Origin: an uncultured Bacteroidota bacterium
GTDB lineage: Bacteria; Bacteroidota; Bacteroidia; B-17B0; Aurantibacillaceae
Direction: 5' to 3'
Length of the DNA: 64,000 nt
NCBI GenBank assembly: GCA_937873155.1
Contig: CALMVZ010000027.1
Coordinates: 62,001-126,000 of the forward strand
Shown piece after piece: positions 1 to 64,000 of the stretch. How positions within the stretch are numbered: position 1 is the stretch's first letter; every line of letters begins with the position of its first letter. The notes under the pieces were generated by a model. That model had not been told where the DNA came from and ran no database searches. It was given only the letters and a program-made list of their open reading frames with translations. A program made the position numbers and the translations under genes.

Positions 1-397
1 TTTGCATCGCGGACACGTCGAGTATTTAACCAAGGCCCGCGATCTTGGAAATGTTTTAGTTGTAGGTTTGAACACTGATGCTTCCGTAAAACGCCAGAAT
101 AAATCTCCTGAACGTCCTATAAATACTCAGGAAACGCGAGCGATCATTTTAGCCGCTTTAGAATGCGTAGATTATATAGTGTTATTTGATGAGGACACAC
201 CTCTCGAATTAATAAAATTGGTACAACCTGATGTTTTAGCAAAAGGCGCTGATTACGATGCAAACGAAACCGATAAGGCCAGTAAGAAATATATTGCCGG
301 ATCGGATATTGTAAAAGCAAAAGGAGGAAGCGTAATTACAATCGATCTTTCTGAAGGATTTTCTACTACCAGCCTTATCCAAAAGCTAAAAGGCTAG
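1..397 (+). CDS. rfaE2: D-glycero-beta-D-manno-heptose 1-phosphate adenylyltransferase, 5'-truncated
   Basis: Partial gene: the window opens inside the nucleotidyltransferase signature, reading LHRGHVEYL, so only the first few residues are missing. About 131 residues follow. The HxGH nucleotide-binding motif, the stretch GLNTDASVKR and the C-terminal GADIVK-like and STTSLI segments match the RfaE2/HldE cytidylyltransferase-like domain, which transfers AMP to heptose 1-phosphate to give ADP-heptose for lipopolysaccharide core. The kinase half is not fused here as far as can be seen. The base-2 TTG is an internal Leu codon, not a start. A related glycerol-3-phosphate cytidylyltransferase is less likely because of the C-terminal motifs. 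Confidence 0.85.
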   Translation, partial: LHRGHVEYLTKARDLGNVLVVGLNTDASVKRQNKSPERPINTQETRAIILAALECVDYIVLFDEDTPLELIKLVQPDVLAKGADYDANETDKASKKYIAGSDIVKAKGGSVITIDLSEGFSTTSLIQKLKG

Positions 398-402
398 TTC
401 TC

Positions 403-434
403 TACGAACTACGAACTCTCAACTACGAACTGCC
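403..434. repeat. CGAACTAC-type dispersed simple repeat
   Basis: Just after rfaE2 the spacer holds three runs of the unit ACGAACT (ctACGAACTACGAACTctcaactACGAACT). The same unit recurs between ftsA and ftsZ and after the parC-end duplicate, always outside genes. Confidence 0.6.
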
Positions 435-510
435 AAGCGTTAATATCTTAACCATTATTCACAAAAGGACATTTCTCTATTCTATAATTTTATAGAGCCA
501 ATACAAAAAC

Positions 511-2007
511 GTGAGTAACCCTTTAAAAAAATTAGCAGGCCAGACAATGGTGTATGGATTAGGAACAATTGTTCCGCGTTTCCTGAATTATTTACTGGTT
601 CCGTTACTTACTTATGGTTTCAATGCGGCCGAATACGGCATCAATGGTCAATTGTTCGCTTATATTTCTTTCCTGAATGTAGTATTCACTTATGGAATGG
701 AAACTACTTTTTTTAATTTCTATTCTAAAAATGAAAATAAAGATGAGGTGTATAATACTGCCTTATTTTCGCTGGTTGTAAGTACACTGGTTCTCGCGGG
801 AGGTTTGTTGTTATTTTCATCCGCGATCGCTGAATGGCTTTCAACGCCAAGTACAACTTATTTGCCTCAATTTGTCATGTGGTGTATCCTGATCATTGCT
901 ACTGATGCGTTGATGACCATTCCTTTTGCAAGATTACGTTCACAGGGAAAACCATTAACATTTTCGATGTTGAAATTATTTAACGTTGTCGTGAATATCG
1001 GTATCAACGTTTACTATTTTGTTTTCTGTAAGAACGCATACGAGAACGGGGAAAGTAATTTTCTCGCGTTCTGTTACGATCCGCAGGTTGGTATTGGTTA
1101 TTCATTCCTTGCGAATCTTATTGCAAATATTTTAACCTTACTTCTTCTTGCAAAACAATTCGCTGCTTTCAGTTTTAAACCTAATATGGAGTTACTAAAG
1201 CAAATGTTGCGATACACCTGGCCGCTGATCATTTTAGGATTAGCAGGGATGGTGAATGAAACATTAGACAGGCTCATTCTCAAAGAACTAATGGTTGATA
1301 AAGATGAAGCCCAGGTTGCACAGGGAATTTACAGCGCTTGTTACAAGATCGCAATTCTTATGACCATCTTTATCCAGGCCTTCCGTTTTGCAGCTGAGCC
1401 ATTCTTCTTCAATAGTGCAGCCGATAAGAATTCAAAAAAAGTGATCGCGCTTGTAATGAAATATTTTGTGATATTTTGTTGCTTCCTGTTCCTTGCGACC
1501 ATGATGAACATGCAATGGATCCAATATTTCATTGCGGAAGAATACAGAATCGGATTGAATGTTGTTCCGGTTCTCCTGCTTGCTAACTTGTGTTTAGGTG
1601 TGGTTTACAATTTATCAATATGGTATAAGCTAAGCGACAAAACACGTTATGGGGCAGTGATCGCAATTGTTGGTGCAATCATAACCATTGGCCTTAACGT
1701 CATGTTTGTTCCGAAATACGGATTCACGGCTTGTGCCTGGGCAACACTCGCAGCGTATGGGGTGATGATGATCGTCTCTTATATTCTTGGACAAAAACAC
1801 TTCCCGGTAAAGTACAATCTGAGAGCTATTTTTGTGTTCGTTGGATTGGCGCTTGGGTTCTACGCACTTTCTTTCAGCTACCAAAGTATTGATAATGCCA
1901 TTCTTAAATTAGCTTTGAATAATTTGTTGGTATTATTATTTGCATGGTTGTTTTATAAGTTGGAATTTTCCAATCTAAAGAACGTCAAAAACCAACTGCA
2001 ATCATGA
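511..2007 (+). CDS. Wzx-like polysaccharide/lipid flippase (MATE/MVF-fold membrane protein)
   Basis: 498 residues with a GTG start. The protein is almost entirely hydrophobic segments separated by short loops, consistent with 12-14 membrane helices. The N-terminal [19 protein letters not shown] and the following [15 protein letters not shown] match polysaccharide biosynthesis proteins of the RfbX/Wzx type, which flip lipid-linked saccharides across the inner membrane. Its neighbours, heptose activation and then dut, fit an envelope context but do not fix the substrate. The stop overlaps the dut start by 4 nt (ATGA), suggesting translational coupling. Confidence 0.85.
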
Positions 2008-2441
2008 TCACCATTAAAGTAGTAAATCAATCTAATCACCCCTTACCTGAATATGCAACCGATCTTTCCGCAGGATTAGATCTGAGAGCTAATTTAAATT
2101 TGCCTGTTAATTTAAAGCCATTGGAAAGAGCCTTAGTTCCTACAGGTTTGTTCATTGAATTACCTCAGGGATTCGAAGCGCAAATCCGTCCACGCAGCGG
2201 ATTAGCATTTAAGAACGGGATCACCGTTTTAAATTCTCCGGGTACGATCGACGCAGATTACCGCGGCGAGATAAAAGTTCTTTTAGTGAATTTATCCAAT
2301 ACGGATTTTATCATAAACGATGGCGAGCGCGTTGCACAAATGGTAATTGCAAAACATGAGACCGTTAAATGGGATGGTGTTGCAACTTTAGAAGAAACAA
2401 AAAGAGGTGCGGGTGGGTTCGGACATACAGGTACTAAATAA
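2004..2441 (+). CDS. dut: dUTP diphosphatase
   Basis: 145 residues, the usual length of the trimeric dUTPase. All five family motifs are visible: AGLDLRA (I), PRSGLA (II), the segment ending in [10 protein letters not shown] (III), GERVAQMV (IV) and [10 protein letters not shown] (V, the flexible C-terminal P-loop-like motif). It hydrolyses dUTP to dUMP and PPi, keeping uracil out of DNA and supplying dTMP synthesis. Its start lies inside the stop of the upstream flippase gene. Confidence 0.97.
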
Positions 2442-2475
2442 AAAGCATTGTATACCGGAAACAAGACAATGAGAT

Positions 2476-2537
2476 CCAAGAATCAGGACGATTTTGTTTT
2501 CCTGAATACGTCCTGATCTTATCGTATTGATTCTTGG
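2476..2537 (+). promoter_or_regulatory. Nested inverted repeats between dut and pgk
   Basis: CCAAGAATCA (2476-2485) pairs with TGATTCTTGG (2528-2537), and ATCAGGACG (2482-2490) pairs with CGTCCTGAT (2509-2517). The two stems share bases 2482-2485, so the fully paired forms of each compete. No U-tract follows, so a simple terminator is unlikely. A leader structure for pgk or a processing site is possible. Confidence 0.45.
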
Positions 2538-2549
2538 TTCAAATTTGAA
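2538..2549. promoter_or_regulatory. Perfect 12-bp palindrome upstream of pgk
   Basis: TTCAAATTTGAA lies 15 nt before the pgk ATG, directly after the nested inverted repeat. It could be an operator. AT-rich palindromes of this length also arise by chance, so support is weak. Confidence 0.25.
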
Positions 2550-2563
2550 ACTATGATAATATT

Positions 2564-3757
2564 ATGAAAACAGTAGACTCTATAAATTTTGCAGGAAAGC
2601 GCGCTTTGATCCGCGTGGATTTTAATGTGCCATTGAACGATGCTTTTGAAGTAACTGACGAAACACGCATCAAAGCAGCGATCCCCACTCTGAAAAAAAT
2701 ATTGAAGGATGGCGGAAGTATTGTATTGATGTCGCATTTAGGAAGGCCGAAAGAGGGTCCGACCAATAAATATTCTTTAAAGCATATTGTAAAGAATGTT
2801 TCAAAATTATTGGGTGCTGATGTTCAATTCACTGAGGACTGTATTGGTGCTGATGCTTTCTCTAGATCGGCTGCTTTAAAACCGGGACAAGTTCTTTTAT
2901 TGGAAAATCTGCGTTTCTATAAGGAAGAAGAGAACGGAAATGAAGAGTTCGCACAGAAATTAAGTAAGCATGGAGATGTTTATGTGAATGATGCTTTTGG
3001 TACGGCGCATCGTGCGCATGCTTCAACGGCTGTTATCGCAAAGTTCTTTAATGCGGATTCAAAATGTTTTGGTTTTGTTATGGCAGGCGAAGTAGCAAGC
3101 ATAGATAAAGTTTTGAATAAAGCTGAAAAACCTTTCACTGCAATTATAGGCGGCGCAAAGGTGAGTGATAAAATATTGATCATTGAGCAATTGATGAACA
3201 AGGCCAATAACATTTTAATTGGCGGCGGAATGGCATTCACCTTTGTAAAAGCAATGGGCGGTAATATCGGTAAATCACTTTGCGAAGATGACAGGCTGGA
3301 TACTGCAAAGGCATTATTAGAGAAAGCAAAAAAAATGGGAGTGAATATTTATATCCCAACCGATTCGGTTATCGCAGATAATTTTGCGAATGATGCAGCA
3401 GTCAAGCACTCTAAGATAAATGAGATCCCTGACGGATGGATGGGCCTGGATGCAGGTCCTGAAACTGTGAAAATGAATAATGAGGTGATCAAAAATTCAA
3501 AGACCATTTTGTGGAACGGTCCGATGGGTGTTTTTGAAATGAGCAATTTCGAGAACGGAACTAAACAGGCTGCAAATGCAATAGTTGAAGCTACAAAGAA
3601 CGGTGCGTTTAGTTTGATTGGAGGCGGTGACAGTGTTGCAGCAATAAATAAATATAACCTGGCAGATAAAGTTAGTTACGTGAGTACAGGAGGCGGTGCT
3701 TTATTGGAATACATAGAGCAGGGGAGTTTGCCCGGTGTAAGAGCGATAGAAGGATAA
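2564..3757 (+). CDS. pgk: Phosphoglycerate kinase
   Basis: 397 residues, standard length. The N-domain signature RVDFNVPL (residues 17-24), the SHLGRP substrate loop, the [12 protein letters not shown] segment and the C-domain WNGPMGVFE and GGGDSVAA nucleotide motifs are intact. It interconverts 1,3-bisphosphoglycerate and ADP with 3-phosphoglycerate and ATP in glycolysis and gluconeogenesis, in the cytoplasm. The gene has its own 122-nt upstream region with inverted repeats. Confidence 0.98.
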
Positions 3758-3780
3758 ATTATTTTTCTTATCTTTATTAA

Positions 3781-3972
3781 ATGATAAATAAAAAAGTCAT
3801 TCTTTTTGCATTTGCAGTGATTCTTTTTTCTTCATGCAAAAAAAACTATAAGTGTGTTTGCACCCACTCAAATGGTTCTTATGAAGCCGGTGAAGTGGAA
3901 GGAACAAAACGCCAGGCAAAAAAACAATGCGCAAAGTTAGGTTCAGGCGCCACTACATGCGATATAAGTTAG
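3781..3972 (+). CDS. Small lipoprotein, unknown function
   Basis: 63 residues. The N-terminus is a lipoprotein signal: positive residues, a hydrophobic run, then a lipobox-like VILFSSC with Cys19. The mature part is about 45 residues, Lys-rich, with four further Cys (YKCVCTH, KQCAKL, TTCDIS) that could form two disulfides. It starts 23 nt after pgk, so it may be cotranscribed. I do not recognise a named family. Confidence 0.7.
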   Translation: MINKKVILFAFAVILFSSCKKNYKCVCTHSNGSYEAGEVEGTKRQAKKQCAKLGSGATTCDIS

Positions 3973-3997
3973 GCTTCGGCAATGCTCAGCCTGACAA
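3971..3997. repeat. TTCGrCAAkGCTCAG-type dispersed palindromic repeat
   Basis: Between the small lipoprotein gene and ispF lies AGGCTTCGGCAATGCTCAGC followed by CTGACAA, in which AGGCT pairs with AGCCT. A related copy (CCCTTCGACAAGCTCAGGA) follows parC at 58375-58393. The pattern resembles short intergenic palindromes common in many bacterial genomes. Confidence 0.4.
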
Positions 3998-4017
3998 ATA
4001 GGGTAAAAAATTAAAAT

Positions 4018-4500
4018 ATGATGAACATTCGGGTTGGTTTTGGTTATGATGTGCATCCTTTAGGAGAAGGACGTGAGTTATGGTTAGGCGGTATAAAATT
4101 ACAATTTGATAAGGGTTGTGTTGGGCACAGCGATGCCGATGTTCTGTTACATGCCATCTGTGATGCACTATTAGGCGCAGCAAATTTACGTGATATAGGG
4201 TTTCATTTTCCAAATACAGATCCTAAATATAAAGGCGCAGATAGCAAAACGTTACTGAAAGAAGTTGTTGAGTTGTTGGATAAGAGTGGTTACGCCGTCG
4301 GAAATATTGATTCTACTTTGAGCATGGAAGCACCGAAAATAAACCCACACATTGAAGCGATGCAAAATGTGATCGCACCAATTTTAAAAGTGAGCAAAAA
4401 TGAGATCTCCATTAAAGCCACTACCAACGAAAAATTAGGTTATGTAGGCAGGCAGGAAGGCGTGAATGCTTATGCGGTTGCCCTTATCTATAAGAAGTGA
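4018..4500 (+). CDS. ispF: 2-C-methyl-D-erythritol 2,4-cyclodiphosphate synthase
   Basis: 160 residues. GFGYDVHPL carries metal ligands Asp11 and His13, GHSDADVLLHA carries the third metal ligand and active-site loop, and ATTNEKLGYVGRQEG is the C-terminal family motif. It cyclises CDP-ME 2-phosphate to MEcPP in the non-mevalonate isoprenoid pathway. Two consecutive ATG codons (4018 and 4021) could each start the protein. Its TGA stop directly abuts the stop of the convergent T9SS gene. Confidence 0.97.
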   Translation: MMNIRVGFGYDVHPLGEGRELWLGGIKLQFDKGCVGHSDADVLLHAICDALLGAANLRDIGFHFPNTDPKYKGADSKTLLKEVVELLDKSGYAVGNIDSTLSMEAPKINPHIEAMQNVIAPILKVSKNEISIKATTNEKLGYVGRQEGVNAYAVALIYKK

Positions 4501-5103
4501 TCAATAAGCCTTAGGTTTCTTTAAGAATTTTCCGCGGTACGAACCTGCGGTTGGCGAAACAATATAAAAAACATACACGCCTTCGGCAAAACTTGAAACA
4601 TCTAAATTAATTTTATCAGTTGCGTTACCACTTCCAAATCCCTTTTTCCTTCCAAACCGGTCGTAAATATTAATTTCATAATAGTAATTTTTTTGATCCT
4701 TGATCGCGATGCTCAAATTGGTTTCTGCGGGTTGCGGGTAAATAAGTAAGTTAGATACAAAGCCAAGATCAACTCTCAGGACCTGGGAATAATCGTTGGG
4801 TGGAATATGGATCTGGTAATAATTAGGGCTTCCCCTGAAAGGGGTGATATCAGTGTATTTATAGGTTGCATTAAAGCTTGTACTGCCGCAAATATCTCCA
4901 TAAGTATAGATCGGAAGTAGGGTCACAGAATCTGAACCTCTTCTTACTTCATACGGCGCGCACGTTGGGCCTTGCAGAATTGTAAAAGTTAAACCGACAG
5001 AATCTGTTAGTGCTAATGCATAAAAATTATAAATGCGGGTTTGCGCCTTTAGACATGGAAGGGCAAAAATGCCAAGGATCAATATTGTGTTTCTAAGTCT
5101 CAT
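4501..5103 (-). CDS. Secreted protein with T9SS type A sorting domain
   Basis: 200 residues. A Sec signal peptide (MRLRN then a hydrophobic stretch ending in CLKAQ) is followed by about 100 residues of beta-rich sequence without a recognised catalytic motif. The last 75 residues form a T9SS C-terminal domain: NLLIYPQPAETNLSI, EINIYDRFGR and GVYVFYIVS are the three conserved strands. It is probably exported through the Sec and type IX systems and attached to or released from the surface. Two Cys pairs in the middle may form disulfides. The function is unknown. Confidence 0.85.
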   Translation of the reverse strand: MRLRNTILILGIFALPCLKAQTRIYNFYALALTDSVGLTFTILQGPTCAPYEVRRGSDSVTLLPIYTYGDICGSTSFNATYKYTDITPFRGSPNYYQIHIPPNDYSQVLRVDLGFVSNLLIYPQPAETNLSIAIKDQKNYYYEINIYDRFGRKKGFGSGNATDKINLDVSSFAEGVYVFYIVSPTAGSYRGKFLKKPKAY

Positions 5104-5300
5104 TTCTACCAGTAAAGTTAAACTATAACGCTGTTCTTATCAATTTATTTGGGATAATTTAGTAATAGCCAAAAGTTTATAAGTGCCCGGAACTAAAACA
5201 GAGGTTTAAGCTTACAAGCCTGACCTGAAATCATGTAATATTAGCCCTGAATTTCCTTCACAATTACATTAAAAATCCTACATTAGCACAAATTTTTTTT

Positions 5301-6692
5301 ATGGAACGCAGCCAGATCACCAATTACATCAGCGCTAATAAAGATCGTTTTTTGAACGAATTATTAGATCTGTTAAAGATACCTTCTATCAGTGCAGACC
5401 CTAAATATGCAGGCGATGTGAACAAAACAGCTGAAGCCGTTAAGCAACGCTTGATCGAAGCCGGCGTGGACAATGTTGAGATATCGAAAACAAAAGGATA
5501 TCCTGTTGTGTATGGCGAAAAATTAATCGATCCTGACAAACCAACTATAATTGTTTACGGGCATTATGATGTTCAGCCCCCGGATCCATTGGAGTTATGG
5601 GATTCTCCTCCGTTTGAACCTGTGATTAAAAAAACAGCTCTACATCCTGATGGGGCAATTTTCGCACGAGGTGCTTGTGATGATAAAGGACAAATGTATA
5701 TGCACGTGAAGGCATTTGAAATTATGATGAAGACCAATACACTTCCATGCAATGTGAAATTTATGATCGAAGGAGAAGAAGAAGTTGGCTCAGCGAATTT
5801 GGGCCCGTGGATAGTTGAAAATAAAGCAAGATTGAAAGGCGATATTATTTTAATTTCAGATACATCGATGATAGCGAATGATACACCATCCATCGATACA
5901 GGATTACGTGGTTTATCTTATATGGAAGTTGAGATCATTGGGCCGAACCGTGATCTTCACAGTGGAGTTTATGGAGGAGCAGTTGCGAATCCGGTGAATG
6001 TGCTTTGTAAAATGATCGCTTCTTGCCATGATGAAAATGTCCACATAACAATTCCCGGATTCTATGATGATGTTGTTGAACTGACAAAAGCAGAGAGAGA
6101 AGAAATGGCAAAAGCCCCGTTCAACTTAAATGATTTCAAAAAAGATCTGGATGTTGAAATGGAGCAGGGTGAAAAAGGATATACAACGATCGAGCGTACA
6201 GGTATCCGTCCGACTTTAGACGTGAATGGAATTTGGGGGGGATACACCGGCGAGGGGGCGAAAACAGTTCTACCCTCAAAGGCATTTGCGAAAATAAGTA
6301 TGCGTTTAGTGCCGAACCAAAGTTCTGAGAAGATCAGCCAGTTATTCCATAAATATTTCGAAAGTATAGCTCCGAAATCCGTGAAAGTAAAAGTAAGTTA
6401 CCACCATGGAGGTGAGCCTGTAGTTGTTCCTCCGGGTTCAAAGGCATTCAAAGCGGCGAGTATGGCAATGGAAGAGTCGTATGGTAAAAAACCGATCCCG
6501 ACACGTGGGGGCGGAAGTATTCCAATTGTAGCTTTATTCAAAAAAGAATTAGGTCTCGATAGTATCTTATTAGGATTTGGTTTGGATACGGATGCTTTAC
6601 ATTCCCCGAATGAACATTATGGTTTGTTCAATTATTACAAGGGCATTGAGACCATTCCATTATTTTACAAGCATTATGTAAATAGTAAATAA
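5301..6692 (+). CDS. M20-family dipeptidase
   Basis: 463 residues. The di-zinc site of M20 peptidases is readable: VYGHYDVQPP (His and catalytic Asp), RGACDDKGQ (bridging Asp), EGEEEVGS (catalytic Glu and metal Glu), the ISDTS Asp and the C-terminal LHSPNEH His. The pattern and length fit cytosolic non-specific dipeptidases of the CNDP/DapE-like branch, which cleave dipeptides and some N-acyl amino acids. No signal peptide. Its TAA overlaps the next ATG by one base (TAATG). Confidence 0.92.
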   Translation: MERSQITNYISANKDRFLNELLDLLKIPSISADPKYAGDVNKTAEAVKQRLIEAGVDNVEISKTKGYPVVYGEKLIDPDKPTIIVYGHYDVQPPDPLELWDSPPFEPVIKKTALHPDGAIFARGACDDKGQMYMHVKAFEIMMKTNTLPCNVKFMIEGEEEVGSANLGPWIVENKARLKGDIILISDTSMIANDTPSIDTGLRGLSYMEVEIIGPNRDLHSGVYGGAVANPVNVLCKMIASCHDENVHITIPGFYDDVVELTKAEREEMAKAPFNLNDFKKDLDVEMEQGEKGYTTIERTGIRPTLDVNGIWGGYTGEGAKTVLPSKAFAKISMRLVPNQSSEKISQLFHKYFESIAPKSVKVKVSYHHGGEPVVVPPGSKAFKAASMAMEESYGKKPIPTRGGGSIPIVALFKKELGLDSILLGFGLDTDALHSPNEHYGLFNYYKGIETIPLFYKHYVNSK

Positions 6693-6946
6693 TGAGTGCT
6701 TCTGATTGGATCACTACTATAGGTGTAACTATTTTATTGGTTGGTTTCGGGTTAAATCTTGTGAAGATCATAACCGCAGATTCTTATTTATACCTGTCTC
6801 TTAATTTTTTAGGATCTTTTTTAGCCGGCATTGGCGCTGTGATGATCCATTTGATACCATTTATTGTTTTGGAAGCGGTATGGGCTTTGGTATCTTTGTT
6901 CGCTATCATTAAAAAGATAAAGGACAGCCGTAAAACGAATGAATAA
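6692..6946 (+). CDS. Small CBU_0592-like membrane protein
   Basis: 84 residues with three predicted membrane helices. The pattern NFLGSFLAGIGAVMIHLIPFIVLEAVWALVSL, given here by position 35-66, is that of the CBU_0592 family of small integral membrane proteins, which have no known activity. It overlaps the dipeptidase stop by 1 nt and the next gene start by 8 nt, so it belongs to a tightly coupled three-gene operon. Confidence 0.7.
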   Translation: MSASDWITTIGVTILLVGFGLNLVKIITADSYLYLSLNFLGSFLAGIGAVMIHLIPFIVLEAVWALVSLFAIIKKIKDSRKTNE

Positions 6947-7391
6947 GTTAAAATTTTTAATACTATTTTTCGTTTTGGTCCTGTTTAATTCCTGCGAGGA
7001 ATTTAAAGAACTGCAAGTTTCCGGTGTAAAAAGTTTCCGTTTAACTAAAGTCAGTGCTGCCGGTATTGAGGGAGAGGTTATTTTAGGAATAAAAAATCCG
7101 AACTCGCGCGGTTTTTCAATTTACCCATCCGAGTTTGATGTGACCTATAGCGGCATAAAACTTGGAAAAGCCCGATTGTACAAAAGGGTTCATATAGACG
7201 CGAACTGCGAAAAAAACTATGTTTTCAAGTTAAAGACCGACCTGAAAGACATGAACCTGATGGATATAATGGGGCTAACTAATGGGAAAGTAGGTAAAAT
7301 GGAAGTAAAGGGCGACCTCAAAGCAGGGAAATTCTACATAAAAAGGCGCTTTCCGGTGGATTTTTCAGAAAAAATTGGCCTAGGAGGTTAG
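6939..7391 (+). CDS. LEA14-like (water stress and hypersensitive response) lipoprotein
   Basis: 150 residues with a lipoprotein signal (hydrophobic stretch ending in LVLFNSC, Cys19). The mature protein has the LEA type 2 pattern: VEGEV-like strand (GIEGEVILGIKNPNSRGFSIYPS) followed by GIKLGKARL and a C-terminal KVEVKGDLKA-like strand, residues 44-66 and 72-126. Such proteins adopt a fibronectin-III-like beta sandwich. The biochemical role in Bacteroidota is unknown. It overlaps the upstream small membrane protein gene by 8 nt. Confidence 0.75.
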   Translation: MNKLKFLILFFVLVLFNSCEEFKELQVSGVKSFRLTKVSAAGIEGEVILGIKNPNSRGFSIYPSEFDVTYSGIKLGKARLYKRVHIDANCEKNYVFKLKTDLKDMNLMDIMGLTNGKVGKMEVKGDLKAGKFYIKRRFPVDFSEKIGLGG

Positions 7392-7455
7392 TTTTTAACA
7401 ATATATGTAACCTTTGTTGATATCTTAGCGTACAAATTGATAAAAACTCCCGGCC

Positions 7456-8037
7456 ATGCCCGATTCAGAAGTAATATCGGCCTGTATCAAAAACGATAAA
7501 ACTGCAAAAAAACAGTTGTATGGGGAGTTCTACACCCGGCTGGCGGTAATAGCTTTAAGATATTCTAAGAACAAAGAACAAAGCCTGGAGATGGTTCAGA
7601 ACGGTTTTGCTCATTTGTTTTCCAATCTGCATAAATTTAAGCCCGGTAATTCAAGCATAGAACAATGGGTTAAGGAAGAATTCATTGTGTTCTGTGTTCA
7701 GTTCATCCGCAATATCAGGAGCGAATATTATGTAGCGAGTACGGTGAGGGTAACAGATTCTCCTGCAAAAACAATGGATCTTTTTGTGGATAGCACGCTG
7801 ACTGATTTTAAAAATGTTGAGTTTGATGTTTTGATCAGATCGCTGCAGCAATTAGTGCCATCGCAGCGCCTGATCTTTAACTTACATATTGTAGAAGAAT
7901 ACGATTTGAGAAAGGCAGCAGATATACTTGAAGCCAGCGAGCAAACCGTAAAAGCAAATCTTGAAAAGGCAAGATTCAATCTTCAGAAAAATATTGATAA
8001 GAACAATAAATCGATAAAGAATGAGCAGTTTGTTTAG
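7456..8037 (+). CDS. Sigma-70 family (ECF-like) RNA polymerase sigma factor
   Basis: 193 residues. The N-terminal half resembles sigma region 2 (ALRYSKNKEQSLEMVQNGF, where ECF factors have the D-A-E-D-xxQ-type core-binding helix). The C-terminal third is sigma region 4: LVPSQRLIFNLHIVEEYD, RKAADILEASEQTVKANLEKAR, a helix-turn-helix at about residues 150-175. Region 2 is divergent, so the call rests on overall layout plus region 4. The next gene overlaps it by 17 nt and encodes a single-pass membrane protein, a typical place for a regulatory partner. Confidence 0.75.
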   Translation: MPDSEVISACIKNDKTAKKQLYGEFYTRLAVIALRYSKNKEQSLEMVQNGFAHLFSNLHKFKPGNSSIEQWVKEEFIVFCVQFIRNIRSEYYVASTVRVTDSPAKTMDLFVDSTLTDFKNVEFDVLIRSLQQLVPSQRLIFNLHIVEEYDLRKAADILEASEQTVKANLEKARFNLQKNIDKNNKSIKNEQFV

Positions 8038-8740
8038 TTACGAATTAGACGAATCACAAATTCGTTTAACCCTGCAGAATGACAGGGCTGTAGATTATCA
8101 TGAATCATCATGGGATGAGTTCGAAAGTAAATTTGTACAACACTCTTCCAATCAAAATCTCTCAAAATTCAAATTACCGGAATTCCATCTTAATATTAAC
8201 CGTAATGTGGTTTTACCTGTGATCTTCATTGCCGGATTAGTCGGGGTTTCTGCCATCATGTTAAGCTTTGTTGATTTCAAAACGAACACGCCGACGCAAG
8301 TAGAAAAAGGCCTGATCCCCAATCCGGATAATTTTAAAAGCGAAGAAACAAAATCAGCCGCAGTAGTTAAAAAAGAAGAACCTAAACCGATCGCCGAAAA
8401 ACCTGCAGTTAGATTGGATTCAGTTCCTGTTAATATTGAGAATCCTGAAGTTACAAATACGACCCAGGTACTTGCAACTAATACACCAACCGTTGATCAT
8501 TCAGCCTCTACCAACACCAACCCGCCTACCCAGGCAAGGGTTTCCGTACCTGATACTGGGTCAGTTTCGGGAAGCAATCCTACGGTTATTAGTCCGGTAG
8601 GCCAGAACTATACCGGTAAAAAGCGCAAAAGACGCCGTAAGCCGCCAACCGAACAGATCGAGACCATTAAAGCCCCTTCCTTATTAGGCCAGCAGGAGAC
8701 CTCCGGCCAGGAGCCTGAACTGGAATTAAAGCTCAATTAG
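8021..8740 (+). CDS. Single-pass membrane protein, candidate anti-sigma partner
   Basis: 239 residues with no named family that I recognise. An N-terminal cytoplasmic part of about 65 residues (SSWDEFESKF helix) is followed by a membrane helix near residues 66-87 (VVLPVIFIAGLVGVSAIML). A Pro/Thr/Asn-rich low-complexity periplasmic stalk comes next, then a strongly basic patch GKKRKRRRKPP near residue 200 and an acidic tail. The 17-nt overlap with the sigma gene and its topology suggest an anti-sigma role, but no zinc-binding ZAS motif is present, so this is inference from context. Confidence 0.55.
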   Translation: MSSLFSYELDESQIRLTLQNDRAVDYHESSWDEFESKFVQHSSNQNLSKFKLPEFHLNINRNVVLPVIFIAGLVGVSAIMLSFVDFKTNTPTQVEKGLIPNPDNFKSEETKSAAVVKKEEPKPIAEKPAVRLDSVPVNIENPEVTNTTQVLATNTPTVDHSASTNTNPPTQARVSVPDTGSVSGSNPTVISPVGQNYTGKKRKRRRKPPTEQIETIKAPSLLGQQETSGQEPELELKLN

Positions 8741-8826
8741 CGGTAAAATAAAACAAATTATCTATTTACCGTAAACCCAACCTTTTATAAGTATCCCACG
8801 TTACAGTTTTGTAGCTGAAATTTTAT

Positions 8827-8834
8827 TATATTTG
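8827..8834 (+). promoter_or_regulatory. Bacteroidota -7 element upstream of T9SS gene
   Basis: TATATTTG matches the TAnnTTTG -7 consensus, 25 nt before the ATG at 8860. The nearest upstream TTTG (8808-8811) is only 15 nt away, shorter than usual, so the -33 element is uncertain. Confidence 0.5.
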
Positions 8835-8859
8835 ATACACAAATTTTAACCTTAAACAC

Positions 8860-9888
8860 ATGAAAAAACTTTACTTTTTTGTATTATCATCTTTAGCAGG
8901 CTTAACACTTAATGCACAAATTTTAAGCCAAAGCAATAATGCACCTGTTCTTGGCGAAATGTTCAGAACTACAGACTGCAGTACAACAGGTGTTACACCT
9001 GGTGCCAGCGGAACAGGAGTTACATGGGACATGTCAGCAGTATCAATTGGAACAGCAATAACCGTAAATACAGTTGTTACGGTTGCTTCTACCGGAAGTG
9101 CAGCTTCATATCCTTCTGCAAGTGTTGCTGTTCAAAATAGCGTTACTTCTGATAATCTTTTCTATTCGTCATCCGCTACGGATCTTAAATTTTGGGGAGG
9201 AAGTATCAAAGTGAGTACTGTTAGCGCTACTATGAATTATTCAACACCAGCTATTTTAGCGAACTATAACATGGTATTTAATACAGCCAATACAAATACT
9301 GTTGCGGGAACTCTATTTGCCTTAAGCCAGTCGGGATCTTTTACCGGTACTTGTTCGATCATATTAGATGGTACAGGAACATTAGCATTACCAACAAGAA
9401 CTTTCACTAATGTAATGCGTAAAAAAGTAACTCAGGATCTGTCTTTTACCGTTGGTTTTGTTAGTGGAACAATTCTTCAGGAGACTTATGAATATTTCGA
9501 ACCTTCATTGGCTAAATCACCATTATTCACGATCCTTTCCTCTACTTTCACTACAGGATTTGGGAATTCAAGCACATCTTTAGCTATGATCAATACAGAT
9601 TACCAATATGTAGGTATCAATGAGAGTTCAAAAGAAGTGGCTGAACTAAATGTATTCCCTAATCCTGCGAAAGACAATTTTAATCTGACTTTTGTAAATG
9701 ATAATGCTTCCGATGTTAACGTTGAGATCACCAACTCTATCGGTCAATTAGTAAAAAAAGAAACTTTACCTTCTTCAAAAGGCATGGTAAATCATTTACT
9801 TAATGTTGCTGAATTAAAAGCAGGCATTTATTTTGTGAAAATAGATGTAGGTTCTAAGTCGTCAGTAAGAAAATTAACTGTTCAATAA
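8860..9888 (+). CDS. T9SS-sorted secreted protein, tandem paralogue 1
   Basis: 342 residues. The signal peptide ends in LTLNAQ. The central region is Ser/Thr/Ala-rich with few charges. The C-terminus is a T9SS type A sorting domain: LNVFPNPAKDNFNLTF, VEITNSIGQLVKKE, LKAGIYFVKID, residues about 263-342. The N-terminal half shares the order NNAPVLGEMFRTTDCST, ASTGSAASYPSASVAVQ and FWGGSIKV with the next gene, so the two are tandem duplicates. Probably a surface or released protein. The function is unknown. Confidence 0.85.
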   Translation: MKKLYFFVLSSLAGLTLNAQILSQSNNAPVLGEMFRTTDCSTTGVTPGASGTGVTWDMSAVSIGTAITVNTVVTVASTGSAASYPSASVAVQNSVTSDNLFYSSSATDLKFWGGSIKVSTVSATMNYSTPAILANYNMVFNTANTNTVAGTLFALSQSGSFTGTCSIILDGTGTLALPTRTFTNVMRKKVTQDLSFTVGFVSGTILQETYEYFEPSLAKSPLFTILSSTFTTGFGNSSTSLAMINTDYQYVGINESSKEVAELNVFPNPAKDNFNLTFVNDNASDVNVEITNSIGQLVKKETLPSSKGMVNHLLNVAELKAGIYFVKIDVGSKSSVRKLTVQ

Positions 9889-9910
9889 TTAAATCAAAAA
9901 ATAAAACCAT

Positions 9911-10936
9911 ATGAAAAAGATCTACTCAATAATTGCAGCTGCTCTTTGTGTTGGCAGTTTAAATGCTCAAACTTTAACACAAGCTAATCACGCGCCAATA
10001 GTTGGTGATTCTTACCAAACTGTTGATTGTTCAACTGTAGGTATCAATCCCGGTGGAAACGGTGCAGGCCAAACTTATAATTTTTCTACTATATCAATTT
10101 TAAGTAATACGGTTACAAATAATGGTGTTACTGTTGCTTCAACCGGTAGCGCGTCTTCTTATCCTTCTGCTAGCGTTGCGGTACAAAGCGGTACTTTTAA
10201 TTCTTTCTATTCGGCTTCTGCAACAAATTTATCATACTGGGGCGGAAATATTAAAGTGGGCGGCCAAAATGTGACTATGGTGTATTCTAATGCAGCACCG
10301 GTTGCAGCATATCCTTTAACCTTAGGCACTACTGCAAGTTCATCAGTTGCCGGTACTCAGACTTCGATCGCAGGCGCAGGAACTTTTACAGGAATGTGTA
10401 GCGTTACTGGCGCAGGTACAGGAACTTTAATGTTACCGGGCGGATATACATACAATAGCATTCTTAAAGTTACTACTTCCGCTGCATTATCTTTCACTAC
10501 TCCGTTTGGTCCTGGTACTTATTCTCAAAATAAATATGATTATTACTCTTCAATGCAGAAGTATCCTATCTTAAGTATCACTAACGAAACTATTACTTCA
10601 GCTTTAGGAGCAACAACTGAGACTGTTGTATTGATCAATAACAATTACAAAGTTGTAGGTATTACTGAAGCAGCTAACCAATCTTTAACCGATGTTACTG
10701 TTTATCCAAATCCTGCAAAAGATAATATCAATCTGAATTTCACTAACGAGAATGCTGATCCTGCTTCTTATGATTTAGTGAATGTACTTGGACAAACTGT
10801 ACGCACGCAAGCTATTCCTGTAGTAAAAGGTGAAACGCTTTACAATGTGAACCTGGCAGGAATCGAGAATGGTGTTTATTTTATAAAACTGCATGTTGGC
10901 GCCAAAACATCGGTAACCAAGATAACGGTTCAGTAA
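9911..10936 (+). CDS. T9SS-sorted secreted protein, tandem paralogue 2
   Basis: 341 residues, 22 nt after its paralogue. The signal peptide ends in SLNAQ. Shared landmarks are NHAPIVGDSYQTVDCST, ASTGSASSYPSASVAVQ and YWGGNIKV. The C-terminal sorting domain contains VTVYPNPAKDNINLNF, YDLVNVLGQTVRTQ and ENGVYFIKL. It is followed by a strong terminator, so the pair forms a two-gene unit. No enzymatic motif seen. Confidence 0.85.
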   Translation: MKKIYSIIAAALCVGSLNAQTLTQANHAPIVGDSYQTVDCSTVGINPGGNGAGQTYNFSTISILSNTVTNNGVTVASTGSASSYPSASVAVQSGTFNSFYSASATNLSYWGGNIKVGGQNVTMVYSNAAPVAAYPLTLGTTASSSVAGTQTSIAGAGTFTGMCSVTGAGTGTLMLPGGYTYNSILKVTTSAALSFTTPFGPGTYSQNKYDYYSSMQKYPILSITNETITSALGATTETVVLINNNYKVVGITEAANQSLTDVTVYPNPAKDNINLNFTNENADPASYDLVNVLGQTVRTQAIPVVKGETLYNVNLAGIENGVYFIKLHVGAKTSVTKITVQ

Positions 10937-10982
10937 ATAAGTAACTGTAATGCTGAATGCCAAAGGAGCAAATCAGCAGCTC

Positions 10983-11012
10983 AAAAAAGCCGTTCAATAG
11001 AACGGCTTTTTT
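10983..11012 (+). terminator. Intrinsic terminator, bidirectional form
   Basis: A 13-bp perfect stem, AAAAAAGCCGTTC (10983-10995) with GAACGGCTTTTTT (11000-11012), encloses a 4-nt loop AATA. A T-run lies on both strands' 3' side. It closes the tandem T9SS pair. Confidence 0.9.
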
Positions 11013-11123
11013 GCTCAGTCTCAGGGCTATTTCAGTAGTTCAAAGGCTTTTTTAGCACTTTTATTTTATAACCCCACAAAATAAAAGGTAAATTTGTACG
11101 TTAAATAAATGTATTTCAGTTAA

Positions 11124-13157
11124 TTGAGGGTATTTCTAATCATATTACTTTTAGGTTTTTCCAACTTGTATAAGTCACAGGTAGTTGGGCCACCAAGTTT
11201 GCGTTGTATCGAATGTGGTTCAGCGGGTGAGCTGAAATTAACATGGATAATTCCTGCTGATCCGGGTGGTAAATTCTTTAGTTATGTAATTTACAAAGCA
11301 AACACTTTTGCAGGTCCTTATAGTTCAGTTGCAGTTGTCAGTACTTATACTGCGAATACATATACTGATCTTACTGGAGGTGGAAATACAGCAAGCAGAT
11401 ATTATTTTATCAAAACACATTCAGGTCCTACAGGAACTGTTGTTTCCAATTCTTCTGATACCGTCCGTTCAATTTATTTAAATCTTTCTAATCCAGGGGA
11501 TGGAACAGCATTTTTAGTTTATAATAATTTGCATCAACCGAAATTAAGTACATCCGCTACTACATTCACCGTCCTCAGACAAAACCCTCCGGTGTGGTCG
11601 AGTATTAAAACGACACCTGCGTTGAGTTATAAAGACACAATTTCGATCTGCAATGTTTTTTATAATTACCAATTGCAATTAAGAGATGCAAGTGGTTGCG
11701 TTTCCACTTCAAATGTTTCCGGTGGAAATTTTAAAGATTTGAAAGGACCGGATCCCGGACCAGTTCAAAGTTTGTTAGATTCTGTTAGTGTCAACTCTAC
11801 AGGACAAAGTGTTTTAGGGTGGACGCCTTCATCTTATCAGGATTGCTATGCCTATGTAATTTATCAATTTATTGGAGGTACCTGGACTCAAATTGATACA
11901 GTTTTTGGAGCAAATAATACTGTTTATACAACAACAGCAACAACAGCGAATGGTTCTTCAACTTATTTCGCAATTGCTTCTTTAGATAGTTGCGGTAATA
12001 TCGGGATTATAAGTTCAAACGCTCAACAAACAATGTATTTAAAATCAAAATACAATGTTTGTTCACGTACAACAGATCTGATATGGAATCCGTATAAAAA
12101 TATTCGTTTGGGCGTTTCACATTATCAGGTGTATTGTTCTACCAACGCCGGACCATATTTGTATTTAGGGTCAAGCAATGATACAACTTACCAGCATACC
12201 GGATTAACACCTGGAAAAACGTATTCATATAAAGTAAGAGTCTTCAATACATTCGGCGGAATTACAGCAAGTTCTAACCAGTCTAGTTTAGTTGCAACAG
12301 CTCCGCCGGCGAGTTCATTCGTGTATTTAAAATCAGCCAGTGTTGATATGGATCAATCTGTAACCGTTACTTTATTTTGCGATACAACTGTAGTATGTAA
12401 AGGTTTTGAATTGTTCAGGGATGATGGCGGGACAGGCTCATTTAATTCAATTGGATTCTTGCCTTTCACCGGGAAATCTATTTTAACTTTCAACGATGCG
12501 AATGTTTCTACTAAAGGAACAAATTATTATTACAGGGCTGAGGTAATTGACAGTTGTGGTAACCCGCGTTTCTCAAGTAACATTGGTAAAACTGTTGTAC
12601 TGAAAGTAAAGAATGATAATGACATGATCTTCAATAATAATTTATCTTGGGATGATTATTCTACTTATAGCGGAGGTGTTGCAGGTTATTATGTATTCCG
12701 GATCGTAAATGAAGTTCCTGATCCGAACCCGGTAACTTTCGTTCCGTTTGGTATGACAACTTACACAGATAATGTTGAAGATATTGTTGCTGAACGCGGA
12801 AAGGTAAGTTATTATGTAACTGCAGTTGAAGGTTTCGGTAACATTCATGGATTGATAGGTTCAGCGAATTCAAATAAAGCAGATGCTTATGTTGAAGCAA
12901 AGGTTTTTGTCCCTAATGCATTTGCCCCTAAAGGTGAGAATCGTATATGGAAACCGATTACACAGTTCGTAGAAAAGACGGATTATCGAGTTGAGGTCTT
13001 TAACCGTTGGGGCGCTAAAGTTTGGGAAACTACCTCTGACCAGGAAGGCTGGGATGGTTCAGGCATCGAGGACAATACCTTCGTTTATCTTTTACAATAC
13101 AAGAACGCCCGCGGCGAATTCATCGAGATGAAAGGCACCGTTACCATGGTGCGTTGA
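11124..13157 (+). CDS. Fibronectin-III-rich protein with gliding-motility (CHU_C, T9SS type B) C-terminus
   Basis: 677 residues. The start is TTG at 11124: an in-frame TAA lies immediately upstream and the resulting N-terminus is a full signal peptide (MRVFLIILLLGFSNLYKSQ). Several FN3-like repeats follow (GKTYSYKVRVFN and GTNYYYRAEVID are typical strand F motifs). The last 85 residues are a CHU_C/gliding motility-associated C-terminal domain: VFVPNAFAPKGENRIWKP, YRVEVFNRWGAKVWET, GWDGSG, TFVYLLQY. Type B cargo of this sort is usually surface-bound. The exact ligand or role is unknown. Confidence 0.88.
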   Translation: MRVFLIILLLGFSNLYKSQVVGPPSLRCIECGSAGELKLTWIIPADPGGKFFSYVIYKANTFAGPYSSVAVVSTYTANTYTDLTGGGNTASRYYFIKTHSGPTGTVVSNSSDTVRSIYLNLSNPGDGTAFLVYNNLHQPKLSTSATTFTVLRQNPPVWSSIKTTPALSYKDTISICNVFYNYQLQLRDASGCVSTSNVSGGNFKDLKGPDPGPVQSLLDSVSVNSTGQSVLGWTPSSYQDCYAYVIYQFIGGTWTQIDTVFGANNTVYTTTATTANGSSTYFAIASLDSCGNIGIISSNAQQTMYLKSKYNVCSRTTDLIWNPYKNIRLGVSHYQVYCSTNAGPYLYLGSSNDTTYQHTGLTPGKTYSYKVRVFNTFGGITASSNQSSLVATAPPASSFVYLKSASVDMDQSVTVTLFCDTTVVCKGFELFRDDGGTGSFNSIGFLPFTGKSILTFNDANVSTKGTNYYYRAEVIDSCGNPRFSSNIGKTVVLKVKNDNDMIFNNNLSWDDYSTYSGGVAGYYVFRIVNEVPDPNPVTFVPFGMTTYTDNVEDIVAERGKVSYYVTAVEGFGNIHGLIGSANSNKADAYVEAKVFVPNAFAPKGENRIWKPITQFVEKTDYRVEVFNRWGAKVWETTSDQEGWDGSGIEDNTFVYLLQYKNARGEFIEMKGTVTMVR

Positions 13158-13219
13158 TTTGAACATCTCTTTCGTTTATAAGTATCTTTTTGGCTTTTAT
13201 TTCGTTTCTGTTGTAAAGG

Positions 13220-13227
13220 TATTTTTG
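13220..13227 (+). promoter_or_regulatory. Possible -7 element, near-leaderless VWA gene
   Basis: TATTTTTG fits TAnnTTTG but ends only 4 nt before the ATG at 13232, which would give a leaderless transcript. No TTG is found at the usual distance upstream, so this may be chance. Confidence 0.25.
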
Positions 13228-13231
13228 TTTA

Positions 13232-14599
13232 ATGCGCGTTAGTATTCTTATAATTTTATATTTCCTTCAACTTCCCGTTTTTTCACAAACGAAAAAGCAG
13301 GAACAATTGACGCGTGTACTGTTTGTGTTCGATGCGAGTAAGAGTATGATCAATATGCATGGCAACCTGACACGTATGGAAGGCGCCAAAAAACTTTTCT
13401 ACAAGTTCGTTGATAGTTTAGCGGTTTACAAGAACATGCAGTTTGCATTACGGATGTACGGTCACACTGTAAAATATCCTCCCGGCGATTGCGGTGATTC
13501 TAAACTAATTATTCCATTCTCAAAAAATAATATCGCTGCTATCAAACAAAAAGTAAGTGAAGCAAAACCAACCGGAATAACGCCGATAGAACATTCGTTA
13601 ACACAAGCCGCCAATGATTTCCCGGATAGCAAAGCAGTGAACATGATCATTTTAATTACAGATGGGATCGAAGAATGCGATGGGGATCCTTGTAAAGCAA
13701 GACAAAAATTGATTGAGAAAGGAATTGTTTTCAAGCCATTCATCATCGGTATTGGATTGACAGTTGAGCAAATTAAAACATTTGAATGCGTTGGAACTTA
13801 TTTCGATTATGACGCGAATAATACTTTCTCAGATATTTCACAGATCATCATCAAACAAAAAATGAATAAGACCAGTGCGCAGGTGAATCTTCTCGATATA
13901 AATTCAAAACCAAGTGAAACGAATGTTAACATGACATTCTATGATGTAAAAAAGAACCAATACGTTTATAATTATATCCACACTTTAAATTACCAGAATA
14001 ATCCCGATACACTTTATATTGATGATTATCCGACCTACAAAGTTATTGCACACACCATTCCTCCAACTGAAAGTAAAGAGGTTAAACTAACTGTCGGTAA
14101 GCATACCATAATACCCATTGATGCGCCTCAAGGTTTTTTACAGATCAATCGGCCCGTAGGCGTTTACAATTATAACGAGAAAGTAAAATGCATTATCCGT
14201 AAAAAATCAGATATGCAAACCTTGCACGTTCAAATGCTGAACTCCACCGAAAAATACATTGTAGGAAACTATGACCTTGAAATTCTGACTTTGCCACGCA
14301 CTTATGTTTCTGATAATGAGATTCAGCAATCCAAAACAAAAATACTTGATATAGCCAGTGCAGGAATGCTGACAGTTAAATGCCTGGAAGCAGGGGATGG
14401 AAGCATTCTTTTAGAAAAAGACGGAAAATTAGAATGGGTTTGTAATTTAGGAGTTTCTACACAACAAGTGTTTTATTTGCAGCCAGGAAATTACAGGGTA
14501 GAATGGCGCTCGAAAAGTTTAAAAGGCAGTATTTACACAATTGAAAAGAAATTCAACATCAGGTCCGACCAACAAACCAATGTTGACCTTTATAAATAG
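13232..14599 (+). CDS. Secreted von Willebrand factor A domain protein, copy 1
   Basis: 455 residues. The signal peptide is MRVSILIILYFLQLPVFSQ. A VWA domain spans about residues 25-210 with a MIDAS metal site: FDASKSM (DxSxS), TGITPI (Thr) and LITDGIEECDG (Asp). The C-terminal half is beta-rich, with repeated turns such as HTIPPTESKEVKLTVGKH and YLQPGNYRVEWR. There is no sorting domain and no lipobox, so it may be periplasmic. It is a clear full-length paralogue of the VWA protein encoded at 48929-50293. The partner protein is unknown. Confidence 0.82.
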   Translation: MRVSILIILYFLQLPVFSQTKKQEQLTRVLFVFDASKSMINMHGNLTRMEGAKKLFYKFVDSLAVYKNMQFALRMYGHTVKYPPGDCGDSKLIIPFSKNNIAAIKQKVSEAKPTGITPIEHSLTQAANDFPDSKAVNMIILITDGIEECDGDPCKARQKLIEKGIVFKPFIIGIGLTVEQIKTFECVGTYFDYDANNTFSDISQIIIKQKMNKTSAQVNLLDINSKPSETNVNMTFYDVKKNQYVYNYIHTLNYQNNPDTLYIDDYPTYKVIAHTIPPTESKEVKLTVGKHTIIPIDAPQGFLQINRPVGVYNYNEKVKCIIRKKSDMQTLHVQMLNSTEKYIVGNYDLEILTLPRTYVSDNEIQQSKTKILDIASAGMLTVKCLEAGDGSILLEKDGKLEWVCNLGVSTQQVFYLQPGNYRVEWRSKSLKGSIYTIEKKFNIRSDQQTNVDLYK

Positions 14600-14632
14600 T
14601 ATCAGGGCTAAAGCCCATTTGCGTTCAAATCA

Positions 14633-14662
14633 ATTAACCTCGGACTTAAGTCCGAGGTTAAT
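14633..14662. repeat. 30-nt perfect palindrome, REP-like
   Basis: A perfect palindrome centred between 14647 and 14648, with core CCTCGGACTTAAGTCCGAGG. A related but imperfect hairpin with the same CTTAAG centre lies 30 nt downstream (14693-14715, AACCCCGACC...GATCGGGTT). The pair resembles REP-type palindromes. As terminators for the VWA gene they lack a T-tract. Confidence 0.65.
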
Positions 14663-14692
14663 AAAAGCAAAGAGCTAATCTTCTGAATTATT

Positions 14693-14715
14693 AACCCCGA
14701 CCTTAAGATCGGGTT
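14693..14715. repeat. Second REP-like hairpin, imperfect
   Basis: CCCGA and TCGGG arms flank a CTTAAG-type centre with one mismatch. Sequence and centre are similar to the preceding palindrome, suggesting a divergent copy of the same element. Confidence 0.5.
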
Positions 14716-14874
14716 ATAAAAACACAAAGAACGAAGGGGTTTTAGCCATAACTGAATCTAAAAATTCGTGCAATTTTATTAAAATTAATACCCCTGAAAA
14801 TGAGTCAGTTTTAAGGGCTTTATTTCACTGTTTTGTTGATATAAGATATTGATATTCAATAAAATAAACTTAAA

Positions 14875-14905
14875 TTGCGAATTCCGCTCCTAAATCCTAT
14901 ATTTG
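14875..14905 (+). promoter_or_regulatory. Promoter of secDF
   Basis: TTG (14875-14877), 20-nt spacer, TATATTTG (14898-14905): a full match to the Bacteroidota -33/-7 consensus, 42 nt before the secDF ATG. Confidence 0.75.
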
Positions 14906-14947
14906 CACCCTTATTTTAACAAGAGATTTTTTTAATTTTTATAGATT

Positions 14948-17900
14948 ATGCAAAACAAAGGCGCGATTAAGATTTTCGCAATTATTTTAGGGTTAGCTTG
15001 TATTTTTTACCTTTCTTTTACCTGGATCACTAGAAGTGTTGAAGCCGACGCATTAGCTTATGCGGAGGGCGTAGTAACATCTCCGCGTGTAGCAGCAGCT
15101 GCAAAGGAATTCGCTAAAGGTAATTCAACAAAAGAATTAAGCTATACCGATTCGTTGAAAACGAAATATGCCGACAGGTATTTAGACTCAATGAAAACCG
15201 TGCCTGTTTTCATAAGCTATACTTACGAAGAATGTAAAAAACGCGAGATCAATTTAGGATTAGACTTACGCGGTGGTATGAACGTAACTTTAGAAGTTTC
15301 GGTTATCGATATCATCAAGAGTTTATCTAATAACAGCCAGGACCAGGCTTTCAACAGAGCTTTAGAAGAAACACAAAAGAATTTAGGTGTGAAGAACAAT
15401 GATGACTTCATTACTTTATTCGAAAAAACATATAAGCAGGTTGCACCGAACGGACGTTTAGCACCGATCTTCCAAACCATTGAGAACAAAGGAAAATTAG
15501 CTTACAATGCGCCGAATGATGTTGTGATAAAATACATCAGCGAAAAAGTTGATGAATCAATTTCAAATGCAGAAAAAACATTCCGTTCACGTATCGACCG
15601 TTTTGGTGTTGCTCAGCCAAACATTCAGAAATTAGGTTCAGGCGGACGTATCCTGGTTGAATTACCGGGTGTAAAAGACAAAGCACGTGTTCGCGAATTA
15701 TTACAGGGAACTGCGAACTTAGAATTCTGGGAAACTTACGAGAACCAGGAAGTAGCTCAGTATTTTGAAAAGGCAAATAATAATTTACGTGCTATTTTAA
15801 ATCCTGATGAAGAGAAAGCAAAAGATTCAACTGCAGTTACAAACGACAGCACTAAAACCGTTTCAGCACCGGTATCAGCAAACGATATCACAAAGATCGG
15901 GAAACAGGATTCATTAGCTAAAGATTCAGCTAAAGAAAATGATAGTTTAAATAAATTAGCAGGAGCAGCAACTCCATCAGTTAACGCCCAGGATACTGCT
16001 TATAAGAATTTTCAAAAACGTTACCCTTTATATTCCCAGATCGCGCCTATCAAACCAAGTTTATACAGTGATGGTAAACAACAATTCTTTACACCGGGCC
16101 CTGTTGTAGGTTTAGCTTACAGCAAAGAAGATACAGCAAAAGCAAATGCATTTTTAAGAATGGATAAAGTTCGCAGCGCGTTCCCATCGAAATTAAAATT
16201 CATGTGGAGTGCTAAAGCGAAAGAAAATAAAGACCAGGCAGGAAATGTAACAGGAACTTTCTTTGAATTGTATGCGATCAAGATCACAGACCGTAACGGA
16301 AAAGCTGCATTATTCGGCGATATCATTACTGATGCAAGAAAAGACTACGATCAAAAAAGTGGCGCGCATCCATATATCAGCATGACCATGAACTCGGAAG
16401 CTGCTATTAAGTGGAAGAACTTAACTAAAGCAAACATGCCGCAGGGTAACAAGCAAGGCCGTTGCATTGCTGTTGTTATGGATAACATGGTGTTCTCTTC
16501 TCCCCGCGTTCAATCAGAGATCGCAGGAGGGCAATCACAAATTACAGGTGATTTTACTAATGAAGAAGCAGACGCGTTAGTGGCAATCTTAAGCGCGGGT
16601 AAATTACCTGCACCTGCTCGTATCGTTGAAGAAAGCGTTGTGGGCCCTACTTTAGGCCAGGAAGCTATTGATTCAGGTTTAGTTTCATTCGTGATCGCAT
16701 TATTGGTGATCTTGGTTTTCATGGCGATGTATTATAACAAAGCAGGTGTTGTTGCAAACATCGCGCTTGTTGCAAACATGTTCTTCATCATGGGAATTTT
16801 AACTTCACTAGGTGCGGTGTTAACATTACCGGGTATCGCAGGTATCGTATTAACGATCGGTCTCGCGGTGGATGCAAACATCCTTATCTTCGAGCGTGTC
16901 CGTGAGGAATTAGCGCTCGGTAAATCTACATCTCAAGCTATTAAAGAAGGTTTCAAACACGCGATGAGTTCGATCATCGACTCAAACGTTACATTAGCAA
17001 TTTTAGCGATCATCCTAATGGTGTTCGGTACCGGTCCGGTGCAAGGTTTCGCAACTACTTTATTGATTGGTATTGGTGCTTCATTATTCTCAGCGATCTT
17101 AATTACCCGTGTAATTTTCGACTCGATGTTAGACCGTAAAATGGAAATTCCATTCGATAATAACTTTACACGTAACGCATTTAAAAATGTTAGTTTCGAT
17201 TTCGTTGCTAAACGTAAAGTATATTACGCGATCTCTACTGTTGTGATCATAGTTGGTATCATATTCTATGTGAAGAATGGCGGATTTAAATTAGGCGTTG
17301 ATTTTAAAGGAGGAAGAACTTACCAGGTGCGTTTTGAAAAAGACATGAAAGTGGATGATGTTGGAAAATCTTTAGCAACAGCATTTGAAGGAGCTCCACA
17401 GGTGAAAACTTTAGGCAGCGCTAACCAGGTTAAGATCACAACTACTTACCGTGTATCTGATAACTCAGCAACAGCTGACCAGGAAGTGGATAGCGTATTA
17501 ACTGCAGGTTTAAAAACCTTGAATACAAAATTCGAAGTTGTACAACAACAAAAAGTAGGGCCAACCATTGCAACCGATATTTTATACGGTGCTTATGGCG
17601 CGATCTTATTCTCTTGTTTAGTGATGTTCGTTTACATCGTTATCCGATTTAAAAAATGGCAATACGGCTTAGGTTCGGTTGTGGCTTTATTCCATGACGT
17701 ACTAATTGTATTATCATTCTATACGATCTTTGATGGTATCTTGCCTTTCGATTTAGAAATTGGTCAGGATTTCATCGCGGCGATCTTAACGGTAATGGGT
17801 TATACCATGACTGAAACTGTGGTTGTGTTCGACCGTATCCGTGAACGTTTAGCAGACAGTGGCGGTAAAGGAGATAATCCTGGTGAAGAGAGAAACAAAT

Positions 17901-18115
17901 TGATCAACTTCGCGTTGAACTCTACATTAAGCCGTACCATCTTAACATCATTAACTGTATTCTTCGTACTCTTAGTTATCTTTATTTGGGGTGGAGAAAG
18001 TATCCGCGGATTCATCTTCGCGTTGTTGATTGGTCGTGTTATCGGTACATACTCTTCATTATGTATTTCAACGCCGATCGTAGTTGATTTCGATAAGAAG
18101 CCCAAGAAAGCTTAA
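14948..18115 (+). CDS. secDF: Protein translocase subunit SecDF (fused)
   Basis: 1055 residues. The SecD half begins with one membrane helix, then GLDLRGGMNV, the P1 periplasmic domain and five helices including the GIAGIVLTIGLAVDANILIFERVREE motif. The SecF half repeats the design with FKLGVDFKGGRTYQVRF and GYTMTETVVVFDRIRERLAD. The fusion order is the one usual in Bacteroidota. It uses the proton motive force to complete Sec-dependent export, including that of the T9SS cargo here. A Ser/Ala/Lys-rich low-complexity insert near residues 285-350 is atypical of E. coli SecD but common in the phylum. Confidence 0.97.
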   Translation: MQNKGAIKIFAIILGLACIFYLSFTWITRSVEADALAYAEGVVTSPRVAAAAKEFAKGNSTKELSYTDSLKTKYADRYLDSMKTVPVFISYTYEECKKREINLGLDLRGGMNVTLEVSVIDIIKSLSNNSQDQAFNRALEETQKNLGVKNNDDFITLFEKTYKQVAPNGRLAPIFQTIENKGKLAYNAPNDVVIKYISEKVDESISNAEKTFRSRIDRFGVAQPNIQKLGSGGRILVELPGVKDKARVRELLQGTANLEFWETYENQEVAQYFEKANNNLRAILNPDEEKAKDSTAVTNDSTKTVSAPVSANDITKIGKQDSLAKDSAKENDSLNKLAGAATPSVNAQDTAYKNFQKRYPLYSQIAPIKPSLYSDGKQQFFTPGPVVGLAYSKEDTAKANAFLRMDKVRSAFPSKLKFMWSAKAKENKDQAGNVTGTFFELYAIKITDRNGKAALFGDIITDARKDYDQKSGAHPYISMTMNSEAAIKWKNLTKANMPQGNKQGRCIAVVMDNMVFSSPRVQSEIAGGQSQITGDFTNEEADALVAILSAGKLPAPARIVEESVVGPTLGQEAIDSGLVSFVIALLVILVFMAMYYNKAGVVANIALVANMFFIMGILTSLGAVLTLPGIAGIVLTIGLAVDANILIFERVREELALGKSTSQAIKEGFKHAMSSIIDSNVTLAILAIILMVFGTGPVQGFATTLLIGIGASLFSAILITRVIFDSMLDRKMEIPFDNNFTRNAFKNVSFDFVAKRKVYYAISTVVIIVGIIFYVKNGGFKLGVDFKGGRTYQVRFEKDMKVDDVGKSLATAFEGAPQVKTLGSANQVKITTTYRVSDNSATADQEVDSVLTAGLKTLNTKFEVVQQQKVGPTIATDILYGAYGAILFSCLVMFVYIVIRFKKWQYGLGSVVALFHDVLIVLSFYTIFDGILPFDLEIGQDFIAAILTVMGYTMTETVVVFDRIRERLADSGGKGDNPGEERNKLINFALNSTLSRTILTSLTVFFVLLVIFIWGGESIRGFIFALLIGRVIGTYSSLCISTPIVVDFDKKPKKA

Positions 18116-18135
18116 TCAAAAAATATTTCGAATAG

Positions 18136-18163
18136 AAAGCCTCAACGAAAGTTGGGACTTTTT
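18136..18163 (+). terminator. Probable terminator after secDF
   Basis: AAAG-C-CTCAAC (18136-18146), GAAA tetraloop, GTTGGG-A-CTTTTT (18151-18163): a GNRA-capped stem with one mismatch and a T-run, 20 nt after the stop. Confidence 0.6.
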
Positions 18164-18179
18164 ATTAAAATTAAACTAA

Positions 18180-18729
18180 ATGGCAACAACTTCAGATCTT
18201 TCAAAAAATGTTTTTATCAGAGTGGATAATGTTCTGTTAAAAGTATTGGAATACGAACATATTACTCCTGGAAAAGGAAACACAATTTATTCTGTTAAAT
18301 GCCGTAACGTTGAGACAGGAAAGCAGAGTGAGATCCGTTTTCGTTCGGGAGAAAAAAATAGACATTGTAAGAGTAGATGAGGAAGAATTGCAATATATCT
18401 TTTCTGAGAATGAGTTTTTGGTTTGTATGAATCAGGAAACGTTCGAGCAGGTTCATGTACCAAAAATTATTTTTGGTGAACCTATCCGGTTCCTTCAGGA
18501 AGGAATGGTGTTGACCATCCGCTTTGATGAAAATGAAAAGCCATTGAACGGCGACCTTCCAAAGTATGTTGAACTGAATGTCACTTATGCCGAAGAAGGG
18601 AATAAGAACAAGTCCGTGAAGCGAGCGGAAGTAGAGGGCGGTATTTCAGTACAGGTACCGATTTTTGTATCTACAGGAGATAAACTTAGAATTGAAACTG
18701 AAACAGGAGAATACGTTGAGCGTGTTTGA
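18180..18729 (+). pseudogene. efp: Elongation factor P, interrupted by a 1-nt frameshift
   Basis: Residues 1-60 read in one frame and the remainder in the +1 frame. The break is at the A7 run 18352-18358, where removing one A restores a continuous 182-residue protein through FRSGEKIDIVRVDEEE. The restored protein has the domain I loop PGKG with its Lys, NQETFEQ in domain II, and a C-terminus matching the EF-P signature (KRAEVEGGISVQVP then VSTG). EF-P rescues ribosomes stalled at proline runs. Domain I is divergent (NTIYSVKCRN where most EF-Ps have QAFVRTKLKN-like sequence), so this may be a second EF-P-type paralogue. Since the rest is intact, sequencing error, recent mutation or transcript slippage are all possible. 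Confidence 0.8.
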
Positions 18730-18743
18730 TCTTTAAAATGAAA

Positions 18744-18770
18744 AAAAGTCCCGAATAATTCGGGGCTTTT
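18744..18770. terminator. Bidirectional terminator between efp and aminotransferase
   Basis: A 12-bp stem, AAAAGTCCCGAA (18744-18755) with TTCGGGGCTTTT (18759-18770), has one G-U pair and loop TAA. The flanking A and T runs suit both converging genes. Confidence 0.9.
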
Positions 18771-18789
18771 CTGTTTAGTAAATTTTAAA

Positions 18790-20073
18790 TTAAGACAACT
18801 TCTTCAAAGCATTTCTCAATCCATTAATAGCACCTTCCACATCTTCAATTTTACAAGTTCCAACCGATAATCGATACCAGGATGAATTATCATCGGTGCC
18901 GAATGCGTAGAATGGAACCACAGCAACTTTAGCTTCATCTAAAATGTATTTGGTCACCTCTTTGGTTGTAGTTAAAACTTTTCCATCTGCAGTTTTCATG
19001 CCATGCAATTGAAAACGGATAGTTAAATAAATAGCAGCTTGAGGAGTGATAGCATCTACTTTATAGCCTTCTGCTTTTAATGCCATGAAGCCTTTGTAAA
19101 ATCCATCTAAGCGCGCACTGATCTTGTTTTTTTGTTCTGCCAGGAATTTGTCGTACTGGTTTAAATCAGATAAATATTTTGCGGTAGCTATTTGTTCAGC
19201 TTTCGGGGCCCAGGCGCCGATGTGCGTCAAAATAGCTTTCATTTTATCAATCACTTTTTTCGGTCCCATGCTCCAGCCAACACGAACACCGGTTGCAGCA
19301 AGCGATTTCGAAATGCCGTCCACGAATACGGTGTAATTCTTCATTTCCGGACGAAGAGAAACCGGATCGTAATGTTTCGTGTTTCCATGTGTTAACGCCC
19401 AATAAATCTGATCATACATTAAATATACAGGTTTTGCACTAGGCCCGCGACGTATATTCTCATCTAAGATCAGATCACAAATTTCTTCAAGGCCTTCTTT
19501 ACTAAAAACAGTCCCGGTAGGATTTTGCGGAGAGCACAGTGCAACTAAAGTTGCCTGTTGGATGTATGGTTTAATATCTGCGGCGCGCGGCATGAAATTT
19601 TGTTCAGGGGTTGCTTCCACAACAACCGCTTTCGCGCCATTTAAATAAGTGTAGTGATTATTATTCCATGATGGCACTGCAAAAACAACTGTATCATTCG
19701 GATCAACAAGTGTGCGGAAGATGCTGTAGATAACAGGACGCGCACCGGCAGCAATTAAAATTTCTGAAGATGAATAATTTAATCCTCCGCGTTCTTTCAA
19801 TAGTTTAGCAACAGCTTCGCGCAATTCAGGCATTCCATCAGCAGCAGGATAATTGGTCAGATCATCATTATAGGCGTCAATGATCGCTTGTTTCAACTCA
19901 GTTGGAATAGGGAAGACCTTCGGATTGAAATCACCAATGGTCATATTATAGATCTTCTCACCGGCTTTTATTTTTTCGTTCACTTCTGCGGCAAGTTTAA
20001 TGATCTCAGAACCGATAATATTCTCAGATAATTTAGAAACTTTCAGATCCAATGGTTTTTCTACAGTGCTCAT
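18790..20073 (-). CDS. Pyridoxal-phosphate aminotransferase, class I/II
   Basis: 427 residues from the ATG at 20073. A TTG at 20094 in the same frame would add seven residues but is less likely. Fold type I aminotransferase landmarks: SPQNPTGTVF, MYDQIYW (Asp/Tyr contacting the PLP ring), DGISKSLAATGVRVGW with the Schiff-base Lys, and a C-terminal YRLSVGTCKIEDV with the substrate carboxylate Arg. Closest in layout to aspartate-like aminotransferases. The substrate cannot be assigned from sequence alone. It is divergently transcribed from the LacI-type regulator across a motif-rich spacer. Confidence 0.88.
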   Translation of the reverse strand: MSTVEKPLDLKVSKLSENIIGSEIIKLAAEVNEKIKAGEKIYNMTIGDFNPKVFPIPTELKQAIIDAYNDDLTNYPAADGMPELREAVAKLLKERGGLNYSSSEILIAAGARPVIYSIFRTLVDPNDTVVFAVPSWNNNHYTYLNGAKAVVVEATPEQNFMPRAADIKPYIQQATLVALCSPQNPTGTVFSKEGLEEICDLILDENIRRGPSAKPVYLMYDQIYWALTHGNTKHYDPVSLRPEMKNYTVFVDGISKSLAATGVRVGWSMGPKKVIDKMKAILTHIGAWAPKAEQIATAKYLSDLNQYDKFLAEQKNKISARLDGFYKGFMALKAEGYKVDAITPQAAIYLTIRFQLHGMKTADGKVLTTTKEVTKYILDEAKVAVVPFYAFGTDDNSSWYRLSVGTCKIEDVEGAINGLRNALKKLS

Positions 20074-20279
20074 GTGTTTAATTAATTTGGGCAAACCTAA
20101 AATATTTCCAAACCAATAAAAAATGATTCACCTAAAACTAATTATTTACTATCAACAGAAAGCGTCGGAAAATATGAGAGGTAAAAGTTGGAATTATGTA
20201 ACAAACCTAAATTTTTAGAGAAAACAGAGGTTTTTCCTAAAATCGGCCTAAAAATTGGTCGATACAAGACCTAAATATG

Positions 20280-20295
20280 CCTAAAAAGATTTAGG
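20280..20295. promoter_or_regulatory. CCTAAA-N4-TTTAGG inverted repeat, candidate operator
   Basis: A perfect 6-bp inverted repeat within the CCTAAA cluster, between the divergent aminotransferase and LacI-type regulator genes. Confidence 0.35.
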
Positions 20296-20400
20296 ATTTA
20301 GCCCCTAAAAGGCCCGATTTGGTCGAATTCAGCAATAGAGCGTATTGACTAAATCAATTTAAATAACAATATTTATAATAATAAACTAAAATCTAAATAT

Positions 20401-20415
20401 TCTAAATAATTTAGA
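20401..20415. promoter_or_regulatory. TCTAAAT-A-ATTTAGA inverted repeat, candidate operator
   Basis: Perfect 7-bp arms around a single A, 17 nt before the regulator ATG. It shares the CTAAA half-site with the upstream cluster, which would fit autoregulation. AT richness raises the chance of coincidence. Confidence 0.35.
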
Positions 20416-20432
20416 TACTTAAACGAAAGCCT

Positions 20433-21443
20433 ATGAAAAGATTACAACTGGAAGATCTTTCGAAACAATTAGGGTATTCAAAAACTTTAATTTCGATGGT
20501 ACTGAACGGCAAAGCTGATCAGTATGGTATTTCTAAAAAAACACAGGCTATCGTTTTAGATGCCGTTTCGAAATTAGATTATACACCGAATAAATTCGCG
20601 AAAGCGTTACGAACCGGTAAAAGTAATTTCATCGGGTTGATCGTTGCAGATATCTCTAACCCATTTTATTCAACCATTGCAAAAAATATTGAAGGCACTT
20701 TGTTTGATCGCGGCTACAACTTAATGGTGTGCAGTACGGATGAAGATGAAGAGCGTGAAAAGAAACTGATCGATATGATGATCAATCAGCAAGGAGTGGA
20801 TGGAATTATTTTAGCTTCTACATTTAAGAATGCAGATTATTTCAACAACCCGCGCTTCACAAAAACACCTTTAGTATTTATCGATCGTATCCTGCCTCTA
20901 TTCAATGGCAACTTTGTTGTTACAGATAACTACGGCGGATCAAAAGAAATTACTGAAGCGCTTATAAAAAAAGGCTGCAAGAAAATATTGTGTTTATCGA
21001 TCACACCGTCTTATATCAGTACTATCGACGATCGTATCAAAGGTTATACAGATTCTGTTGAGAAACATAATTTGAACCTGAGCGATGAATTCATTGTTCC
21101 GATCAATTTCAATAAGATCCAGGAAGATACTTTAAGTGCATTGAAGAAAATGTTCTTCATGCATCCCGACATCGATGCGATCTATACTTTGAATAACAAT
21201 TTAGCGAGCGCAACTCTAAAAGCCCTGAAAGATAAATCGATCAGCAGTTATTACGACAAAGTTCAGTTAGCTTGTTTCGATGATATCGAACTATTTAACT
21301 TAGTAGATAAACCTATTCTCTCTGTATCCCAACCGGTGGATGATATAGGCCGTAACGCTACTTTGTTGACTTTAGATATTATCGACGGCAAGAAAGAAAA
21401 TAAATCGATGATCGTATTACCGACATCACTTATTGTCCGCTAA
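20433..21443 (+). CDS. LacI-family transcriptional regulator
   Basis: 336 residues, standard for the family. The N-terminal helix-turn-helix (LEDLSKQLGYSKTLISMVLN) and hinge (KLDYTPNKFAKALRTGKSN) are followed by a periplasmic-binding-protein-like effector domain (IGLIVADISNPFYSTIAKNIE; GIILAST; ACFDDIELFN). Neither effector nor regulon can be read directly. The divergent aminotransferase and the inverted repeats in between are the obvious candidate targets. Its 3' end overlaps the convergent SprT-like gene by 18 nt. Confidence 0.92.
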   Translation: MKRLQLEDLSKQLGYSKTLISMVLNGKADQYGISKKTQAIVLDAVSKLDYTPNKFAKALRTGKSNFIGLIVADISNPFYSTIAKNIEGTLFDRGYNLMVCSTDEDEEREKKLIDMMINQQGVDGIILASTFKNADYFNNPRFTKTPLVFIDRILPLFNGNFVVTDNYGGSKEITEALIKKGCKKILCLSITPSYISTIDDRIKGYTDSVEKHNLNLSDEFIVPINFNKIQEDTLSALKKMFFMHPDIDAIYTLNNNLASATLKALKDKSISSYYDKVQLACFDDIELFNLVDKPILSVSQPVDDIGRNATLLTLDIIDGKKENKSMIVLPTSLIVR

Positions 21444-22070
21444 TTCTTCGAACAACTCCACTTCAGTTAGTGGATTAAACAGGTAAACTGTTCCTTTAGA
21501 AATTTCCGTGCAGCGGAAACGTTTCCGTATACGTTCGCCTTTCTGAAAAACTTTATCGTTATATAAGAACACACTCTTGAATGGAAGATGTTCTAAGAAG
21601 ATCTGGCCGTTATCTTCATCGTACAGTTTTAATGTCCGTAATAATCGGGTATCAGAACAACTCGAAGCCGCAGGATTCTGAATGTATTGACGAATGGCAT
21701 ACAGAACATCAACAGGAAAAACTTCCGTCACTAAAAAAGGCTGCATCAGCGTTCTGAATTCGTTCTTCCATTCTTGTCCGTGCGGCATTACACTATTTTT
21801 AAATTTATTAAAAGTGGTGAGATGCGCTACTTCATGAATAAGTGTAATTAAAAAAGAGTATCTATTCAAATTGTGATTGATAGTGATCACGTGGTTCATT
21901 CCGCCCTGCGGGGAAGAGTAGTCCCCTAACTTGGTACTACGTTCTTTTTTGATCTTTAATTTGAAATCATAATCCACGATCCACATCGCCATTGTTTCCA
22001 CAACAGGTTCCGGAATGTATTTTTTCAATACATTACAGTTCTTCTCGAATTGTATCGCACGTGCATTCAC
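21426..22070 (-). CDS. SprT-like zinc metalloprotease domain protein
   Basis: 214 residues from a GTG at 22070. An in-frame TTG at 22091 would add seven residues, but a TACCTTTG -7-like box (minus strand, 22083-22076) lies inside that extension, favouring the downstream start. SprT-like features: YSFLITLIHEVAHLTTF with the HExxH zinc site, then MPHGQEWKNEF with the third His, and a C-terminal Cys-containing region. Related to Spartan/SprT proteases, some of which act on DNA-protein crosslinks. The role in this lineage is unknown. The 3' end overlaps the LacI gene. Confidence 0.82.
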   Translation of the reverse strand: MNARAIQFEKNCNVLKKYIPEPVVETMAMWIVDYDFKLKIKKERSTKLGDYSSPQGGMNHVITINHNLNRYSFLITLIHEVAHLTTFNKFKNSVMPHGQEWKNEFRTLMQPFLVTEVFPVDVLYAIRQYIQNPAASSCSDTRLLRTLKLYDEDNGQIFLEHLPFKSVFLYNDKVFQKGERIRKRFRCTEISKGTVYLFNPLTEVELFEELADNK

Positions 22071-22133
22071 GAAAGCAAAGGTACGAAGCAATAAAAATCA
22101 GGTTGAAGACTTAATTAAGGAATTTTCAACAGC

Positions 22134-23006
22134 TTAATGCTTAACCGGACGTTTGTAGTGTTTAAGGAATTCGGTAAACGTTTCTCCTTTTAAGAAACCC
22201 GGCCAGTAAATATATTCCTTCACAACTTGCGCCCATTCGCGGTGAGAACGGGACTCATCAAATGCACTTGCGGGAATTGGCGGGCCAAATTGAATGTGGA
22301 TGTCCTTATTAGTGGCAGAGAACATTTCATCAGGTAAAAAGAACATCTCAATATTTGCTTTGATACCTAAACGCTTTCTCCATAAAGCAAAAGTGTAAAA
22401 AAAGTTGGAATTTTGTCCGTGAATAAAAGTAGGAACGATCGGACTGCCATATTGAACAGCTTTACTTACGAAACTTTTTTTCCACTCCAGGTCTTTTACT
22501 TTGCCTTTTTGCATGCGTGAAACTAATCCCGCAGGAAAAACAAGGATTGCTTTTTCAGTTGAATATTCATCCACAACCACTTTCAGACCTGATTTGGCAG
22601 TACTGCCGATCTTATTTACACCAACAAAAAGCTCCCCGTAATTTTTCAGGTTCTTTAAAAAATCATTCACAAAAAAAACTGTATCCTTTCTTACCTGGCT
22701 CACTGCATGTATAAGCGACATCCCATCCAAACCGCCCAGGGGGTGATTAGAAGCAACAATTACTTTCCCGCTTGCAGGAATATGTTCTAATCCCGACCAT
22801 TTTACTTTTGCTCCGACATAATCCAGCCCGGCTTTATTAAAATCGTGTTCGAATAATTCAGCGTGGTTGTTGATCCCGAAATTGATATCATCCTCATGAA
22901 GTTTCCGGATCAGGTAATTAATAACGAAGTCGGGCAAGTACTTGTATAGTCTTGGCGTTCTTGTTTTTAAAACTTTACGGATATCAACGTGTTTTGTGTC
23001 GGTCAT
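22134..23006 (-). CDS. Lysophospholipid acyltransferase family protein (PlsC-like)
   Basis: 290 residues. Acyltransferase motif I appears as SNHPLGGLDGMSLI, with five residues between His and Asp as in the hemolysin/ornithine-lipid branch rather than the four of PlsC. Motif III-like LVFPAGLVSRMQKGK and motif IV-like GSPIVPTFIHG follow. Likely acylates a glycerol- or amino-acid-linked lipid at the inner membrane face. The nearby minus-strand TACCTTTG (23024-23017) fits a -7 element 10 nt before the ATG. Confidence 0.82.
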   Translation of the reverse strand: MTDTKHVDIRKVLKTRTPRLYKYLPDFVINYLIRKLHEDDINFGINNHAELFEHDFNKAGLDYVGAKVKWSGLEHIPASGKVIVASNHPLGGLDGMSLIHAVSQVRKDTVFFVNDFLKNLKNYGELFVGVNKIGSTAKSGLKVVVDEYSTEKAILVFPAGLVSRMQKGKVKDLEWKKSFVSKAVQYGSPIVPTFIHGQNSNFFYTFALWRKRLGIKANIEMFFLPDEMFSATNKDIHIQFGPPIPASAFDESRSHREWAQVVKEYIYWPGFLKGETFTEFLKHYKRPVKH

Positions 23007-23016
23007 TTAAGTTTTG

Positions 23017-23024
23017 CAAAGGTA
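23017..23024 (-). promoter_or_regulatory. -7 element of the acyltransferase gene
   Basis: On the minus strand the sequence is TACCTTTG, matching TAnnTTTG, 10 nt upstream of the ATG. No TTG is found at 19-21 nt upstream, so support is partial. Confidence 0.4.
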
Positions 23025-23198
23025 ATAAAGCATTGTTAATATCCTTAACCCAAAATTTACCTTGTTTTTGAGTTTTATCCGGCTTCTTAAAATGGCTGTA
23101 ATCGTTGCCAAATAAGGGATACAGGGCCATCAGAATATTTTCCTGTTACAAAAAAATCCGCATCGAAATTATTAACAGTTTTCAAGTTTTCAACAAAA

Positions 23199-23238
23199 GT
23201 GGTAAAAAATGGTTGAAAGTGGTAAAAAGTGGTAAAAA
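23199..23238 (+). promoter_or_regulatory. MraZ operator: four 10-bp direct repeats
   Basis: GTGGTAAAAA, ATGGTTGAAA, GTGGTAAAAA and GTGGTAAAAA start at 23199, 23209, 23219 and 23229, an exact 10-bp period. MraZ of E. coli binds TGGGN repeats separated by 5 nt, the same period, upstream of its own gene, and mycoplasma MraZ binds AAAGTG-type repeats. The array ends 6 nt before the -7 box, covering the -33 region, a position suited to repression of the dcw operon. Confidence 0.8.
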
Positions 23239-23244
23239 TAGCTG

Positions 23245-23252
23245 TATTTTTG
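23245..23252 (+). promoter_or_regulatory. -7 element of the dcw promoter
   Basis: TATTTTTG matches TAnnTTTG, 23 nt before the mraZ ATG. No TTG -33 element at 20 nt upstream: that region is occupied by the MraZ repeats. Confidence 0.6.
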
Positions 23253-23275
23253 AGCCCAAGCAATAAAACGCGCTA

Positions 23276-23746
23276 ATGTCCAGCCTGATAGGAGAATTTG
23301 ATTGTAAAGTGGATGCCAAAGGCCGCATCATGTTTCCGGTTGATCTGAGGAATCAGCTGGAGGCTGCGTTTGACCTGGGTTTTGTGATCAACCGTAACCT
23401 TCATCAAAAGTGTCTGGTGTTATATCCGATCGGTGAATGGAACAGGTTGAATAAAAAATTAAGCAAGTTGAACCGTTTGATAAAAGCAAACGATGTGTTT
23501 GTAAGAAAATTCAACGGTGGCGCTACACAATGTAACGCCGATGCACAAGGCAGGATCCTCTTACCTAAACCGCTTACGGAGTACGCTGATGTGAAAGCGG
23601 AAGTAAAAGTGTTAGGCAGTAATAATGTGATAGAGATCTGGGATAAGAAATTGTATGAAGATTTCTTAAGCACAGATGTAAATATTGAAAAATTAGCAGA
23701 AGATGTGTTGGGAGGATTAAATTTTAATGATGACGATGGCGAGTAA
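23276..23746 (+). CDS. mraZ: Transcriptional regulator MraZ
   Basis: 156 residues with two SpoVT/AbrB-like repeats: GEFDCKVDAKGRIMFPVDLR near the start and GGATQCNADAQGRILLPKPL after the middle, each with the DxKGR-type signature (second copy DAQGR). MraZ forms rings that bind tandem repeats upstream of its own operon and tune division and cell-wall genes. First gene of the dcw cluster. It overlaps rsmH by 20 nt. Confidence 0.97.
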   Translation: MSSLIGEFDCKVDAKGRIMFPVDLRNQLEAAFDLGFVINRNLHQKCLVLYPIGEWNRLNKKLSKLNRLIKANDVFVRKFNGGATQCNADAQGRILLPKPLTEYADVKAEVKVLGSNNVIEIWDKKLYEDFLSTDVNIEKLAEDVLGGLNFNDDDGE

Positions 23747-24647
23747 TCCCTATCACATCCCCGTTCTTTTACAAGCATGTGTTGATAGCCTTCAAATTGA
23801 TCCAAACGGAATTTACGTTGATCTCACCTTTGGCGGCGGCGGTCATTCAAAGGAAATTTTGAAACATCTCGGGAAAAAAGGAAAGTTAGTTTCATTCGAC
23901 CAGGATGCTGATGCAGCGAAAAATGTGCCGGATGATAACAGGATCGTTTTCGTACAGCAGAATTTCCGTCACCTCAAAAATTACCTCAGGTTAAATGGTA
24001 TAACTAAAGTGGATGGTATCCTGGGAGATCTTGGAGTTTCATCGCACCAGTTCGATGTTGCGGAAAGAGGTTTCTCGATCCGTTTTGATGCGGAACTGGA
24101 TATGCGGATGAACCAAAGCAGTGATCTCTCAGCATACGAAGTGGTGAATGAATATGATGAGAAACAACTCACATTCATTTTCAGGACTTACGGAGAGTTG
24201 GATAACGCTTTCAAATTAGCAAAAGCAATTTGCGAAGCGAGAACTGAAGAACCGATCAAAAGTATAAACGAGTTTAAGCAAGCCATAAAAAGCTGCACGC
24301 CAAAATTTGAAGAGAACCGCTACCTGGCAAAAGTGTTCCAGGCAATTCGAATGGAAGTGAACCAGGAGATGGAAGCTTTGAAAGAATGTTTGACACAATG
24401 TGTTGAGGTTCTTAAACCGGGAGGACGATTGGTAGTGATGTCGTACCACAGCCTGGAAGACAGGTTAGTGAAGAATATTATGAAGACAGGAAACATTGAA
24501 GGCAAAGAAGAGAAGGATATCATTTACGGAACTAGCACAAAAGTATTTAAGCTCATTGGTTCAAAACCAATTGTTCCGGATGAAGAAGAAATTAAAAATA
24601 ACAGTAGGGCACGCAGCGCAAAACTGAGGGTGGCCGAAAAAATATAA
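23727..24647 (+). CDS. rsmH: 16S rRNA (cytosine-1402-N4)-methyltransferase
   Basis: 306 residues. HIPVLLQACVD, YVDLTFGGGGHS (SAM-binding motif I), FDQDADA, GILGDLGVSSHQFD, RGFSIRFDAELDMRM and YHSLEDRLVK are diagnostic of RsmH/MraW. It methylates C1402 of 16S rRNA. Four possible starts within ten codons: ATG at 23727, 23730 and 23736; the last gives MASNPYHIPVLL and may be the true one. Coupled to mraZ by overlap. Confidence 0.96.
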   Translation: MMTMASNPYHIPVLLQACVDSLQIDPNGIYVDLTFGGGGHSKEILKHLGKKGKLVSFDQDADAAKNVPDDNRIVFVQQNFRHLKNYLRLNGITKVDGILGDLGVSSHQFDVAERGFSIRFDAELDMRMNQSSDLSAYEVVNEYDEKQLTFIFRTYGELDNAFKLAKAICEARTEEPIKSINEFKQAIKSCTPKFEENRYLAKVFQAIRMEVNQEMEALKECLTQCVEVLKPGGRLVVMSYHSLEDRLVKNIMKTGNIEGKEEKDIIYGTSTKVFKLIGSKPIVPDEEEIKNNSRARSAKLRVAEKI

Positions 24648-24671
24648 AACTAAAGCATACAAAAAACAAAA

Positions 24672-25121
24672 GTGTCTAACAAATTTCGGGAAGTTCCAAA
24701 AGCGGAACATGTACAAGAAGAACCAGAAAACGTTGAATCAAAAAGTTCAACAACGGACACCCCTCCCCCTAAAAAACGCAAAAAAGGAGTACTTGCAAAG
24801 GCACTTTCATCGGTGTTCAGCGGTACTTTTTTAACGAACGAAAGCACACTCAGGCATGTGCCGTTCCTGTTATTCTTAGCGCTTATTGCAATTCTGTATA
24901 TAGCAAACGGTTACCAGGCTGATGATAAGATCCGTGAAGTGAACCGGATCACCAATGAACTGAAGGAATTACGCTCAGAATATATTTCTACAAAATCAGA
25001 CCTGATGTTCGTGAGCAAACAAAGTGAAGTGGCTAAAGCTGCGGAATCAATGGGGATAAAAGAACCAATTGTTCCGCCAATGAAAATAGAAACCGATTCA
25101 ATTAAAACACAGATCAACTAA
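24672..25121 (+). CDS. ftsL: FtsL-like cell division protein
   Basis: 149 residues, GTG start. A Pro/Lys-rich cytoplasmic tail of about 62 residues is followed by one membrane helix (VPFLLFLALIAILYIANGY) and a periplasmic coiled coil (IREVNRITNELKELRSEYIS). Sequence identity across FtsL families is low. The call rests on topology, size and position between rsmH and ftsI. FtsL joins FtsB/DivIC and FtsQ to activate FtsW-FtsI. Confidence 0.8.
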   Translation: MSNKFREVPKAEHVQEEPENVESKSSTTDTPPPKKRKKGVLAKALSSVFSGTFLTNESTLRHVPFLLFLALIAILYIANGYQADDKIREVNRITNELKELRSEYISTKSDLMFVSKQSEVAKAAESMGIKEPIVPPMKIETDSIKTQIN

Positions 25122-25122
25122 A

Positions 25123-27234
25123 GTGGAGAACAAAAAAGACATATTAAGCCGCGCGTACCTGGTATATATTATCATGTGCGTTTTTGCTTTTGCAATTCTT
25201 TACCGCATTTGTGTTATTCAATTCAAAGAAGGCAAGTATTGGACTGATAAATCAGAAGCTTTCACAACCAAAGTATTTGAAATTGAAGCAGTGCGTGGAA
25301 ACATCTTTGATGTGAACGGAAATCTTCTTGCAACATCATTGCCGTATTATGAGGTAGCAGTCGACATCAATGTTCCGGGCATCGATAAGAAAACATATAA
25401 AGATAACCGGGATTCATTAGCATATAAACTTAGTCAGTTATTTAGCGATAAGAGCAAAAAGGAGTATTTAAAATTATTGGATAATGCCCGTGAAAGCGGA
25501 GATCATTATGTTGTATTACATAAAGATGTTTCTTACAAGGATCTTCAAACGATCAAAACATTCCCTCTGTTAAAGCGTGGCCGCCGAGGTGGATTAGTTA
25601 CACTGCAAACAAATAAACGTGAGCGTCCTTTCCAAATGTTAGCAGCCCGTACAATTGGTTTATCCCGTCCGGGCATTAAAGCAGTTGGTTTGGAAGGGGC
25701 GTTCGACAGTGTGTTACTAGGTGTACCGGGGAAACGTTTGATGCAAAAAATTGCAGGTGATGTCTGGCGTCCGATCAATGATGAAAGTGAAGTAGATCCT
25801 AAGAATGGAAATGATCTTTATACAACCATTGATATAAACATCCAGGACGTTGCAGAACACGCTTTATTAAAAACACTCGTAAAGAATAATGCTTCTTACG
25901 GTTGTGTTGTTTTGATGGAGGTTAAAACAGGAGAGGTAAAAGCTATCGCGAATTTAACGCGTGGCGATAAAGATTCAACTTCTTATTATGAGAATTTGAA
26001 TTACGCTATCGGGTATGCAACAGAACCGGGCTCAACATTTAAGCTGGCTTCGATGTTAGCAGTGATAGATGATTACAATGTGTCTTTAGATGAAAAGGTT
26101 TTTGTAGGAGATGGGAAAGCGATGTTCTCGAATTTAGAGATGAAAGATTCGCACGCTCCGGAAACACCAACATTAACTGTTCAGAGAATATTCGAAACAT
26201 CTTCTAACGTTGGAGTGGCGAAGCTGATCACAAAATATTATTCAAAGAATCCACAAGCGTTTATTGATAAGCTGAACTCGTTCCATTTGGATAAGCCATT
26301 AGGATTACCAATTCCCGGAGAAGGTATTCCAAGAATTAAACAAACCAGGAATAAAGATTGGTATGGAACTTCATTGGCATGGATCAGTCATGGCTACGAA
26401 AGTTTAATTACACCGCTTCAAACCTTATCGTTATACAATGCAGTTGCTAATGACGGTAAAATGGTGAAACCAAGATTCGTGAAAGAGATCGAACAGAACG
26501 GTATCATCGTGAAAAAATTCACTACGGAAACCATAGATGAACAAATTGTAAAAAAGGAAACTATTCGAAAAGCCAAACAATTAATGGAAGGAGTTGTGAA
26601 GAATGGTTCCGGAAAAGGATTAAATGTAAGTGCATTCCAGGTTGCCGGAAAAACAGGGACAGCGAAGATCTCGAAGAATGGTAAATACGAAAAAACTTAC
26701 CAGGCATCTTTTGTTGGATATTTTCCGGCGGATAAGCCGCTTTACACTTGTATCGTCATTATCAATTCGCCAAGCAACGGTATTTACTACGGAGGTTTAG
26801 TTGCAGGCCCGGTATTCAAAGAAGTTGCTGAGAAAGTTTATTCAGGTAGTTTGGATTTCATTGAGCCTATCAATCAAAAACAAAACCTGTTGACAAAAGC
26901 CCCTGCAGTTATTAAAACTCGTAGCAGTGAATTAGAAGGTGTTTGCAAAACATTCTCTATCCCAAGTAAAAGTGCAAGCGAAGAAGCAAGTTATGTAAGT
27001 AAGAGCATGACGGATTCAACAAGAGTCGTTATGGTACCTTATAATGTAGAGGGTTTATTGAAAAAAGGCGTTGTTCCGAATTTACAAGGGATGTCTGCAA
27101 AAGATGTTCTGTTCTTGTTAGAGAACAACGGATTTAATGTAAAAGTATTCGGAGTTGGAACTGTGAAACAACAATCCATTGAAGCCGGAAAAAAATATAA
27201 TAAAGGTGATAAGATCAGTTTAATACTAAGTTAA
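25123..27234 (+). CDS. ftsI: Division penicillin-binding protein (FtsI/PBP3) with PASTA domain
   Basis: 703 residues, GTG start one base after the ftsL stop. An N-terminal membrane helix (residues 11-30) is followed by the PBP dimerisation domain with VRGNIFDVNG. The transpeptidase motifs are STFK with catalytic Ser304, SSN at 360-362 and KTG at 510-512. A PASTA domain closes the protein (VVPNLQGMSAKDVLFLLENNGF). It crosslinks septal peptidoglycan together with FtsW. Confidence 0.95.
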   Translation: MENKKDILSRAYLVYIIMCVFAFAILYRICVIQFKEGKYWTDKSEAFTTKVFEIEAVRGNIFDVNGNLLATSLPYYEVAVDINVPGIDKKTYKDNRDSLAYKLSQLFSDKSKKEYLKLLDNARESGDHYVVLHKDVSYKDLQTIKTFPLLKRGRRGGLVTLQTNKRERPFQMLAARTIGLSRPGIKAVGLEGAFDSVLLGVPGKRLMQKIAGDVWRPINDESEVDPKNGNDLYTTIDINIQDVAEHALLKTLVKNNASYGCVVLMEVKTGEVKAIANLTRGDKDSTSYYENLNYAIGYATEPGSTFKLASMLAVIDDYNVSLDEKVFVGDGKAMFSNLEMKDSHAPETPTLTVQRIFETSSNVGVAKLITKYYSKNPQAFIDKLNSFHLDKPLGLPIPGEGIPRIKQTRNKDWYGTSLAWISHGYESLITPLQTLSLYNAVANDGKMVKPRFVKEIEQNGIIVKKFTTETIDEQIVKKETIRKAKQLMEGVVKNGSGKGLNVSAFQVAGKTGTAKISKNGKYEKTYQASFVGYFPADKPLYTCIVIINSPSNGIYYGGLVAGPVFKEVAEKVYSGSLDFIEPINQKQNLLTKAPAVIKTRSSELEGVCKTFSIPSKSASEEASYVSKSMTDSTRVVMVPYNVEGLLKKGVVPNLQGMSAKDVLFLLENNGFNVKVFGVGTVKQQSIEAGKKYNKGDKISLILS

Positions 27235-28698
27235 TTGAAGTTACTAAGCGAAATATTATATAAAGCACGAATTGAGGAAGTAATAGGTTCAACCCATATT
27301 GCCATTTCTTCAGTTACTTTTGATTCACGCAAAGTAAAGAAAGATACTTTGTTTGTTGCTACACGCGGTACTGCAACCGACGGGCATAAATTCATTGAGA
27401 AAGCTATTGAAGCCGGCGCTGCTGCAATTGTGTGTGAAGAAGTTCCCGAAGTGATGCGTGATAATATCACTTATATAAAAGTAACAGATTCCACTTTAGC
27501 ATTAGGATTCATTGCTTGTAATTATTTCGATAACCCTTCCCAAAAAATAAAATTAATTGGTGTTACGGGAACAAACGGAAAAACAACTACAGTTACTTTA
27601 TTGTTTAATTTATTCAGGACACTTGGTTGTCATGTTGGCCTTCTGTCAACAGTAGAGAATAAAATTGACAATACAGTTATTCCGGCTTCCCATACAACAC
27701 CTGATGCTTTATCATTAAATGAATTGTTGAATGCAATGGTAGAGCAAGGTTGTGAATATGCTTTCATGGAAGTGAGTTCCCACGCCGTAGTTCAGAACCG
27801 TATCGCCGGTATTCAATTTACGGGCGCTGTGTTCAGCAATATTACTCACGATCATTTGGATTACCACAAAACATTTGACGAATATATTAAAGCTAAAAAG
27901 AAATTCTTTGATAATCTCCCTGAAACTGCTTTTGCCTTAACGAACAAGGATGATAAGAACGGAATGGTCATGTTGCAGAATACGAAGGCAAAAAAATATT
28001 CTTATAGTTTATTGAATGTGGCGGATTTCAAATGCAAGATCCTTGAAAATCATTTGAACGGATTATTACTCAACATAAATAACCATGAAGTTTGGGTGAA
28101 GCTGATCGGCACATTCAATGCTTATAATGTAACTGCAGTTTATGCTGTAGCAAGCTTGTTAAAACAAGATACAGTAAATATTCTAACTACCCTTAGCAAT
28201 CTGAATTCTGTTGAAGGACGTTTCCAATATGTAAAATCAAGTGGTGGTGTAATTGGAATTGTAGATTATGCCCATACGCCTGATGCATTGAAAAACGTTC
28301 TTGAGACAATAAAAGATATCCGCACAGGTAATGAGCAGGTGATCACATTGGTTGGTTGTGGTGGTGACCGTGATGCGGCAAAACGTCCGATCATGGCAAA
28401 TATTGCTTGTCAGTATAGCAATAGAGTGATTTTGACTTCTGATAACCCAAGAACTGAAGACCCTGAAGAGATTTTGAATCAAATGCAAAAAGGTGTGGAT
28501 GCTGTTGATGCGAAAAAAACGCTTCGTATCAGCGACAGGAAAGAAGCTATTAAAACGGCTTTGACATTAGCACAAAAAGGGGATATTATCTTGATCGCCG
28601 GAAAAGGTCACGAAAAATACCAGGAAATAAAAGGCGTGAAGCATCACTTTGATGACATGGAAATTTTAAAAGAGAATATTAAAACATTAGGAATATAA
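27235..28698 (+). CDS. murE: UDP-MurNAc-L-Ala-D-Glu:meso-diaminopimelate ligase
   Basis: 487 residues, TTG start directly after the ftsI stop. The ATP loop is [24 protein letters not shown] is the UDP-tripeptide region, and the DNPRTEDP motif is the signature of enzymes that add meso-diaminopimelate rather than lysine, so this cell wall is of the A1-gamma (mDAP) type. Cytoplasmic, third Mur ligase step. Confidence 0.96.
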
Positions 28699-28699
28699 A

Positions 28700-29959
28700 A
28701 TGCTGTACTATTTATTTCAATATTTAGATAAATTAGATTTCCCGGGAGCGGGTGTATTCCAATACATTTCCTTCCGCGCAGCATTGGCATTGATCACTTC
28801 GTTATTGATCACCTTAGTTTTTGGTAAGCGTATCATTAATTATATCCGCAAAAAACAAATTGGTGAAACGATCCGTGAATTAGGTTTAGAAGGACAAGTA
28901 CAAAAAGCAGGAACTCCGACTATGGGAGGGTTGATCATTATTGCCGGTATCATCATCCCAACCTTATTATTTGCTAAAGTATTTAATGTTTATATCGTGC
29001 TGATGATCATCTCCACTATTTGGCTGGGGGGAATTGGTTTCCTGGATGACTATATAAAAGTATTCCGTAAGAATAAAGAAGGGCTGCAAGGAAAATTCAA
29101 GGTGATCGGTCAGATCGGTATCGGATTGATCGTTGGGTGCACATTATATTTTCACCCGGATGTAGTCATCAAAGAAAGAATTGAAAGAACACAAACACAT
29201 TTAGGTGATGTGACCGTTCAGACAGAATCAGCATCTAATATGCCTAAGTATGCGGAGAAACCCGTTAAAACTTTAAAGACAACGATCCCATTCTTAAAAA
29301 ATAATGAATTGGATTACGGGAAATTTATCTCATGGGCGTGTGATGATTGCTCAAAGTATGGCTGGCTGATCTTTATTCCAATGGTGATCCTGATTGTTAC
29401 CGCAGTTTCGAACGGAGCAAATATTACAGATGGTATTGATGGATTGGCTGCAGGAACGAGCGCAATCATTGGTGTGACGCTTGGAATTTTAGCTTATGTA
29501 TCCGGTAACAAGATCTTTGCAGATTATCTCAATATCATGTACCTGCCAAATACAGGTGAACTCGTGGTATTCATCGCAGCATTCATTGGCGCTTGCATCG
29601 GTTTCCTTTGGTATAATTCTTTCCCCGCTCAAGTTTTTATGGGTGATACGGGAAGTTTGGCGATAGGCGGAATTATTGCTGTGTTCGCAATTGCTATCCG
29701 TAAGGAATTATTGATCCCGATTTTATGTGGCGTGTTCCTGGTAGAGAATCTTTCTGTGATCATGCAAGTGTTCTATTTCAAATACCAAAAGAAGAAACGT
29801 GGATTGGAATATGCACAAACTCACCGCTTATTTAAAATGGCGCCATTACACCATCATTATCAAAAAGTGGGAATGCATGAATCAAAGATCGTGATGCGCT
29901 TTTTTATTATCGGAATTGCATTAGCAGTATTAACCATCGTAACACTGAAATTAAGATAG
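28700..29959 (+). CDS. mraY: Phospho-N-acetylmuramoyl-pentapeptide transferase
   Basis: 419 residues, about ten membrane helices. Catalytic motifs: [15 protein letters not shown] (Asp-Asp), [24 protein letters not shown] and the [11 protein letters not shown] loop. The length exceeds the E. coli enzyme because of an extra loop around residues 155-210, usual in Bacteroidota. It makes lipid I from UDP-MurNAc-pentapeptide and undecaprenyl phosphate. Confidence 0.97.
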
Positions 29960-29960
29960 T

Positions 29961-31304
29961 TTGAAAAAGCGGATGGTCATATTAGGCAGTGGAGAAAGTG
30001 GAGTAGGCAGTGCAATACTGGCTAAACAGAAAGGCTATGAAGTTTTTGTTTCAGATAAAGGTGCGATAAAAGAAAAATACAAAACGCCATTGCAAGAGAA
30101 CAGTATTGCTTTTGAAGAGGGAAAGCACAGCGAAGAATTAATATTAAATGCAACTGAAGTTGTGAAAAGTCCAGGTATTCCTGAGAAAGCGGAAATGGTA
30201 CAAAAATTAAAAGCGAAAAATATTCCTGTTATCTCTGAAATAGAATTTGCCGGACGTTATACCGATGCAAAAAAAATATGTATCACAGGAAGCAATGGTA
30301 AAACAACAACAACAATGCTGACCTACCACATACTTAAAAAAGCCGGATACAATGTTGGCTTAGGCGGGAATGTCGGAAAAAGTTTTGCTTACCAGGTTGC
30401 AACTGAAAATTTTGATTACTACGTGTTAGAATTAAGCAGTTTTCAGTTAGATGATATGTATCAATTCAAAGCGGATGTGGCTGTGTTGTTGAATATCACG
30501 CCTGATCATTTAGACCGATACGAATACAAATTTGAGAATTATACAAAATCAAAATTCAGAATTACGCAGAATCAAACCAAAGAAGACTCGTTCGTGTATT
30601 GTGCGGATGATAAAGTGATAGAAGAATTCATGAAGCATCATGAAATAAAAGCGGAACCAGTTCCTTTCAGTATAAAAAAAAAGATCGAAGGCAACGGAGC
30701 ATACCTAAACGAGAACCAATTAACCCTTAACTATAAAAACCAAAATCCCTTAATTATGACAATTGAACAATTAGCACTCCAGGGTAAACATAATGTTTAC
30801 AACTCAATGGCCGCATCACTGGCTGCGCGCATCGTAGATGTAAGGAAAGAAACCATCCGCGAAAGTTTACAAGACTTCCAAAACGTAGAGCACCGTTTAG
30901 AATTTGTAGCGTCGATCAATGGTGTTGAATTCATCAATGATTCGAAAGCGACAAATGTAAACTCAACATGGTATGCTTTAGAAAGCATGGAAAAACCAAC
31001 TGTTTGGATCTGCGGAGGGCAAGACAAAGGCAATGATTATAACGAACTTACCGAGATCGTTAAAGGAAAAGTAAAAGCCATTGTTTGTTTAGGTGTAGAC
31101 AATAAAAAGATCATCAAAGCTTTTGAAGGTCTTGTAGAAACTATTGTTGAAACAAAAACTGCCCGCGAAGCTGTTGCAGCATCTTACAAATTAGCTAAGA
31201 AAGGTGACGCTGTATTGTTATCTCCGGCTTGTGCAAGTTTTGACTTATTTCAAAACTACGAAGACCGTGGTATGCAATTTAAAGCAGCAGTTCGCGGATT
31301 ATAA
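29961..31304 (+). CDS. murD: UDP-N-acetylmuramoylalanine:D-glutamate ligase
   Basis: 447 residues, TTG start one base after mraY. The N-terminal Rossmann motif VILGSGESGVGSAILA, ATP loop ITGSNGKTTTTML, ELSSFQLD, NITPDHLDRY, VEHRLEFV and NDSKATNVNS are the MurD pattern. It adds D-glutamate to UDP-MurNAc-L-Ala. Confidence 0.96.
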   Translation: MKKRMVILGSGESGVGSAILAKQKGYEVFVSDKGAIKEKYKTPLQENSIAFEEGKHSEELILNATEVVKSPGIPEKAEMVQKLKAKNIPVISEIEFAGRYTDAKKICITGSNGKTTTTMLTYHILKKAGYNVGLGGNVGKSFAYQVATENFDYYVLELSSFQLDDMYQFKADVAVLLNITPDHLDRYEYKFENYTKSKFRITQNQTKEDSFVYCADDKVIEEFMKHHEIKAEPVPFSIKKKIEGNGAYLNENQLTLNYKNQNPLIMTIEQLALQGKHNVYNSMAASLAARIVDVRKETIRESLQDFQNVEHRLEFVASINGVEFINDSKATNVNSTWYALESMEKPTVWICGGQDKGNDYNELTEIVKGKVKAIVCLGVDNKKIIKAFEGLVETIVETKTAREAVAASYKLAKKGDAVLLSPACASFDLFQNYEDRGMQFKAAVRGL

Positions 31305-31321
31305 ATTTTAATTAAAGCGTA

Positions 31322-32470
31322 ATGAAGTTTTTTAATTATTTAAAAGGCGATAAAGTGATATGGGCGATAATGTTATTGTTATCCCTTATCTCTATATTGG
31401 TCGTGTATAGCGCCATTGTTACGCTTGCGCATAAATTCAAGCAAGGGAATACCGAGTATTATTTAATAAAACATGTAGTTATTATTTCATTGGGATTTGG
31501 TTTAGCTTACCTGTTTCATAAAATAAAATACACGGTGTTCTCTAAAGTTGCCCAGATCGGATTTGTGTTATCTATTCCGCTTCTTATTTACACTTTGTTA
31601 AGCGGCAAGACAGCAGGAGATGCTAACCGTTGGTTGGAGATCCCGGGGATCGGGTTAACTTTTCAGAGTTCGGATATTGCTAAATTAATGTTGTTATTAT
31701 ATGTTGCAAGGGTATTAACCACAAAACAAGAATTACTTGTCGATTTTAAAGCAGTAATGAAGTATCTGTTAGTACCGATAGGAATTATTTGCGCTTTGAT
31801 CTTACCTGCTAACTTTTCTACAGCGGCACTTTTATTTTTGAATTGTATGTTCTTAATGTTCATTGGCAGAATAAAAATAAAATTCATGTTAATGATAATC
31901 GGCGCGTGTATGTTATTCGCATTATTGTTAGGAGTTGTAGTTTATCAGTTTCCAAATGTAATTCCGCGCGGTTCAACATGGAAGGCACGTATCGAGAATT
32001 TCTCTAAGGGCGATTCAAAAAGTAATTATCAAAGCGAGCAGGCGAAAATTGCAATTGCCACAGGTGGTGTTATAGGAAAAGGTCCCGGGAATAGTACACA
32101 ACGTGCTTTTTTACCTCAGGCTTCTTCCGATTTTATTTACGCTATCATCATTGAAGAGTATGGTTTGCTTTTAGGTTTCTCAATGTTATTCCTTTACATG
32201 ATATTTTTATTCAGGGGGATCAAGATCATGCGAGATACAGATAAAACTTTTGGCGGTTTTTTGGCCGCGGGTTTAACATTCAGTTTGGTATTCCAGGCAT
32301 TAATTAATATGGCGGTCGCTGTGAATTTATTCCCGGTAACAGGCCAGCCTTTACCTTTAGTAAGTATGGGTGGAACTTCGATCTGGTTCACTTGTATCGC
32401 GATCGGAATTATTTTAAGTGTAAGTCGTAGCCACGAAGACAAAACAGAAGAGAACCTTGAGTCGGCTTAA
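31322..32470 (+). CDS. ftsW: Septal peptidoglycan glycosyltransferase FtsW
   Basis: 382 residues, eight to ten membrane helices. SEDS-family landmarks: DANRWLEIPGIGLTFQSSDIAKL, the loop SDFIYAIIIEEYGLL with the conserved acidic residues, and LPLVSMGGTSIW. It polymerises lipid II at the septum in complex with FtsI. The 3' end overlaps murG by 14 nt. Confidence 0.96.
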   Translation: MKFFNYLKGDKVIWAIMLLLSLISILVVYSAIVTLAHKFKQGNTEYYLIKHVVIISLGFGLAYLFHKIKYTVFSKVAQIGFVLSIPLLIYTLLSGKTAGDANRWLEIPGIGLTFQSSDIAKLMLLLYVARVLTTKQELLVDFKAVMKYLLVPIGIICALILPANFSTAALLFLNCMFLMFIGRIKIKFMLMIIGACMLFALLLGVVVYQFPNVIPRGSTWKARIENFSKGDSKSNYQSEQAKIAIATGGVIGKGPGNSTQRAFLPQASSDFIYAIIIEEYGLLLGFSMLFLYMIFLFRGIKIMRDTDKTFGGFLAAGLTFSLVFQALINMAVAVNLFPVTGQPLPLVSMGGTSIWFTCIAIGIILSVSRSHEDKTEENLESA

Positions 32471-33566
32471 AGTCATATTAAGTGGCGGCGGAACCGGCGG
32501 CCATATTTTTCCTGCAGTATCTATTGCGAATGAAATAAGATCCATCGTACCTGATGCTGAAATTTTATTTGTGGGCGCTCTCGGAAAAATGGAAATGGAA
32601 AAAGTGCCGGCTTCCGGATATAAAATTATTGGTTTACCTATTGCGGGTATTCAACGTAAGTTGACTTTATCAAACTTGAAATTTCCTTTCCTTCTTATAA
32701 AAAGTATTTTGAAAGCACGCTCGATAGTGAGAGAATTCAAACCGGATGTTGTTGTTGGCACAGGAGGTTATGCCAGCGGTCCGCTATTAAGAGCAGCTAC
32801 TTCAATGGGAATCCCCGCCTTGATCCAGGAACAGAATTCTTACGCAGGCGTTACAAATAAATGGCTTTCTAAAAAAGCGAGTAAGATCTGTGTGGCTTAT
32901 GAAGGCATGGAACAATTCTTTCCCAAAGAAAAAATTATTTTAACCGGTAATCCTGTCAGACAAGACATAAAAGACATTGATGAAAAAAAAGGTGAAGGAC
33001 AAAAATTCTTTAATCTTGATCCAAGCAAAAAAACTTTGTTAGCTGTTGGAGGAAGCCTCGGAGCAAAAGGAATTAACGAAGCTCTTGGAATGGGATTAAA
33101 AGAGATAGCAGATAACAACATTCAACTGATCTGGCAAACAGGCAAACCATATTTCGAAACTGCAAAACAGCAGACGGCTCCTTTTAAGGAAAAGAACATT
33201 AATGCGGTGGATTTTATTTCAAGAATGGACCTTGGGTATGCAGTTGCGGATGTTGTTATTTCAAGAGCAGGAGCAGGGGCTGTCTCTGAGTTATGCATCG
33301 TAAAAAAACCGAGCATTTTGGTTCCATTATTAACGGCAGCTGAAGATCATCAGACTAAAAATGCAATGTCGTTAGTAAATAAGAACGCAGCGATTTTAGT
33401 AAGGGATGATGAGACCAAAACAAAATTAGTAAAGGAAGCTATTGCTTTAATGAAAGATAATTCAAAACAGGAAGAATTAAGTAAAAATGCGGCAAAACTG
33501 GCACTTCTTAACTCAGCCAACGTTATAGCTAAAGAAGTATTAAAACTAGCCAACTATAAGCCCTAA
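32457..33566 (+). CDS. murG: UDP-GlcNAc:undecaprenyl-PP-MurNAc-pentapeptide GlcNAc transferase
   Basis: 369 residues, TTG start inside ftsW. The glycine-rich GGGTGGHIFPA loop, VVGTGGYASGPLL, IQEQNSYAGVTNKWLS and the C-domain SRAGAGAVSEL with PLLTAAEDHQTKNA define MurG. It converts lipid I to lipid II on the cytoplasmic face of the membrane. Confidence 0.97.
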   Translation: MSRLKVILSGGGTGGHIFPAVSIANEIRSIVPDAEILFVGALGKMEMEKVPASGYKIIGLPIAGIQRKLTLSNLKFPFLLIKSILKARSIVREFKPDVVVGTGGYASGPLLRAATSMGIPALIQEQNSYAGVTNKWLSKKASKICVAYEGMEQFFPKEKIILTGNPVRQDIKDIDEKKGEGQKFFNLDPSKKTLLAVGGSLGAKGINEALGMGLKEIADNNIQLIWQTGKPYFETAKQQTAPFKEKNINAVDFISRMDLGYAVADVVISRAGAGAVSELCIVKKPSILVPLLTAAEDHQTKNAMSLVNKNAAILVRDDETKTKLVKEAIALMKDNSKQEELSKNAAKLALLNSANVIAKEVLKLANYKP

Positions 33567-33586
33567 ATCTACCAACTCCGAACTAA

Positions 33587-34975
33587 ATGAAGATCCTCGA
33601 CTATAAACTATATTATTTCCTCGGTATCGGCGGCATCGGCATGAGTGCCCTCGCCCGTTATTTTGAGCATTACGGTAAAAAGGTTTATGGTTATGATAAA
33701 ACAGCAACAGCATTAACAGCCGAATTGGAGAAGGAAGGGATTCCTTGTCATTACAGCGAGGATGTTGATCTTCTTAAAAAGATCCTTTCCAGTTATAAAC
33801 CTGAAGAAGTATTGATCGTTTACACCCCGGCCGTACCAAAAGATCATGCTGAATATGTTTATCTGACCTCTAACAATTACCTTATTCAAAAACGTTCGGA
33901 GGTTTTAGGTGAGATCACCAAACAATTTAAGACCATTGCCATCGCCGGAACACACGGTAAGACCACAACAACAACACTAGTGACTCACTTATTGAAGACC
34001 GCAGGCATAAATTGCTACTCGTTCATGGGTGGCATTTCAAAAAATTACGGAACAAATTTGCTCTTTGGTGACCCAAATGACAAAGACGCATACGTAGTTG
34101 TGGAAGCTGATGAGTACGACCGTTCTTTCCTCACCCTTTTCCCTCAAATAGCTGTTATTACAAGTGTTGATGCAGATCACTTAGACATTTACGGTAACAA
34201 GGATGCCATGAACGAAAGCTATCTTTTGTTCTCGAAACAGGTGAAAAAAGGGGGTGTACTGATTGTTAAAAAAAATGTTGATAACGAATTGAAGCTCACC
34301 GATAAGAGGCTTATCTACTCCCTAAATTTAAATACGGGATATTGTGCCGAAAACGTGCGTGTTGAACACGGCGAGTTTCATTACGATATAAAAAGCGAGG
34401 TAGAGGCTGTAAGTGGCGTCACCATTGGGCTTCCGGGCTTGCACAACGTTGAGAATTCGATTGCCGCAGTGGCGGTCGCTCAGAATTTAGGAGTGAAAGC
34501 AGAAAAAATCAGAGAAGCATTACGTTCTTTTCAGGGTGTTAAACGCAGATTCGATTACAGGGTGAAAAAATCAAACATTGTTTATGTTGACGATTACGCT
34601 CACCACCCTGAAGAATTGAAAGCAGCGATCGGTGCAGCAAAGCAATTGTATCCCGATAAAAAAGTGACCGGCATTTTTCAGCCACACTTGTTTTCGAGAA
34701 CAAGGGATTTCGCAGATGGTTTTGCTGAAAGTCTGGATCTGTTGGATGAATGTATTTTACTCGACATCTATCCGGCAAGAGAAAAACCGATCGAAGGAGT
34801 AACATCGCAAATGTTACTGGATAAAATGAAGTCGAAACAAAAGCACCTGGTGAAAAAAGAGAACCTGATGGAATTTTTAAAAAACAAACCGTTGGAAGTG
34901 CTGATGACAATGGGAGCAGGGGATATCGACAAGTTCGTTCAACCGATTGAAAAGTTATTGAAAAATAGAATATAA
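33587..34975 (+). CDS. murC: UDP-N-acetylmuramate:L-alanine ligase
   Basis: 462 residues. LGIGGIGMSALARYF (N-terminal nucleotide fold), ATP loop AGTHGKTTTTTL, EADEYDRSFL, DADHLDIYG, DYAHHPEELKA and FQPHLFSRT are all MurC motifs. First Mur ligase step. A hairpin repeat of the CCCCTCTC type follows 8 nt after its stop. Confidence 0.97.
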   Translation: MKILDYKLYYFLGIGGIGMSALARYFEHYGKKVYGYDKTATALTAELEKEGIPCHYSEDVDLLKKILSSYKPEEVLIVYTPAVPKDHAEYVYLTSNNYLIQKRSEVLGEITKQFKTIAIAGTHGKTTTTTLVTHLLKTAGINCYSFMGGISKNYGTNLLFGDPNDKDAYVVVEADEYDRSFLTLFPQIAVITSVDADHLDIYGNKDAMNESYLLFSKQVKKGGVLIVKKNVDNELKLTDKRLIYSLNLNTGYCAENVRVEHGEFHYDIKSEVEAVSGVTIGLPGLHNVENSIAAVAVAQNLGVKAEKIREALRSFQGVKRRFDYRVKKSNIVYVDDYAHHPEELKAAIGAAKQLYPDKKVTGIFQPHLFSRTRDFADGFAESLDLLDECILLDIYPAREKPIEGVTSQMLLDKMKSKQKHLVKKENLMEFLKNKPLEVLMTMGAGDIDKFVQPIEKLLKNRI

Positions 34976-34983
34976 ACTTTGCT

Positions 34984-35003
34984 CCCCTCTCTTTGGAGAG
35001 GGG
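34984..35003. repeat. CCCCTCTC-TTTG-GAGAGGGG hairpin repeat
   Basis: A perfect 8-bp stem with loop TTTG in the 44-nt murC-ftsQ spacer, followed by TTGTGGGTGAGG. This hairpin plus the following G-rich tail is a widespread intergenic repeat whose minus strand reads PHPQPLSKERG in one frame. The lack of a T-run after the stem argues against full termination inside the dcw operon. Confidence 0.65.
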
Positions 35004-35019
35004 TTGTGGGTGAGGCCAA

Positions 35020-35829
35020 ATGAAGATCAATTATAAAAAAATAGTAGTTACAGTTCTTTGGATTATTGCATTATCGGGCCTTATGGCTTCGTTAGCATTT
35101 GTGGGTAAGAAAGAAAGACTGATAAAAGCTGAGAATATCGACATCACTGTCAATACAACCGGCGAGAACCAATTCATAGATGAAGACGGTGTGAAAGATT
35201 TTTTTAGTGAACGCCGGGATATTATCCTAAACGCAGAAGTAAAGAACATCGACATTCACGCCCTTGAAAAAGCATTGAACTCGCATCCTGCAATTGAAAA
35301 CGCTGATATGAGCATGGATGTTAATGGCGATGTGAAGATCAATGTGACACAACGCACGCCGTTGGTAAGAGTTTTGACCATGGGTGGGGAAAGTTACTAC
35401 ATCGATACACAAAGTAAATTGATGCCGCTGAGTGATAAATACACAGCGAGGGTTTTAGTAGTGAATGGTTTTGTTCACGAACCTTACTCAAGACGACACA
35501 TGTTCTCAGTGAATGAAATTGCTAAGAACGAAATTTTTAAGGAAGTAAGCATGCTGGATGATATTTATGAGATGGCAACTTACATCACAAAAGATACTTT
35601 GTTGAATAGTTTAATTCACCAATTAAGCATTAATGAAGAAAAAGAATTTGAAATGTATCCGGCCATTGGAAATCATAAAATTGTTTTTGGACCGGCAACC
35701 GATATTGCAGAGAAATTTGAAAAATTAAAAGTGTTTTACAAAGAAGGTCTGAATAAGACCGATAATTGGAATAGATACTCAGTAATAAATTTAAAATATA
35801 GTAACCAGGTGGTTTGCACCAAAAAATAG
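35020..35829 (+). CDS. ftsQ: Cell division protein FtsQ/DivIB
   Basis: 269 residues. A short cytoplasmic tail and one membrane helix (VTVLWIIALSGLMASLAFV) are followed by a POTRA-like domain (NIDITVNTTGENQFIDEDGV, HPAIENADMSMDVNGDVKINVTQRTPLVRV) and the beta domain. The family is weakly conserved. Topology and place between murC and ftsA support the call. It recruits FtsL/FtsB to the divisome. Confidence 0.9.
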   Translation: MKINYKKIVVTVLWIIALSGLMASLAFVGKKERLIKAENIDITVNTTGENQFIDEDGVKDFFSERRDIILNAEVKNIDIHALEKALNSHPAIENADMSMDVNGDVKINVTQRTPLVRVLTMGGESYYIDTQSKLMPLSDKYTARVLVVNGFVHEPYSRRHMFSVNEIAKNEIFKEVSMLDDIYEMATYITKDTLLNSLIHQLSINEEKEFEMYPAIGNHKIVFGPATDIAEKFEKLKVFYKEGLNKTDNWNRYSVINLKYSNQVVCTKK

Positions 35830-35834
35830 AACGT

Positions 35835-37184
35835 ATGGAAAAGAACCTTAGCAATCAAAACCCAGAATCTGATTTAGTGGTTGGATTGGATATTGGAACA
35901 ACTAAAATTGCCGCTATCGTTGGTAAAAGAAACGAATTCGGTAAAGTTGAGATATTAGGGATCGGTAAAGCCGAATCACTCGGTGTGAACCGTGGAGTGG
36001 TTGTGAACATTGAACAAACTGTAGCTTCTATCAAAACTGCAGTTGCAATTGCGGCTGATAAAGCTAATGTAGATATCGGAGAAGTGATCGTTGGTATCGC
36101 AGGGCAACATATAAAAAGTGTTCAGCACCGTGGTATGATCACCCGTCAATCGTTGGATGATGAAGTTTCTCAAAAAGATGTTGATACTTTGATCGATAAC
36201 ATGCACCGTTTGGTAATGAGCCCGGGCGAAGAAATTATCCATGTGATCCCGCAAGAATATATCATCGACAGCGAGATCGGGATTAAGAATCCTATCGGGC
36301 ATGCCGGTATCCGTTTAGAAGGGAACTTCCATATCATCACAGGGCAAGTTTCTGCTGTAAAAAATATTTTCAAATGCGTTAACCGTGCTTCTTTAGAAAC
36401 TATCGATCTTCATTTAGAGCCATTGGCAAGTGCTGATGCAGTTCTAAGCGATGAAGAAAAAGAAGCAGGTGTTGTTTTAGTTGATATCGGAGGTGGTACA
36501 ACTGACGTGGCTATTTTCTATGATGGAATTATACGTCATACTGCAGTTATTCCTTTCGGTGGAAATATCATCACTGAAGATATTAAAGAAGGATGCAGCA
36601 TTATTAAAACACAAGCTGAACAATTAAAAGTTCGGTTCGGTTCTGCATTAGCCCAGGAAAACCAGGAGAATGAAATTATATCAATTCCGGGTTTACGTGG
36701 CCGTCCGCACAAAGAAATTTCGGTAAAATTCTTAGCGCAAATTATCCAGGCGCGTATGGAAGAGATCTTAGAATTCGTTCTCTTCGAAATTAAGAACTCA
36801 GGTTTCGAGCGTAAACTTTCTGCAGGTATTGTTGTTACAGGTGGTGGTTCTATGTTAAAGCACTTACCACAACTAGTAATGTTAACTACAGGAATGGATT
36901 GCCGTATCGGTACGCCTAATGAACATTTAGCTGCATGTGATGATGAGTTGAAAAATCCTTTATATGCAACAGGTATAGGTCTTGTGATGAAAGGTATCGA
37001 GAAATACGAGCGTGAAGCAAGAAAAACTGGCGCGAACTCTGTTAAAGTTGCAGTGGAAGCAAATGTTGAAACACCAGTAAAAGAAGATAAAAAAGTAACC
37101 GATCACTCCAGTAAAAAAGCAGGTAGTTTCTTCGATACTTTAATTACCCGAGCTAAAGACTGGATGAGCGATGATATAGAATAG
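35835..37184 (+). CDS. ftsA: Cell division protein FtsA
   Basis: 449 residues from ATG at 35835. An in-frame ATG at 35814 would overlap ftsQ by 16 nt and add seven residues. Actin-fold motifs: VVGLDIGTTKIAAIVG (phosphate 1), VLVDIGGGTTDVAIF (phosphate 2), VVTGGGSMLKHL (adenosine), and the SHS2/1C region IAGQHIKSVQHRG. The C-terminal amphipathic segment SFFDTLITRAKDWM is the membrane-targeting helix. It tethers FtsZ filaments to the membrane. Confidence 0.96.
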   Translation: MEKNLSNQNPESDLVVGLDIGTTKIAAIVGKRNEFGKVEILGIGKAESLGVNRGVVVNIEQTVASIKTAVAIAADKANVDIGEVIVGIAGQHIKSVQHRGMITRQSLDDEVSQKDVDTLIDNMHRLVMSPGEEIIHVIPQEYIIDSEIGIKNPIGHAGIRLEGNFHIITGQVSAVKNIFKCVNRASLETIDLHLEPLASADAVLSDEEKEAGVVLVDIGGGTTDVAIFYDGIIRHTAVIPFGGNIITEDIKEGCSIIKTQAEQLKVRFGSALAQENQENEIISIPGLRGRPHKEISVKFLAQIIQARMEEILEFVLFEIKNSGFERKLSAGIVVTGGGSMLKHLPQLVMLTTGMDCRIGTPNEHLAACDDELKNPLYATGIGLVMKGIEKYEREARKTGANSVKVAVEANVETPVKEDKKVTDHSSKKAGSFFDTLITRAKDWMSDDIE

Positions 37185-37256
37185 TTCGTAGTTGTTAGTT
37201 CGTAGTTCGGAGATAAACCGCAACACCACGAACTACGAACTCTGAACTACCAACTA
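37183..37256. repeat. Long imperfect hairpin of CGAACTAC units between ftsA and ftsZ
   Basis: The left arm 37183-37210 (TAGTTCGTAGTT units) is nearly complementary to the right arm 37228-37256 (ACGAACTACGAACT units), about 23 of 28 positions. It starts inside the ftsA stop codon and fills most of the 107-nt ftsA-ftsZ spacer. It may act as a transcript stability or attenuation structure, or be a simple mobile repeat. Confidence 0.6.
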
Positions 37257-37291
37257 AAAATAAAATTAATAACTAATAAATATACCAACAC

Positions 37292-38866
37292 ATGATGCAA
37301 TTTGAATTACCACAGGACGACAGTTCGATCATTAAAGTGATCGGCGTTGGCGGCGGCGGAAGCAATGCCGTAAACCATATGTACCGTTTAGGTATTAAAG
37401 GTGTAGATTTCATAGTATGTAACACTGATAAACAGGCTTTGGAAAAAAGCCCTGTTCCAAATAAAATTCAATTAGGTAATTCCTTAACAAAAGGATTAGG
37501 CGCAGGCTCTATTCCTGATGTCGGCCGTGAAGCCGCATTAGAATCAGTAGAAGATGTCCGTAAATATCTTGAGGACGGAACGCAGATGGTTTTCATCACT
37601 GCAGGTTTAGGCGGCGGAACCGGAACCGGTGCTGCTCCTGTGATAGCTTCGGTTGCGCGTGAATTGGGTATTTTAACTGTTGGTATAGTTACAATTCCGT
37701 TTGCATTCGAGGGAAAAAAACGCCGCTTACAAGCCGAAGCAGGTTTGGAAGAGATGAAAAAATACGTAGATACTTTATTAGTTATTGGTAATGATAAATT
37801 ACGCGAGATCTACGGCAACTTAAAAATGAGCGAAGCATTTGCTCATGCAGATGATGTATTAACGGGTGCTGCAAAAAGTATCGCTGAGATCATCAGTTTA
37901 CATATGCACGTTAACGTTGATTTCAACGATGTGAAAACTGTAATGAAAGATAGCGGTGTTGCAATTATGGGTTCTTCAGTTGCAAGCGGTGAGAACCGTT
38001 CTATAAAAGCAGTTGAAGAAGCCTTGAATTCTCCTTTATTAAATGATAATGATATCCGAGGTGCCCGTCACGTACTTTTAAATATCATGAGCGGAAGTGA
38101 TGATATCGATATGGATGAATTCGGTGAGATCACTGATTTTATCCAGGAAGCTGCAGGGGGTACTGCCGAATTAATTACCGGTTACGGAACGGACCCTTCA
38201 TTAGGAGACAGTGTTTCTGTAACAATCATCGCTACAGGATTCAAAACTTCACAAATGTCAGGTTACGAGCCGCCGATCATTAAAGAACGTAAACTGGTTA
38301 ATCTTGATCAGAAAGAAACCAAAGTTGAAGACACAAAACAAACGAATATCATTGACGAAATTAAGGCCAATGAGCCGTTTGTATTCGTGAAAGAAACTAA
38401 GGAAGAAAAAACTGAGACCCCGGTTGTGAATGTAATTCCTCCGGTAACTGAAGAAAAAGAAGAGATCACTTTCACTGTAAATACAACCGAAACTGTTTCT
38501 GAAATAAAAAATGACGAGATCGTTTCTGAAACTACAAATACAACTGAGTTCACGTTCCATACGATCTCTGAGAAAACGGAAGAAAATGTTGAGAACACGA
38601 ATGAAGAAGCAGTTTCACGTGAAGAGCAAATTAAATTAGCCCAGGAACGTATTCGCAAACTGAAAGAGATCACTCTTAAAATGAAGAGTCCTGATGGATT
38701 AGCAATGCTAGAGAAAGAAACAGCATTCTCGCGCAAGAACATTGCATTAGAGAACAAAACTCCGTCTACCGATTCGGAAGTATCGCGTTTCACTTTATCA
38801 GAAGGTGATGATAAGAAAATTGAGATCCGCCCGAATAACTCGTTCTTACACGACAATGTAGATTAA
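37292..38866 (+). CDS. ftsZ: Cell division GTPase FtsZ
   Basis: 524 residues. The tubulin signature GGGTGTGAAPV lies at residues 107-117 and the N-terminal GVGGGGSNAVNHM nucleotide loop is present. The C-terminal synergy loop contains NFNDVKTVMKDSGVAIMGS-type sequence. Beyond residue 330 comes a long Glu/Thr/Lys-rich linker (about 150 residues) ending in NNSFLHDNVD, the tail typical of the phylum instead of the proteobacterial DIPAFLR peptide. It polymerises into the Z-ring. Confidence 0.97.
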   Translation: MMQFELPQDDSSIIKVIGVGGGGSNAVNHMYRLGIKGVDFIVCNTDKQALEKSPVPNKIQLGNSLTKGLGAGSIPDVGREAALESVEDVRKYLEDGTQMVFITAGLGGGTGTGAAPVIASVARELGILTVGIVTIPFAFEGKKRRLQAEAGLEEMKKYVDTLLVIGNDKLREIYGNLKMSEAFAHADDVLTGAAKSIAEIISLHMHVNVDFNDVKTVMKDSGVAIMGSSVASGENRSIKAVEEALNSPLLNDNDIRGARHVLLNIMSGSDDIDMDEFGEITDFIQEAAGGTAELITGYGTDPSLGDSVSVTIIATGFKTSQMSGYEPPIIKERKLVNLDQKETKVEDTKQTNIIDEIKANEPFVFVKETKEEKTETPVVNVIPPVTEEKEEITFTVNTTETVSEIKNDEIVSETTNTTEFTFHTISEKTEENVENTNEEAVSREEQIKLAQERIRKLKEITLKMKSPDGLAMLEKETAFSRKNIALENKTPSTDSEVSRFTLSEGDDKKIEIRPNNSFLHDNVD

Positions 38867-38885
38867 TTAATGATTAATATTAATT

Positions 38886-38916
38886 AAGCCCCTTCTGAAA
38901 AGCCGGGGCTTTTTTG
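38886..38916 (+). terminator. Terminator closing the dcw cluster
   Basis: AAGCCCC (38886-38892) pairs with GGGGCTT (38905-38911), followed by TTTTT. It lies 20 nt after the ftsZ stop. Confidence 0.8.
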
Positions 38917-39029
38917 TTTATACAAAATTTCTCCCCCTTTTTTCAAGGGAGAATACCCGCTTTTGAGTAAGAGAGGGAGTCTTACGTGATATCCGATTTT
39001 TACCGTAAATTAGCTTAAAATTTAAAAAT

Positions 39030-39473
39030 ATGAGTTTCGAAGAAAAGATCAATGGTGATATAAAAACTGCCATGCTGGCTAAGGATAGTAAAAAGCTTGA
39101 AGTTTTAAGAGCGATCAAAAACGTGGTGATCATTTTAAAAACTTCACCGGAAGGTATTTCTGATGATGGCATTATGAAATCGATCGCAAAAGAAGTAAAA
39201 AAACGTAAAGAGGCAGCCGATATATTCAAACAACAGAACCGTGCTGATCTGGCTGATGTGGAACTATACCAAGCCGGTGTAATGGAAGAATATTTACCTA
39301 AACAAATGGGAGAAGGGGAGATCAAAGCTGAACTTGAAAAAATAATCGCGCAGGTTGGCGCTACTTCTGCTGCTGATCTGGGCAAAGTAATGGGTGCTGC
39401 TTCAAAAGCATTTGCAGGAAAAGCTGATAACAAGATCGTATCACAATTAGTAAAAGAACTTTTAACTAAATAA
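39030..39473 (+). CDS. GatB/YqeY domain protein
   Basis: 147 residues, the usual size. SFEEKINGDIKTAMLAKDSK, LRAIKNVV, KRKEAADIFKQQNRADLA and EYLPKQMGEGEIKAEL match the YqeY family, which resembles the tail domain of the GatB subunit of tRNA amidotransferase. Its function in isolation is not established. Common just after ftsZ in Bacteroidota. Confidence 0.9.
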   Translation: MSFEEKINGDIKTAMLAKDSKKLEVLRAIKNVVIILKTSPEGISDDGIMKSIAKEVKKRKEAADIFKQQNRADLADVELYQAGVMEEYLPKQMGEGEIKAELEKIIAQVGATSAADLGKVMGAASKAFAGKADNKIVSQLVKELLTK

Positions 39474-39480
39474 TTCCCTA

Positions 39481-40053
39481 TTGAGGTACTTCTTCATAAT
39501 CTGTTTTCTTGCAACTGCACTTTTAAAAGCGCAGGTAAAAGAAGATGATGTTTATGTTTTGGAAAAACCGCGTGATTACAGTAAAGACCCTGCATTGAAT
39601 GCAAATTTCATCGAGATCCTGGGCAATAGTGGTTTTTTATTTTCACTGAATTGGGACAGGATCTTTCTTTATAAACCTGATCTTAAAATTTCAGGAAGGA
39701 TAGGCGCTGCTGTCTGGCCAAGCGGGCCGAACCTTGAACAATCTTATTGTATTGAGAATAATTATATTTTTTTTGATGGAGATCATCATTTGGAAATTGG
39801 TCCGGGATTAACACTGTGGCGGAAATATAATCCTGTTTGTACTCAGGATACGTTACCGGATCCTCAATATAAATGGGAGAATGTTTGGTTCGGGATGTTT
39901 CGTTTAGGTTACCGTTACCAGAAGAATGAAGAAGGCTTTTTTTTCAAAGCTGGTTTCACGCCTTTTCCATACCGTAAATATGATTGTGCCAGCGAATGGT
40001 TTCCTGAAAGATGGAATTATTTATTCGGCATCGCGATCGGCATTACTTATTGA
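39481..40053 (+). CDS. Secreted or outer-membrane beta-barrel-like protein, unknown function
   Basis: 190 residues, TTG start 7 nt after the preceding stop. The signal peptide MRYFFIICFLATALLKAQ shows the start is right. The mature part has alternating hydrophobic strands (LFSLNWDRIFLYK, DHHLEIGPGLTLWRKYN, FGMFRLGYRYQKN) and ends in the aromatic LFGIAIGITY, a pattern of small outer-membrane barrels. Four Cys. No named family recognised. Confidence 0.65.
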   Translation: MRYFFIICFLATALLKAQVKEDDVYVLEKPRDYSKDPALNANFIEILGNSGFLFSLNWDRIFLYKPDLKISGRIGAAVWPSGPNLEQSYCIENNYIFFDGDHHLEIGPGLTLWRKYNPVCTQDTLPDPQYKWENVWFGMFRLGYRYQKNEEGFFFKAGFTPFPYRKYDCASEWFPERWNYLFGIAIGITY

Positions 40054-40062
40054 CAGGAGATC

Positions 40063-40527
40063 TCATGAAAGAAGTTTTTGCCTTAACATAAACTCCAATT
40101 GTTCATTAGCCTGAATTAATTTCTGCAACAATTCTTTGTTATCTTTTCTCAGATTATAAACTTCCATTGCATTGTCGATGGTCATTTTTAACTCAAGATC
40201 ATTAAACGGTTTGGTAATATATCTGAACACCTGGCCTTTATTTATAGAATCTATTACCACTTCAATATCAGAATATCCCGTCAGCAAGATCCGTATCGGA
40301 TCAGGAAATTCTTTGATTACATCCTGCAGGAATTCAACACCCGTTTTCCCCGGCATCCGCTGATCCGTGATCACCACCTGGATATTATTTTCTCTTAAGA
40401 TCTTAAGCGCGTCATTTGCATTCTCAGAGGTAAATATTTTATAATCCCTTCTGAAATTAGCTTTGAACGTAACTAAATTATTTACTTCGTCATCAACGTA
40501 TAAGATTGATATTTCTTCACTTTCCAT
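40063..40527 (-). CDS. Response regulator, stand-alone receiver with C-terminal coiled coil
   Basis: 154 residues. The receiver domain spans 1-120 with acidic pocket YVDDE, phospho-acceptor Asp55 in VVITDQRMPG, a Thr in LLTGYSD and Lys in ITKPF. A 30-residue coiled-coil tail follows (DNKELLQKLIQANEQLEFML). It is closely similar to the receiver at the N-terminus of the hybrid protein encoded at 44642 (shared NNL-FKAN, TDQRMP, INKGQ). It is encoded divergently from the E1-like operon and may be its phosphoryl carrier or sink. Confidence 0.85.
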   Translation of the reverse strand: MESEEISILYVDDEVNNLVTFKANFRRDYKIFTSENANDALKILRENNIQVVITDQRMPGKTGVEFLQDVIKEFPDPIRILLTGYSDIEVVIDSINKGQVFRYITKPFNDLELKMTIDNAMEVYNLRKDNKELLQKLIQANEQLEFMLRQKLLS

Positions 40528-40662
40528 GAAAATAATTAAGCTTAAGAATAAAATAGAATAGAAAATGGGGGCGATCTATTCACAACAACTAGGCGAAATT
40601 ACTCAAAATTTTCATTAATTTATTCTAAATTGCAGCTTAAACCTGTAAACTAGCGTTACAAC

Positions 40663-41775
40663 ATGCAATTTGCTATTCATAAACATATTGCAGAGACTAA
40701 GCTCAATTCAAACGAATACAGTCCTGTATTCTACCGATTAACTAATTCAACTGACGAAGCAGCCTTTTTGAATTTGTTGAACACTAATAGACAGCTTCAG
40801 GTGTACGATGAAATTCATGGACAATTGGAAGAATTAGTGAAGGCCCTGAATCCGCAAACTGTTTTTACAAGTGAAAATTTGTCGAAAAAAGCAGTTGAGC
40901 ATTTGGGAAATACGCCCAAAGAAAAATATGGGGTTTGGGTGTATTACAAATGGTCGAACAAATTAGTTCATATCCTCGATGAAAAAGAATTTGTTACAGT
41001 AAGGACCAATCGCAATCAGAATAAAATAACCGAAAAAGAGAAACAATTGCTTTCCAAAAAAAAGATCGGTGTTATCGGACTTTCTGTTGGACAATCTGTG
41101 GCTTTAACGATGGCGATGGAACGTATTTGCGGCGAGTTACGCATTGCGGATTTTGATATTCTTGAACTTAGTAATTTGAACAGGATAAGAAGCGGTGTTC
41201 AGAATTTGGGAATTAGAAAAGCAGTGGCTGTTGCAAGAGAAATTGCAGAGATAGATCCGTTCTTAAAAGTAACTTGTTTTCCTGAAGGAATTTCAGAAGA
41301 GAATATAAACGATTTCATTCATGCGAACGGGAAACTGGATGTACTGGTTGACGAATGCGACGGTCTGTATATAAAAATATTGTGCCGCCAAAAAGCGAAA
41401 GAATATAAAATTCCGGTTATAATGGATACTTCTGACAGGGGAATGATCGATATAGAACGTTTTGATCTCGAACCTAACCGTCCGATACTTCACGGTTTGA
41501 TCGATCATTTAGATATTGAAAAAATAAAAGAAGCAAAAACGAACCAGGAAAAGCTTCCATTCGTAGCTGCAATAATTGGCCTGGATACAATTTCTCAACG
41601 CTTGAAGGATTCGTTAGCCGAGGTTGGAAAATCAATTGTAACATGGCCGCAATTAGCATCATCGGTTACATTAGGCGGTGCGGTTATTTGTGATATAAGC
41701 CGTAAGATACTTTTGGATCAGCTTTCTGTTTCGGGAAGATTTTTTGTTAACGTGGATGAAATAATTAAAGAGTAA
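40663..41775 (+). CDS. E1-like (ThiF/MoeB-type) adenylating enzyme, Rv1355c-like
   Basis: 370 residues. An N-terminal region of about 125 residues containing YGVWVYYKWSNKLVHILDE precedes an E1-like Rossmann domain: GVIGLSVGQSVALTMA, ADFDILELSNLNRIRSG (substrate Asp and Arg finger), LGIRKAVAVA (Lys) and VDECDGLYIKI (Asp). No CxxC zinc pairs are seen. E1-like enzymes adenylate a carboxyl terminus or small acid. The Rv1355c branch in mycobacteria often carries a nitroreductase-like half, absent here. First gene of an operon with a GNAT-like enzyme and sensor kinases; the next ATG directly follows its stop. Confidence 0.82.
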   Translation: MQFAIHKHIAETKLNSNEYSPVFYRLTNSTDEAAFLNLLNTNRQLQVYDEIHGQLEELVKALNPQTVFTSENLSKKAVEHLGNTPKEKYGVWVYYKWSNKLVHILDEKEFVTVRTNRNQNKITEKEKQLLSKKKIGVIGLSVGQSVALTMAMERICGELRIADFDILELSNLNRIRSGVQNLGIRKAVAVAREIAEIDPFLKVTCFPEGISEENINDFIHANGKLDVLVDECDGLYIKILCRQKAKEYKIPVIMDTSDRGMIDIERFDLEPNRPILHGLIDHLDIEKIKEAKTNQEKLPFVAAIIGLDTISQRLKDSLAEVGKSIVTWPQLASSVTLGGAVICDISRKILLDQLSVSGRFFVNVDEIIKE

Positions 41776-42516
41776 ATGGAACTAAAGATCAGGATATACA
41801 AAGCAACGGATAATCCGGAAGCATGTGAGCGCTTTGCGAGAGGGCATGAAAATGTATTGTTAGATTACGGAATAAAAAAAGTGACGTCCTCCGGCACAAG
41901 CTGGTTCAATGATCCGGATGTTTTTATTGTGATGGTGGAATCTGTGTCAGGAAAAGAATTATATGGCGGTGCGCGATTGCATATCAAGAATAAAGAGCAC
42001 CTTTTACCAATAGAAAATGCCATTTCCAAAATGGATAAAAGGATCCATGATCTGATCAATCCTGAATTAGCGTTTAAAACAGGAGAGCTGTGCGGATTAT
42101 GGAATACAAAAAATATTTCCGGTAACGGGCTTAGCGCCATGTTGGTGAGAACCGGTGTAGCAAAAGCAGGGATCTTCATCGCTGAAAAATATAATTTAAG
42201 ATCACTATATACATTAAGCGCACCATGGACAATAGGAATGGTAAAGAAAATAGGATTTGTGGTCGAGGAATCCGTAGGGAATAAAGGAGAATTCGCTTAT
42301 CCAAAGCCCGACCTGATTGCAACTGTTTTAGTGTTAAATGATATTCTTACGCTGAAAAATGCAATTCAGGAGGAAAAAGAAGATATCTTTAATCTGAGGG
42401 AAAATCCTGTTCAAAAGCGAGTAGAGAATGGACCTAAAGGAAGAATAGAAGTTGAGTATGATCTTGTAATTAAAAACAGTTTAATGGATGTAAAACCTGA
42501 ATTGGTTCATGCTTAA
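41776..42516 (+). CDS. GNAT/autoinducer-synthase-like acyltransferase
   Basis: 246 residues, starting directly after the E1-like gene. The core (YGGARLHIKNKEHLLPIENA, ELCGLWNTKNISGNGLSAMLVRTGVA, YTLSAPWTIGMVKKIGFVV) has the strand-helix order of the GNAT fold, with an aromatic and acidic N-terminal half as seen in acyl-homoserine-lactone-synthase-like and FeeM-like relatives. No canonical acetyl-CoA loop (Q/RxxGxG/A) is evident, so substrate and even activity are uncertain. Its stop overlaps the kinase start by 8 nt. Confidence 0.6.
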   Translation: MELKIRIYKATDNPEACERFARGHENVLLDYGIKKVTSSGTSWFNDPDVFIVMVESVSGKELYGGARLHIKNKEHLLPIENAISKMDKRIHDLINPELAFKTGELCGLWNTKNISGNGLSAMLVRTGVAKAGIFIAEKYNLRSLYTLSAPWTIGMVKKIGFVVEESVGNKGEFAYPKPDLIATVLVLNDILTLKNAIQEEKEDIFNLRENPVQKRVENGPKGRIEVEYDLVIKNSLMDVKPELVHA

Positions 42517-44641
42517 GAAAGGAATAAATGGTAAAATCATTTTGCTATTTGTATTACTCTTTGTAATGAGTAATGCGAGTGCAGATAGTTTATTTGTTTT
42601 TAAGAATGAAAAAAGCGTCGGGCAGATCTCAGGCCTTTATTATTATAAGGATGCAGATTCCAAATTGTCAGTTGAAGAAGTCCAGGAGAAGGATTCATTT
42701 ATTTTAAACCTACAACCTGTTACCAATTTGGGAATTATCAATTCTGCAGTTTGGATCAAAGTAAAGGTGAGAAATGAATCTTCGCAAAGTAATTTAGTGT
42801 TAGGCATTTCATATCCTATCCTTGATGAAGTGGAATTGTATGAGATAAATGAGAGCGGTGTAAGGTCTCTTGGCAAACAAGGCGACCAATTTCCGTATTC
42901 GCAACGAATTTATGACCACCAGCATTTTTTATTTGACATCTCAATTCCCGCTAACGAAACCAGATCATACATTCTCAGAGTTAAAACCTGGGAACAAATG
43001 GTACTCCCGATTTTTGTAGGAACTCCGAAAGTAGTTATGGAATCAAATTTAACCCAGGACCTGATCTTCGGTATATTTTTCGGAATCATGCTGAGCCTGG
43101 TCTTATACAATCTCTTCATTTATTTCACGGTACGGGATTCAAGCTATTTATTTTATGTCACCTACATTTTTCTTATATCATTAACCCAGGCTTGTTTGAA
43201 CGGTTATACTTTGAGGTTCCTGTTCCCTGACCATCCTGCTTTAGCCAACTCCTCTCTTATATTGATCAATTCATGTGCAGGTTTAGCATCAATACGTTTT
43301 ATCCAGTTGTTCATGGACACGAAAAAATTCGTTCCGACTCTGAATAAATTCTATTATGTGATCGGGGCCATTTACCTGGGCGGGATCATTTTCATTCTTG
43401 CAGGTGCAAAACAAGTGAGTTATAATTTAATGGATCTTGGTGGATTCCTGATTTCGTTCTATACTTTATTCATCGCTATTAAAATTTCTCTGAAAGGAAG
43501 TAAACCCGCAAAATTATTCTTATTAGCTTGGTCGGTATTCTTAATTGGCGTGATACTTTTTGTTTTGAAAAATGTAGGTGTCCTTCCTGCTAATTCTTAC
43601 ACGAATCATTTATTGACTTTCGGTGTTGCAACGGAAGGTATATTACTATCGATCGCATTGGCAACCCGGATCAATGATTATAAAAAGGACAAGGAAGCGT
43701 CGCAGTTAGAAGCCTATCAATTGCTGGAAGAGAAGAAACAGATCGTTCTCAACCAGAACATAATACTGGAAGAGAAAGTAAAAGAAAGAACCTTAGAATT
43801 GAATGAAGCGGTGATCCATCTTAAAGAAACCCAGTCTCAGTTAGTGGACGCGGAAAAAATGGCGTCACTGGGCCAGTTGACCGCCGGTATTTCTCATGAG
43901 ATCAATAATCCGATCAACTTTGTGGTGTCTAATATCAAACCACTAAAGCGTGATATCCAGGAGATCATCAGTATTTTAAATAAATACGGCGAGATCTCTG
44001 ATCCGGCTCAGTTAAAAGAGAAACTGGAGGAAATAAATTCTTTAAAGAAAAAACTGGATTCAGATTACCTGATCGAGGAGATCAATTTACTATTGAAAGG
44101 AATTGATGAAGGCGCTAACCGGACCTCTGAGATAGTAAAAGGTTTAAAGAATTTCGCACGAACGGATGAAGCTGACCTGAAAAAAACAAATATTCACGAA
44201 AGCATCGAAGCAACATTAACCCTTTTAAATAACAGCCTTTCTGAAAATAAGATCAGGGTCGAAAAGAATTTCGGCTCTATTCCGCAAGTGGAATGCTATC
44301 CGGGCAAGATCAACCAGGTGATCATGAATTTGCTCAGCAACGCTATAGATGCCTTAAGGCCGGTAAGTAACCCGTCAAAAGTGATTTCAATAGAAACTCA
44401 ATTGAGTGGGAATGATGTAATAATCCATATTTCAGATAATGGGGTTGGTATCCCAAAAGAAATAATCTCTAAAATATTCGACCCCTTTTATACGACTAAA
44501 GACGTAGGCGAGGGCACGGGCCTGGGCCTCTCTATTGTTTACGGCATCATAAAAAGTCATAATGGGAAAATTGATGTAAGGTCGGAAGTAAATAAAAACA
44601 CTACTTTTGCGATAACCTTACCTGTACAACACCAAAATTAA
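42509..44641 (+). CDS. 7TMR-DISM sensor histidine kinase
   Basis: 710 residues. The signal peptide ends near residue 25. A 7TMR-DISM extracellular beta domain (about 30-165) precedes seven membrane helices (about 183-390), a coiled coil (400-450), a HisKA domain with His463 in LTAGISHEINNP, and an ATPase domain with N611 (NLLSNAIDAL), DNGVGIP and GTGLGLSIVYG. 7TMR-DISM receptors are thought to bind extracellular carbohydrate-like or small ligands. Cotranscribed with the E1-like and GNAT-like genes upstream; the hybrid kinase follows at once. Confidence 0.93.
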   Translation: MLKKGINGKIILLFVLLFVMSNASADSLFVFKNEKSVGQISGLYYYKDADSKLSVEEVQEKDSFILNLQPVTNLGIINSAVWIKVKVRNESSQSNLVLGISYPILDEVELYEINESGVRSLGKQGDQFPYSQRIYDHQHFLFDISIPANETRSYILRVKTWEQMVLPIFVGTPKVVMESNLTQDLIFGIFFGIMLSLVLYNLFIYFTVRDSSYLFYVTYIFLISLTQACLNGYTLRFLFPDHPALANSSLILINSCAGLASIRFIQLFMDTKKFVPTLNKFYYVIGAIYLGGIIFILAGAKQVSYNLMDLGGFLISFYTLFIAIKISLKGSKPAKLFLLAWSVFLIGVILFVLKNVGVLPANSYTNHLLTFGVATEGILLSIALATRINDYKKDKEASQLEAYQLLEEKKQIVLNQNIILEEKVKERTLELNEAVIHLKETQSQLVDAEKMASLGQLTAGISHEINNPINFVVSNIKPLKRDIQEIISILNKYGEISDPAQLKEKLEEINSLKKKLDSDYLIEEINLLLKGIDEGANRTSEIVKGLKNFARTDEADLKKTNIHESIEATLTLLNNSLSENKIRVEKNFGSIPQVECYPGKINQVIMNLLSNAIDALRPVSNPSKVISIETQLSGNDVIIHISDNGVGIPKEIISKIFDPFYTTKDVGEGTGLGLSIVYGIIKSHNGKIDVRSEVNKNTTFAITLPVQHQN

Positions 44642-46030
44642 ATGGAATCAAGCAAGATCAAAGTACTTTACGTTGACGATGAGCCTAACAATCTGATTTC
44701 TTTTAAAGCCAATTACCGTGAGTTTTTCGAGATCTATACAGCTGAGTCGGCAGAGGCTGGAAGAAAATGCATTGAGAAGAATGAGATCCATGTATTGATC
44801 ACCGATCAGCGGATGCCCATCCAGAATGGCGTTCAGTTCCTGGAATCAGTTGTAAAAAATAATCCTCAGATCATCAGGATCATATTAACGGGTTATGCGG
44901 ACTTGGAAACAGTTGTTGAAGCGATCAATAAAGGACAGATCTATAAATACATCATCAAACCTTTCGATTTTGATGATCTGAAATCAACTATTGAAAGCGC
45001 TTATGACCAATATGTTTTCAGAAAAAGCGGTGAAGAAGCCCTCTCGAAATTCAGGCAGTTATTTGAAAAGCAGAATGAAGCCATTTTCATTATGGATTCG
45101 GCGTATTACATAAAAGAGTTCAATAATTTCGGGTTGAATCTCTTTAAGATACAGCGCAACGAGCTCAATAAAATATACCTGGCCGATCTTTTCAGCAGAT
45201 CGACAGAATGGGATAAGATCAATAAGATGCTGGGGACTGATCAGCCGATAGTAGATGTGCCTGTTCAGTTAATGGATTCAAAAAAGAGAATTGTTGAAGC
45301 ATTGATCTCAGTGATAGCCATAAAAGAGAATGGAACACTTATTGGTTACCAGGGTATGATAAGGGATATTACCAAGCAAAAGGAAATGGAAAGCCTGTTG
45401 ATCCGCGCCATCATTGAAACGCAGGAAAGCGAACGCATGCGTTTAACACAGAATCTTCACGACAGCATGGGGCAAAAATTATCGGCGGTAAGGATGTTCC
45501 TGCAAACACTTTCAAATTCAGCCGGGAATCTGTCGAAGAACGAAGCTTTCATTAAATCGAACGATGTAATAAATGAAACGATAATTGAATTGAGAGGCAT
45601 TTGTTTTAACATAATGCCTAAGACACTGAATGTTTCAGGTTTGGAAGCAGCTATCAATGAATTAACGCGGCAAAATTCTTTAAAAGGTGTTATTGAATTC
45701 AGTGTTAAGTTCCATGGTGCTTTTCCGAAACAGGATGGTAATTACGAAATGGCAGTTTTCAGGATCGTTCAGGAATTTATTGCTAATTCAATTAAACACG
45801 GCAAAGCAAAAAAGATCGGCCTGAATTTTTCTTGCGGCAAAGAAAAACTGGAAATTATCCTGAAAGATGACGGGCAAGGATTCGATCAATCCAAACTCTC
45901 AGCCGGTTCAGGAATGGGTTTAAAGAATATCAAAACAAGAGTACAATCGTACGGAGGACAAATAGATATTAAGGGTGAGATGGGAGCGGGCGTGGAATTT
46001 ACGATAGTAATGCCTTATTTAAAATCTTAA
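44642..46030 (+). CDS. Hybrid response regulator / PAS / NarX-type histidine kinase
   Basis: 462 residues. Receiver domain 1-120 with Asp55 (LITDQRMP); PAS domain about 135-250 (FEKQNEAIFIMDSAYYIKEF, GYQGMIRDITKQKE); HisKA_3 dimerisation domain with His273 in LTQNLHDSMGQKLSAV; ATPase domain with FIANSIKHGKAKK, DDGQGFD and GMGLKNIKTRVQ. HisKA_3 kinases usually phosphorylate NarL-type regulators, and one is encoded 0.3 kb downstream. The start is immediately after the 7TMR kinase stop, so phosphotransfer from one to the next is a reasonable inference. Confidence 0.93.
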   Translation: MESSKIKVLYVDDEPNNLISFKANYREFFEIYTAESAEAGRKCIEKNEIHVLITDQRMPIQNGVQFLESVVKNNPQIIRIILTGYADLETVVEAINKGQIYKYIIKPFDFDDLKSTIESAYDQYVFRKSGEEALSKFRQLFEKQNEAIFIMDSAYYIKEFNNFGLNLFKIQRNELNKIYLADLFSRSTEWDKINKMLGTDQPIVDVPVQLMDSKKRIVEALISVIAIKENGTLIGYQGMIRDITKQKEMESLLIRAIIETQESERMRLTQNLHDSMGQKLSAVRMFLQTLSNSAGNLSKNEAFIKSNDVINETIIELRGICFNIMPKTLNVSGLEAAINELTRQNSLKGVIEFSVKFHGAFPKQDGNYEMAVFRIVQEFIANSIKHGKAKKIGLNFSCGKEKLEIILKDDGQGFDQSKLSAGSGMGLKNIKTRVQSYGGQIDIKGEMGAGVEFTIVMPYLKS

Positions 46031-46032
46031 AG

Positions 46033-46075
46033 GAACCCCTCCGCCCGGAGGCGGAAGGGATCTTAACAGGGGTTC
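46033..46075. repeat. Branched hairpin element after the kinase operon
   Basis: GAACCCCT (46033-46040) pairs with AGGGGTTC (46068-46075). Inside, TCCGCC-CGGA-GGCGGA (46040-46055) forms a second hairpin. GC-rich against its surroundings, no T-run. Possibly a REP-like element or an RNA 3'-end protector. Confidence 0.55.
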
Positions 46076-46217
46076 TATGATGACATAGATGTTGTTGTTT
46101 TTACTCTTACCTTACACGGTATTTGGATTGGGCCCTGCTAATGTTTATTCATTTTTCCTTTAAAAAATTACAAAACTAAGCTAACCGTACAAAGTTGGGT
46201 ATCTTAAATTCTTTCCG

Positions 46218-46234
46218 CAACGTATAAAACACGT
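46218..46234 (-). promoter_or_regulatory. ACGT-motif copy 1 (inverted relative to copy 3)
   Basis: CAACGTATAAAACACGT is the exact 17-bp reverse complement of copy 3 at 47026-47042. The core ACGTGTTTTATACGT has inverted ACGT ends. Candidate binding site of the regulator encoded between the two copies. Confidence 0.5.
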
Positions 46235-46278
46235 AAAAATTAGCGTGAAAAGAGAGGTGAAAAAGGTGTTTTGGCAAA

Positions 46279-46304
46279 AAACCTACGTGTTTAGACGTAG
46301 GTTT
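46279..46304. promoter_or_regulatory. ACGT-motif copy 2 within a 10-bp inverted repeat
   Basis: AAACCTACGT (46279-46288), loop GTTTAG, ACGTAGGTTT (46295-46304). The centre ACGTGTTTAGACGT resembles the core of copies 1 and 3. It sits where the -33 element of the promoter at 46322 would be, suiting an activator site. Confidence 0.5.
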
Positions 46305-46321
46305 AAATCAAAAAACTGTGT

Positions 46322-46329
46322 TAAATTTG
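46322..46329 (+). promoter_or_regulatory. -7 element of the NarL-type regulator gene
   Basis: TAAATTTG matches TAnnTTTG, 13 nt before the TTG start. No TTG -33 element lies 19-21 nt upstream; the ACGT-motif inverted repeat ends there instead. Confidence 0.5.
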
Positions 46330-46342
46330 ATTAAACTATATC

Positions 46343-46996
46343 TTGATTAAAAACCTTAAAATATTAATTGTAGACGATCATCAATTGGTGAGAGACGGGA
46401 TCAGGCACATGCTTTTATCTCAGCCCAGTCAATTTAAATTTAACATTTCAGAAGCCGATTGCAGCGAAGAAGCATTTAAAAAAACATTGGCTGAAGATTT
46501 TGATGTCATTTTAATTGATTATCAATTGCCTGATGTGATTGGTCCGGCTGCAGTAAGCAGGATCTTGTATTATAAACCGATCTCAAAAATACTTGTGCTC
46601 TCCAATTACGATGAGTATTCATGTATACTGAATATGAAACAATCGGGTGTGAAAGGGTATGTACTAAAGAACATTTCCCCGAAAGAGCTCATAACCGCCA
46701 TAGAAACGATTCTCTCGGGCAAAAAATATTTCTCCAAAGAGATCAGTGAAAAACTGAAGGATCTTAAAAGAAAAAAGGACAGGACCATGACCGAAAGGGA
46801 AAAGTTGGGGGTTACTAGCCGTCAGATAGAAATATTAAAGCTGATTTCAGACGGTATGACCAATGATGATATTTCAAAGAAATTAAAATTAGCTAAGCGT
46901 ACCATTGATACGCACCGGCAAAATCTTCTTATTAAATTGGGGGTGAACAATACAGCTGCTCTCATTAAAAAAGCAGCCGAGCTTTCCATACTATAA
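46343..46996 (+). CDS. NarL/LuxR-type response regulator
   Basis: 217 residues, TTG start. Receiver domain 1-125 with IVDDH and phospho-acceptor Asp59 (VILIDYQLPD), Lys in YVLKNISP. The C-terminal LuxR helix-turn-helix is GVTSRQIEILKLISDGMTND followed by ISKKLKLAKRTIDTHRQNLL. Natural partner of the HisKA_3 kinase encoded upstream. Flanked by three copies of an ACGT-ended motif, which suggests autoregulation and control of the next gene. Confidence 0.92.
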   Translation: MIKNLKILIVDDHQLVRDGIRHMLLSQPSQFKFNISEADCSEEAFKKTLAEDFDVILIDYQLPDVIGPAAVSRILYYKPISKILVLSNYDEYSCILNMKQSGVKGYVLKNISPKELITAIETILSGKKYFSKEISEKLKDLKRKKDRTMTEREKLGVTSRQIEILKLISDGMTNDDISKKLKLAKRTIDTHRQNLLIKLGVNNTAALIKKAAELSIL

Positions 46997-47025
46997 TATC
47001 TAAATGCATTTTAATTAAAAAACGT

Positions 47026-47042
47026 ACGTGTTTTATACGTTG
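47026..47042 (+). promoter_or_regulatory. ACGT-motif copy 3
   Basis: ACGTGTTTTATACGTTG, 17-bp perfect inverted match to copy 1, lying 15 nt before the TTG start (or 48 nt before the first ATG) of the following gene. Confidence 0.5.
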
Positions 47043-47057
47043 TAAGGATTTTGCAAC

Positions 47058-47471
47058 TTGAGTAGCTTTGGAGATATAACCCATTTGAAGATGAAAGTTC
47101 TCCCCGTTTTTTTAAAAAACAATGTTCCTCTGGAATTTTTTATTGCCAATGTTGATTCAAATCAATTGATCCTTGATCATTTGATCTGTAAATATCCTGT
47201 GACCTACGACCTGACTAAATGCATTCTTTATGTAAATGATAAGCCGGTAAATTTTATTAAAAGCAGTTGGGTAACACCAACCGTTTTTAATGTCAATGGA
47301 ATTCCCGGTAAAATTAGTTCGCATCTGATTGAACCTTTAACGAAAGTCACATTTAAACTGGTGGTTGATTGTAAAAAGGAAGAAGAAGTGAAATTTGAAG
47401 ATGTAATGTTTCATCTTCATCTATCGTTAGAACTGGAATCTTCGAGATCTGTCGTGTCAAAAGCAAGCTGA
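47058..47471 (+). CDS. Uncharacterised protein
   Basis: 137 residues from the TTG at 47058; the first ATG (47091, MKVLPVFLKN) gives 126 residues and may be the real start. No signal peptide, no membrane helix and no family recognised. The predicted strands (VPLEFFIANVD, TFKLVVDCKKEEE, VMFHLHLSLELE) suggest a small beta-rich protein. An ACGT-motif copy just upstream makes it a possible target of the NarL-type regulator. Its TGA abuts the convergent stop at TGATCA. Confidence 0.6.
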   Translation: MSSFGDITHLKMKVLPVFLKNNVPLEFFIANVDSNQLILDHLICKYPVTYDLTKCILYVNDKPVNFIKSSWVTPTVFNVNGIPGKISSHLIEPLTKVTFKLVVDCKKEEEVKFEDVMFHLHLSLELESSRSVVSKAS

Positions 47472-47954
47472 TCATTTAGCACTCTCGCCGCAACCTGCAT
47501 AAACTTTATCGTTTAGGGTTATAGTTACTGTTTTTGATTTTTTATTTCCTGCGGCATCTGTACATTCCTTTTCTTCAATTTTTACATTGAGATGGATCTC
47601 CTTACCGCCTTCAGTATTTTTGTAAGAGAAACTATAACCGCCATTCAGATCGAAATATTTTGAAATGTTCTGGATGATCAGGCTGTCTTTTCCGTAATCG
47701 ACCACTAACCTGAATTTGTCAGTATAGTATTCAGCCAGCCAACCGGGTTCAGAACCGGATGCTTTGAAAAGCAAGTCATTCTTACTTTCTTTTTCGCTTT
47801 CCTTTGCCATTCTTTCCAGCGTTCCCAAGCTTTTCAGATCAGCGATCTCATTAGCAATATCAGTTGAATCCGCATCCATTTGCGCATCGATCTTTGCAAT
47901 TTGTTCGCAGCCTGTGAAACCTGCAACTAACATAATGAGGAAAAACTTTTTCAT
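47472..47954 (-). CDS. COG3650-like lipoprotein
   Basis: 160 residues. The lipoprotein signal ends in VAGFTGC (Cys16). A helical spacer of about 50 residues precedes a domain with FKASGSEPGWLAEYY, a DYGKDSLI strand and the C-terminal CTDAAGNKKSKTVTITLNDK then YAGCGESAK. This G-x-EP-W and GCG pattern is that of the COG3650 family of envelope proteins of unknown function. Last gene of the transketolase operon by position (1-nt gap). Confidence 0.72.
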   Translation of the reverse strand: MKKFFLIMLVAGFTGCEQIAKIDAQMDADSTDIANEIADLKSLGTLERMAKESEKESKNDLLFKASGSEPGWLAEYYTDKFRLVVDYGKDSLIIQNISKYFDLNGGYSFSYKNTEGGKEIHLNVKIEEKECTDAAGNKKSKTVTITLNDKVYAGCGESAK

Positions 47955-47955
47955 A

Positions 47956-48912
47956 TTATTTTCTTTTTAAAACTCTGTGTACAGCGCTTACAATATCAGT
48001 TGTATCTAATCCGTATTTGGTCATTAACTGATCAGGCGTTCCGCTCTCACCGAAAGAATCATTCACGGCAATAAATTCTTGTGGTGTAGGAGATTTGCGG
48101 GATAATAACTGCGCAACGCTGTCGCCTAATCCGCCATGCATTTGATGTTCTTCGGCAGTCACAACACATTTTGTTTTTGCAATTGATTTTAAGATCGCCG
48201 CATCATCCAATGGCTTTATTGTATGAATGTTGATCACTTCAGCTGAAATTCCTAATTGTGCCAATTGAGCTTCTGCTTCAATTGCTTTCCAAACTAAATG
48301 TCCGGTTGCAACAATTGTTACATCAGTTCCTTCAATTAATGTCACTGCTTTTCCTATTTCAAACTTCTGATCTGCAGGAGTAAAATTAGGAACGGCAGGA
48401 CGGCCAAAACGTAAATACACAGGACCGTTATGTTTCGCAATAGCGATCGTAGCCGCTTTTGTTTGGTTAAAATCACAAGTGTTGATCACAGTCATTCCCG
48501 GCAGCATTTTCATTAAACCGATGTCTTCAAGAATTTGATGTGTTGCGCCATCTTCACCTAAAGTTAATCCGGCATGTGAGGCACAAATTTTTACATTCTT
48601 ACCTGAGTAAGCAACGCTTTGGCGGATCTGATCGTAGACACGTCCTGTACTAAAGTTTGCGAATGTTCCCGTGAAAGGAATTTTTCCCCCAATAGTTAAA
48701 CCGGCTGCGATGCCGATCATATTTGCTTCTGCAATTCCAACCTGGAAAAAACGGTTTGGAAATTCTTTTGCGAATGCATCCATCTTTAATGATTCGGTTA
48801 AGTCGGCACACAATGCAACTACATCTGCATTTTGTTTTCCAACCTCTAATAAACCTACACCGAATCCGGAGCGGGTATCTTTTTTCTCAGTAAAAGTGTA
48901 TTTGGTTGTCAT
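47956..48912 (-). CDS. Transketolase C-terminal (pyrimidine-binding and transketolase-C) subunit
   Basis: 318 residues from ATG at 48912; an ATG at 48927 would add five. TRSGFGVGLLEVGKQN, FQVGIAEANMIGIAAGL (catalytic Glu of the TPP pyrimidine site) and CASHAGLTLGEDGATHQ are followed by a transketolase C domain (VTIVATGHLVWKAIEA, VVTAEEHQMHGGLGDSV). It completes the split enzyme whose N-terminal half is encoded at 50333-51181. The heterotetramer moves two-carbon ketol units in the pentose phosphate pathway. Confidence 0.93.
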   Translation of the reverse strand: MTTKYTFTEKKDTRSGFGVGLLEVGKQNADVVALCADLTESLKMDAFAKEFPNRFFQVGIAEANMIGIAAGLTIGGKIPFTGTFANFSTGRVYDQIRQSVAYSGKNVKICASHAGLTLGEDGATHQILEDIGLMKMLPGMTVINTCDFNQTKAATIAIAKHNGPVYLRFGRPAVPNFTPADQKFEIGKAVTLIEGTDVTIVATGHLVWKAIEAEAQLAQLGISAEVINIHTIKPLDDAAILKSIAKTKCVVTAEEHQMHGGLGDSVAQLLSRKSPTPQEFIAVNDSFGESGTPDQLMTKYGLDTTDIVSAVHRVLKRK

Positions 48913-48928
48913 AGTTTCTATTAGCATC

Positions 48929-50293
48929 TTAATTTAATTTTAAGTTAGTAGTTATACCTGATGTGATCGCAAATTTGCGCTCTATAGTTTTTGTTGTTTC
49001 TTTAGTGGTCTCGAAACGGAACTCCATCTTATAATTACCCGGTTGAAGATAGATAATTTCGTTCTGTAAACTGTTATTTAAATTACATACCCACGTTACC
49101 TGTTTCCCGTCATCGAGGTAAATGCTTCCGAATCCAGAACCAATTTTAGAGATATAAGCTGTACCTGAGGTAGGAACTTTTATAGTATTAGTAGAACTTT
49201 GCTTTATTTCAACCGCATTTAATTTTATTCTCGGTAAAGTTAAGATCTCAAGATCATATTTTCCGACAATATATTTTTCTGTCTTACCAAATTCGTGAAC
49301 ATTCAATGTTTTCATTTCACCCGATTTACGAATAACTGTGGTCGGATAATATTTACTCAACGGACCATCCAACTCCAATTTCAAATAGCCCTGAGGCGCA
49401 TCAACAGGGATCACATTATGTTTTCCTCTTGTTATAGTGATATTGTTTTTCTCAACAGGCGGAATAGTGTGAACGGTTAAATTGTAAGTAAGATCAGGAT
49501 CCAAAACCAATGTGTCCGGATTTCCCCTGTGATTGATCGTGTGGAGATAATTGTATTTTATTGTTTTGTTATTTGCATCGTAAAAGGTCATGTTCACATC
49601 TGTTTCTGTAGGCTTTTTTGTAATGTCAAGCAGATCAACTTCAACAGTTGTTTGAGAGAGAGCTTCTGTAATAACCAATTTCAAAACATCTTCAAAATTT
49701 GCTTCATTACTTACATCGTAGAATTTACCCATGCAGCCAAAAACGTCAGCGAATTTTACATCAAGCCCGACTCCGATCACAAATGGACGAAGGAAAATTC
49801 CTTTTTTCTGTAATTGTATCGACACTTCACAAGGATTACCGCCGCACTCTTCAATTCCATCAGTAATTAAAATAACAATGTTGCGGCAATTCGAACAAGG
49901 TGTAAAATCAGCAGTACATTCTCCCAACGAATAAGCAATGGGAGTGGTGCCTTCAGGGTTTAATTTTAAAATGCGTTGCTTAACATTTAAATAATTGGTT
50001 TTTACCGGCGCGAAAGGAACTTCGAGTTTACTGTCTTTACAATTCCTGGCTTTAAAATTTGTAGTATGCCCGTAACATCTGAGTGCAATTTCGAGGTTGG
50101 GTAAATTTTTCAAACTGTCCAGGAATTTACTCATAACTTTTTTCGCCACTTCAATTTTTACATTGCTGTTCCATGGCGCCCACATACTGTACGAATCATC
50201 AAAAATAAAAAGGATGCGGTTAGTTGGTTGAGCTTTTAAAGTAAGAATGGAAAGAAAAAAACTAAGACATAAAACTTTGATATGATTCCTCAA
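48929..50293 (-). CDS. Secreted von Willebrand factor A domain protein, copy 2
   Basis: 454 residues if started at TTG 50293, giving MRNHIKVLCLSFFLSILTLK with a clean signal peptide. An ATG at 50326 adds 11 residues encoded by low-complexity spacer (TTAGAATTAAGAATTAAG). The VWA domain has its MIDAS site: FDDSYSM, EGTTPI, LITDGIEECGG. The beta-rich C-terminal half parallels copy 1 (HTIPPVEKNNITITRGKH, TEKYIVGKYDLEILTLPR, YLQPGNYKMEFR). Unusually it lies between the two halves of transketolase, 40 nt from one and 16 nt from the other. Confidence 0.82.
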   Translation of the reverse strand: MRNHIKVLCLSFFLSILTLKAQPTNRILFIFDDSYSMWAPWNSNVKIEVAKKVMSKFLDSLKNLPNLEIALRCYGHTTNFKARNCKDSKLEVPFAPVKTNYLNVKQRILKLNPEGTTPIAYSLGECTADFTPCSNCRNIVILITDGIEECGGNPCEVSIQLQKKGIFLRPFVIGVGLDVKFADVFGCMGKFYDVSNEANFEDVLKLVITEALSQTTVEVDLLDITKKPTETDVNMTFYDANNKTIKYNYLHTINHRGNPDTLVLDPDLTYNLTVHTIPPVEKNNITITRGKHNVIPVDAPQGYLKLELDGPLSKYYPTTVIRKSGEMKTLNVHEFGKTEKYIVGKYDLEILTLPRIKLNAVEIKQSSTNTIKVPTSGTAYISKIGSGFGSIYLDDGKQVTWVCNLNNSLQNEIIYLQPGNYKMEFRFETTKETTKTIERKFAITSGITTNLKLN

Positions 50294-50332
50294 ACCAAAA
50301 TTCTTAATTCTTAATTCTAAATTCATAATTGA

Positions 50333-51181
50333 CTAATAATCCTTTTCAGTTTCTTCGATCTGGCAAAGTGCAGCTTGTAATTGTTCGTCGTTCGGAGCTT
50401 TGCCATGCCACTTGTGAGTACCTGTCATATAATCCACACCACAGCCCATTTCCGTATGTAATAATACCATAACGGGTTTTCCTTTTCCAAGATACGTTTG
50501 GGCTTTTTTCAAGCCGGCGATCACATCTTCTAACACATTTCCATTAGCAACTTCTAAAGTTTCCCAGCCAAATGCTTCGAATTTTGCTTTCAGATTTCCA
50601 AGCGTTAAGATATTATCAACGTCACCATCAATTTGTCTGCCATTATAATCAACAGCAGCAATATAATTATCTACTTTGTTAGCTGCAGCGTACATGGCAG
50701 CTTCCCAAATTTGTCCTTCCTGTAATTCACCATCACCATGTAAACTGTAAACGATACTCTTATCTCCGTTTAGTTTTTTAGTCAAAGCCGCCCCAATAGC
50801 AACACTCATCCCTTGTCCTAAAGATCCGCTTGCAACACGCACACCCGGAAGATGTTCGTGAGTAGTTGGATGTCCTTGCAGGCGCGTGTTTAACTTTCTG
50901 AACGTCTTTAATTCGTCGACAGGGAAGTAACCTGTGCGTGCTAACACGCTGTAAAATACCGGGGAGATATGTCCGTTACTCAGGAAAAAAAGATCTTCGC
51001 CTTTGCCATCCATAGAGAAAGCTTTAGGGTTGTGATTCATAATTTCTCCATACAGAGCGACAAAATATTCAACACAGCCAAGCGATCCGCCGGGGTGACC
51101 GGAGTTAACAGCATGTACCATTCGTACAATGTCGCGGCGAACCTGCGAACAAAGTTTATTTAATTGGGCAATATCAGCCAT
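50333..51181 (-). CDS. Transketolase N-terminal (PP-binding) subunit
   Basis: 282 residues. HAVNSGHPGGSLGCVEY, SNGHISPVFYSVL, LPGVRVASGSLGQGMSVAIGAAL and the TPP motif YSLHGDGELQEGQIWEA define the N-terminal transketolase half. The first gene of a minus-strand unit: transketolase N, VWA protein, transketolase C, COG3650-like lipoprotein. Confidence 0.94.
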   Translation of the reverse strand: MADIAQLNKLCSQVRRDIVRMVHAVNSGHPGGSLGCVEYFVALYGEIMNHNPKAFSMDGKGEDLFFLSNGHISPVFYSVLARTGYFPVDELKTFRKLNTRLQGHPTTHEHLPGVRVASGSLGQGMSVAIGAALTKKLNGDKSIVYSLHGDGELQEGQIWEAAMYAAANKVDNYIAAVDYNGRQIDGDVDNILTLGNLKAKFEAFGWETLEVANGNVLEDVIAGLKKAQTYLGKGKPVMVLLHTEMGCGVDYMTGTHKWHGKAPNDEQLQAALCQIEETEKDY

Positions 51182-51291
51182 GATTCAGAGGGATTTTGGG
51201 CAAAAATACTATTTGAAACAAGGCGTTTGGATTTATGTTGAAAATCTACCCGCTATGTTAAAAACTAAGTCTGTCCAAGATATTAACATAA

Positions 51292-51322
51292 TTGACGAAA
51301 GGCTGAGTCTTTGCTATATTTG
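51292..51322 (+). promoter_or_regulatory. Promoter of ychF
   Basis: TTG (51292-51294), 20-nt spacer, TATATTTG (51315-51322), the same element and spacing as the secDF promoter. It lies 71 nt before the ychF ATG. The spacer that follows is low-complexity (CTTTTGACTTTTAACTTTTA). Confidence 0.75.
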
Positions 51323-51393
51323 CAGGTTTTACAAGAGGGAAAAAGCATTAAATACTGCTTTTAGCTTTTGACTTTTAACTTTTAACTTGTTTT

Positions 51394-52494
51394 ATGGCCT
51401 TAAAGTGCGGAATTGTCGGGTTGCCAAATGTCGGGAAATCAACCCTTTTTAATTGTTTGAGTAATGCGAAGGCCCAGGCGGCGAACTTTCCATTTTGTAC
51501 CATCGACCCTAATGTTGGGACCATAACTGTGCCGGATGAAAGGCTGAATAAGCTCTCAGATCTGGTAAAACCCCAAAATATCGTTCCAACTACAGTGGAA
51601 ATTGTGGATATCGCAGGTCTTGTGAAAGGTGCAAGTAAGGGAGAAGGTTTAGGAAATAAATTTTTGGGGAATATCCGCGAGTGTAATGCGATATTGCATG
51701 TATTACGTTGTTTCGAGGATCCGAACGTAATTCATGTGGATGGAAGTGTAGACCCGGTTCGTGATAAGGAGATCATTGATACCGAATTGCAATTGAAAGA
51801 CCTGGAAAGCGTTGATGCGAAATTGAAAAAATTCGAGAAGCAGGCAAAAACAGGAACTGATAAGGATGCAGTGAAAACTTATGCCGTTCTAAACAAAGTA
51901 AAAGAAACTTTAGAGAGTGGAAAATCAGCCCGTGCTTGTCATTTAGAAGATAATGAACTGCCTTATATTGCAGATCTGCATTTGCTCACCATTAAACCTG
52001 TGATGTACGTTTGTAATGTTGAAGAGGCGTCTGCAAAAACAGGAAATAAATTTGTAGATGCAGTTCGTGAAGCGATCAAAGATGAAGGCGCACAATTGTT
52101 AGTGATCACTGCACAAATGGAAAGTGAGATCGCCTCTCTCGAGACTTACGAAGAGAAGCAAATGTTCCTTCAGGAAATGGGATTGGATGAGCCGGGGGTA
52201 AATAAATTAATTAAAACAGCGTACCGTTTATTAGATCTTCAGACCTATTTCACTGCCGGAGAAAAAGAAGTTCGTGCCTGGACAATAACCAAAGGCATGA
52301 AAGCACCGGAAGCAGCAGGAGTAATTCATACGGATTTCACCAAAGGATTTATTAAAGCGGAAGTGATAGGATATGATGATTTTATTACGTTAGGATCGGA
52401 AGCCGCTTGCAGAGATGCAGGTAAATTAAGAATAGAAGGAAAAGAATATACAGTGAATGACGGAGACGTTATGCACTTTAGGTTTAATGTTTAA
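51394..52494 (+). CDS. ychF: Redox-regulated ATPase YchF (OBG family)
   Basis: 366 residues. GLPNVGKSTLFNCLSN (P-loop), the switch region with DIAGLVKGASKGEGLGNKFL, NVEE in place of the GTPase NKxD motif (the basis of ATP preference), and a C-terminal TGS domain (VRAWTITKGMKAPEAAGVIH, DVMHFRFNV). Binds ribosomes and ATP and is involved in stress responses. Confidence 0.96.
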   Translation: MALKCGIVGLPNVGKSTLFNCLSNAKAQAANFPFCTIDPNVGTITVPDERLNKLSDLVKPQNIVPTTVEIVDIAGLVKGASKGEGLGNKFLGNIRECNAILHVLRCFEDPNVIHVDGSVDPVRDKEIIDTELQLKDLESVDAKLKKFEKQAKTGTDKDAVKTYAVLNKVKETLESGKSARACHLEDNELPYIADLHLLTIKPVMYVCNVEEASAKTGNKFVDAVREAIKDEGAQLLVITAQMESEIASLETYEEKQMFLQEMGLDEPGVNKLIKTAYRLLDLQTYFTAGEKEVRAWTITKGMKAPEAAGVIHTDFTKGFIKAEVIGYDDFITLGSEAACRDAGKLRIEGKEYTVNDGDVMHFRFNV

Positions 52495-52506
52495 AGATTT
52501 AGTAGA

Positions 52507-53292
52507 ATGAAAAATCACGAGATAGATTACAAAATTTCAGGAGAGGAATTACAATGTGTAGAAATTGAACTTGATCCGCAGGAAGCAGTGATTGCAGAGC
52601 CGGGAAGTTTTATGTTCATGACTGAAGGAATTGAAATGGCCACCATGTTCGGTGATGGAAGTAACCAGGGTGGTTTTATGGGTAAATTATTTACTGCAGG
52701 AAAACGTTTGCTGACAGGTGAAAGTTTATTCATGACTGTCTATACGAATAATTCAAGTCAAAAAAGACAAGTGACATTTGCCGGTCCTTATACAGGGAAG
52801 ATCATTCCAATGAATTTAGCGCAGTTAGGCGGAAAAGTAATTTGTCAGAAGGACAGTTTCCTTTGTGCCGCAAAAGGAGTAGATATTGGAATAGAATTCC
52901 AAAAGAAATTAGGCACAGGATTATTTGGTGGTGAAGGTTTCATCATGCAAAAATTAGAAGGAGATGGAATGGCATTTGTACATTCAGGCGGATACATTGT
53001 GGAAAGAGAATTGCAAGCCGGAGAATTATTGAAAGTAGATACAGGCTGTTTAGTTGCATTTACACAAACAGTGAATTACGATATCCAATTTGTAAAGGGT
53101 GTGAAGAACGTGATTTTCGGAGGAGAAGGTTTGTTCTATGCAACACTTCGCGGACCAGGAAAAATCTGGTTACAATCCTTACCAATAAGTCGTTTGGCAG
53201 GAAGAATTTTATCATATGGCAGCAGCAAAGGTAAAGAAGGCGGAAGTATTTTAGGAGGACTAGGAAATCTATTAGATGGTGATGGGATATAA
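52507..53292 (+). CDS. AIM24/TIGR00266 family protein
   Basis: 261 residues. QCVEIELDPQEAVIAEPGSFMFM, GESLFMTVYTN, SFLCAAKGVDIGIEFQK, GEGFIMQKLEGDGMAFVHSGG and the final VIFGGEGLFYATLRGPGKIWLQ are characteristic of the TIGR00266/AIM24 beta-prism family. The molecular function is unknown. A Gly-rich tail (KGKEGGSILGGLGNLLDG) is common in the family. Begins 12 nt after ychF. Confidence 0.88.
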   Translation: MKNHEIDYKISGEELQCVEIELDPQEAVIAEPGSFMFMTEGIEMATMFGDGSNQGGFMGKLFTAGKRLLTGESLFMTVYTNNSSQKRQVTFAGPYTGKIIPMNLAQLGGKVICQKDSFLCAAKGVDIGIEFQKKLGTGLFGGEGFIMQKLEGDGMAFVHSGGYIVERELQAGELLKVDTGCLVAFTQTVNYDIQFVKGVKNVIFGGEGLFYATLRGPGKIWLQSLPISRLAGRILSYGSSKGKEGGSILGGLGNLLDGDGI

Positions 53293-53295
53293 AAA

Positions 53296-53756
53296 TTTCT
53301 GGTTTAAGGTTTAAAGTTTCTGGTTATATGGCAACGATTAAAAAATTTGAAGATTTGGAAATTTGGCAATCAGCACGCAAATTGAATGCGGAGATATATC
53401 CATTATTGCAAATTTTGGATGATAGGAGAAGTTATAAATTCAAAGATCAACTTGATGCTTCTGCGGGTTCTGTAATGGATAATATCGCTGAAGGGTTTGA
53501 GAGAGATGGGAATAAAGAATTTGTACAGTTTCTCGCAATTTCAAAAGGGTCACTGGGTGAAGTTCGTTCACAATTACATAGAGCTTTTGATAGGGATGTA
53601 GTAAATGAAGAAAAATTAAAGGAATTACAAAACAAATGTTTAGAGTTAGCTTCTAAAATTGCAAGGTTCATGATCTACCTTAATAATTCCGATATTAAGG
53701 GGAATAAGTACAAAGTTAACTAAAGCAACAAGAAACTTTAAACAAGAAACTAGAAA
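53296..53756. mobile_element. IVS-like element: four-helix-bundle gene framed by 29-nt inverted repeats
   Basis: The left arm 53296-53324 (TTTCTGGTTTAAGG...) and the reverse complement of the right arm 53728-53756 match at 24 of 29 positions. The arms begin 3 nt before the ATG and 4 nt after the stop of the enclosed gene. In 23S rRNA intervening sequences the same kind of protein gene lies inside terminal inverted repeats. Here the element stands alone between AIM24-like and parE genes. No target duplication was recognised. Confidence 0.55.
53328..53723 (+). CDS. Four-helix-bundle protein (23S rRNA intervening-sequence family)
   Basis: 131 residues, predominantly helical. FEDLEIWQSARKLNAEIYPL, YKFKDQLDASAGSVMDNIAEGFERDGNKEF, given by residues 42-71, and FLAISKGSLGEVRSQLHRA are the family signature of S23/IVP proteins. 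Related Avd proteins bind nucleic acid in retroelements. The role of the free-standing copies is unknown. Framed closely by inverted repeats. Confidence 0.92.
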   Translation: MATIKKFEDLEIWQSARKLNAEIYPLLQILDDRRSYKFKDQLDASAGSVMDNIAEGFERDGNKEFVQFLAISKGSLGEVRSQLHRAFDRDVVNEEKLKELQNKCLELASKIARFMIYLNNSDIKGNKYKVN

Positions 53757-53762
53757 TATAAG

Positions 53763-55625
53763 ATGGCAAAAGAAAAAGGAAGTTACGACGAGGACAGTAT
53801 AAAATCCCTGGATTGGAAAGAGCATATCCGTATGCGTCCTGGTATGTACATCGGAAAATTAGGTGATGGTTCAGCATTCGATGATGGTATCTACGTCCTA
53901 ATTAAAGAGGTAATGGATAACTCCATCGATGAGTTCATGATGGGAGCAGGGAAGAGAATTGATATTACTGTAAAAGAAGGAAGTGTTTCTATCCGTGACT
54001 ACGGGCGGGGCATTCCATTAGGAAAAGTTGTGGATGTAGTTTCTAAGATCAATACCGGTGGTAAATACGATAGCGACGCTTTCAAAAAGTCAATTGGTTT
54101 GAATGGTGTAGGTACAAAAGCAGTAAACGCTTTGTCGAATAGCTTTAAGGTTTCTTCTTTCCGCGACGGACAAGTAAAAACTGTTGAGTTCGCAAGAGGA
54201 GAAGTTATTAAGGATCATAAATTAGCTAAATCAAACGAAGCGAACGGAACTTACGTTGAGTTCAAACCGGATGATACTATTTTCAAAAAATACCATTATG
54301 TACACGAGTATATTGACAGAATGGTTTGGAACTACGCATTTTTAAATACAGGTTTAACGCTTACTTTAAATGGTGCAGAATATAAATCTGAGAATGGTTT
54401 AAAGGACTTACTGGAGAAAAACATTTCAGGCGAAATTTTATATCCAATTATTCATTTGAAAGGAGAAGATATTGAAATTGCAATGACTCACAGTAACGAG
54501 CATTTCTCTGAGGAATATTATTCTTATGTGAATGGTCAGTATACTACGCAAGGAGGAACACATCAGGCTGCTTTCCGTGAAGCGGTGGTGAAAACGATCC
54601 GTGAGTTCTACAAAAAAGAATTTGACCCGACTGACGTCCGTAAATCAATTATCGCTGCTGTATCTATTAAAGTTCAGGAGCCGGTTTTTGAATCACAAAC
54701 AAAAACAAAATTAGGTTCACAAGAGATCGCACCGGGCGGACAGTCGATCCGTTCTTTCGTTGGAGATTTCATAAAAGGACAATTAGATAATTACCTTCAT
54801 AAAAATTCAGACGTTGCAAAGGCAATCGAAGCAAAGATCGTTGCGAACGAACGTGAACGTAAAGAATTATCAGGTATTCAGAAGTTAGCAAGAGAGCGCG
54901 CTAAAAAATCTTCTCTTCACAATAAAAAGTTACGTGACTGCCGTGTTCATTTAGATGACGCGAAAAATCCGCGCGCACATGAAACCACCATTTTCATTTG
55001 TGAGGGTGATTCTGCAAGTGGTTCTATTACAAAAACACGTGATGTAAATACGCAAGCAGTATTCAGTTTAAAAGGAAAACCTTTGAATTGTTTCGGTCTT
55101 GGTAAAAAAGTAGTTTACGAGAATGAAGAGTTCAATTTACTGCAAGCTGCTTTAAATATTGAAGAAGGTTTGGATGATCTGCGTTATAACAACGTGGTGA
55201 TTGCAACTGATGCTGATGTGGACGGAATGCACATTCGTTTATTATTGTTGACTTTCTTCTTGCAGTTCTTCCCTGACTTAGTGAAGAACGGACACGTTTA
55301 TATTTTGCAAACACCATTATTCCGTGTGCGTAACAAAAAAGAAACAGCATATTGCTATAGTGATGAAGAACGCAGGGCTGCTATTGCAAAACTTGGCCCT
55401 AAACCTGAGATCACACGATTTAAAGGATTAGGTGAAATTTCCCCGGATGAATTCAAACATTTCATTGGGAAAGATATCCGTTTAGAGCCGGTGTTGTTAG
55501 ATCAGCAGGCGTCTATTCAGCAATTATTAAATTATTATATGGGCAAGAATACCCAGGAACGCCAGGAATTCATTATCGAGAACCTGCGTGTGGAATTGGA
55601 TGTGGAAGAAGATTTAGTGAAGTAA
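53763..55625 (+). CDS. parE: DNA topoisomerase IV subunit B (type IIA)
   Basis: 620 residues. GHKL ATPase motifs [20 protein letters not shown] and [20 protein letters not shown] motifs [11 protein letters not shown] and [21 protein letters not shown]-terminal [13 protein letters not shown]. It lies 64 nt before its partner subunit. The short length compared with gyrase B of some phyla, and the pairing with an 894-residue A subunit, favour topoisomerase IV, although gyrase cannot be fully excluded from sequence alone. Confidence 0.92.
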
Positions 55626-55689
55626 TGAAGCAGAGCAAGCACGCTTCATTACTTAAAAGAACATAGAATAAAAGAACTCAAGAATTAAA

Positions 55690-58374
55690 ATGGCAAAGAA
55701 AAAAGATAATAAAAAAGACAGCAAAAAGGAAGAGCAATTACCTCTCATGCCCATTCCGGGTGCTGAACCTTTCGATGATCACACGGATAAGGATAGCATA
55801 CAGCATGTATCTGGCATGTTCAAGAATTGGTTCATTGATTATGCGTCTTACGTAATATTAGAACGCGCCGTACCGGCGATAGAAGACGGATTGAAACCCG
55901 TGCAACGCCGTATTTTACACAGCATGTGGGAACTGGAAGATGGCCGATATAATAAAGTGGCGAATCTTATTGGTAACACCATGAAATATCACCCTCATGG
56001 TGATGCAAGTATAGGTGATGCTTTGGTTAGCATGGGACAAAAAGATCTCTTGATCGATTGTCAGGGTAATTGGGGTAACGTATTAACAGGAGATTACGCA
56101 GCTGCCCCTCGTTATATTGAGGCGCGTTTATCAAAATTTGGTTTAGAGGTTCTATTCAATCCTAAGACTACAAACTGGGGAATGAGTTACGACGGCCGCA
56201 ATAAAGAGCCGATCAATTTACCTGTAAAATTCCCTTTGTTATTAGCGCATGGTGTTGAGGGTATTGCAGTAGGTTTAGCTTGTAAGATCTTACCTCATAA
56301 CTTTATTGAATTGATCGATGCATCGATCATGGTGTTGAAGGGCAAGAAGCCGCATTTATATCCGGATTTTCAAACGGGAGGTATTGCTGACTTTAGTGAA
56401 TACAACGATGGTTTACGTGGGGGAAAAATAAAGATCCGTGCACGTATCAAAGAAGTGAACTCGAAAACTTTAGCGATCACTGAAATTCCTTTCGGAACAA
56501 CTACAGGTTCGTTAATTGATTCTATTCTTGCTGCAAACGATAAAGGAAAGATCAAAGTAAAGAAAGTTGAAGATAACACTGCTGAAGAAGTTGAGATCTT
56601 AATTCACTTACAACCGGGGATCTCTACAGATAAAACCATTGATGCGCTTTACGCCTTCACAAACTGTGAGATGAGTATTTCACCGAATGCTTGTATCATT
56701 GAAGATGAAACTCCTAAGTTCATTGGCGTAGGCGAGATCTTAAAAGCAAGTACCTATGCTACCGTTGAATTACTGAAGCGTGAGTTAGAGATCGAGAAAC
56801 ACGAATTAGAAGAAAAATGGCATTTCTCATCTTTAGAAAAGATCTTCATTAAAGAAGAAATGTATATCGATTTCAAAAAGTACTCTACCAAAGAAACGTT
56901 ATACGAATATTTATACAACAGCTTTAAACCTCACAAGAAAAAATTATTGCGCGACATCAACGATGATGATCTTCATAAATTAACCCAGATCCCGATGATC
57001 CGTATCACCCGTTTCGATACGATCAAAGCGGAAGAGTTCATGAAGGAGTTGGATAATAAGATCGCGACTGTTAAAGGCCATTTAGCGAATTTGACCGAAT
57101 ATGCTATTGAGTACTTCAAGAACTTAAAAGTAAAATACGGTAAAGGACGCGAGCGTAAAACTGAATCGAAACAATTAGAAACAATTGTGGCTACCCAGGT
57201 AATTATGGCAAGCGAAAAACTTTACGTGAACCGTGAAGAAGGATTTGTGGGTACCAGCTTACGTAAGGATGAATTTGTTTGCGATTGTTCAGTGCTTGAT
57301 GAGATCATTGCTTTCAGCGGCGATGGTAAGATGAAAGTATTTAAGGCCGCCGATAAAGTGTTCGTTGGAAAAGATATTTTACACGTAGCCATCTTTAAGC
57401 GCGATGACGAACGCACGACTTACAATATGATCTATCGTGATGGTCCGAAAGGAATAACCTTCATGAAACGGTTTGTAGTTGGTGGAGTAACCCGTGATAA
57501 AGAATACGATCTTACTAAAGGCACTAAAGATTCCCAGGTATTCTGGTTCACTGTAAACCCGAATGGAGAGGCAGAGAAAGTGCGCGTTTTATTACGCCAG
57601 GCTTCGGGTTTACGTAAATTGGAGATCGATATCAACTTTGCTGAATTAGAAGTAAAAGGAAGAGGTTCTGTTGGGAATATCGTTACCAAATACACTGTGC
57701 GTAAAGTGGAGCTCCTGAAAAAAGGAGTGGCTACTGTTGGTGCGGAAGATTTTTGGTTCGATGACACGGTTCACCGTTTGAATAAGGAGGGCCGCGGTAC
57801 CTATTTAGGCAAATTCAGTGGCGATGATAAGATACTTACCATAACAAGCAAAGGTTACTATAAATTATATACGTATGATGTATTGAACCATTTTGATGAA
57901 GATGTGATCATGATCGAGAAATATTTCCCGAGCCAAACCTTAACTTGTATCTATTATGACGGGGAAAGTAAATCTTATTTCACTAAGCGTTTCTTGCCGG
58001 AAAATGTTTCAAGCAAATCACTTTTAGTGACTGAGCATCCTGAATCACGGATAGAATTAATTACCGGCCAGATCAATCCGATGGTGGAAGTAAGTTTCTA
58101 TAAAGAAAAAGGTAAAGATATAAAACCTGAGAAGCTTAACCTTGTAGAATTTGCTCCGCCAACCAATATGAAAGCGAAAGGCAAGAAGTTGTCTTCATTT
58201 AAAGTAAAGGATATTACTTTATTAGAGCCAAAGGAGATCAAAGACGCAAAAAAGTTCCTGGGAAAGGACGACGATAGCGGCCTTTCCCCAATGGAATTAC
58301 ACAGAAGAGCGATGGAAAAAATGAAATCGAAAGATCTTTTGGGCGGAGAAGGACAGATCAGTTTTGAGTTTTAG
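55690..58374 (+). CDS. parC: DNA topoisomerase IV subunit A (type IIA)
   Basis: 894 residues. The Lys-rich N-terminus is followed by the breakage-reunion domain: RAVPAIEDGLKPVQRRILHSM, YHPHGDASIGDAL and catalytic Tyr142 in AAAPRYIEARL. The C-terminal beta-pinwheel blades lack a clear gyrase QRRGGKG box, which supports ParC. The last 22 codons (58309-58374) are duplicated at 60048-60112, behind an inserted ATPase gene, with only synonymous changes and a 1-nt deletion. Confidence 0.92.
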   Translation: MAKKKDNKKDSKKEEQLPLMPIPGAEPFDDHTDKDSIQHVSGMFKNWFIDYASYVILERAVPAIEDGLKPVQRRILHSMWELEDGRYNKVANLIGNTMKYHPHGDASIGDALVSMGQKDLLIDCQGNWGNVLTGDYAAAPRYIEARLSKFGLEVLFNPKTTNWGMSYDGRNKEPINLPVKFPLLLAHGVEGIAVGLACKILPHNFIELIDASIMVLKGKKPHLYPDFQTGGIADFSEYNDGLRGGKIKIRARIKEVNSKTLAITEIPFGTTTGSLIDSILAANDKGKIKVKKVEDNTAEEVEILIHLQPGISTDKTIDALYAFTNCEMSISPNACIIEDETPKFIGVGEILKASTYATVELLKRELEIEKHELEEKWHFSSLEKIFIKEEMYIDFKKYSTKETLYEYLYNSFKPHKKKLLRDINDDDLHKLTQIPMIRITRFDTIKAEEFMKELDNKIATVKGHLANLTEYAIEYFKNLKVKYGKGRERKTESKQLETIVATQVIMASEKLYVNREEGFVGTSLRKDEFVCDCSVLDEIIAFSGDGKMKVFKAADKVFVGKDILHVAIFKRDDERTTYNMIYRDGPKGITFMKRFVVGGVTRDKEYDLTKGTKDSQVFWFTVNPNGEAEKVRVLLRQASGLRKLEIDINFAELEVKGRGSVGNIVTKYTVRKVELLKKGVATVGAEDFWFDDTVHRLNKEGRGTYLGKFSGDDKILTITSKGYYKLYTYDVLNHFDEDVIMIEKYFPSQTLTCIYYDGESKSYFTKRFLPENVSSKSLLVTEHPESRIELITGQINPMVEVSFYKEKGKDIKPEKLNLVEFAPPTNMKAKGKKLSSFKVKDITLLEPKEIKDAKKFLGKDDDSGLSPMELHRRAMEKMKSKDLLGGEGQISFEF

Positions 58375-58393
58375 CCCTTCGACAAGCTCAGGA
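58375..58393. repeat. CCCTTCGACAAGCTCAGGA dispersed repeat
   Basis: Immediately after the parC TAG. Related to the copy near ispF (3971-3997). This motif is a common intergenic repeat in many bacterial genomes. Confidence 0.45.
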
Positions 58394-58425
58394 CTAGTTC
58401 GGAGTTAGTTTGTAGAACTATAGTG

Positions 58426-58452
58426 AACCCCGGTCAATTTGATCGGGGTTTT
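58426..58452 (+). terminator. Terminator after parC
   Basis: AACCCCGGTCA (58426-58436) pairs with TGATCGGGGTT (58440-58450), loop ATT, one G-U pair, followed by TT. A weakly similar, unpaired remnant (GATCCGGGTTCTT, 60151-60163) lies beyond the duplicated parC end. Confidence 0.8.
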
Positions 58453-58577
58453 GTTTAGGAATGATCAAAGTAAGTGTCAGATTAAAAAGCAGTTAGAGAT
58501 AGAAATTAAAATACCACCAAAAAGGCCTTATTTTATATATATATGTTAAATAAGTATATTTAATAATATCTATTTTA

Positions 58578-58585
58578 TATATTTG
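58578..58585 (+). promoter_or_regulatory. -7 element of the AAA/DUF4143 gene
   Basis: TATATTTG, 19 nt before the ATG, in a strongly AT-rich 60-bp stretch. No TTG at the usual distance. Confidence 0.45.
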
Positions 58586-58604
58586 TGTATAAATAAGGAA
58601 CAAA

Positions 58605-60035
58605 ATGCTTCAAAACGTATCTAAATCTCAAGTTATTGACCGTCTTCGATTTGAAAATCCATGGTGGACCAATAGACATATTGATGATGATTACCGTCAA
58701 ATGAAAAGACGGTTATATTTTGATTTGTTTAAACCTTTGGCTTTTGAAACAGAGCCTCGTCGCGCCCTTGTTTTAATGGGACCTCGTCGCGTAGGAAAAA
58801 CAGTAATGCTTTTTCATCTAATTGAAGAGTTGATCGAAAAAGGCGTTGATCCACAACGAATAGTTTTTATCACAATCGAAAATCCAATTTACATTAACCT
58901 TGGGTTAGATGAACTATTCTCTTATGCCCGTGAAGCTGTTGGTTCAAAAAATAAAAGCGATTGGTATGTTATATACGATGAAATTCAATATTGCAAAAAT
59001 TGGGAAGTACATTTAAAAACCCTTGTTGATTCTTATCGTCAATGCAAATTTGTTGCCTCTGGTTCAGCAGCGGCAGCGCTCAAATATAAAAGTAATGAAA
59101 GTGGTGCAGGACGTTTTACGGATTTCCTGTTACCGCCACTTACGTTTCATGAATATATAGATTTGAAGGGCTTAAGTCATATTATCAGACCAACAGAGGT
59201 TTTATGGAAAGGCGCTATCACAACTTTTTACAGCAGCATTGATCTAAAAGAACTCAATAGGCATTTTATTGATTATATTAATTTTGGTGGTTACCCTGAG
59301 GTAATTTTCTCGGAAAAGATACAGGCTAATCCGGGCAGATTTATAAGGCAAGATATTGTTGATAAAGTATTACTAAGGGATCTACCAAGCCTTTATGGTA
59401 TAAGTGATGTACAGGAACTAAATTCACTTTTCACAACAATTACTTATAATACGGGTAACGAATTTTCTTACGAAGACCTCAGTAAACAAAGCGGTGTGCA
59501 AAAGATCACATTAAAAAAGTACATTGAATATTTGGAAGCTGCTTTTTTAATAAAACAAATAAAACGTATTGATCAAAGCGGTAAACGTTTTCAGCGTGAT
59601 AATTATTTCAAATTATATATTACAAATCCATCTATGAGAAGCGCACTCTTTTCACCTCTAAGTGCAACAGACGATCAATTAGGTCCTTTTGTTGAAACAG
59701 CCATATTTGCACAATGGATGCATAGAGAATGGTTCACTCCGTGGTACGCGCGTTGGCAAAAGGGAGAAGTTGATATGATTGGACTAAACGATAAAAATCT
59801 AAAGCCTGCATGGGCATTAGAAATAAAATGGACTAACCGTTATTACGAAGCACCTAACGAACTAAAAAGTTTATTGCAATTTTGTGAGGAAAATAATTTA
59901 GAAGAGGCTTTAGTCACAACAATCGATAAAGAAGGCTTAAAAGAATGTAAAGATGTCCGTATAAATTTTTTACCGGCTGCCGCTTATGCTTATACAGTTG
60001 GAAAGAATACTTTGGAAATGAAAAAGAAAAAATAG
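58605..60035 (+). CDS. AAA ATPase with C-terminal DUF4143 nuclease-like domain
   Basis: 476 residues. The AAA_14 domain has Walker A GPRRVGKT (59-66), Walker B YVIYDE (Asp125, Glu126) and the sensor segment ASGSAAAAL. A winged-helix-like linker comes near 285-330 (FSYEDLSKQSGVQKITLKKY). The DUF4143 C-terminus contains GEVDMIGL (Asp390) and ALEIKW (Glu405, Lys407), resembling a PD-(D/E)xK nuclease core. Such ATPases are common, patchily distributed and uncharacterised. The gene and its leader are more AT-rich than neighbours, fitting horizontal arrival at the parC end. Confidence 0.88.
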   Translation: MLQNVSKSQVIDRLRFENPWWTNRHIDDDYRQMKRRLYFDLFKPLAFETEPRRALVLMGPRRVGKTVMLFHLIEELIEKGVDPQRIVFITIENPIYINLGLDELFSYAREAVGSKNKSDWYVIYDEIQYCKNWEVHLKTLVDSYRQCKFVASGSAAAALKYKSNESGAGRFTDFLLPPLTFHEYIDLKGLSHIIRPTEVLWKGAITTFYSSIDLKELNRHFIDYINFGGYPEVIFSEKIQANPGRFIRQDIVDKVLLRDLPSLYGISDVQELNSLFTTITYNTGNEFSYEDLSKQSGVQKITLKKYIEYLEAAFLIKQIKRIDQSGKRFQRDNYFKLYITNPSMRSALFSPLSATDDQLGPFVETAIFAQWMHREWFTPWYARWQKGEVDMIGLNDKNLKPAWALEIKWTNRYYEAPNELKSLLQFCEENNLEEALVTTIDKEGLKECKDVRINFLPAAAYAYTVGKNTLEMKKKK

Positions 60036-60047
60036 ATGTATCCCATA

Positions 60048-60112
60048 GCCATGGAGAAAATGAATCGAAAGATCTTTTGGGTGGAGAAGGGCAGATCAGT
60101 TTTGAATTCTAG
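60048..60112 (+). pseudogene. Duplicate of the parC 3' end (65 bp remnant)
   Basis: Aligned with 58309-58374 it shows six substitutions (GCG/GCC, GAA/GAG, GGC/GGT, GGA/GGG, GAG/GAA, TTT/TTC), all third-position synonymous, plus loss of one A in the AAA codon after ATG-GAG-AAA-ATG. It still ends in TAG. Changes restricted to silent sites show that both copies evolved as functional gene ends before being brought together; the deletion came later. Confidence 0.85.
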
Positions 60113-60161
60113 TTCGTAGTTAGTAGAGTTTATAATAACTCCATTAAATCGATCCGGGTTC

Positions 60162-62129
60162 TTATTTGACAACGATTCGACCAAGCAGTTTATTCACGTT
60201 TATTTTCACTTTACTCAAATGAAGTATCTCTCGGAGGATGCCCTCCTGTTCTTCTTCGGGGGCGGTTTTCAGAAGGTCTTGTTTTTCTTTGAGCATTTGA
60301 CCTAAGCGTTTTTCTTTTAAGCTGTATAAGGTGTGGGTGACGGAACGCTTCAGATTATAAATTTCTTTTTCCACAATTACCCCAAAGGCTAACCATTTCT
60401 CACTTAATTCAGAAGTGGAAGAGGCCATTTCAATGGCGAAAGTTGAGATTGCAGGATTCAAATGGTTTTTAAAGTAATTGAACTCAGCTAAATTCCCTTC
60501 CTGTAATTGATGAACATATTCATCCAATATCATTTGATGAATTGGGTTTAGGAAACTGATCTCATCACGCATCAATTCGAAGATTACATATTCAGCTATT
60601 GTGAGATCCAATTCATGCGCTTCATTCTCATTATTCTCTGCTTCAACCGCAATGATCACATTTCCGTAATGCAGGATCAACCGTAACAATTCTTTTTCCT
60701 CACTGTCGGCAATGATCGGCTCTTGATTTTCTTCTTCAATGAATTCCGGAACAACTTCTGCAGATTGAAATTCTTGTTTTTGCTCACCTTTAATGCCTTT
60801 AGCGCGGCGTAATTTATTTACTTCCTGCTGCAATACATTTTCAGCGAGCTCCATAATGGTAGAGCATTCCTTAATGTAAACAGAACGGATGATCGCATCA
60901 GGGATCAAGGAAATACTTTGCACAATATCTTTTATAACGGTCGCTTTACGGATCGGATCATTCTTGGTCTCGTTGAATAAAGCGCGTGTTTTGTAAGCTA
61001 AAAAATCCTGCCTGTTATTCGCAATATAATCCTGGAATTGTTCGGCGGTTACTTTTTTACTGAACGAATCCGGATCATCGTTATCAGGGAACATCAGCAC
61101 TTTTACGTTCATGCCTTCTTCCAATAACAGGTCGATCGCGCGTATGCTGGCTTTTTCACCGGCACTATCACCATCAAATAAAACAGTAATGTTAGAAGTG
61201 AAACGGTGGATCGCTTTTATCTGCTCCACCGTCAACGATGTTCCTGAAGAAGCTACCACGTTCTCAATTCCTGATTGGTGCATCGAGATCACATCGGTGT
61301 AACCTTCCACTAAGAACACATTATCTTTTTCCTGGATGGCTTTTTTCGCGAACCACAATCCATACAGCACTTTACTCTTATCGTAAATATCTGTTTGGGG
61401 CGAGTTGATGTACTTCGCCATTTTTTTATCGTTCCCTAAGATCCTTCCGCCAAAACCAATAACGCGTCCGGCCGTATCATGAATAGGGAACATCACCCGG
61501 TTCTGGTAACGGTCAAAAATATCTTTCTCAGTTATTGGCGTTCCTTCAACATGCTGGTTGCTTAAAATACTTAAGCCTGTTTTTACCAAGTATTCAGGTT
61601 TGTAAGAATTCTTTACTGCTTCACGGCTCAAACCATATTTATCTTCTGAACTATAACCTAAACCAAATTTCTGAATGATATCTTTTGTAAAACCGCGTTC
61701 AATAAAATAACCTAAACCGATAGAACGGCCCATATCAGAATTGTTCATCATATCAGTGAAGTAACGCTGGGCGTATTGCATCACGATGTATAAACTTTCT
61801 TTTTCTGTCTGAGCGGCGCGTTCTTCAACGCTGATCTCCCGTTCAACAATTTCAATACCGTATTTTTTCGCGAGCCATTTTAAAGCTTCCGGATAACTCA
61901 ATTGCTGGCTATCCATGATGAAGTTCACAGAGGTCCCTGCTTTACCACAGCCGAAACATTTGTAAATGCCTTTTGCAGGAGAAACCGTGAAAGATGGTGT
62001 TTTTTCACCATGAAAAGGGCAGAGCCCTAAATAATTCGCACCGCGTTTTTTAAGTGTAATAAACTCACCAACTACCTCTTCAATGCGGGCTGCATCAACG
62101 ATCTTATCTATGGTATCTTTTGGTATCAA
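60162..62129 (-). CDS. dnaG: DNA primase
   Basis: 655 residues. The CHC2 zinc ribbon is Cys37, His40, Cys58, Cys61 (CPFHGEKTPSF, KGIYKCFGCG). The catalytic core includes VMFPIHDTAGRVIGFGGR, and the TOPRIM domain has FLVEGYTDVISMHQSG and VLFDGDSAGEKASIRA. The C-terminal third is the helicase-binding region. It makes RNA primers for replication. Convergent with parC and the inserted segment. Confidence 0.97.
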   Translation of the reverse strand: MIPKDTIDKIVDAARIEEVVGEFITLKKRGANYLGLCPFHGEKTPSFTVSPAKGIYKCFGCGKAGTSVNFIMDSQQLSYPEALKWLAKKYGIEIVEREISVEERAAQTEKESLYIVMQYAQRYFTDMMNNSDMGRSIGLGYFIERGFTKDIIQKFGLGYSSEDKYGLSREAVKNSYKPEYLVKTGLSILSNQHVEGTPITEKDIFDRYQNRVMFPIHDTAGRVIGFGGRILGNDKKMAKYINSPQTDIYDKSKVLYGLWFAKKAIQEKDNVFLVEGYTDVISMHQSGIENVVASSGTSLTVEQIKAIHRFTSNITVLFDGDSAGEKASIRAIDLLLEEGMNVKVLMFPDNDDPDSFSKKVTAEQFQDYIANNRQDFLAYKTRALFNETKNDPIRKATVIKDIVQSISLIPDAIIRSVYIKECSTIMELAENVLQQEVNKLRRAKGIKGEQKQEFQSAEVVPEFIEEENQEPIIADSEEKELLRLILHYGNVIIAVEAENNENEAHELDLTIAEYVIFELMRDEISFLNPIHQMILDEYVHQLQEGNLAEFNYFKNHLNPAISTFAIEMASSTSELSEKWLAFGVIVEKEIYNLKRSVTHTLYSLKEKRLGQMLKEKQDLLKTAPEEEQEGILREILHLSKVKINVNKLLGRIVVK

Positions 62130-62200
62130 GGGACAATAAATTTAAGGGATTTCCTGAGATAATTACCCTTAAAAATGTCCCTTGTTTATAACGTAAACGC

Positions 62201-64000
62201 CTATTTAACAGGCAGCTTTATTGTGGTTGGCTTAGCGTCTGCTGTAATAGTCAGGAAATAGATGCCCTGATTGTAAGCCTTCAGGTTTACCGGAAGAGAG
62301 ATCCTGTCTGATTTAGAGTTACCGTAATCGATGATCAAACGTCCGCTGAAATCGGTCAATTTAAAATTAAGATCAGTTATACCTGCCAGTTTTTGTTCAA
62401 TTAAATAATCGTTATCACTTAATGTACGAACTACTAAGCCATTCACATTATTATAAGTTTGGATGCCAATAGCCTGTTCGTTGCGAACTAAAATGTTTTT
62501 CGTGATCGCATCGTTACAACCTGTGCTGCTTGTGGCGATCAATTTAGCTACATAAGTTCCGATAGTTGTATAATTATAACTAGGCGAATTGCTTATCGAA
62601 GTTCCAACACCATCACCAAAATCCCAGAAATCATTAACTGAATTTGTAGAAGCATTCACGAAATTCACTAAACCATTCCAATTCAGATCTGTTGAATCTT
62701 CACTTGTAAATGCAGCGGTTGGAACAACAACAGGATTAAGTACAAATGTTGTTGTGTTATTATCGCAATTTCCCACTGTATTCACCTCAACATAATAAGT
62801 GCTTCCGCCCAGATTTTTTAATGTATCCGTTGTAACTTTTGCTAAACTGGTCTGGATGATGTTGCCAATTGAGTCGCGCCATGTGTAATTCCACGGACCG
62901 GCATTTGTTCCGACAGCAGTGATCTCTCCTGAACTTGGTTGCGCGCAACTTGGCTGACTTGTTGTACTATTAATATTAAGCGGATTCGCAGTAATGTTCA
63001 CATCAAAACGCGCTACAGTAGTTGTATCTGCTAATGTAAACACGTAATCAGATGTTTTAAGATCAGTGGTAATCCCTGTGAACCTGTCATACAAATTGAA
63101 ACAAGCGCCTGCAGGGAATGAACTAATGTTCTTAGCAGTGATCGTATAAGTTCCTGTATAACCTGTTTTAGTTTTTAAAGGCATTGAGAAATTTCCTGAT
63201 ACAGGATTGATACCATTCACCTGGAAGAGATTTGTTTTTTCAAGAGCGATAGTTGGCGCCTTAGGATCTTGCCCGCTCAATTTATATGCATCATAAGCCG
63301 GATCAAAAAAGTCCGTAGCGCCGCTTTGATAATACAGAACAGTTTCATCTTCATAGATTGCGTCAGATAAAGTTAAACGTACTAACGGAATACTGCTTGC
63401 GGGACCAACATAATTAGGATCTATTTTTAAGTATGTCGGATTACTGTTCACTTTATTTGATTCTTGCGCAATTAAATTTGTTGCAGTAGAACAATGCACA
63501 TAAAAACCTTGTGACATCGGAATATTATCGCCTATACCTCCCGAACCAACTGCAGGGCTGCTTACATTATTGATATAAGTTGCATGAGCTCCTGCGCCAC
63601 CGTTAAGATCAGCATTGAAAACGTAAATGGCATTATCAACGTTTGCATTTCCGTTCCGTAAAGCAGTCCAGCTGATCGGAGAAGGATAAGGATTGTGAAT
63701 TAAATTCCATCCGTCTTCAGCAACCGAAGTATTATTTGTTTTTGAAAGCGGGATTGTATTGTTGAATTTCCTTACCGAACCGGTTACATCGAGGGTAATG
63801 TCTGTAGTTGTTAAAGACCCTGTTCCCAGGTACACCCAATAGCCCCTGTTAGGAATGATCGGATCGTTAATAGTACTCAATGGAATGTAAGATAGTACGT
63901 CATCATTTAAACCGGGTTGCGTTTCATCATAATGATAGATAGATAAAAATCCACTCGCTGACCCGTCAGGACAAGTAGGACAACTGATATAAATATCATC
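62201..64000 (-). CDS. Large T9SS-sorted secreted protein with PKD domain, 5'-truncated
   Basis: The frame stays open to the window edge (upstream codons read through CPDGSASGFLSIYHYDE), so the gene begins beyond base 64000; the TTG at 63880 is internal. About 600 residues are visible. A PKD domain holds VNDFWDFGDGVGTSISNSPS and TYVAKLIATSSTGCNDA. The C-terminus is a T9SS type A sorting domain (YLIEQKLAGITDLNFKLTDF, GRLIIDYGNSKSDR, NQGIYFLTI). Repeats of adhesin-like beta domains precede it. Probably a surface-exposed adhesin or shed protein. Confidence 0.85.
   Translation of the reverse strand, partial: DDIYISCPTCPDGSASGFLSIYHYDETQPGLNDDVLSYIPLSTINDPIIPNRGYWVYLGTGSLTTTDITLDVTGSVRKFNNTIPLSKTNNTSVAEDGWNLIHNPYPSPISWTALRNGNANVDNAIYVFNADLNGGAGAHATYINNVSSPAVGSGGIGDNIPMSQGFYVHCSTATNLIAQESNKVNSNPTYLKIDPNYVGPASSIPLVRLTLSDAIYEDETVLYYQSGATDFFDPAYDAYKLSGQDPKAPTIALEKTNLFQVNGINPVSGNFSMPLKTKTGYTGTYTITAKNISSFPAGACFNLYDRFTGITTDLKTSDYVFTLADTTTVARFDVNITANPLNINSTTSQPSCAQPSSGEITAVGTNAGPWNYTWRDSIGNIIQTSLAKVTTDTLKNLGGSTYYVEVNTVGNCDNNTTTFVLNPVVVPTAAFTSEDSTDLNWNGLVNFVNASTNSVNDFWDFGDGVGTSISNSPSYNYTTIGTYVAKLIATSSTGCNDAITKNILVRNEQAIGIQTYNNVNGLVVRTLSDNDYLIEQKLAGITDLNFKLTDFSGRLIIDYGNSKSDRISLPVNLKAYNQGIYFLTITADAKPTTIKLPVK

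Follow-up and report, generated by a model that had tools for sequence, protein, structure and literature searches.

Little is known about small-molecule signaling in the Bacteroidota. The biosynthetic enzymes closest to those described here belong to the N-acyl oxazolone pathways TrzAS, TyzACB and OxzAB of Mycobacterium, Rhodococcus and Pseudoalteromonas. TrzA is the N-acyltransferase of the TrzS pathway, and TrzS, which is Rv1355c, uses its ThiF domain and ATP to cyclize N-acyl tryptophan and its flavin oxidase domain to desaturate the ring (PMC12856293). TyzA, an N-acyltransferase of oxazolone synthesis, has FeeM (2G0B) and BjaI (5W8C) as DALI neighbors (PMC10404671). The physiological role of the N-acyl oxazolones is regarded as a major unresolved question (PMC12856293). 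The closest sensory system is phcBSRQ of Ralstonia, which comprises a signal enzyme, a sensor kinase, a REC-kinase without a DNA-binding domain and a receiver-only protein (PMC8578825).

The locus analyzed here lies on contig CALMVZ010000027.1 of a member of the Aurantibacillaceae (Bacteroidota), within a stretch of 64,000 nucleotides that we call the window. The open reading frames are exactly where the initial annotation had placed them, and coordinates and domains (Pfam, NCBIfam) agree with its description of four contiguous genes with a NarL-type gene after them and a receiver gene that diverges from the operon. The features are as follows.

40063..40527, minus strand: stand-alone receiver, 154 aa (Pfam Response_reg, 2.8e-17), divergent and in a PhcQ-like position.
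40528..40662, unstranded: divergent intergenic region of 135 bp, the presumed site of the promoters that drive the operon and the receiver gene.
40663..41775, plus strand: E1/ThiF-like cyclase, 370 aa, a relative of the TrzS/OxzB cyclase domain (NF005901) in which the flavin oxidase domain is absent.
41776..42516, plus strand: predicted GNAT-fold N-acyl amino acid synthase or AHL-synthase-like acyltransferase, 246 aa.
42509..44641, plus strand: 7TMR-DISM sensor histidine kinase, 710 aa, with signal peptide, DISMED2 ectodomain, 7TM, HisKA and HATPase_c.
44642..46030, plus strand: REC-PAS-HisKA_3-HATPase protein without a DNA-binding domain (Pfam), 462 aa, in a PhcR-like position.
46036..46059, unstranded: G+C-rich hairpin in the gap that separates the hybrid gene from the NarL-type gene, with a T-rich tail on the minus strand.
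46343..46996, plus strand: NarL-type response regulator, 217 aa (Pfam Response_reg and GerE), which may serve the HisKA_3 hybrid as DNA-binding output.

The E1-like and GNAT-like genes are separated by a 0-nt gap, as are the genes for the 7TMR-DISM kinase and the REC-PAS-HisKA_3 protein, and the GNAT-like gene overlaps the 7TMR-DISM gene by 8 nt. The NarL-type gene begins 312 bp beyond the hybrid and is therefore probably outside the four-gene operon. Because the hairpin has this tail on the minus strand, it is not counted as the operon terminator. A comparison of 52 intergenic regions between the divergent receiver gene and the operon yielded no promoter motif, only recurrent A/T-rich 8-mers. 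Base composition is unchanged across the operon, which hence hardly resembles a recent island, and a search for plasmid carriage of the synthase gave zero matches. It lies just downstream of an apparent cell-wall and division cluster that ends in ftsA and ftsZ (window positions 25123-39473).

The first gene of the operon had been labeled ThiF/Rv1355c-like, and the label holds. The protein matches ThiF (7.8e-18) and the NCBIfam model NF005901, "Rv1355c family", scoring 483.1 bits where the cut-off is 476, the match spanning model positions 5-340 of 722 and hence the N-terminal half only. The ThiF-type cyclase domain that characterizes Rv1355c, TrzS and OxzB is thus present. A flavin-dependent oxidase is absent from the protein, from its neighborhood and from the whole window genome, and none of the TrzS type was found in seven genomes with E1 alone (that of the window and six others). 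Loss of catalytic residues in homologs, which the initial annotation had named as evidence that would count against its proposal, is not seen in E1: the glycine-rich loop, LSNxNR, K186 and D233 of the nucleotide site are invariant in ten aligned Bacteroidota sequences, and actinobacterial E1 relatives carry the same glycine-rich loop, LSNxNR, K and D motifs. D233 sits within a [DE]xCD motif, and we infer that it corresponds to TrzS D217, mutation of which abolishes cyclase activity. Judged by its family, the enzyme most likely cyclizes an N-acyl amino acid instead of producing an "adenylated" signal. Two further observations concern E1 genes. In a Streptomyces plasmid protein (L120:4194-6062), the E1 domain is apparently preceded by a fused acyl-synthase-like domain at the N-terminus. 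BrkB/YihY-family membrane proteins are encoded near E1 in a Bacteroidota locus (L016:7936-8892) and on a Rhodococcus plasmid (L116:10231-11181), either by chance or, possibly, as a transporter.

The GNAT-like protein has zero sequence matches in Pfam, NCBIfam and the PDB. An AlphaFold2 model built from 71 homologs (pLDDT 85.8) has BjaI, FeeM, MesI, TofI, RpaI and EsaI as its best PDB fold matches, and the top 14 are all AHL synthases or the N-acyl amino acid synthase FeeM, so that the structure prediction called for in the initial annotation bears out its label of an autoinducer-synthase-like protein. The protein has the LuxI/FeeM fold but no match to a sequence-family model, its identity to the superfamily being 10-15%. 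Its fold neighbors coincide with those published for TyzA, and the Bacteroidota synthase profile matches an unannotated gene next to trzS homologs on Rhodococcus plasmids, with 15 bits and an E-value of 2e-6 when five proteins were searched. By the FeeM/BjaI fold and this profile match, the N-acyl amino acid transferase that adjoins the cyclase in Rv1355c/TrzS/OxzB systems is also present. Two synthase genes occur in tandem, in one operon each, at L043:9225-10675 and L107:8744-10708, which perhaps means two acyl amino acids per locus.

The E1 and GNAT superfamilies are known to include protein-modifying enzymes, and the pair might act on a protein of the pathway, E1 adenylating a C-terminus and the GNAT-like protein acylating a receiver or kinase, with no small molecule involved. 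We consider this very improbable: the E1 protein belongs to the small-molecule cyclase family of Rv1355c/TrzS, the fold of the synthase groups with small-molecule acyl synthases, and relatives have flavin or methyl-transfer enzymes in the place of E1, as described below, which fits a small-molecule intermediate.

The third protein has the DISMED ectodomain, 7TM region and intracellular kinase of a 7TMR-DISM receptor kinase (Pfam 7TMR-DISMED2, 1.7e-29; 7TMR-DISM_7TM, 1.6e-47; HATPase_c, 2.8e-27). In a model of the sensor half (pLDDT 93), the ectodomain matches the periplasmic domain of RetS (3jyb and 2xbz; TMt 0.76); this 7TMR-DISMED2 domain also resembles carbohydrate-binding folds. The 7TM region lies in the membrane and is conserved. 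Sensors of other loci are 28-60% identical to that of the window, and H463 is invariant across 87 sequences. The window genome has two other 7TMR-DISM genes, whose products are 25-27% identical to the sensor and lack a matching kinase.

The hybrid has the Pfam domains Response_reg, PAS_9, HisKA_3 and HATPase_c. Its receiver and the stand-alone receiver are paralogs, as had been noted, with 51% identity over 143 aa. The phospho-acceptor D55 and K106 of the stand-alone receiver are invariant in 82 relatives, and the His and Asp phospho-sites are 100% conserved in 87 sensors, 70 REC-HisKA proteins and 82 receivers. The earlier proposal that phosphotransfer runs from kinase to hybrid to NarL-type regulator does not generalize, because most relatives have a REC-HisKA protein, often with a second short receiver after it, and single-domain receivers but no NarL gene. 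In the subgroup of the window, which has the REC-PAS-HisKA_3 form, a NarL-type gene adjoins the hybrid in 6 of 11 loci. There are zero cases of such a gene directly after a HisKA-type hybrid. A NarL-type regulator was rejected as a general part of the circuit: its gene is found next to hybrids of the HisKA_3 type alone, and next to some of these it is missing, the closest relative (L030) having none beside its hybrid. NarL output is plausible for the HisKA_3 subgroup alone. At L013:1826-3433 and L017:2535-4097, a few genes away from the circuit, is a gene for a REC-PglZ protein (a PorX-like regulator), in genomes of a genus (g16) that is Algoriphagus by name match of L013 and L102.

The synthase was found in 12 of 297 Bacteroidota genomes and, by profile, in 76 of 395 genomes of the class. 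Extended neighborhoods were obtained for 11, 80 and 27 loci, and conservation was counted after duplicates and loci cut by contig ends had been dropped. The synthase lies beside a 7TMR-DISM kinase in 98 of 99 nonredundant related loci; the REC-kinase is present in 91 of 93 and the opposite-strand receiver in 65 of 68. NF005901 E1 genes in 396 Bacteroidota genomes all (10/10) fall within these kinase-bearing loci. The initial annotation had reckoned conservation of the enzyme pair mostly without the kinases as evidence against itself, and neighborhood analysis found no such pattern. The locus is not a chance assembly, given that its genome has just three 7TMR-DISM genes and that the neighborhood recurs so consistently. 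The single exception is L172, with an E1 54% identical to that of the window, a divergent synthase and no kinases, possibly an enzyme-only form of the pair. Three other apparent exceptions (L138, L171 and L181) were discarded as ORF-calling artefacts, complete circuits being found there by tblastn. On actinobacterial plasmids, the related E1 genes lack a neighboring 7TMR kinase. A contig labeled Azovibrio restrictus (L058) carries a typical Bacteroidota circuit and is probably a misbinned MAG contig.

A tailoring enzyme is present in all 95 loci with enough flanking sequence, and its class varies: E1 fused to a flavin oxidase (42), E1 alone (33, including the window locus), class I SAM methyltransferase (15), FAD_binding_4 oxidase (3), ICMT-type methyltransferase (1) and an E1 fragment plus FAD oxidase (1). 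The counts are biased, the named loci being the top 80 of 502 matches. One more locus, cut by a contig end, has a Methyltransf_2 O-methyltransferase. E1, which had been taken as an integral part of the system, is not obligate, because methyltransferases or an FAD oxidase stand in for it in relatives. Its exchange for ICMT-type or class I methyltransferases fits a shared step on an N-acyl amino acid, plausibly one at the carboxylate, and exchange for carboxyl- or other methyltransferases points to a second step that would mask or modify the acyl amino acid.

In the agr and ComQXP pherotypes, the signal-maturation gene and the N-terminal half of the receptor change together and the kinase half is conserved. 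We compared trees of 79 loci using tailoring class as the label and residues 1-400 as the sensor half. The label changes 12 times on the sensor-half tree, 20 times on the kinase-half tree and 19 times on the synthase tree, against about 36 with shuffled labels. Column-matched trees gave mean changes of 13.0, 18.9 and 18.4, respectively, with ranges that do not overlap, and this subsampling rules out higher tree resolution as the cause of the tracking. Sphingobacterium illustrates the pattern within one genus. Its 20 loci (9 methyltransferase, 11 E1) form one mixed group in the synthase and kinase trees; in the sensor tree, its methyltransferase loci group with Hufsiella and other families. Between the two Sphingobacterium classes, identity is 69% in the synthase, 22% in the ectodomain, 36% in the 7TM region, 73/64% in the kinase and 65% in the REC-kinase, and the sensor halves are closer to those of Hufsiella-type loci with the same methyltransferase (ectodomain/7TM 33/54%). 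Sphingobacterium therefore swaps the tailoring enzyme with the sensor half and not with the kinase half, like quorum-sensing pherotypes. This co-segregation occurs solely in layouts that place the tailoring gene next to the sensor gene. With the tailoring gene between synthase and sensor (37 loci), the label changes 6.3 times on the sensor half versus 11.6 and 10.6 for the other two trees; in the layout of the window (41 loci), the figures are 5.8 versus 5.6 and 6.9, and the sensor half tracks the tailoring class no better than the kinase half does. Since the effect is absent where the two genes are apart, physical linkage could explain part of it.

That restriction agrees with another reading, in which the two-component system senses an environmental cue such as glycans or envelope state, as RetS does, and merely regulates production of an acyl amino acid lipid that is not its ligand. 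The RetS-like DISMED2 ectodomain, with its resemblances to carbohydrate-binding modules, would suit such a role, and oxazolones occur in actinobacterial relatives without such kinases nearby (PMC12856293). However, an environmental cue gives no reason to expect that, inside one genus, a change of tailoring enzyme goes with a change in the sensor half but not in the kinase half, or that the pair keeps its kinases throughout the phylum sample, and we regard this reading as unlikely. Less likely again is a feedback control of membrane lipid, in which the product stays in the envelope and the 7TM region monitors its level without cell-to-cell signaling. Mycobacterial tryptazolones are indeed mainly retained by cells, with the acyl-tryptophan intermediates secreted (PMC12856293), and the 7TM region has the conservation and membrane location that a lipid monitor would need. 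Yet every sensor examined in detail has an extracellular ligand-type domain, which is the fastest-changing part of the protein, and feedback control has no need of exchangeable tailoring enzymes.

The initial annotation had supposed that the enzymes make a small acylated or adenylated molecule that the kinase senses. The idea of an acylated product that the kinase senses gains support from the conserved gene pairings, the invariant nucleotide-site residues of E1 and the co-segregation in one layout; an adenylated product is less likely than a cyclized one. We think it likely that the operon is a synthesize-and-sense circuit for an N-acyl amino acid derivative, of which we infer the ligand and the density dependence. 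By its fold, the GNAT-like synthase would move an acyl group from acyl-CoA or acyl-ACP to the amino group of an amino acid. By its family, the E1/ThiF enzyme would then activate the carboxylate with ATP and close the ring to give an N-acyl oxazolone, with a saturated ring expected here because the window genome lacks the ring-desaturating flavin oxidase. The product would reach the periplasm or outer medium and bind the RetS-like ectodomain, the 7TM region or both. Given the intact phospho-sites, the kinase would shift phosphorylation of the two paralogous receivers, the one that stands alone and the one in the REC-PAS-HisKA_3 protein, and probably, in the HisKA_3 subgroup, of the NarL-type regulator too. 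Relatives retain synthase, sensor and relay, and a swapped middle enzyme would yield different signal variants. The chances seem to us evenly balanced for the wider proposal of a widespread and undescribed family of cell-to-cell signaling systems in Bacteroidota, in which N-acyl amino acids come from a FeeM/LuxI-fold synthase, the dialect depends on an exchangeable tailoring enzyme (cyclase, cyclase-oxidase, methyltransferase or FAD oxidase), a matched 7TMR-DISM kinase half reads it and dialects are swapped as cassettes.

Taken singly, the enzymes, receptor class and relay architecture are all known; their combination is apparently undescribed in the literature searched, outside which lie all preprints and most subscription journals. 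That literature contained neither a 7TMR-DISM autoinducer receptor nor a Bacteroidota N-acyl amino acid signal system, and no report of such a synthesize-and-sense circuit, of which the initial annotation had likewise known no characterized example. If the circuit is as proposed, 7TMR-DISM receptors would gain a defined class of self-made ligands, and the exchange of tailoring enzyme and receptor half together would amount to a system of chemical dialects. The operon links oxazolone-type enzymes to a receptor in culturable Pedobacter, Algoriphagus and Sphingobacterium, which makes the question of oxazolone function directly testable.

The locus shares with TrzAS, TyzACB and OxzAB a GNAT-fold acyltransferase and a ThiF cyclase, with an E1 in the same curated family, and 42 related Bacteroidota loci have the full architecture of TrzS, including the fused flavin oxidase. 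It differs in that the window genome has no flavin oxidase and in its linkage to a sensor kinase and relay, which is unreported for the known pathways. The operon presents the same set of roles as PhcBSRQ, and some relatives use a methyltransferase as signal enzyme; unlike PhcBSRQ, it has a FeeM/LuxI-fold synthase (GNAT plus E1) in place of a lone PhcB-type methyltransferase acting on a hydroxy acid, and its receptor is a 7TMR-DISM protein with a RetS-like ectodomain. The predicted fold is that of the LuxI and FeeM synthases, but here a partner enzyme would act afterward and a kinase takes the place of LuxR as receptor. RetS and other 7TMR-DISM receptors have the same DISMED2 ectodomain, 7TM region and intracellular kinase, whereas the window sensor shares its operon with a small-molecule synthase, an arrangement with no other case in the searched literature. 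As in agr and ComQXP, an enzyme and a receptor half change together; those systems use peptide signals and exchange a precursor gene, whereas here it is a tailoring enzyme that is exchanged, in a manner that depends on gene layout.
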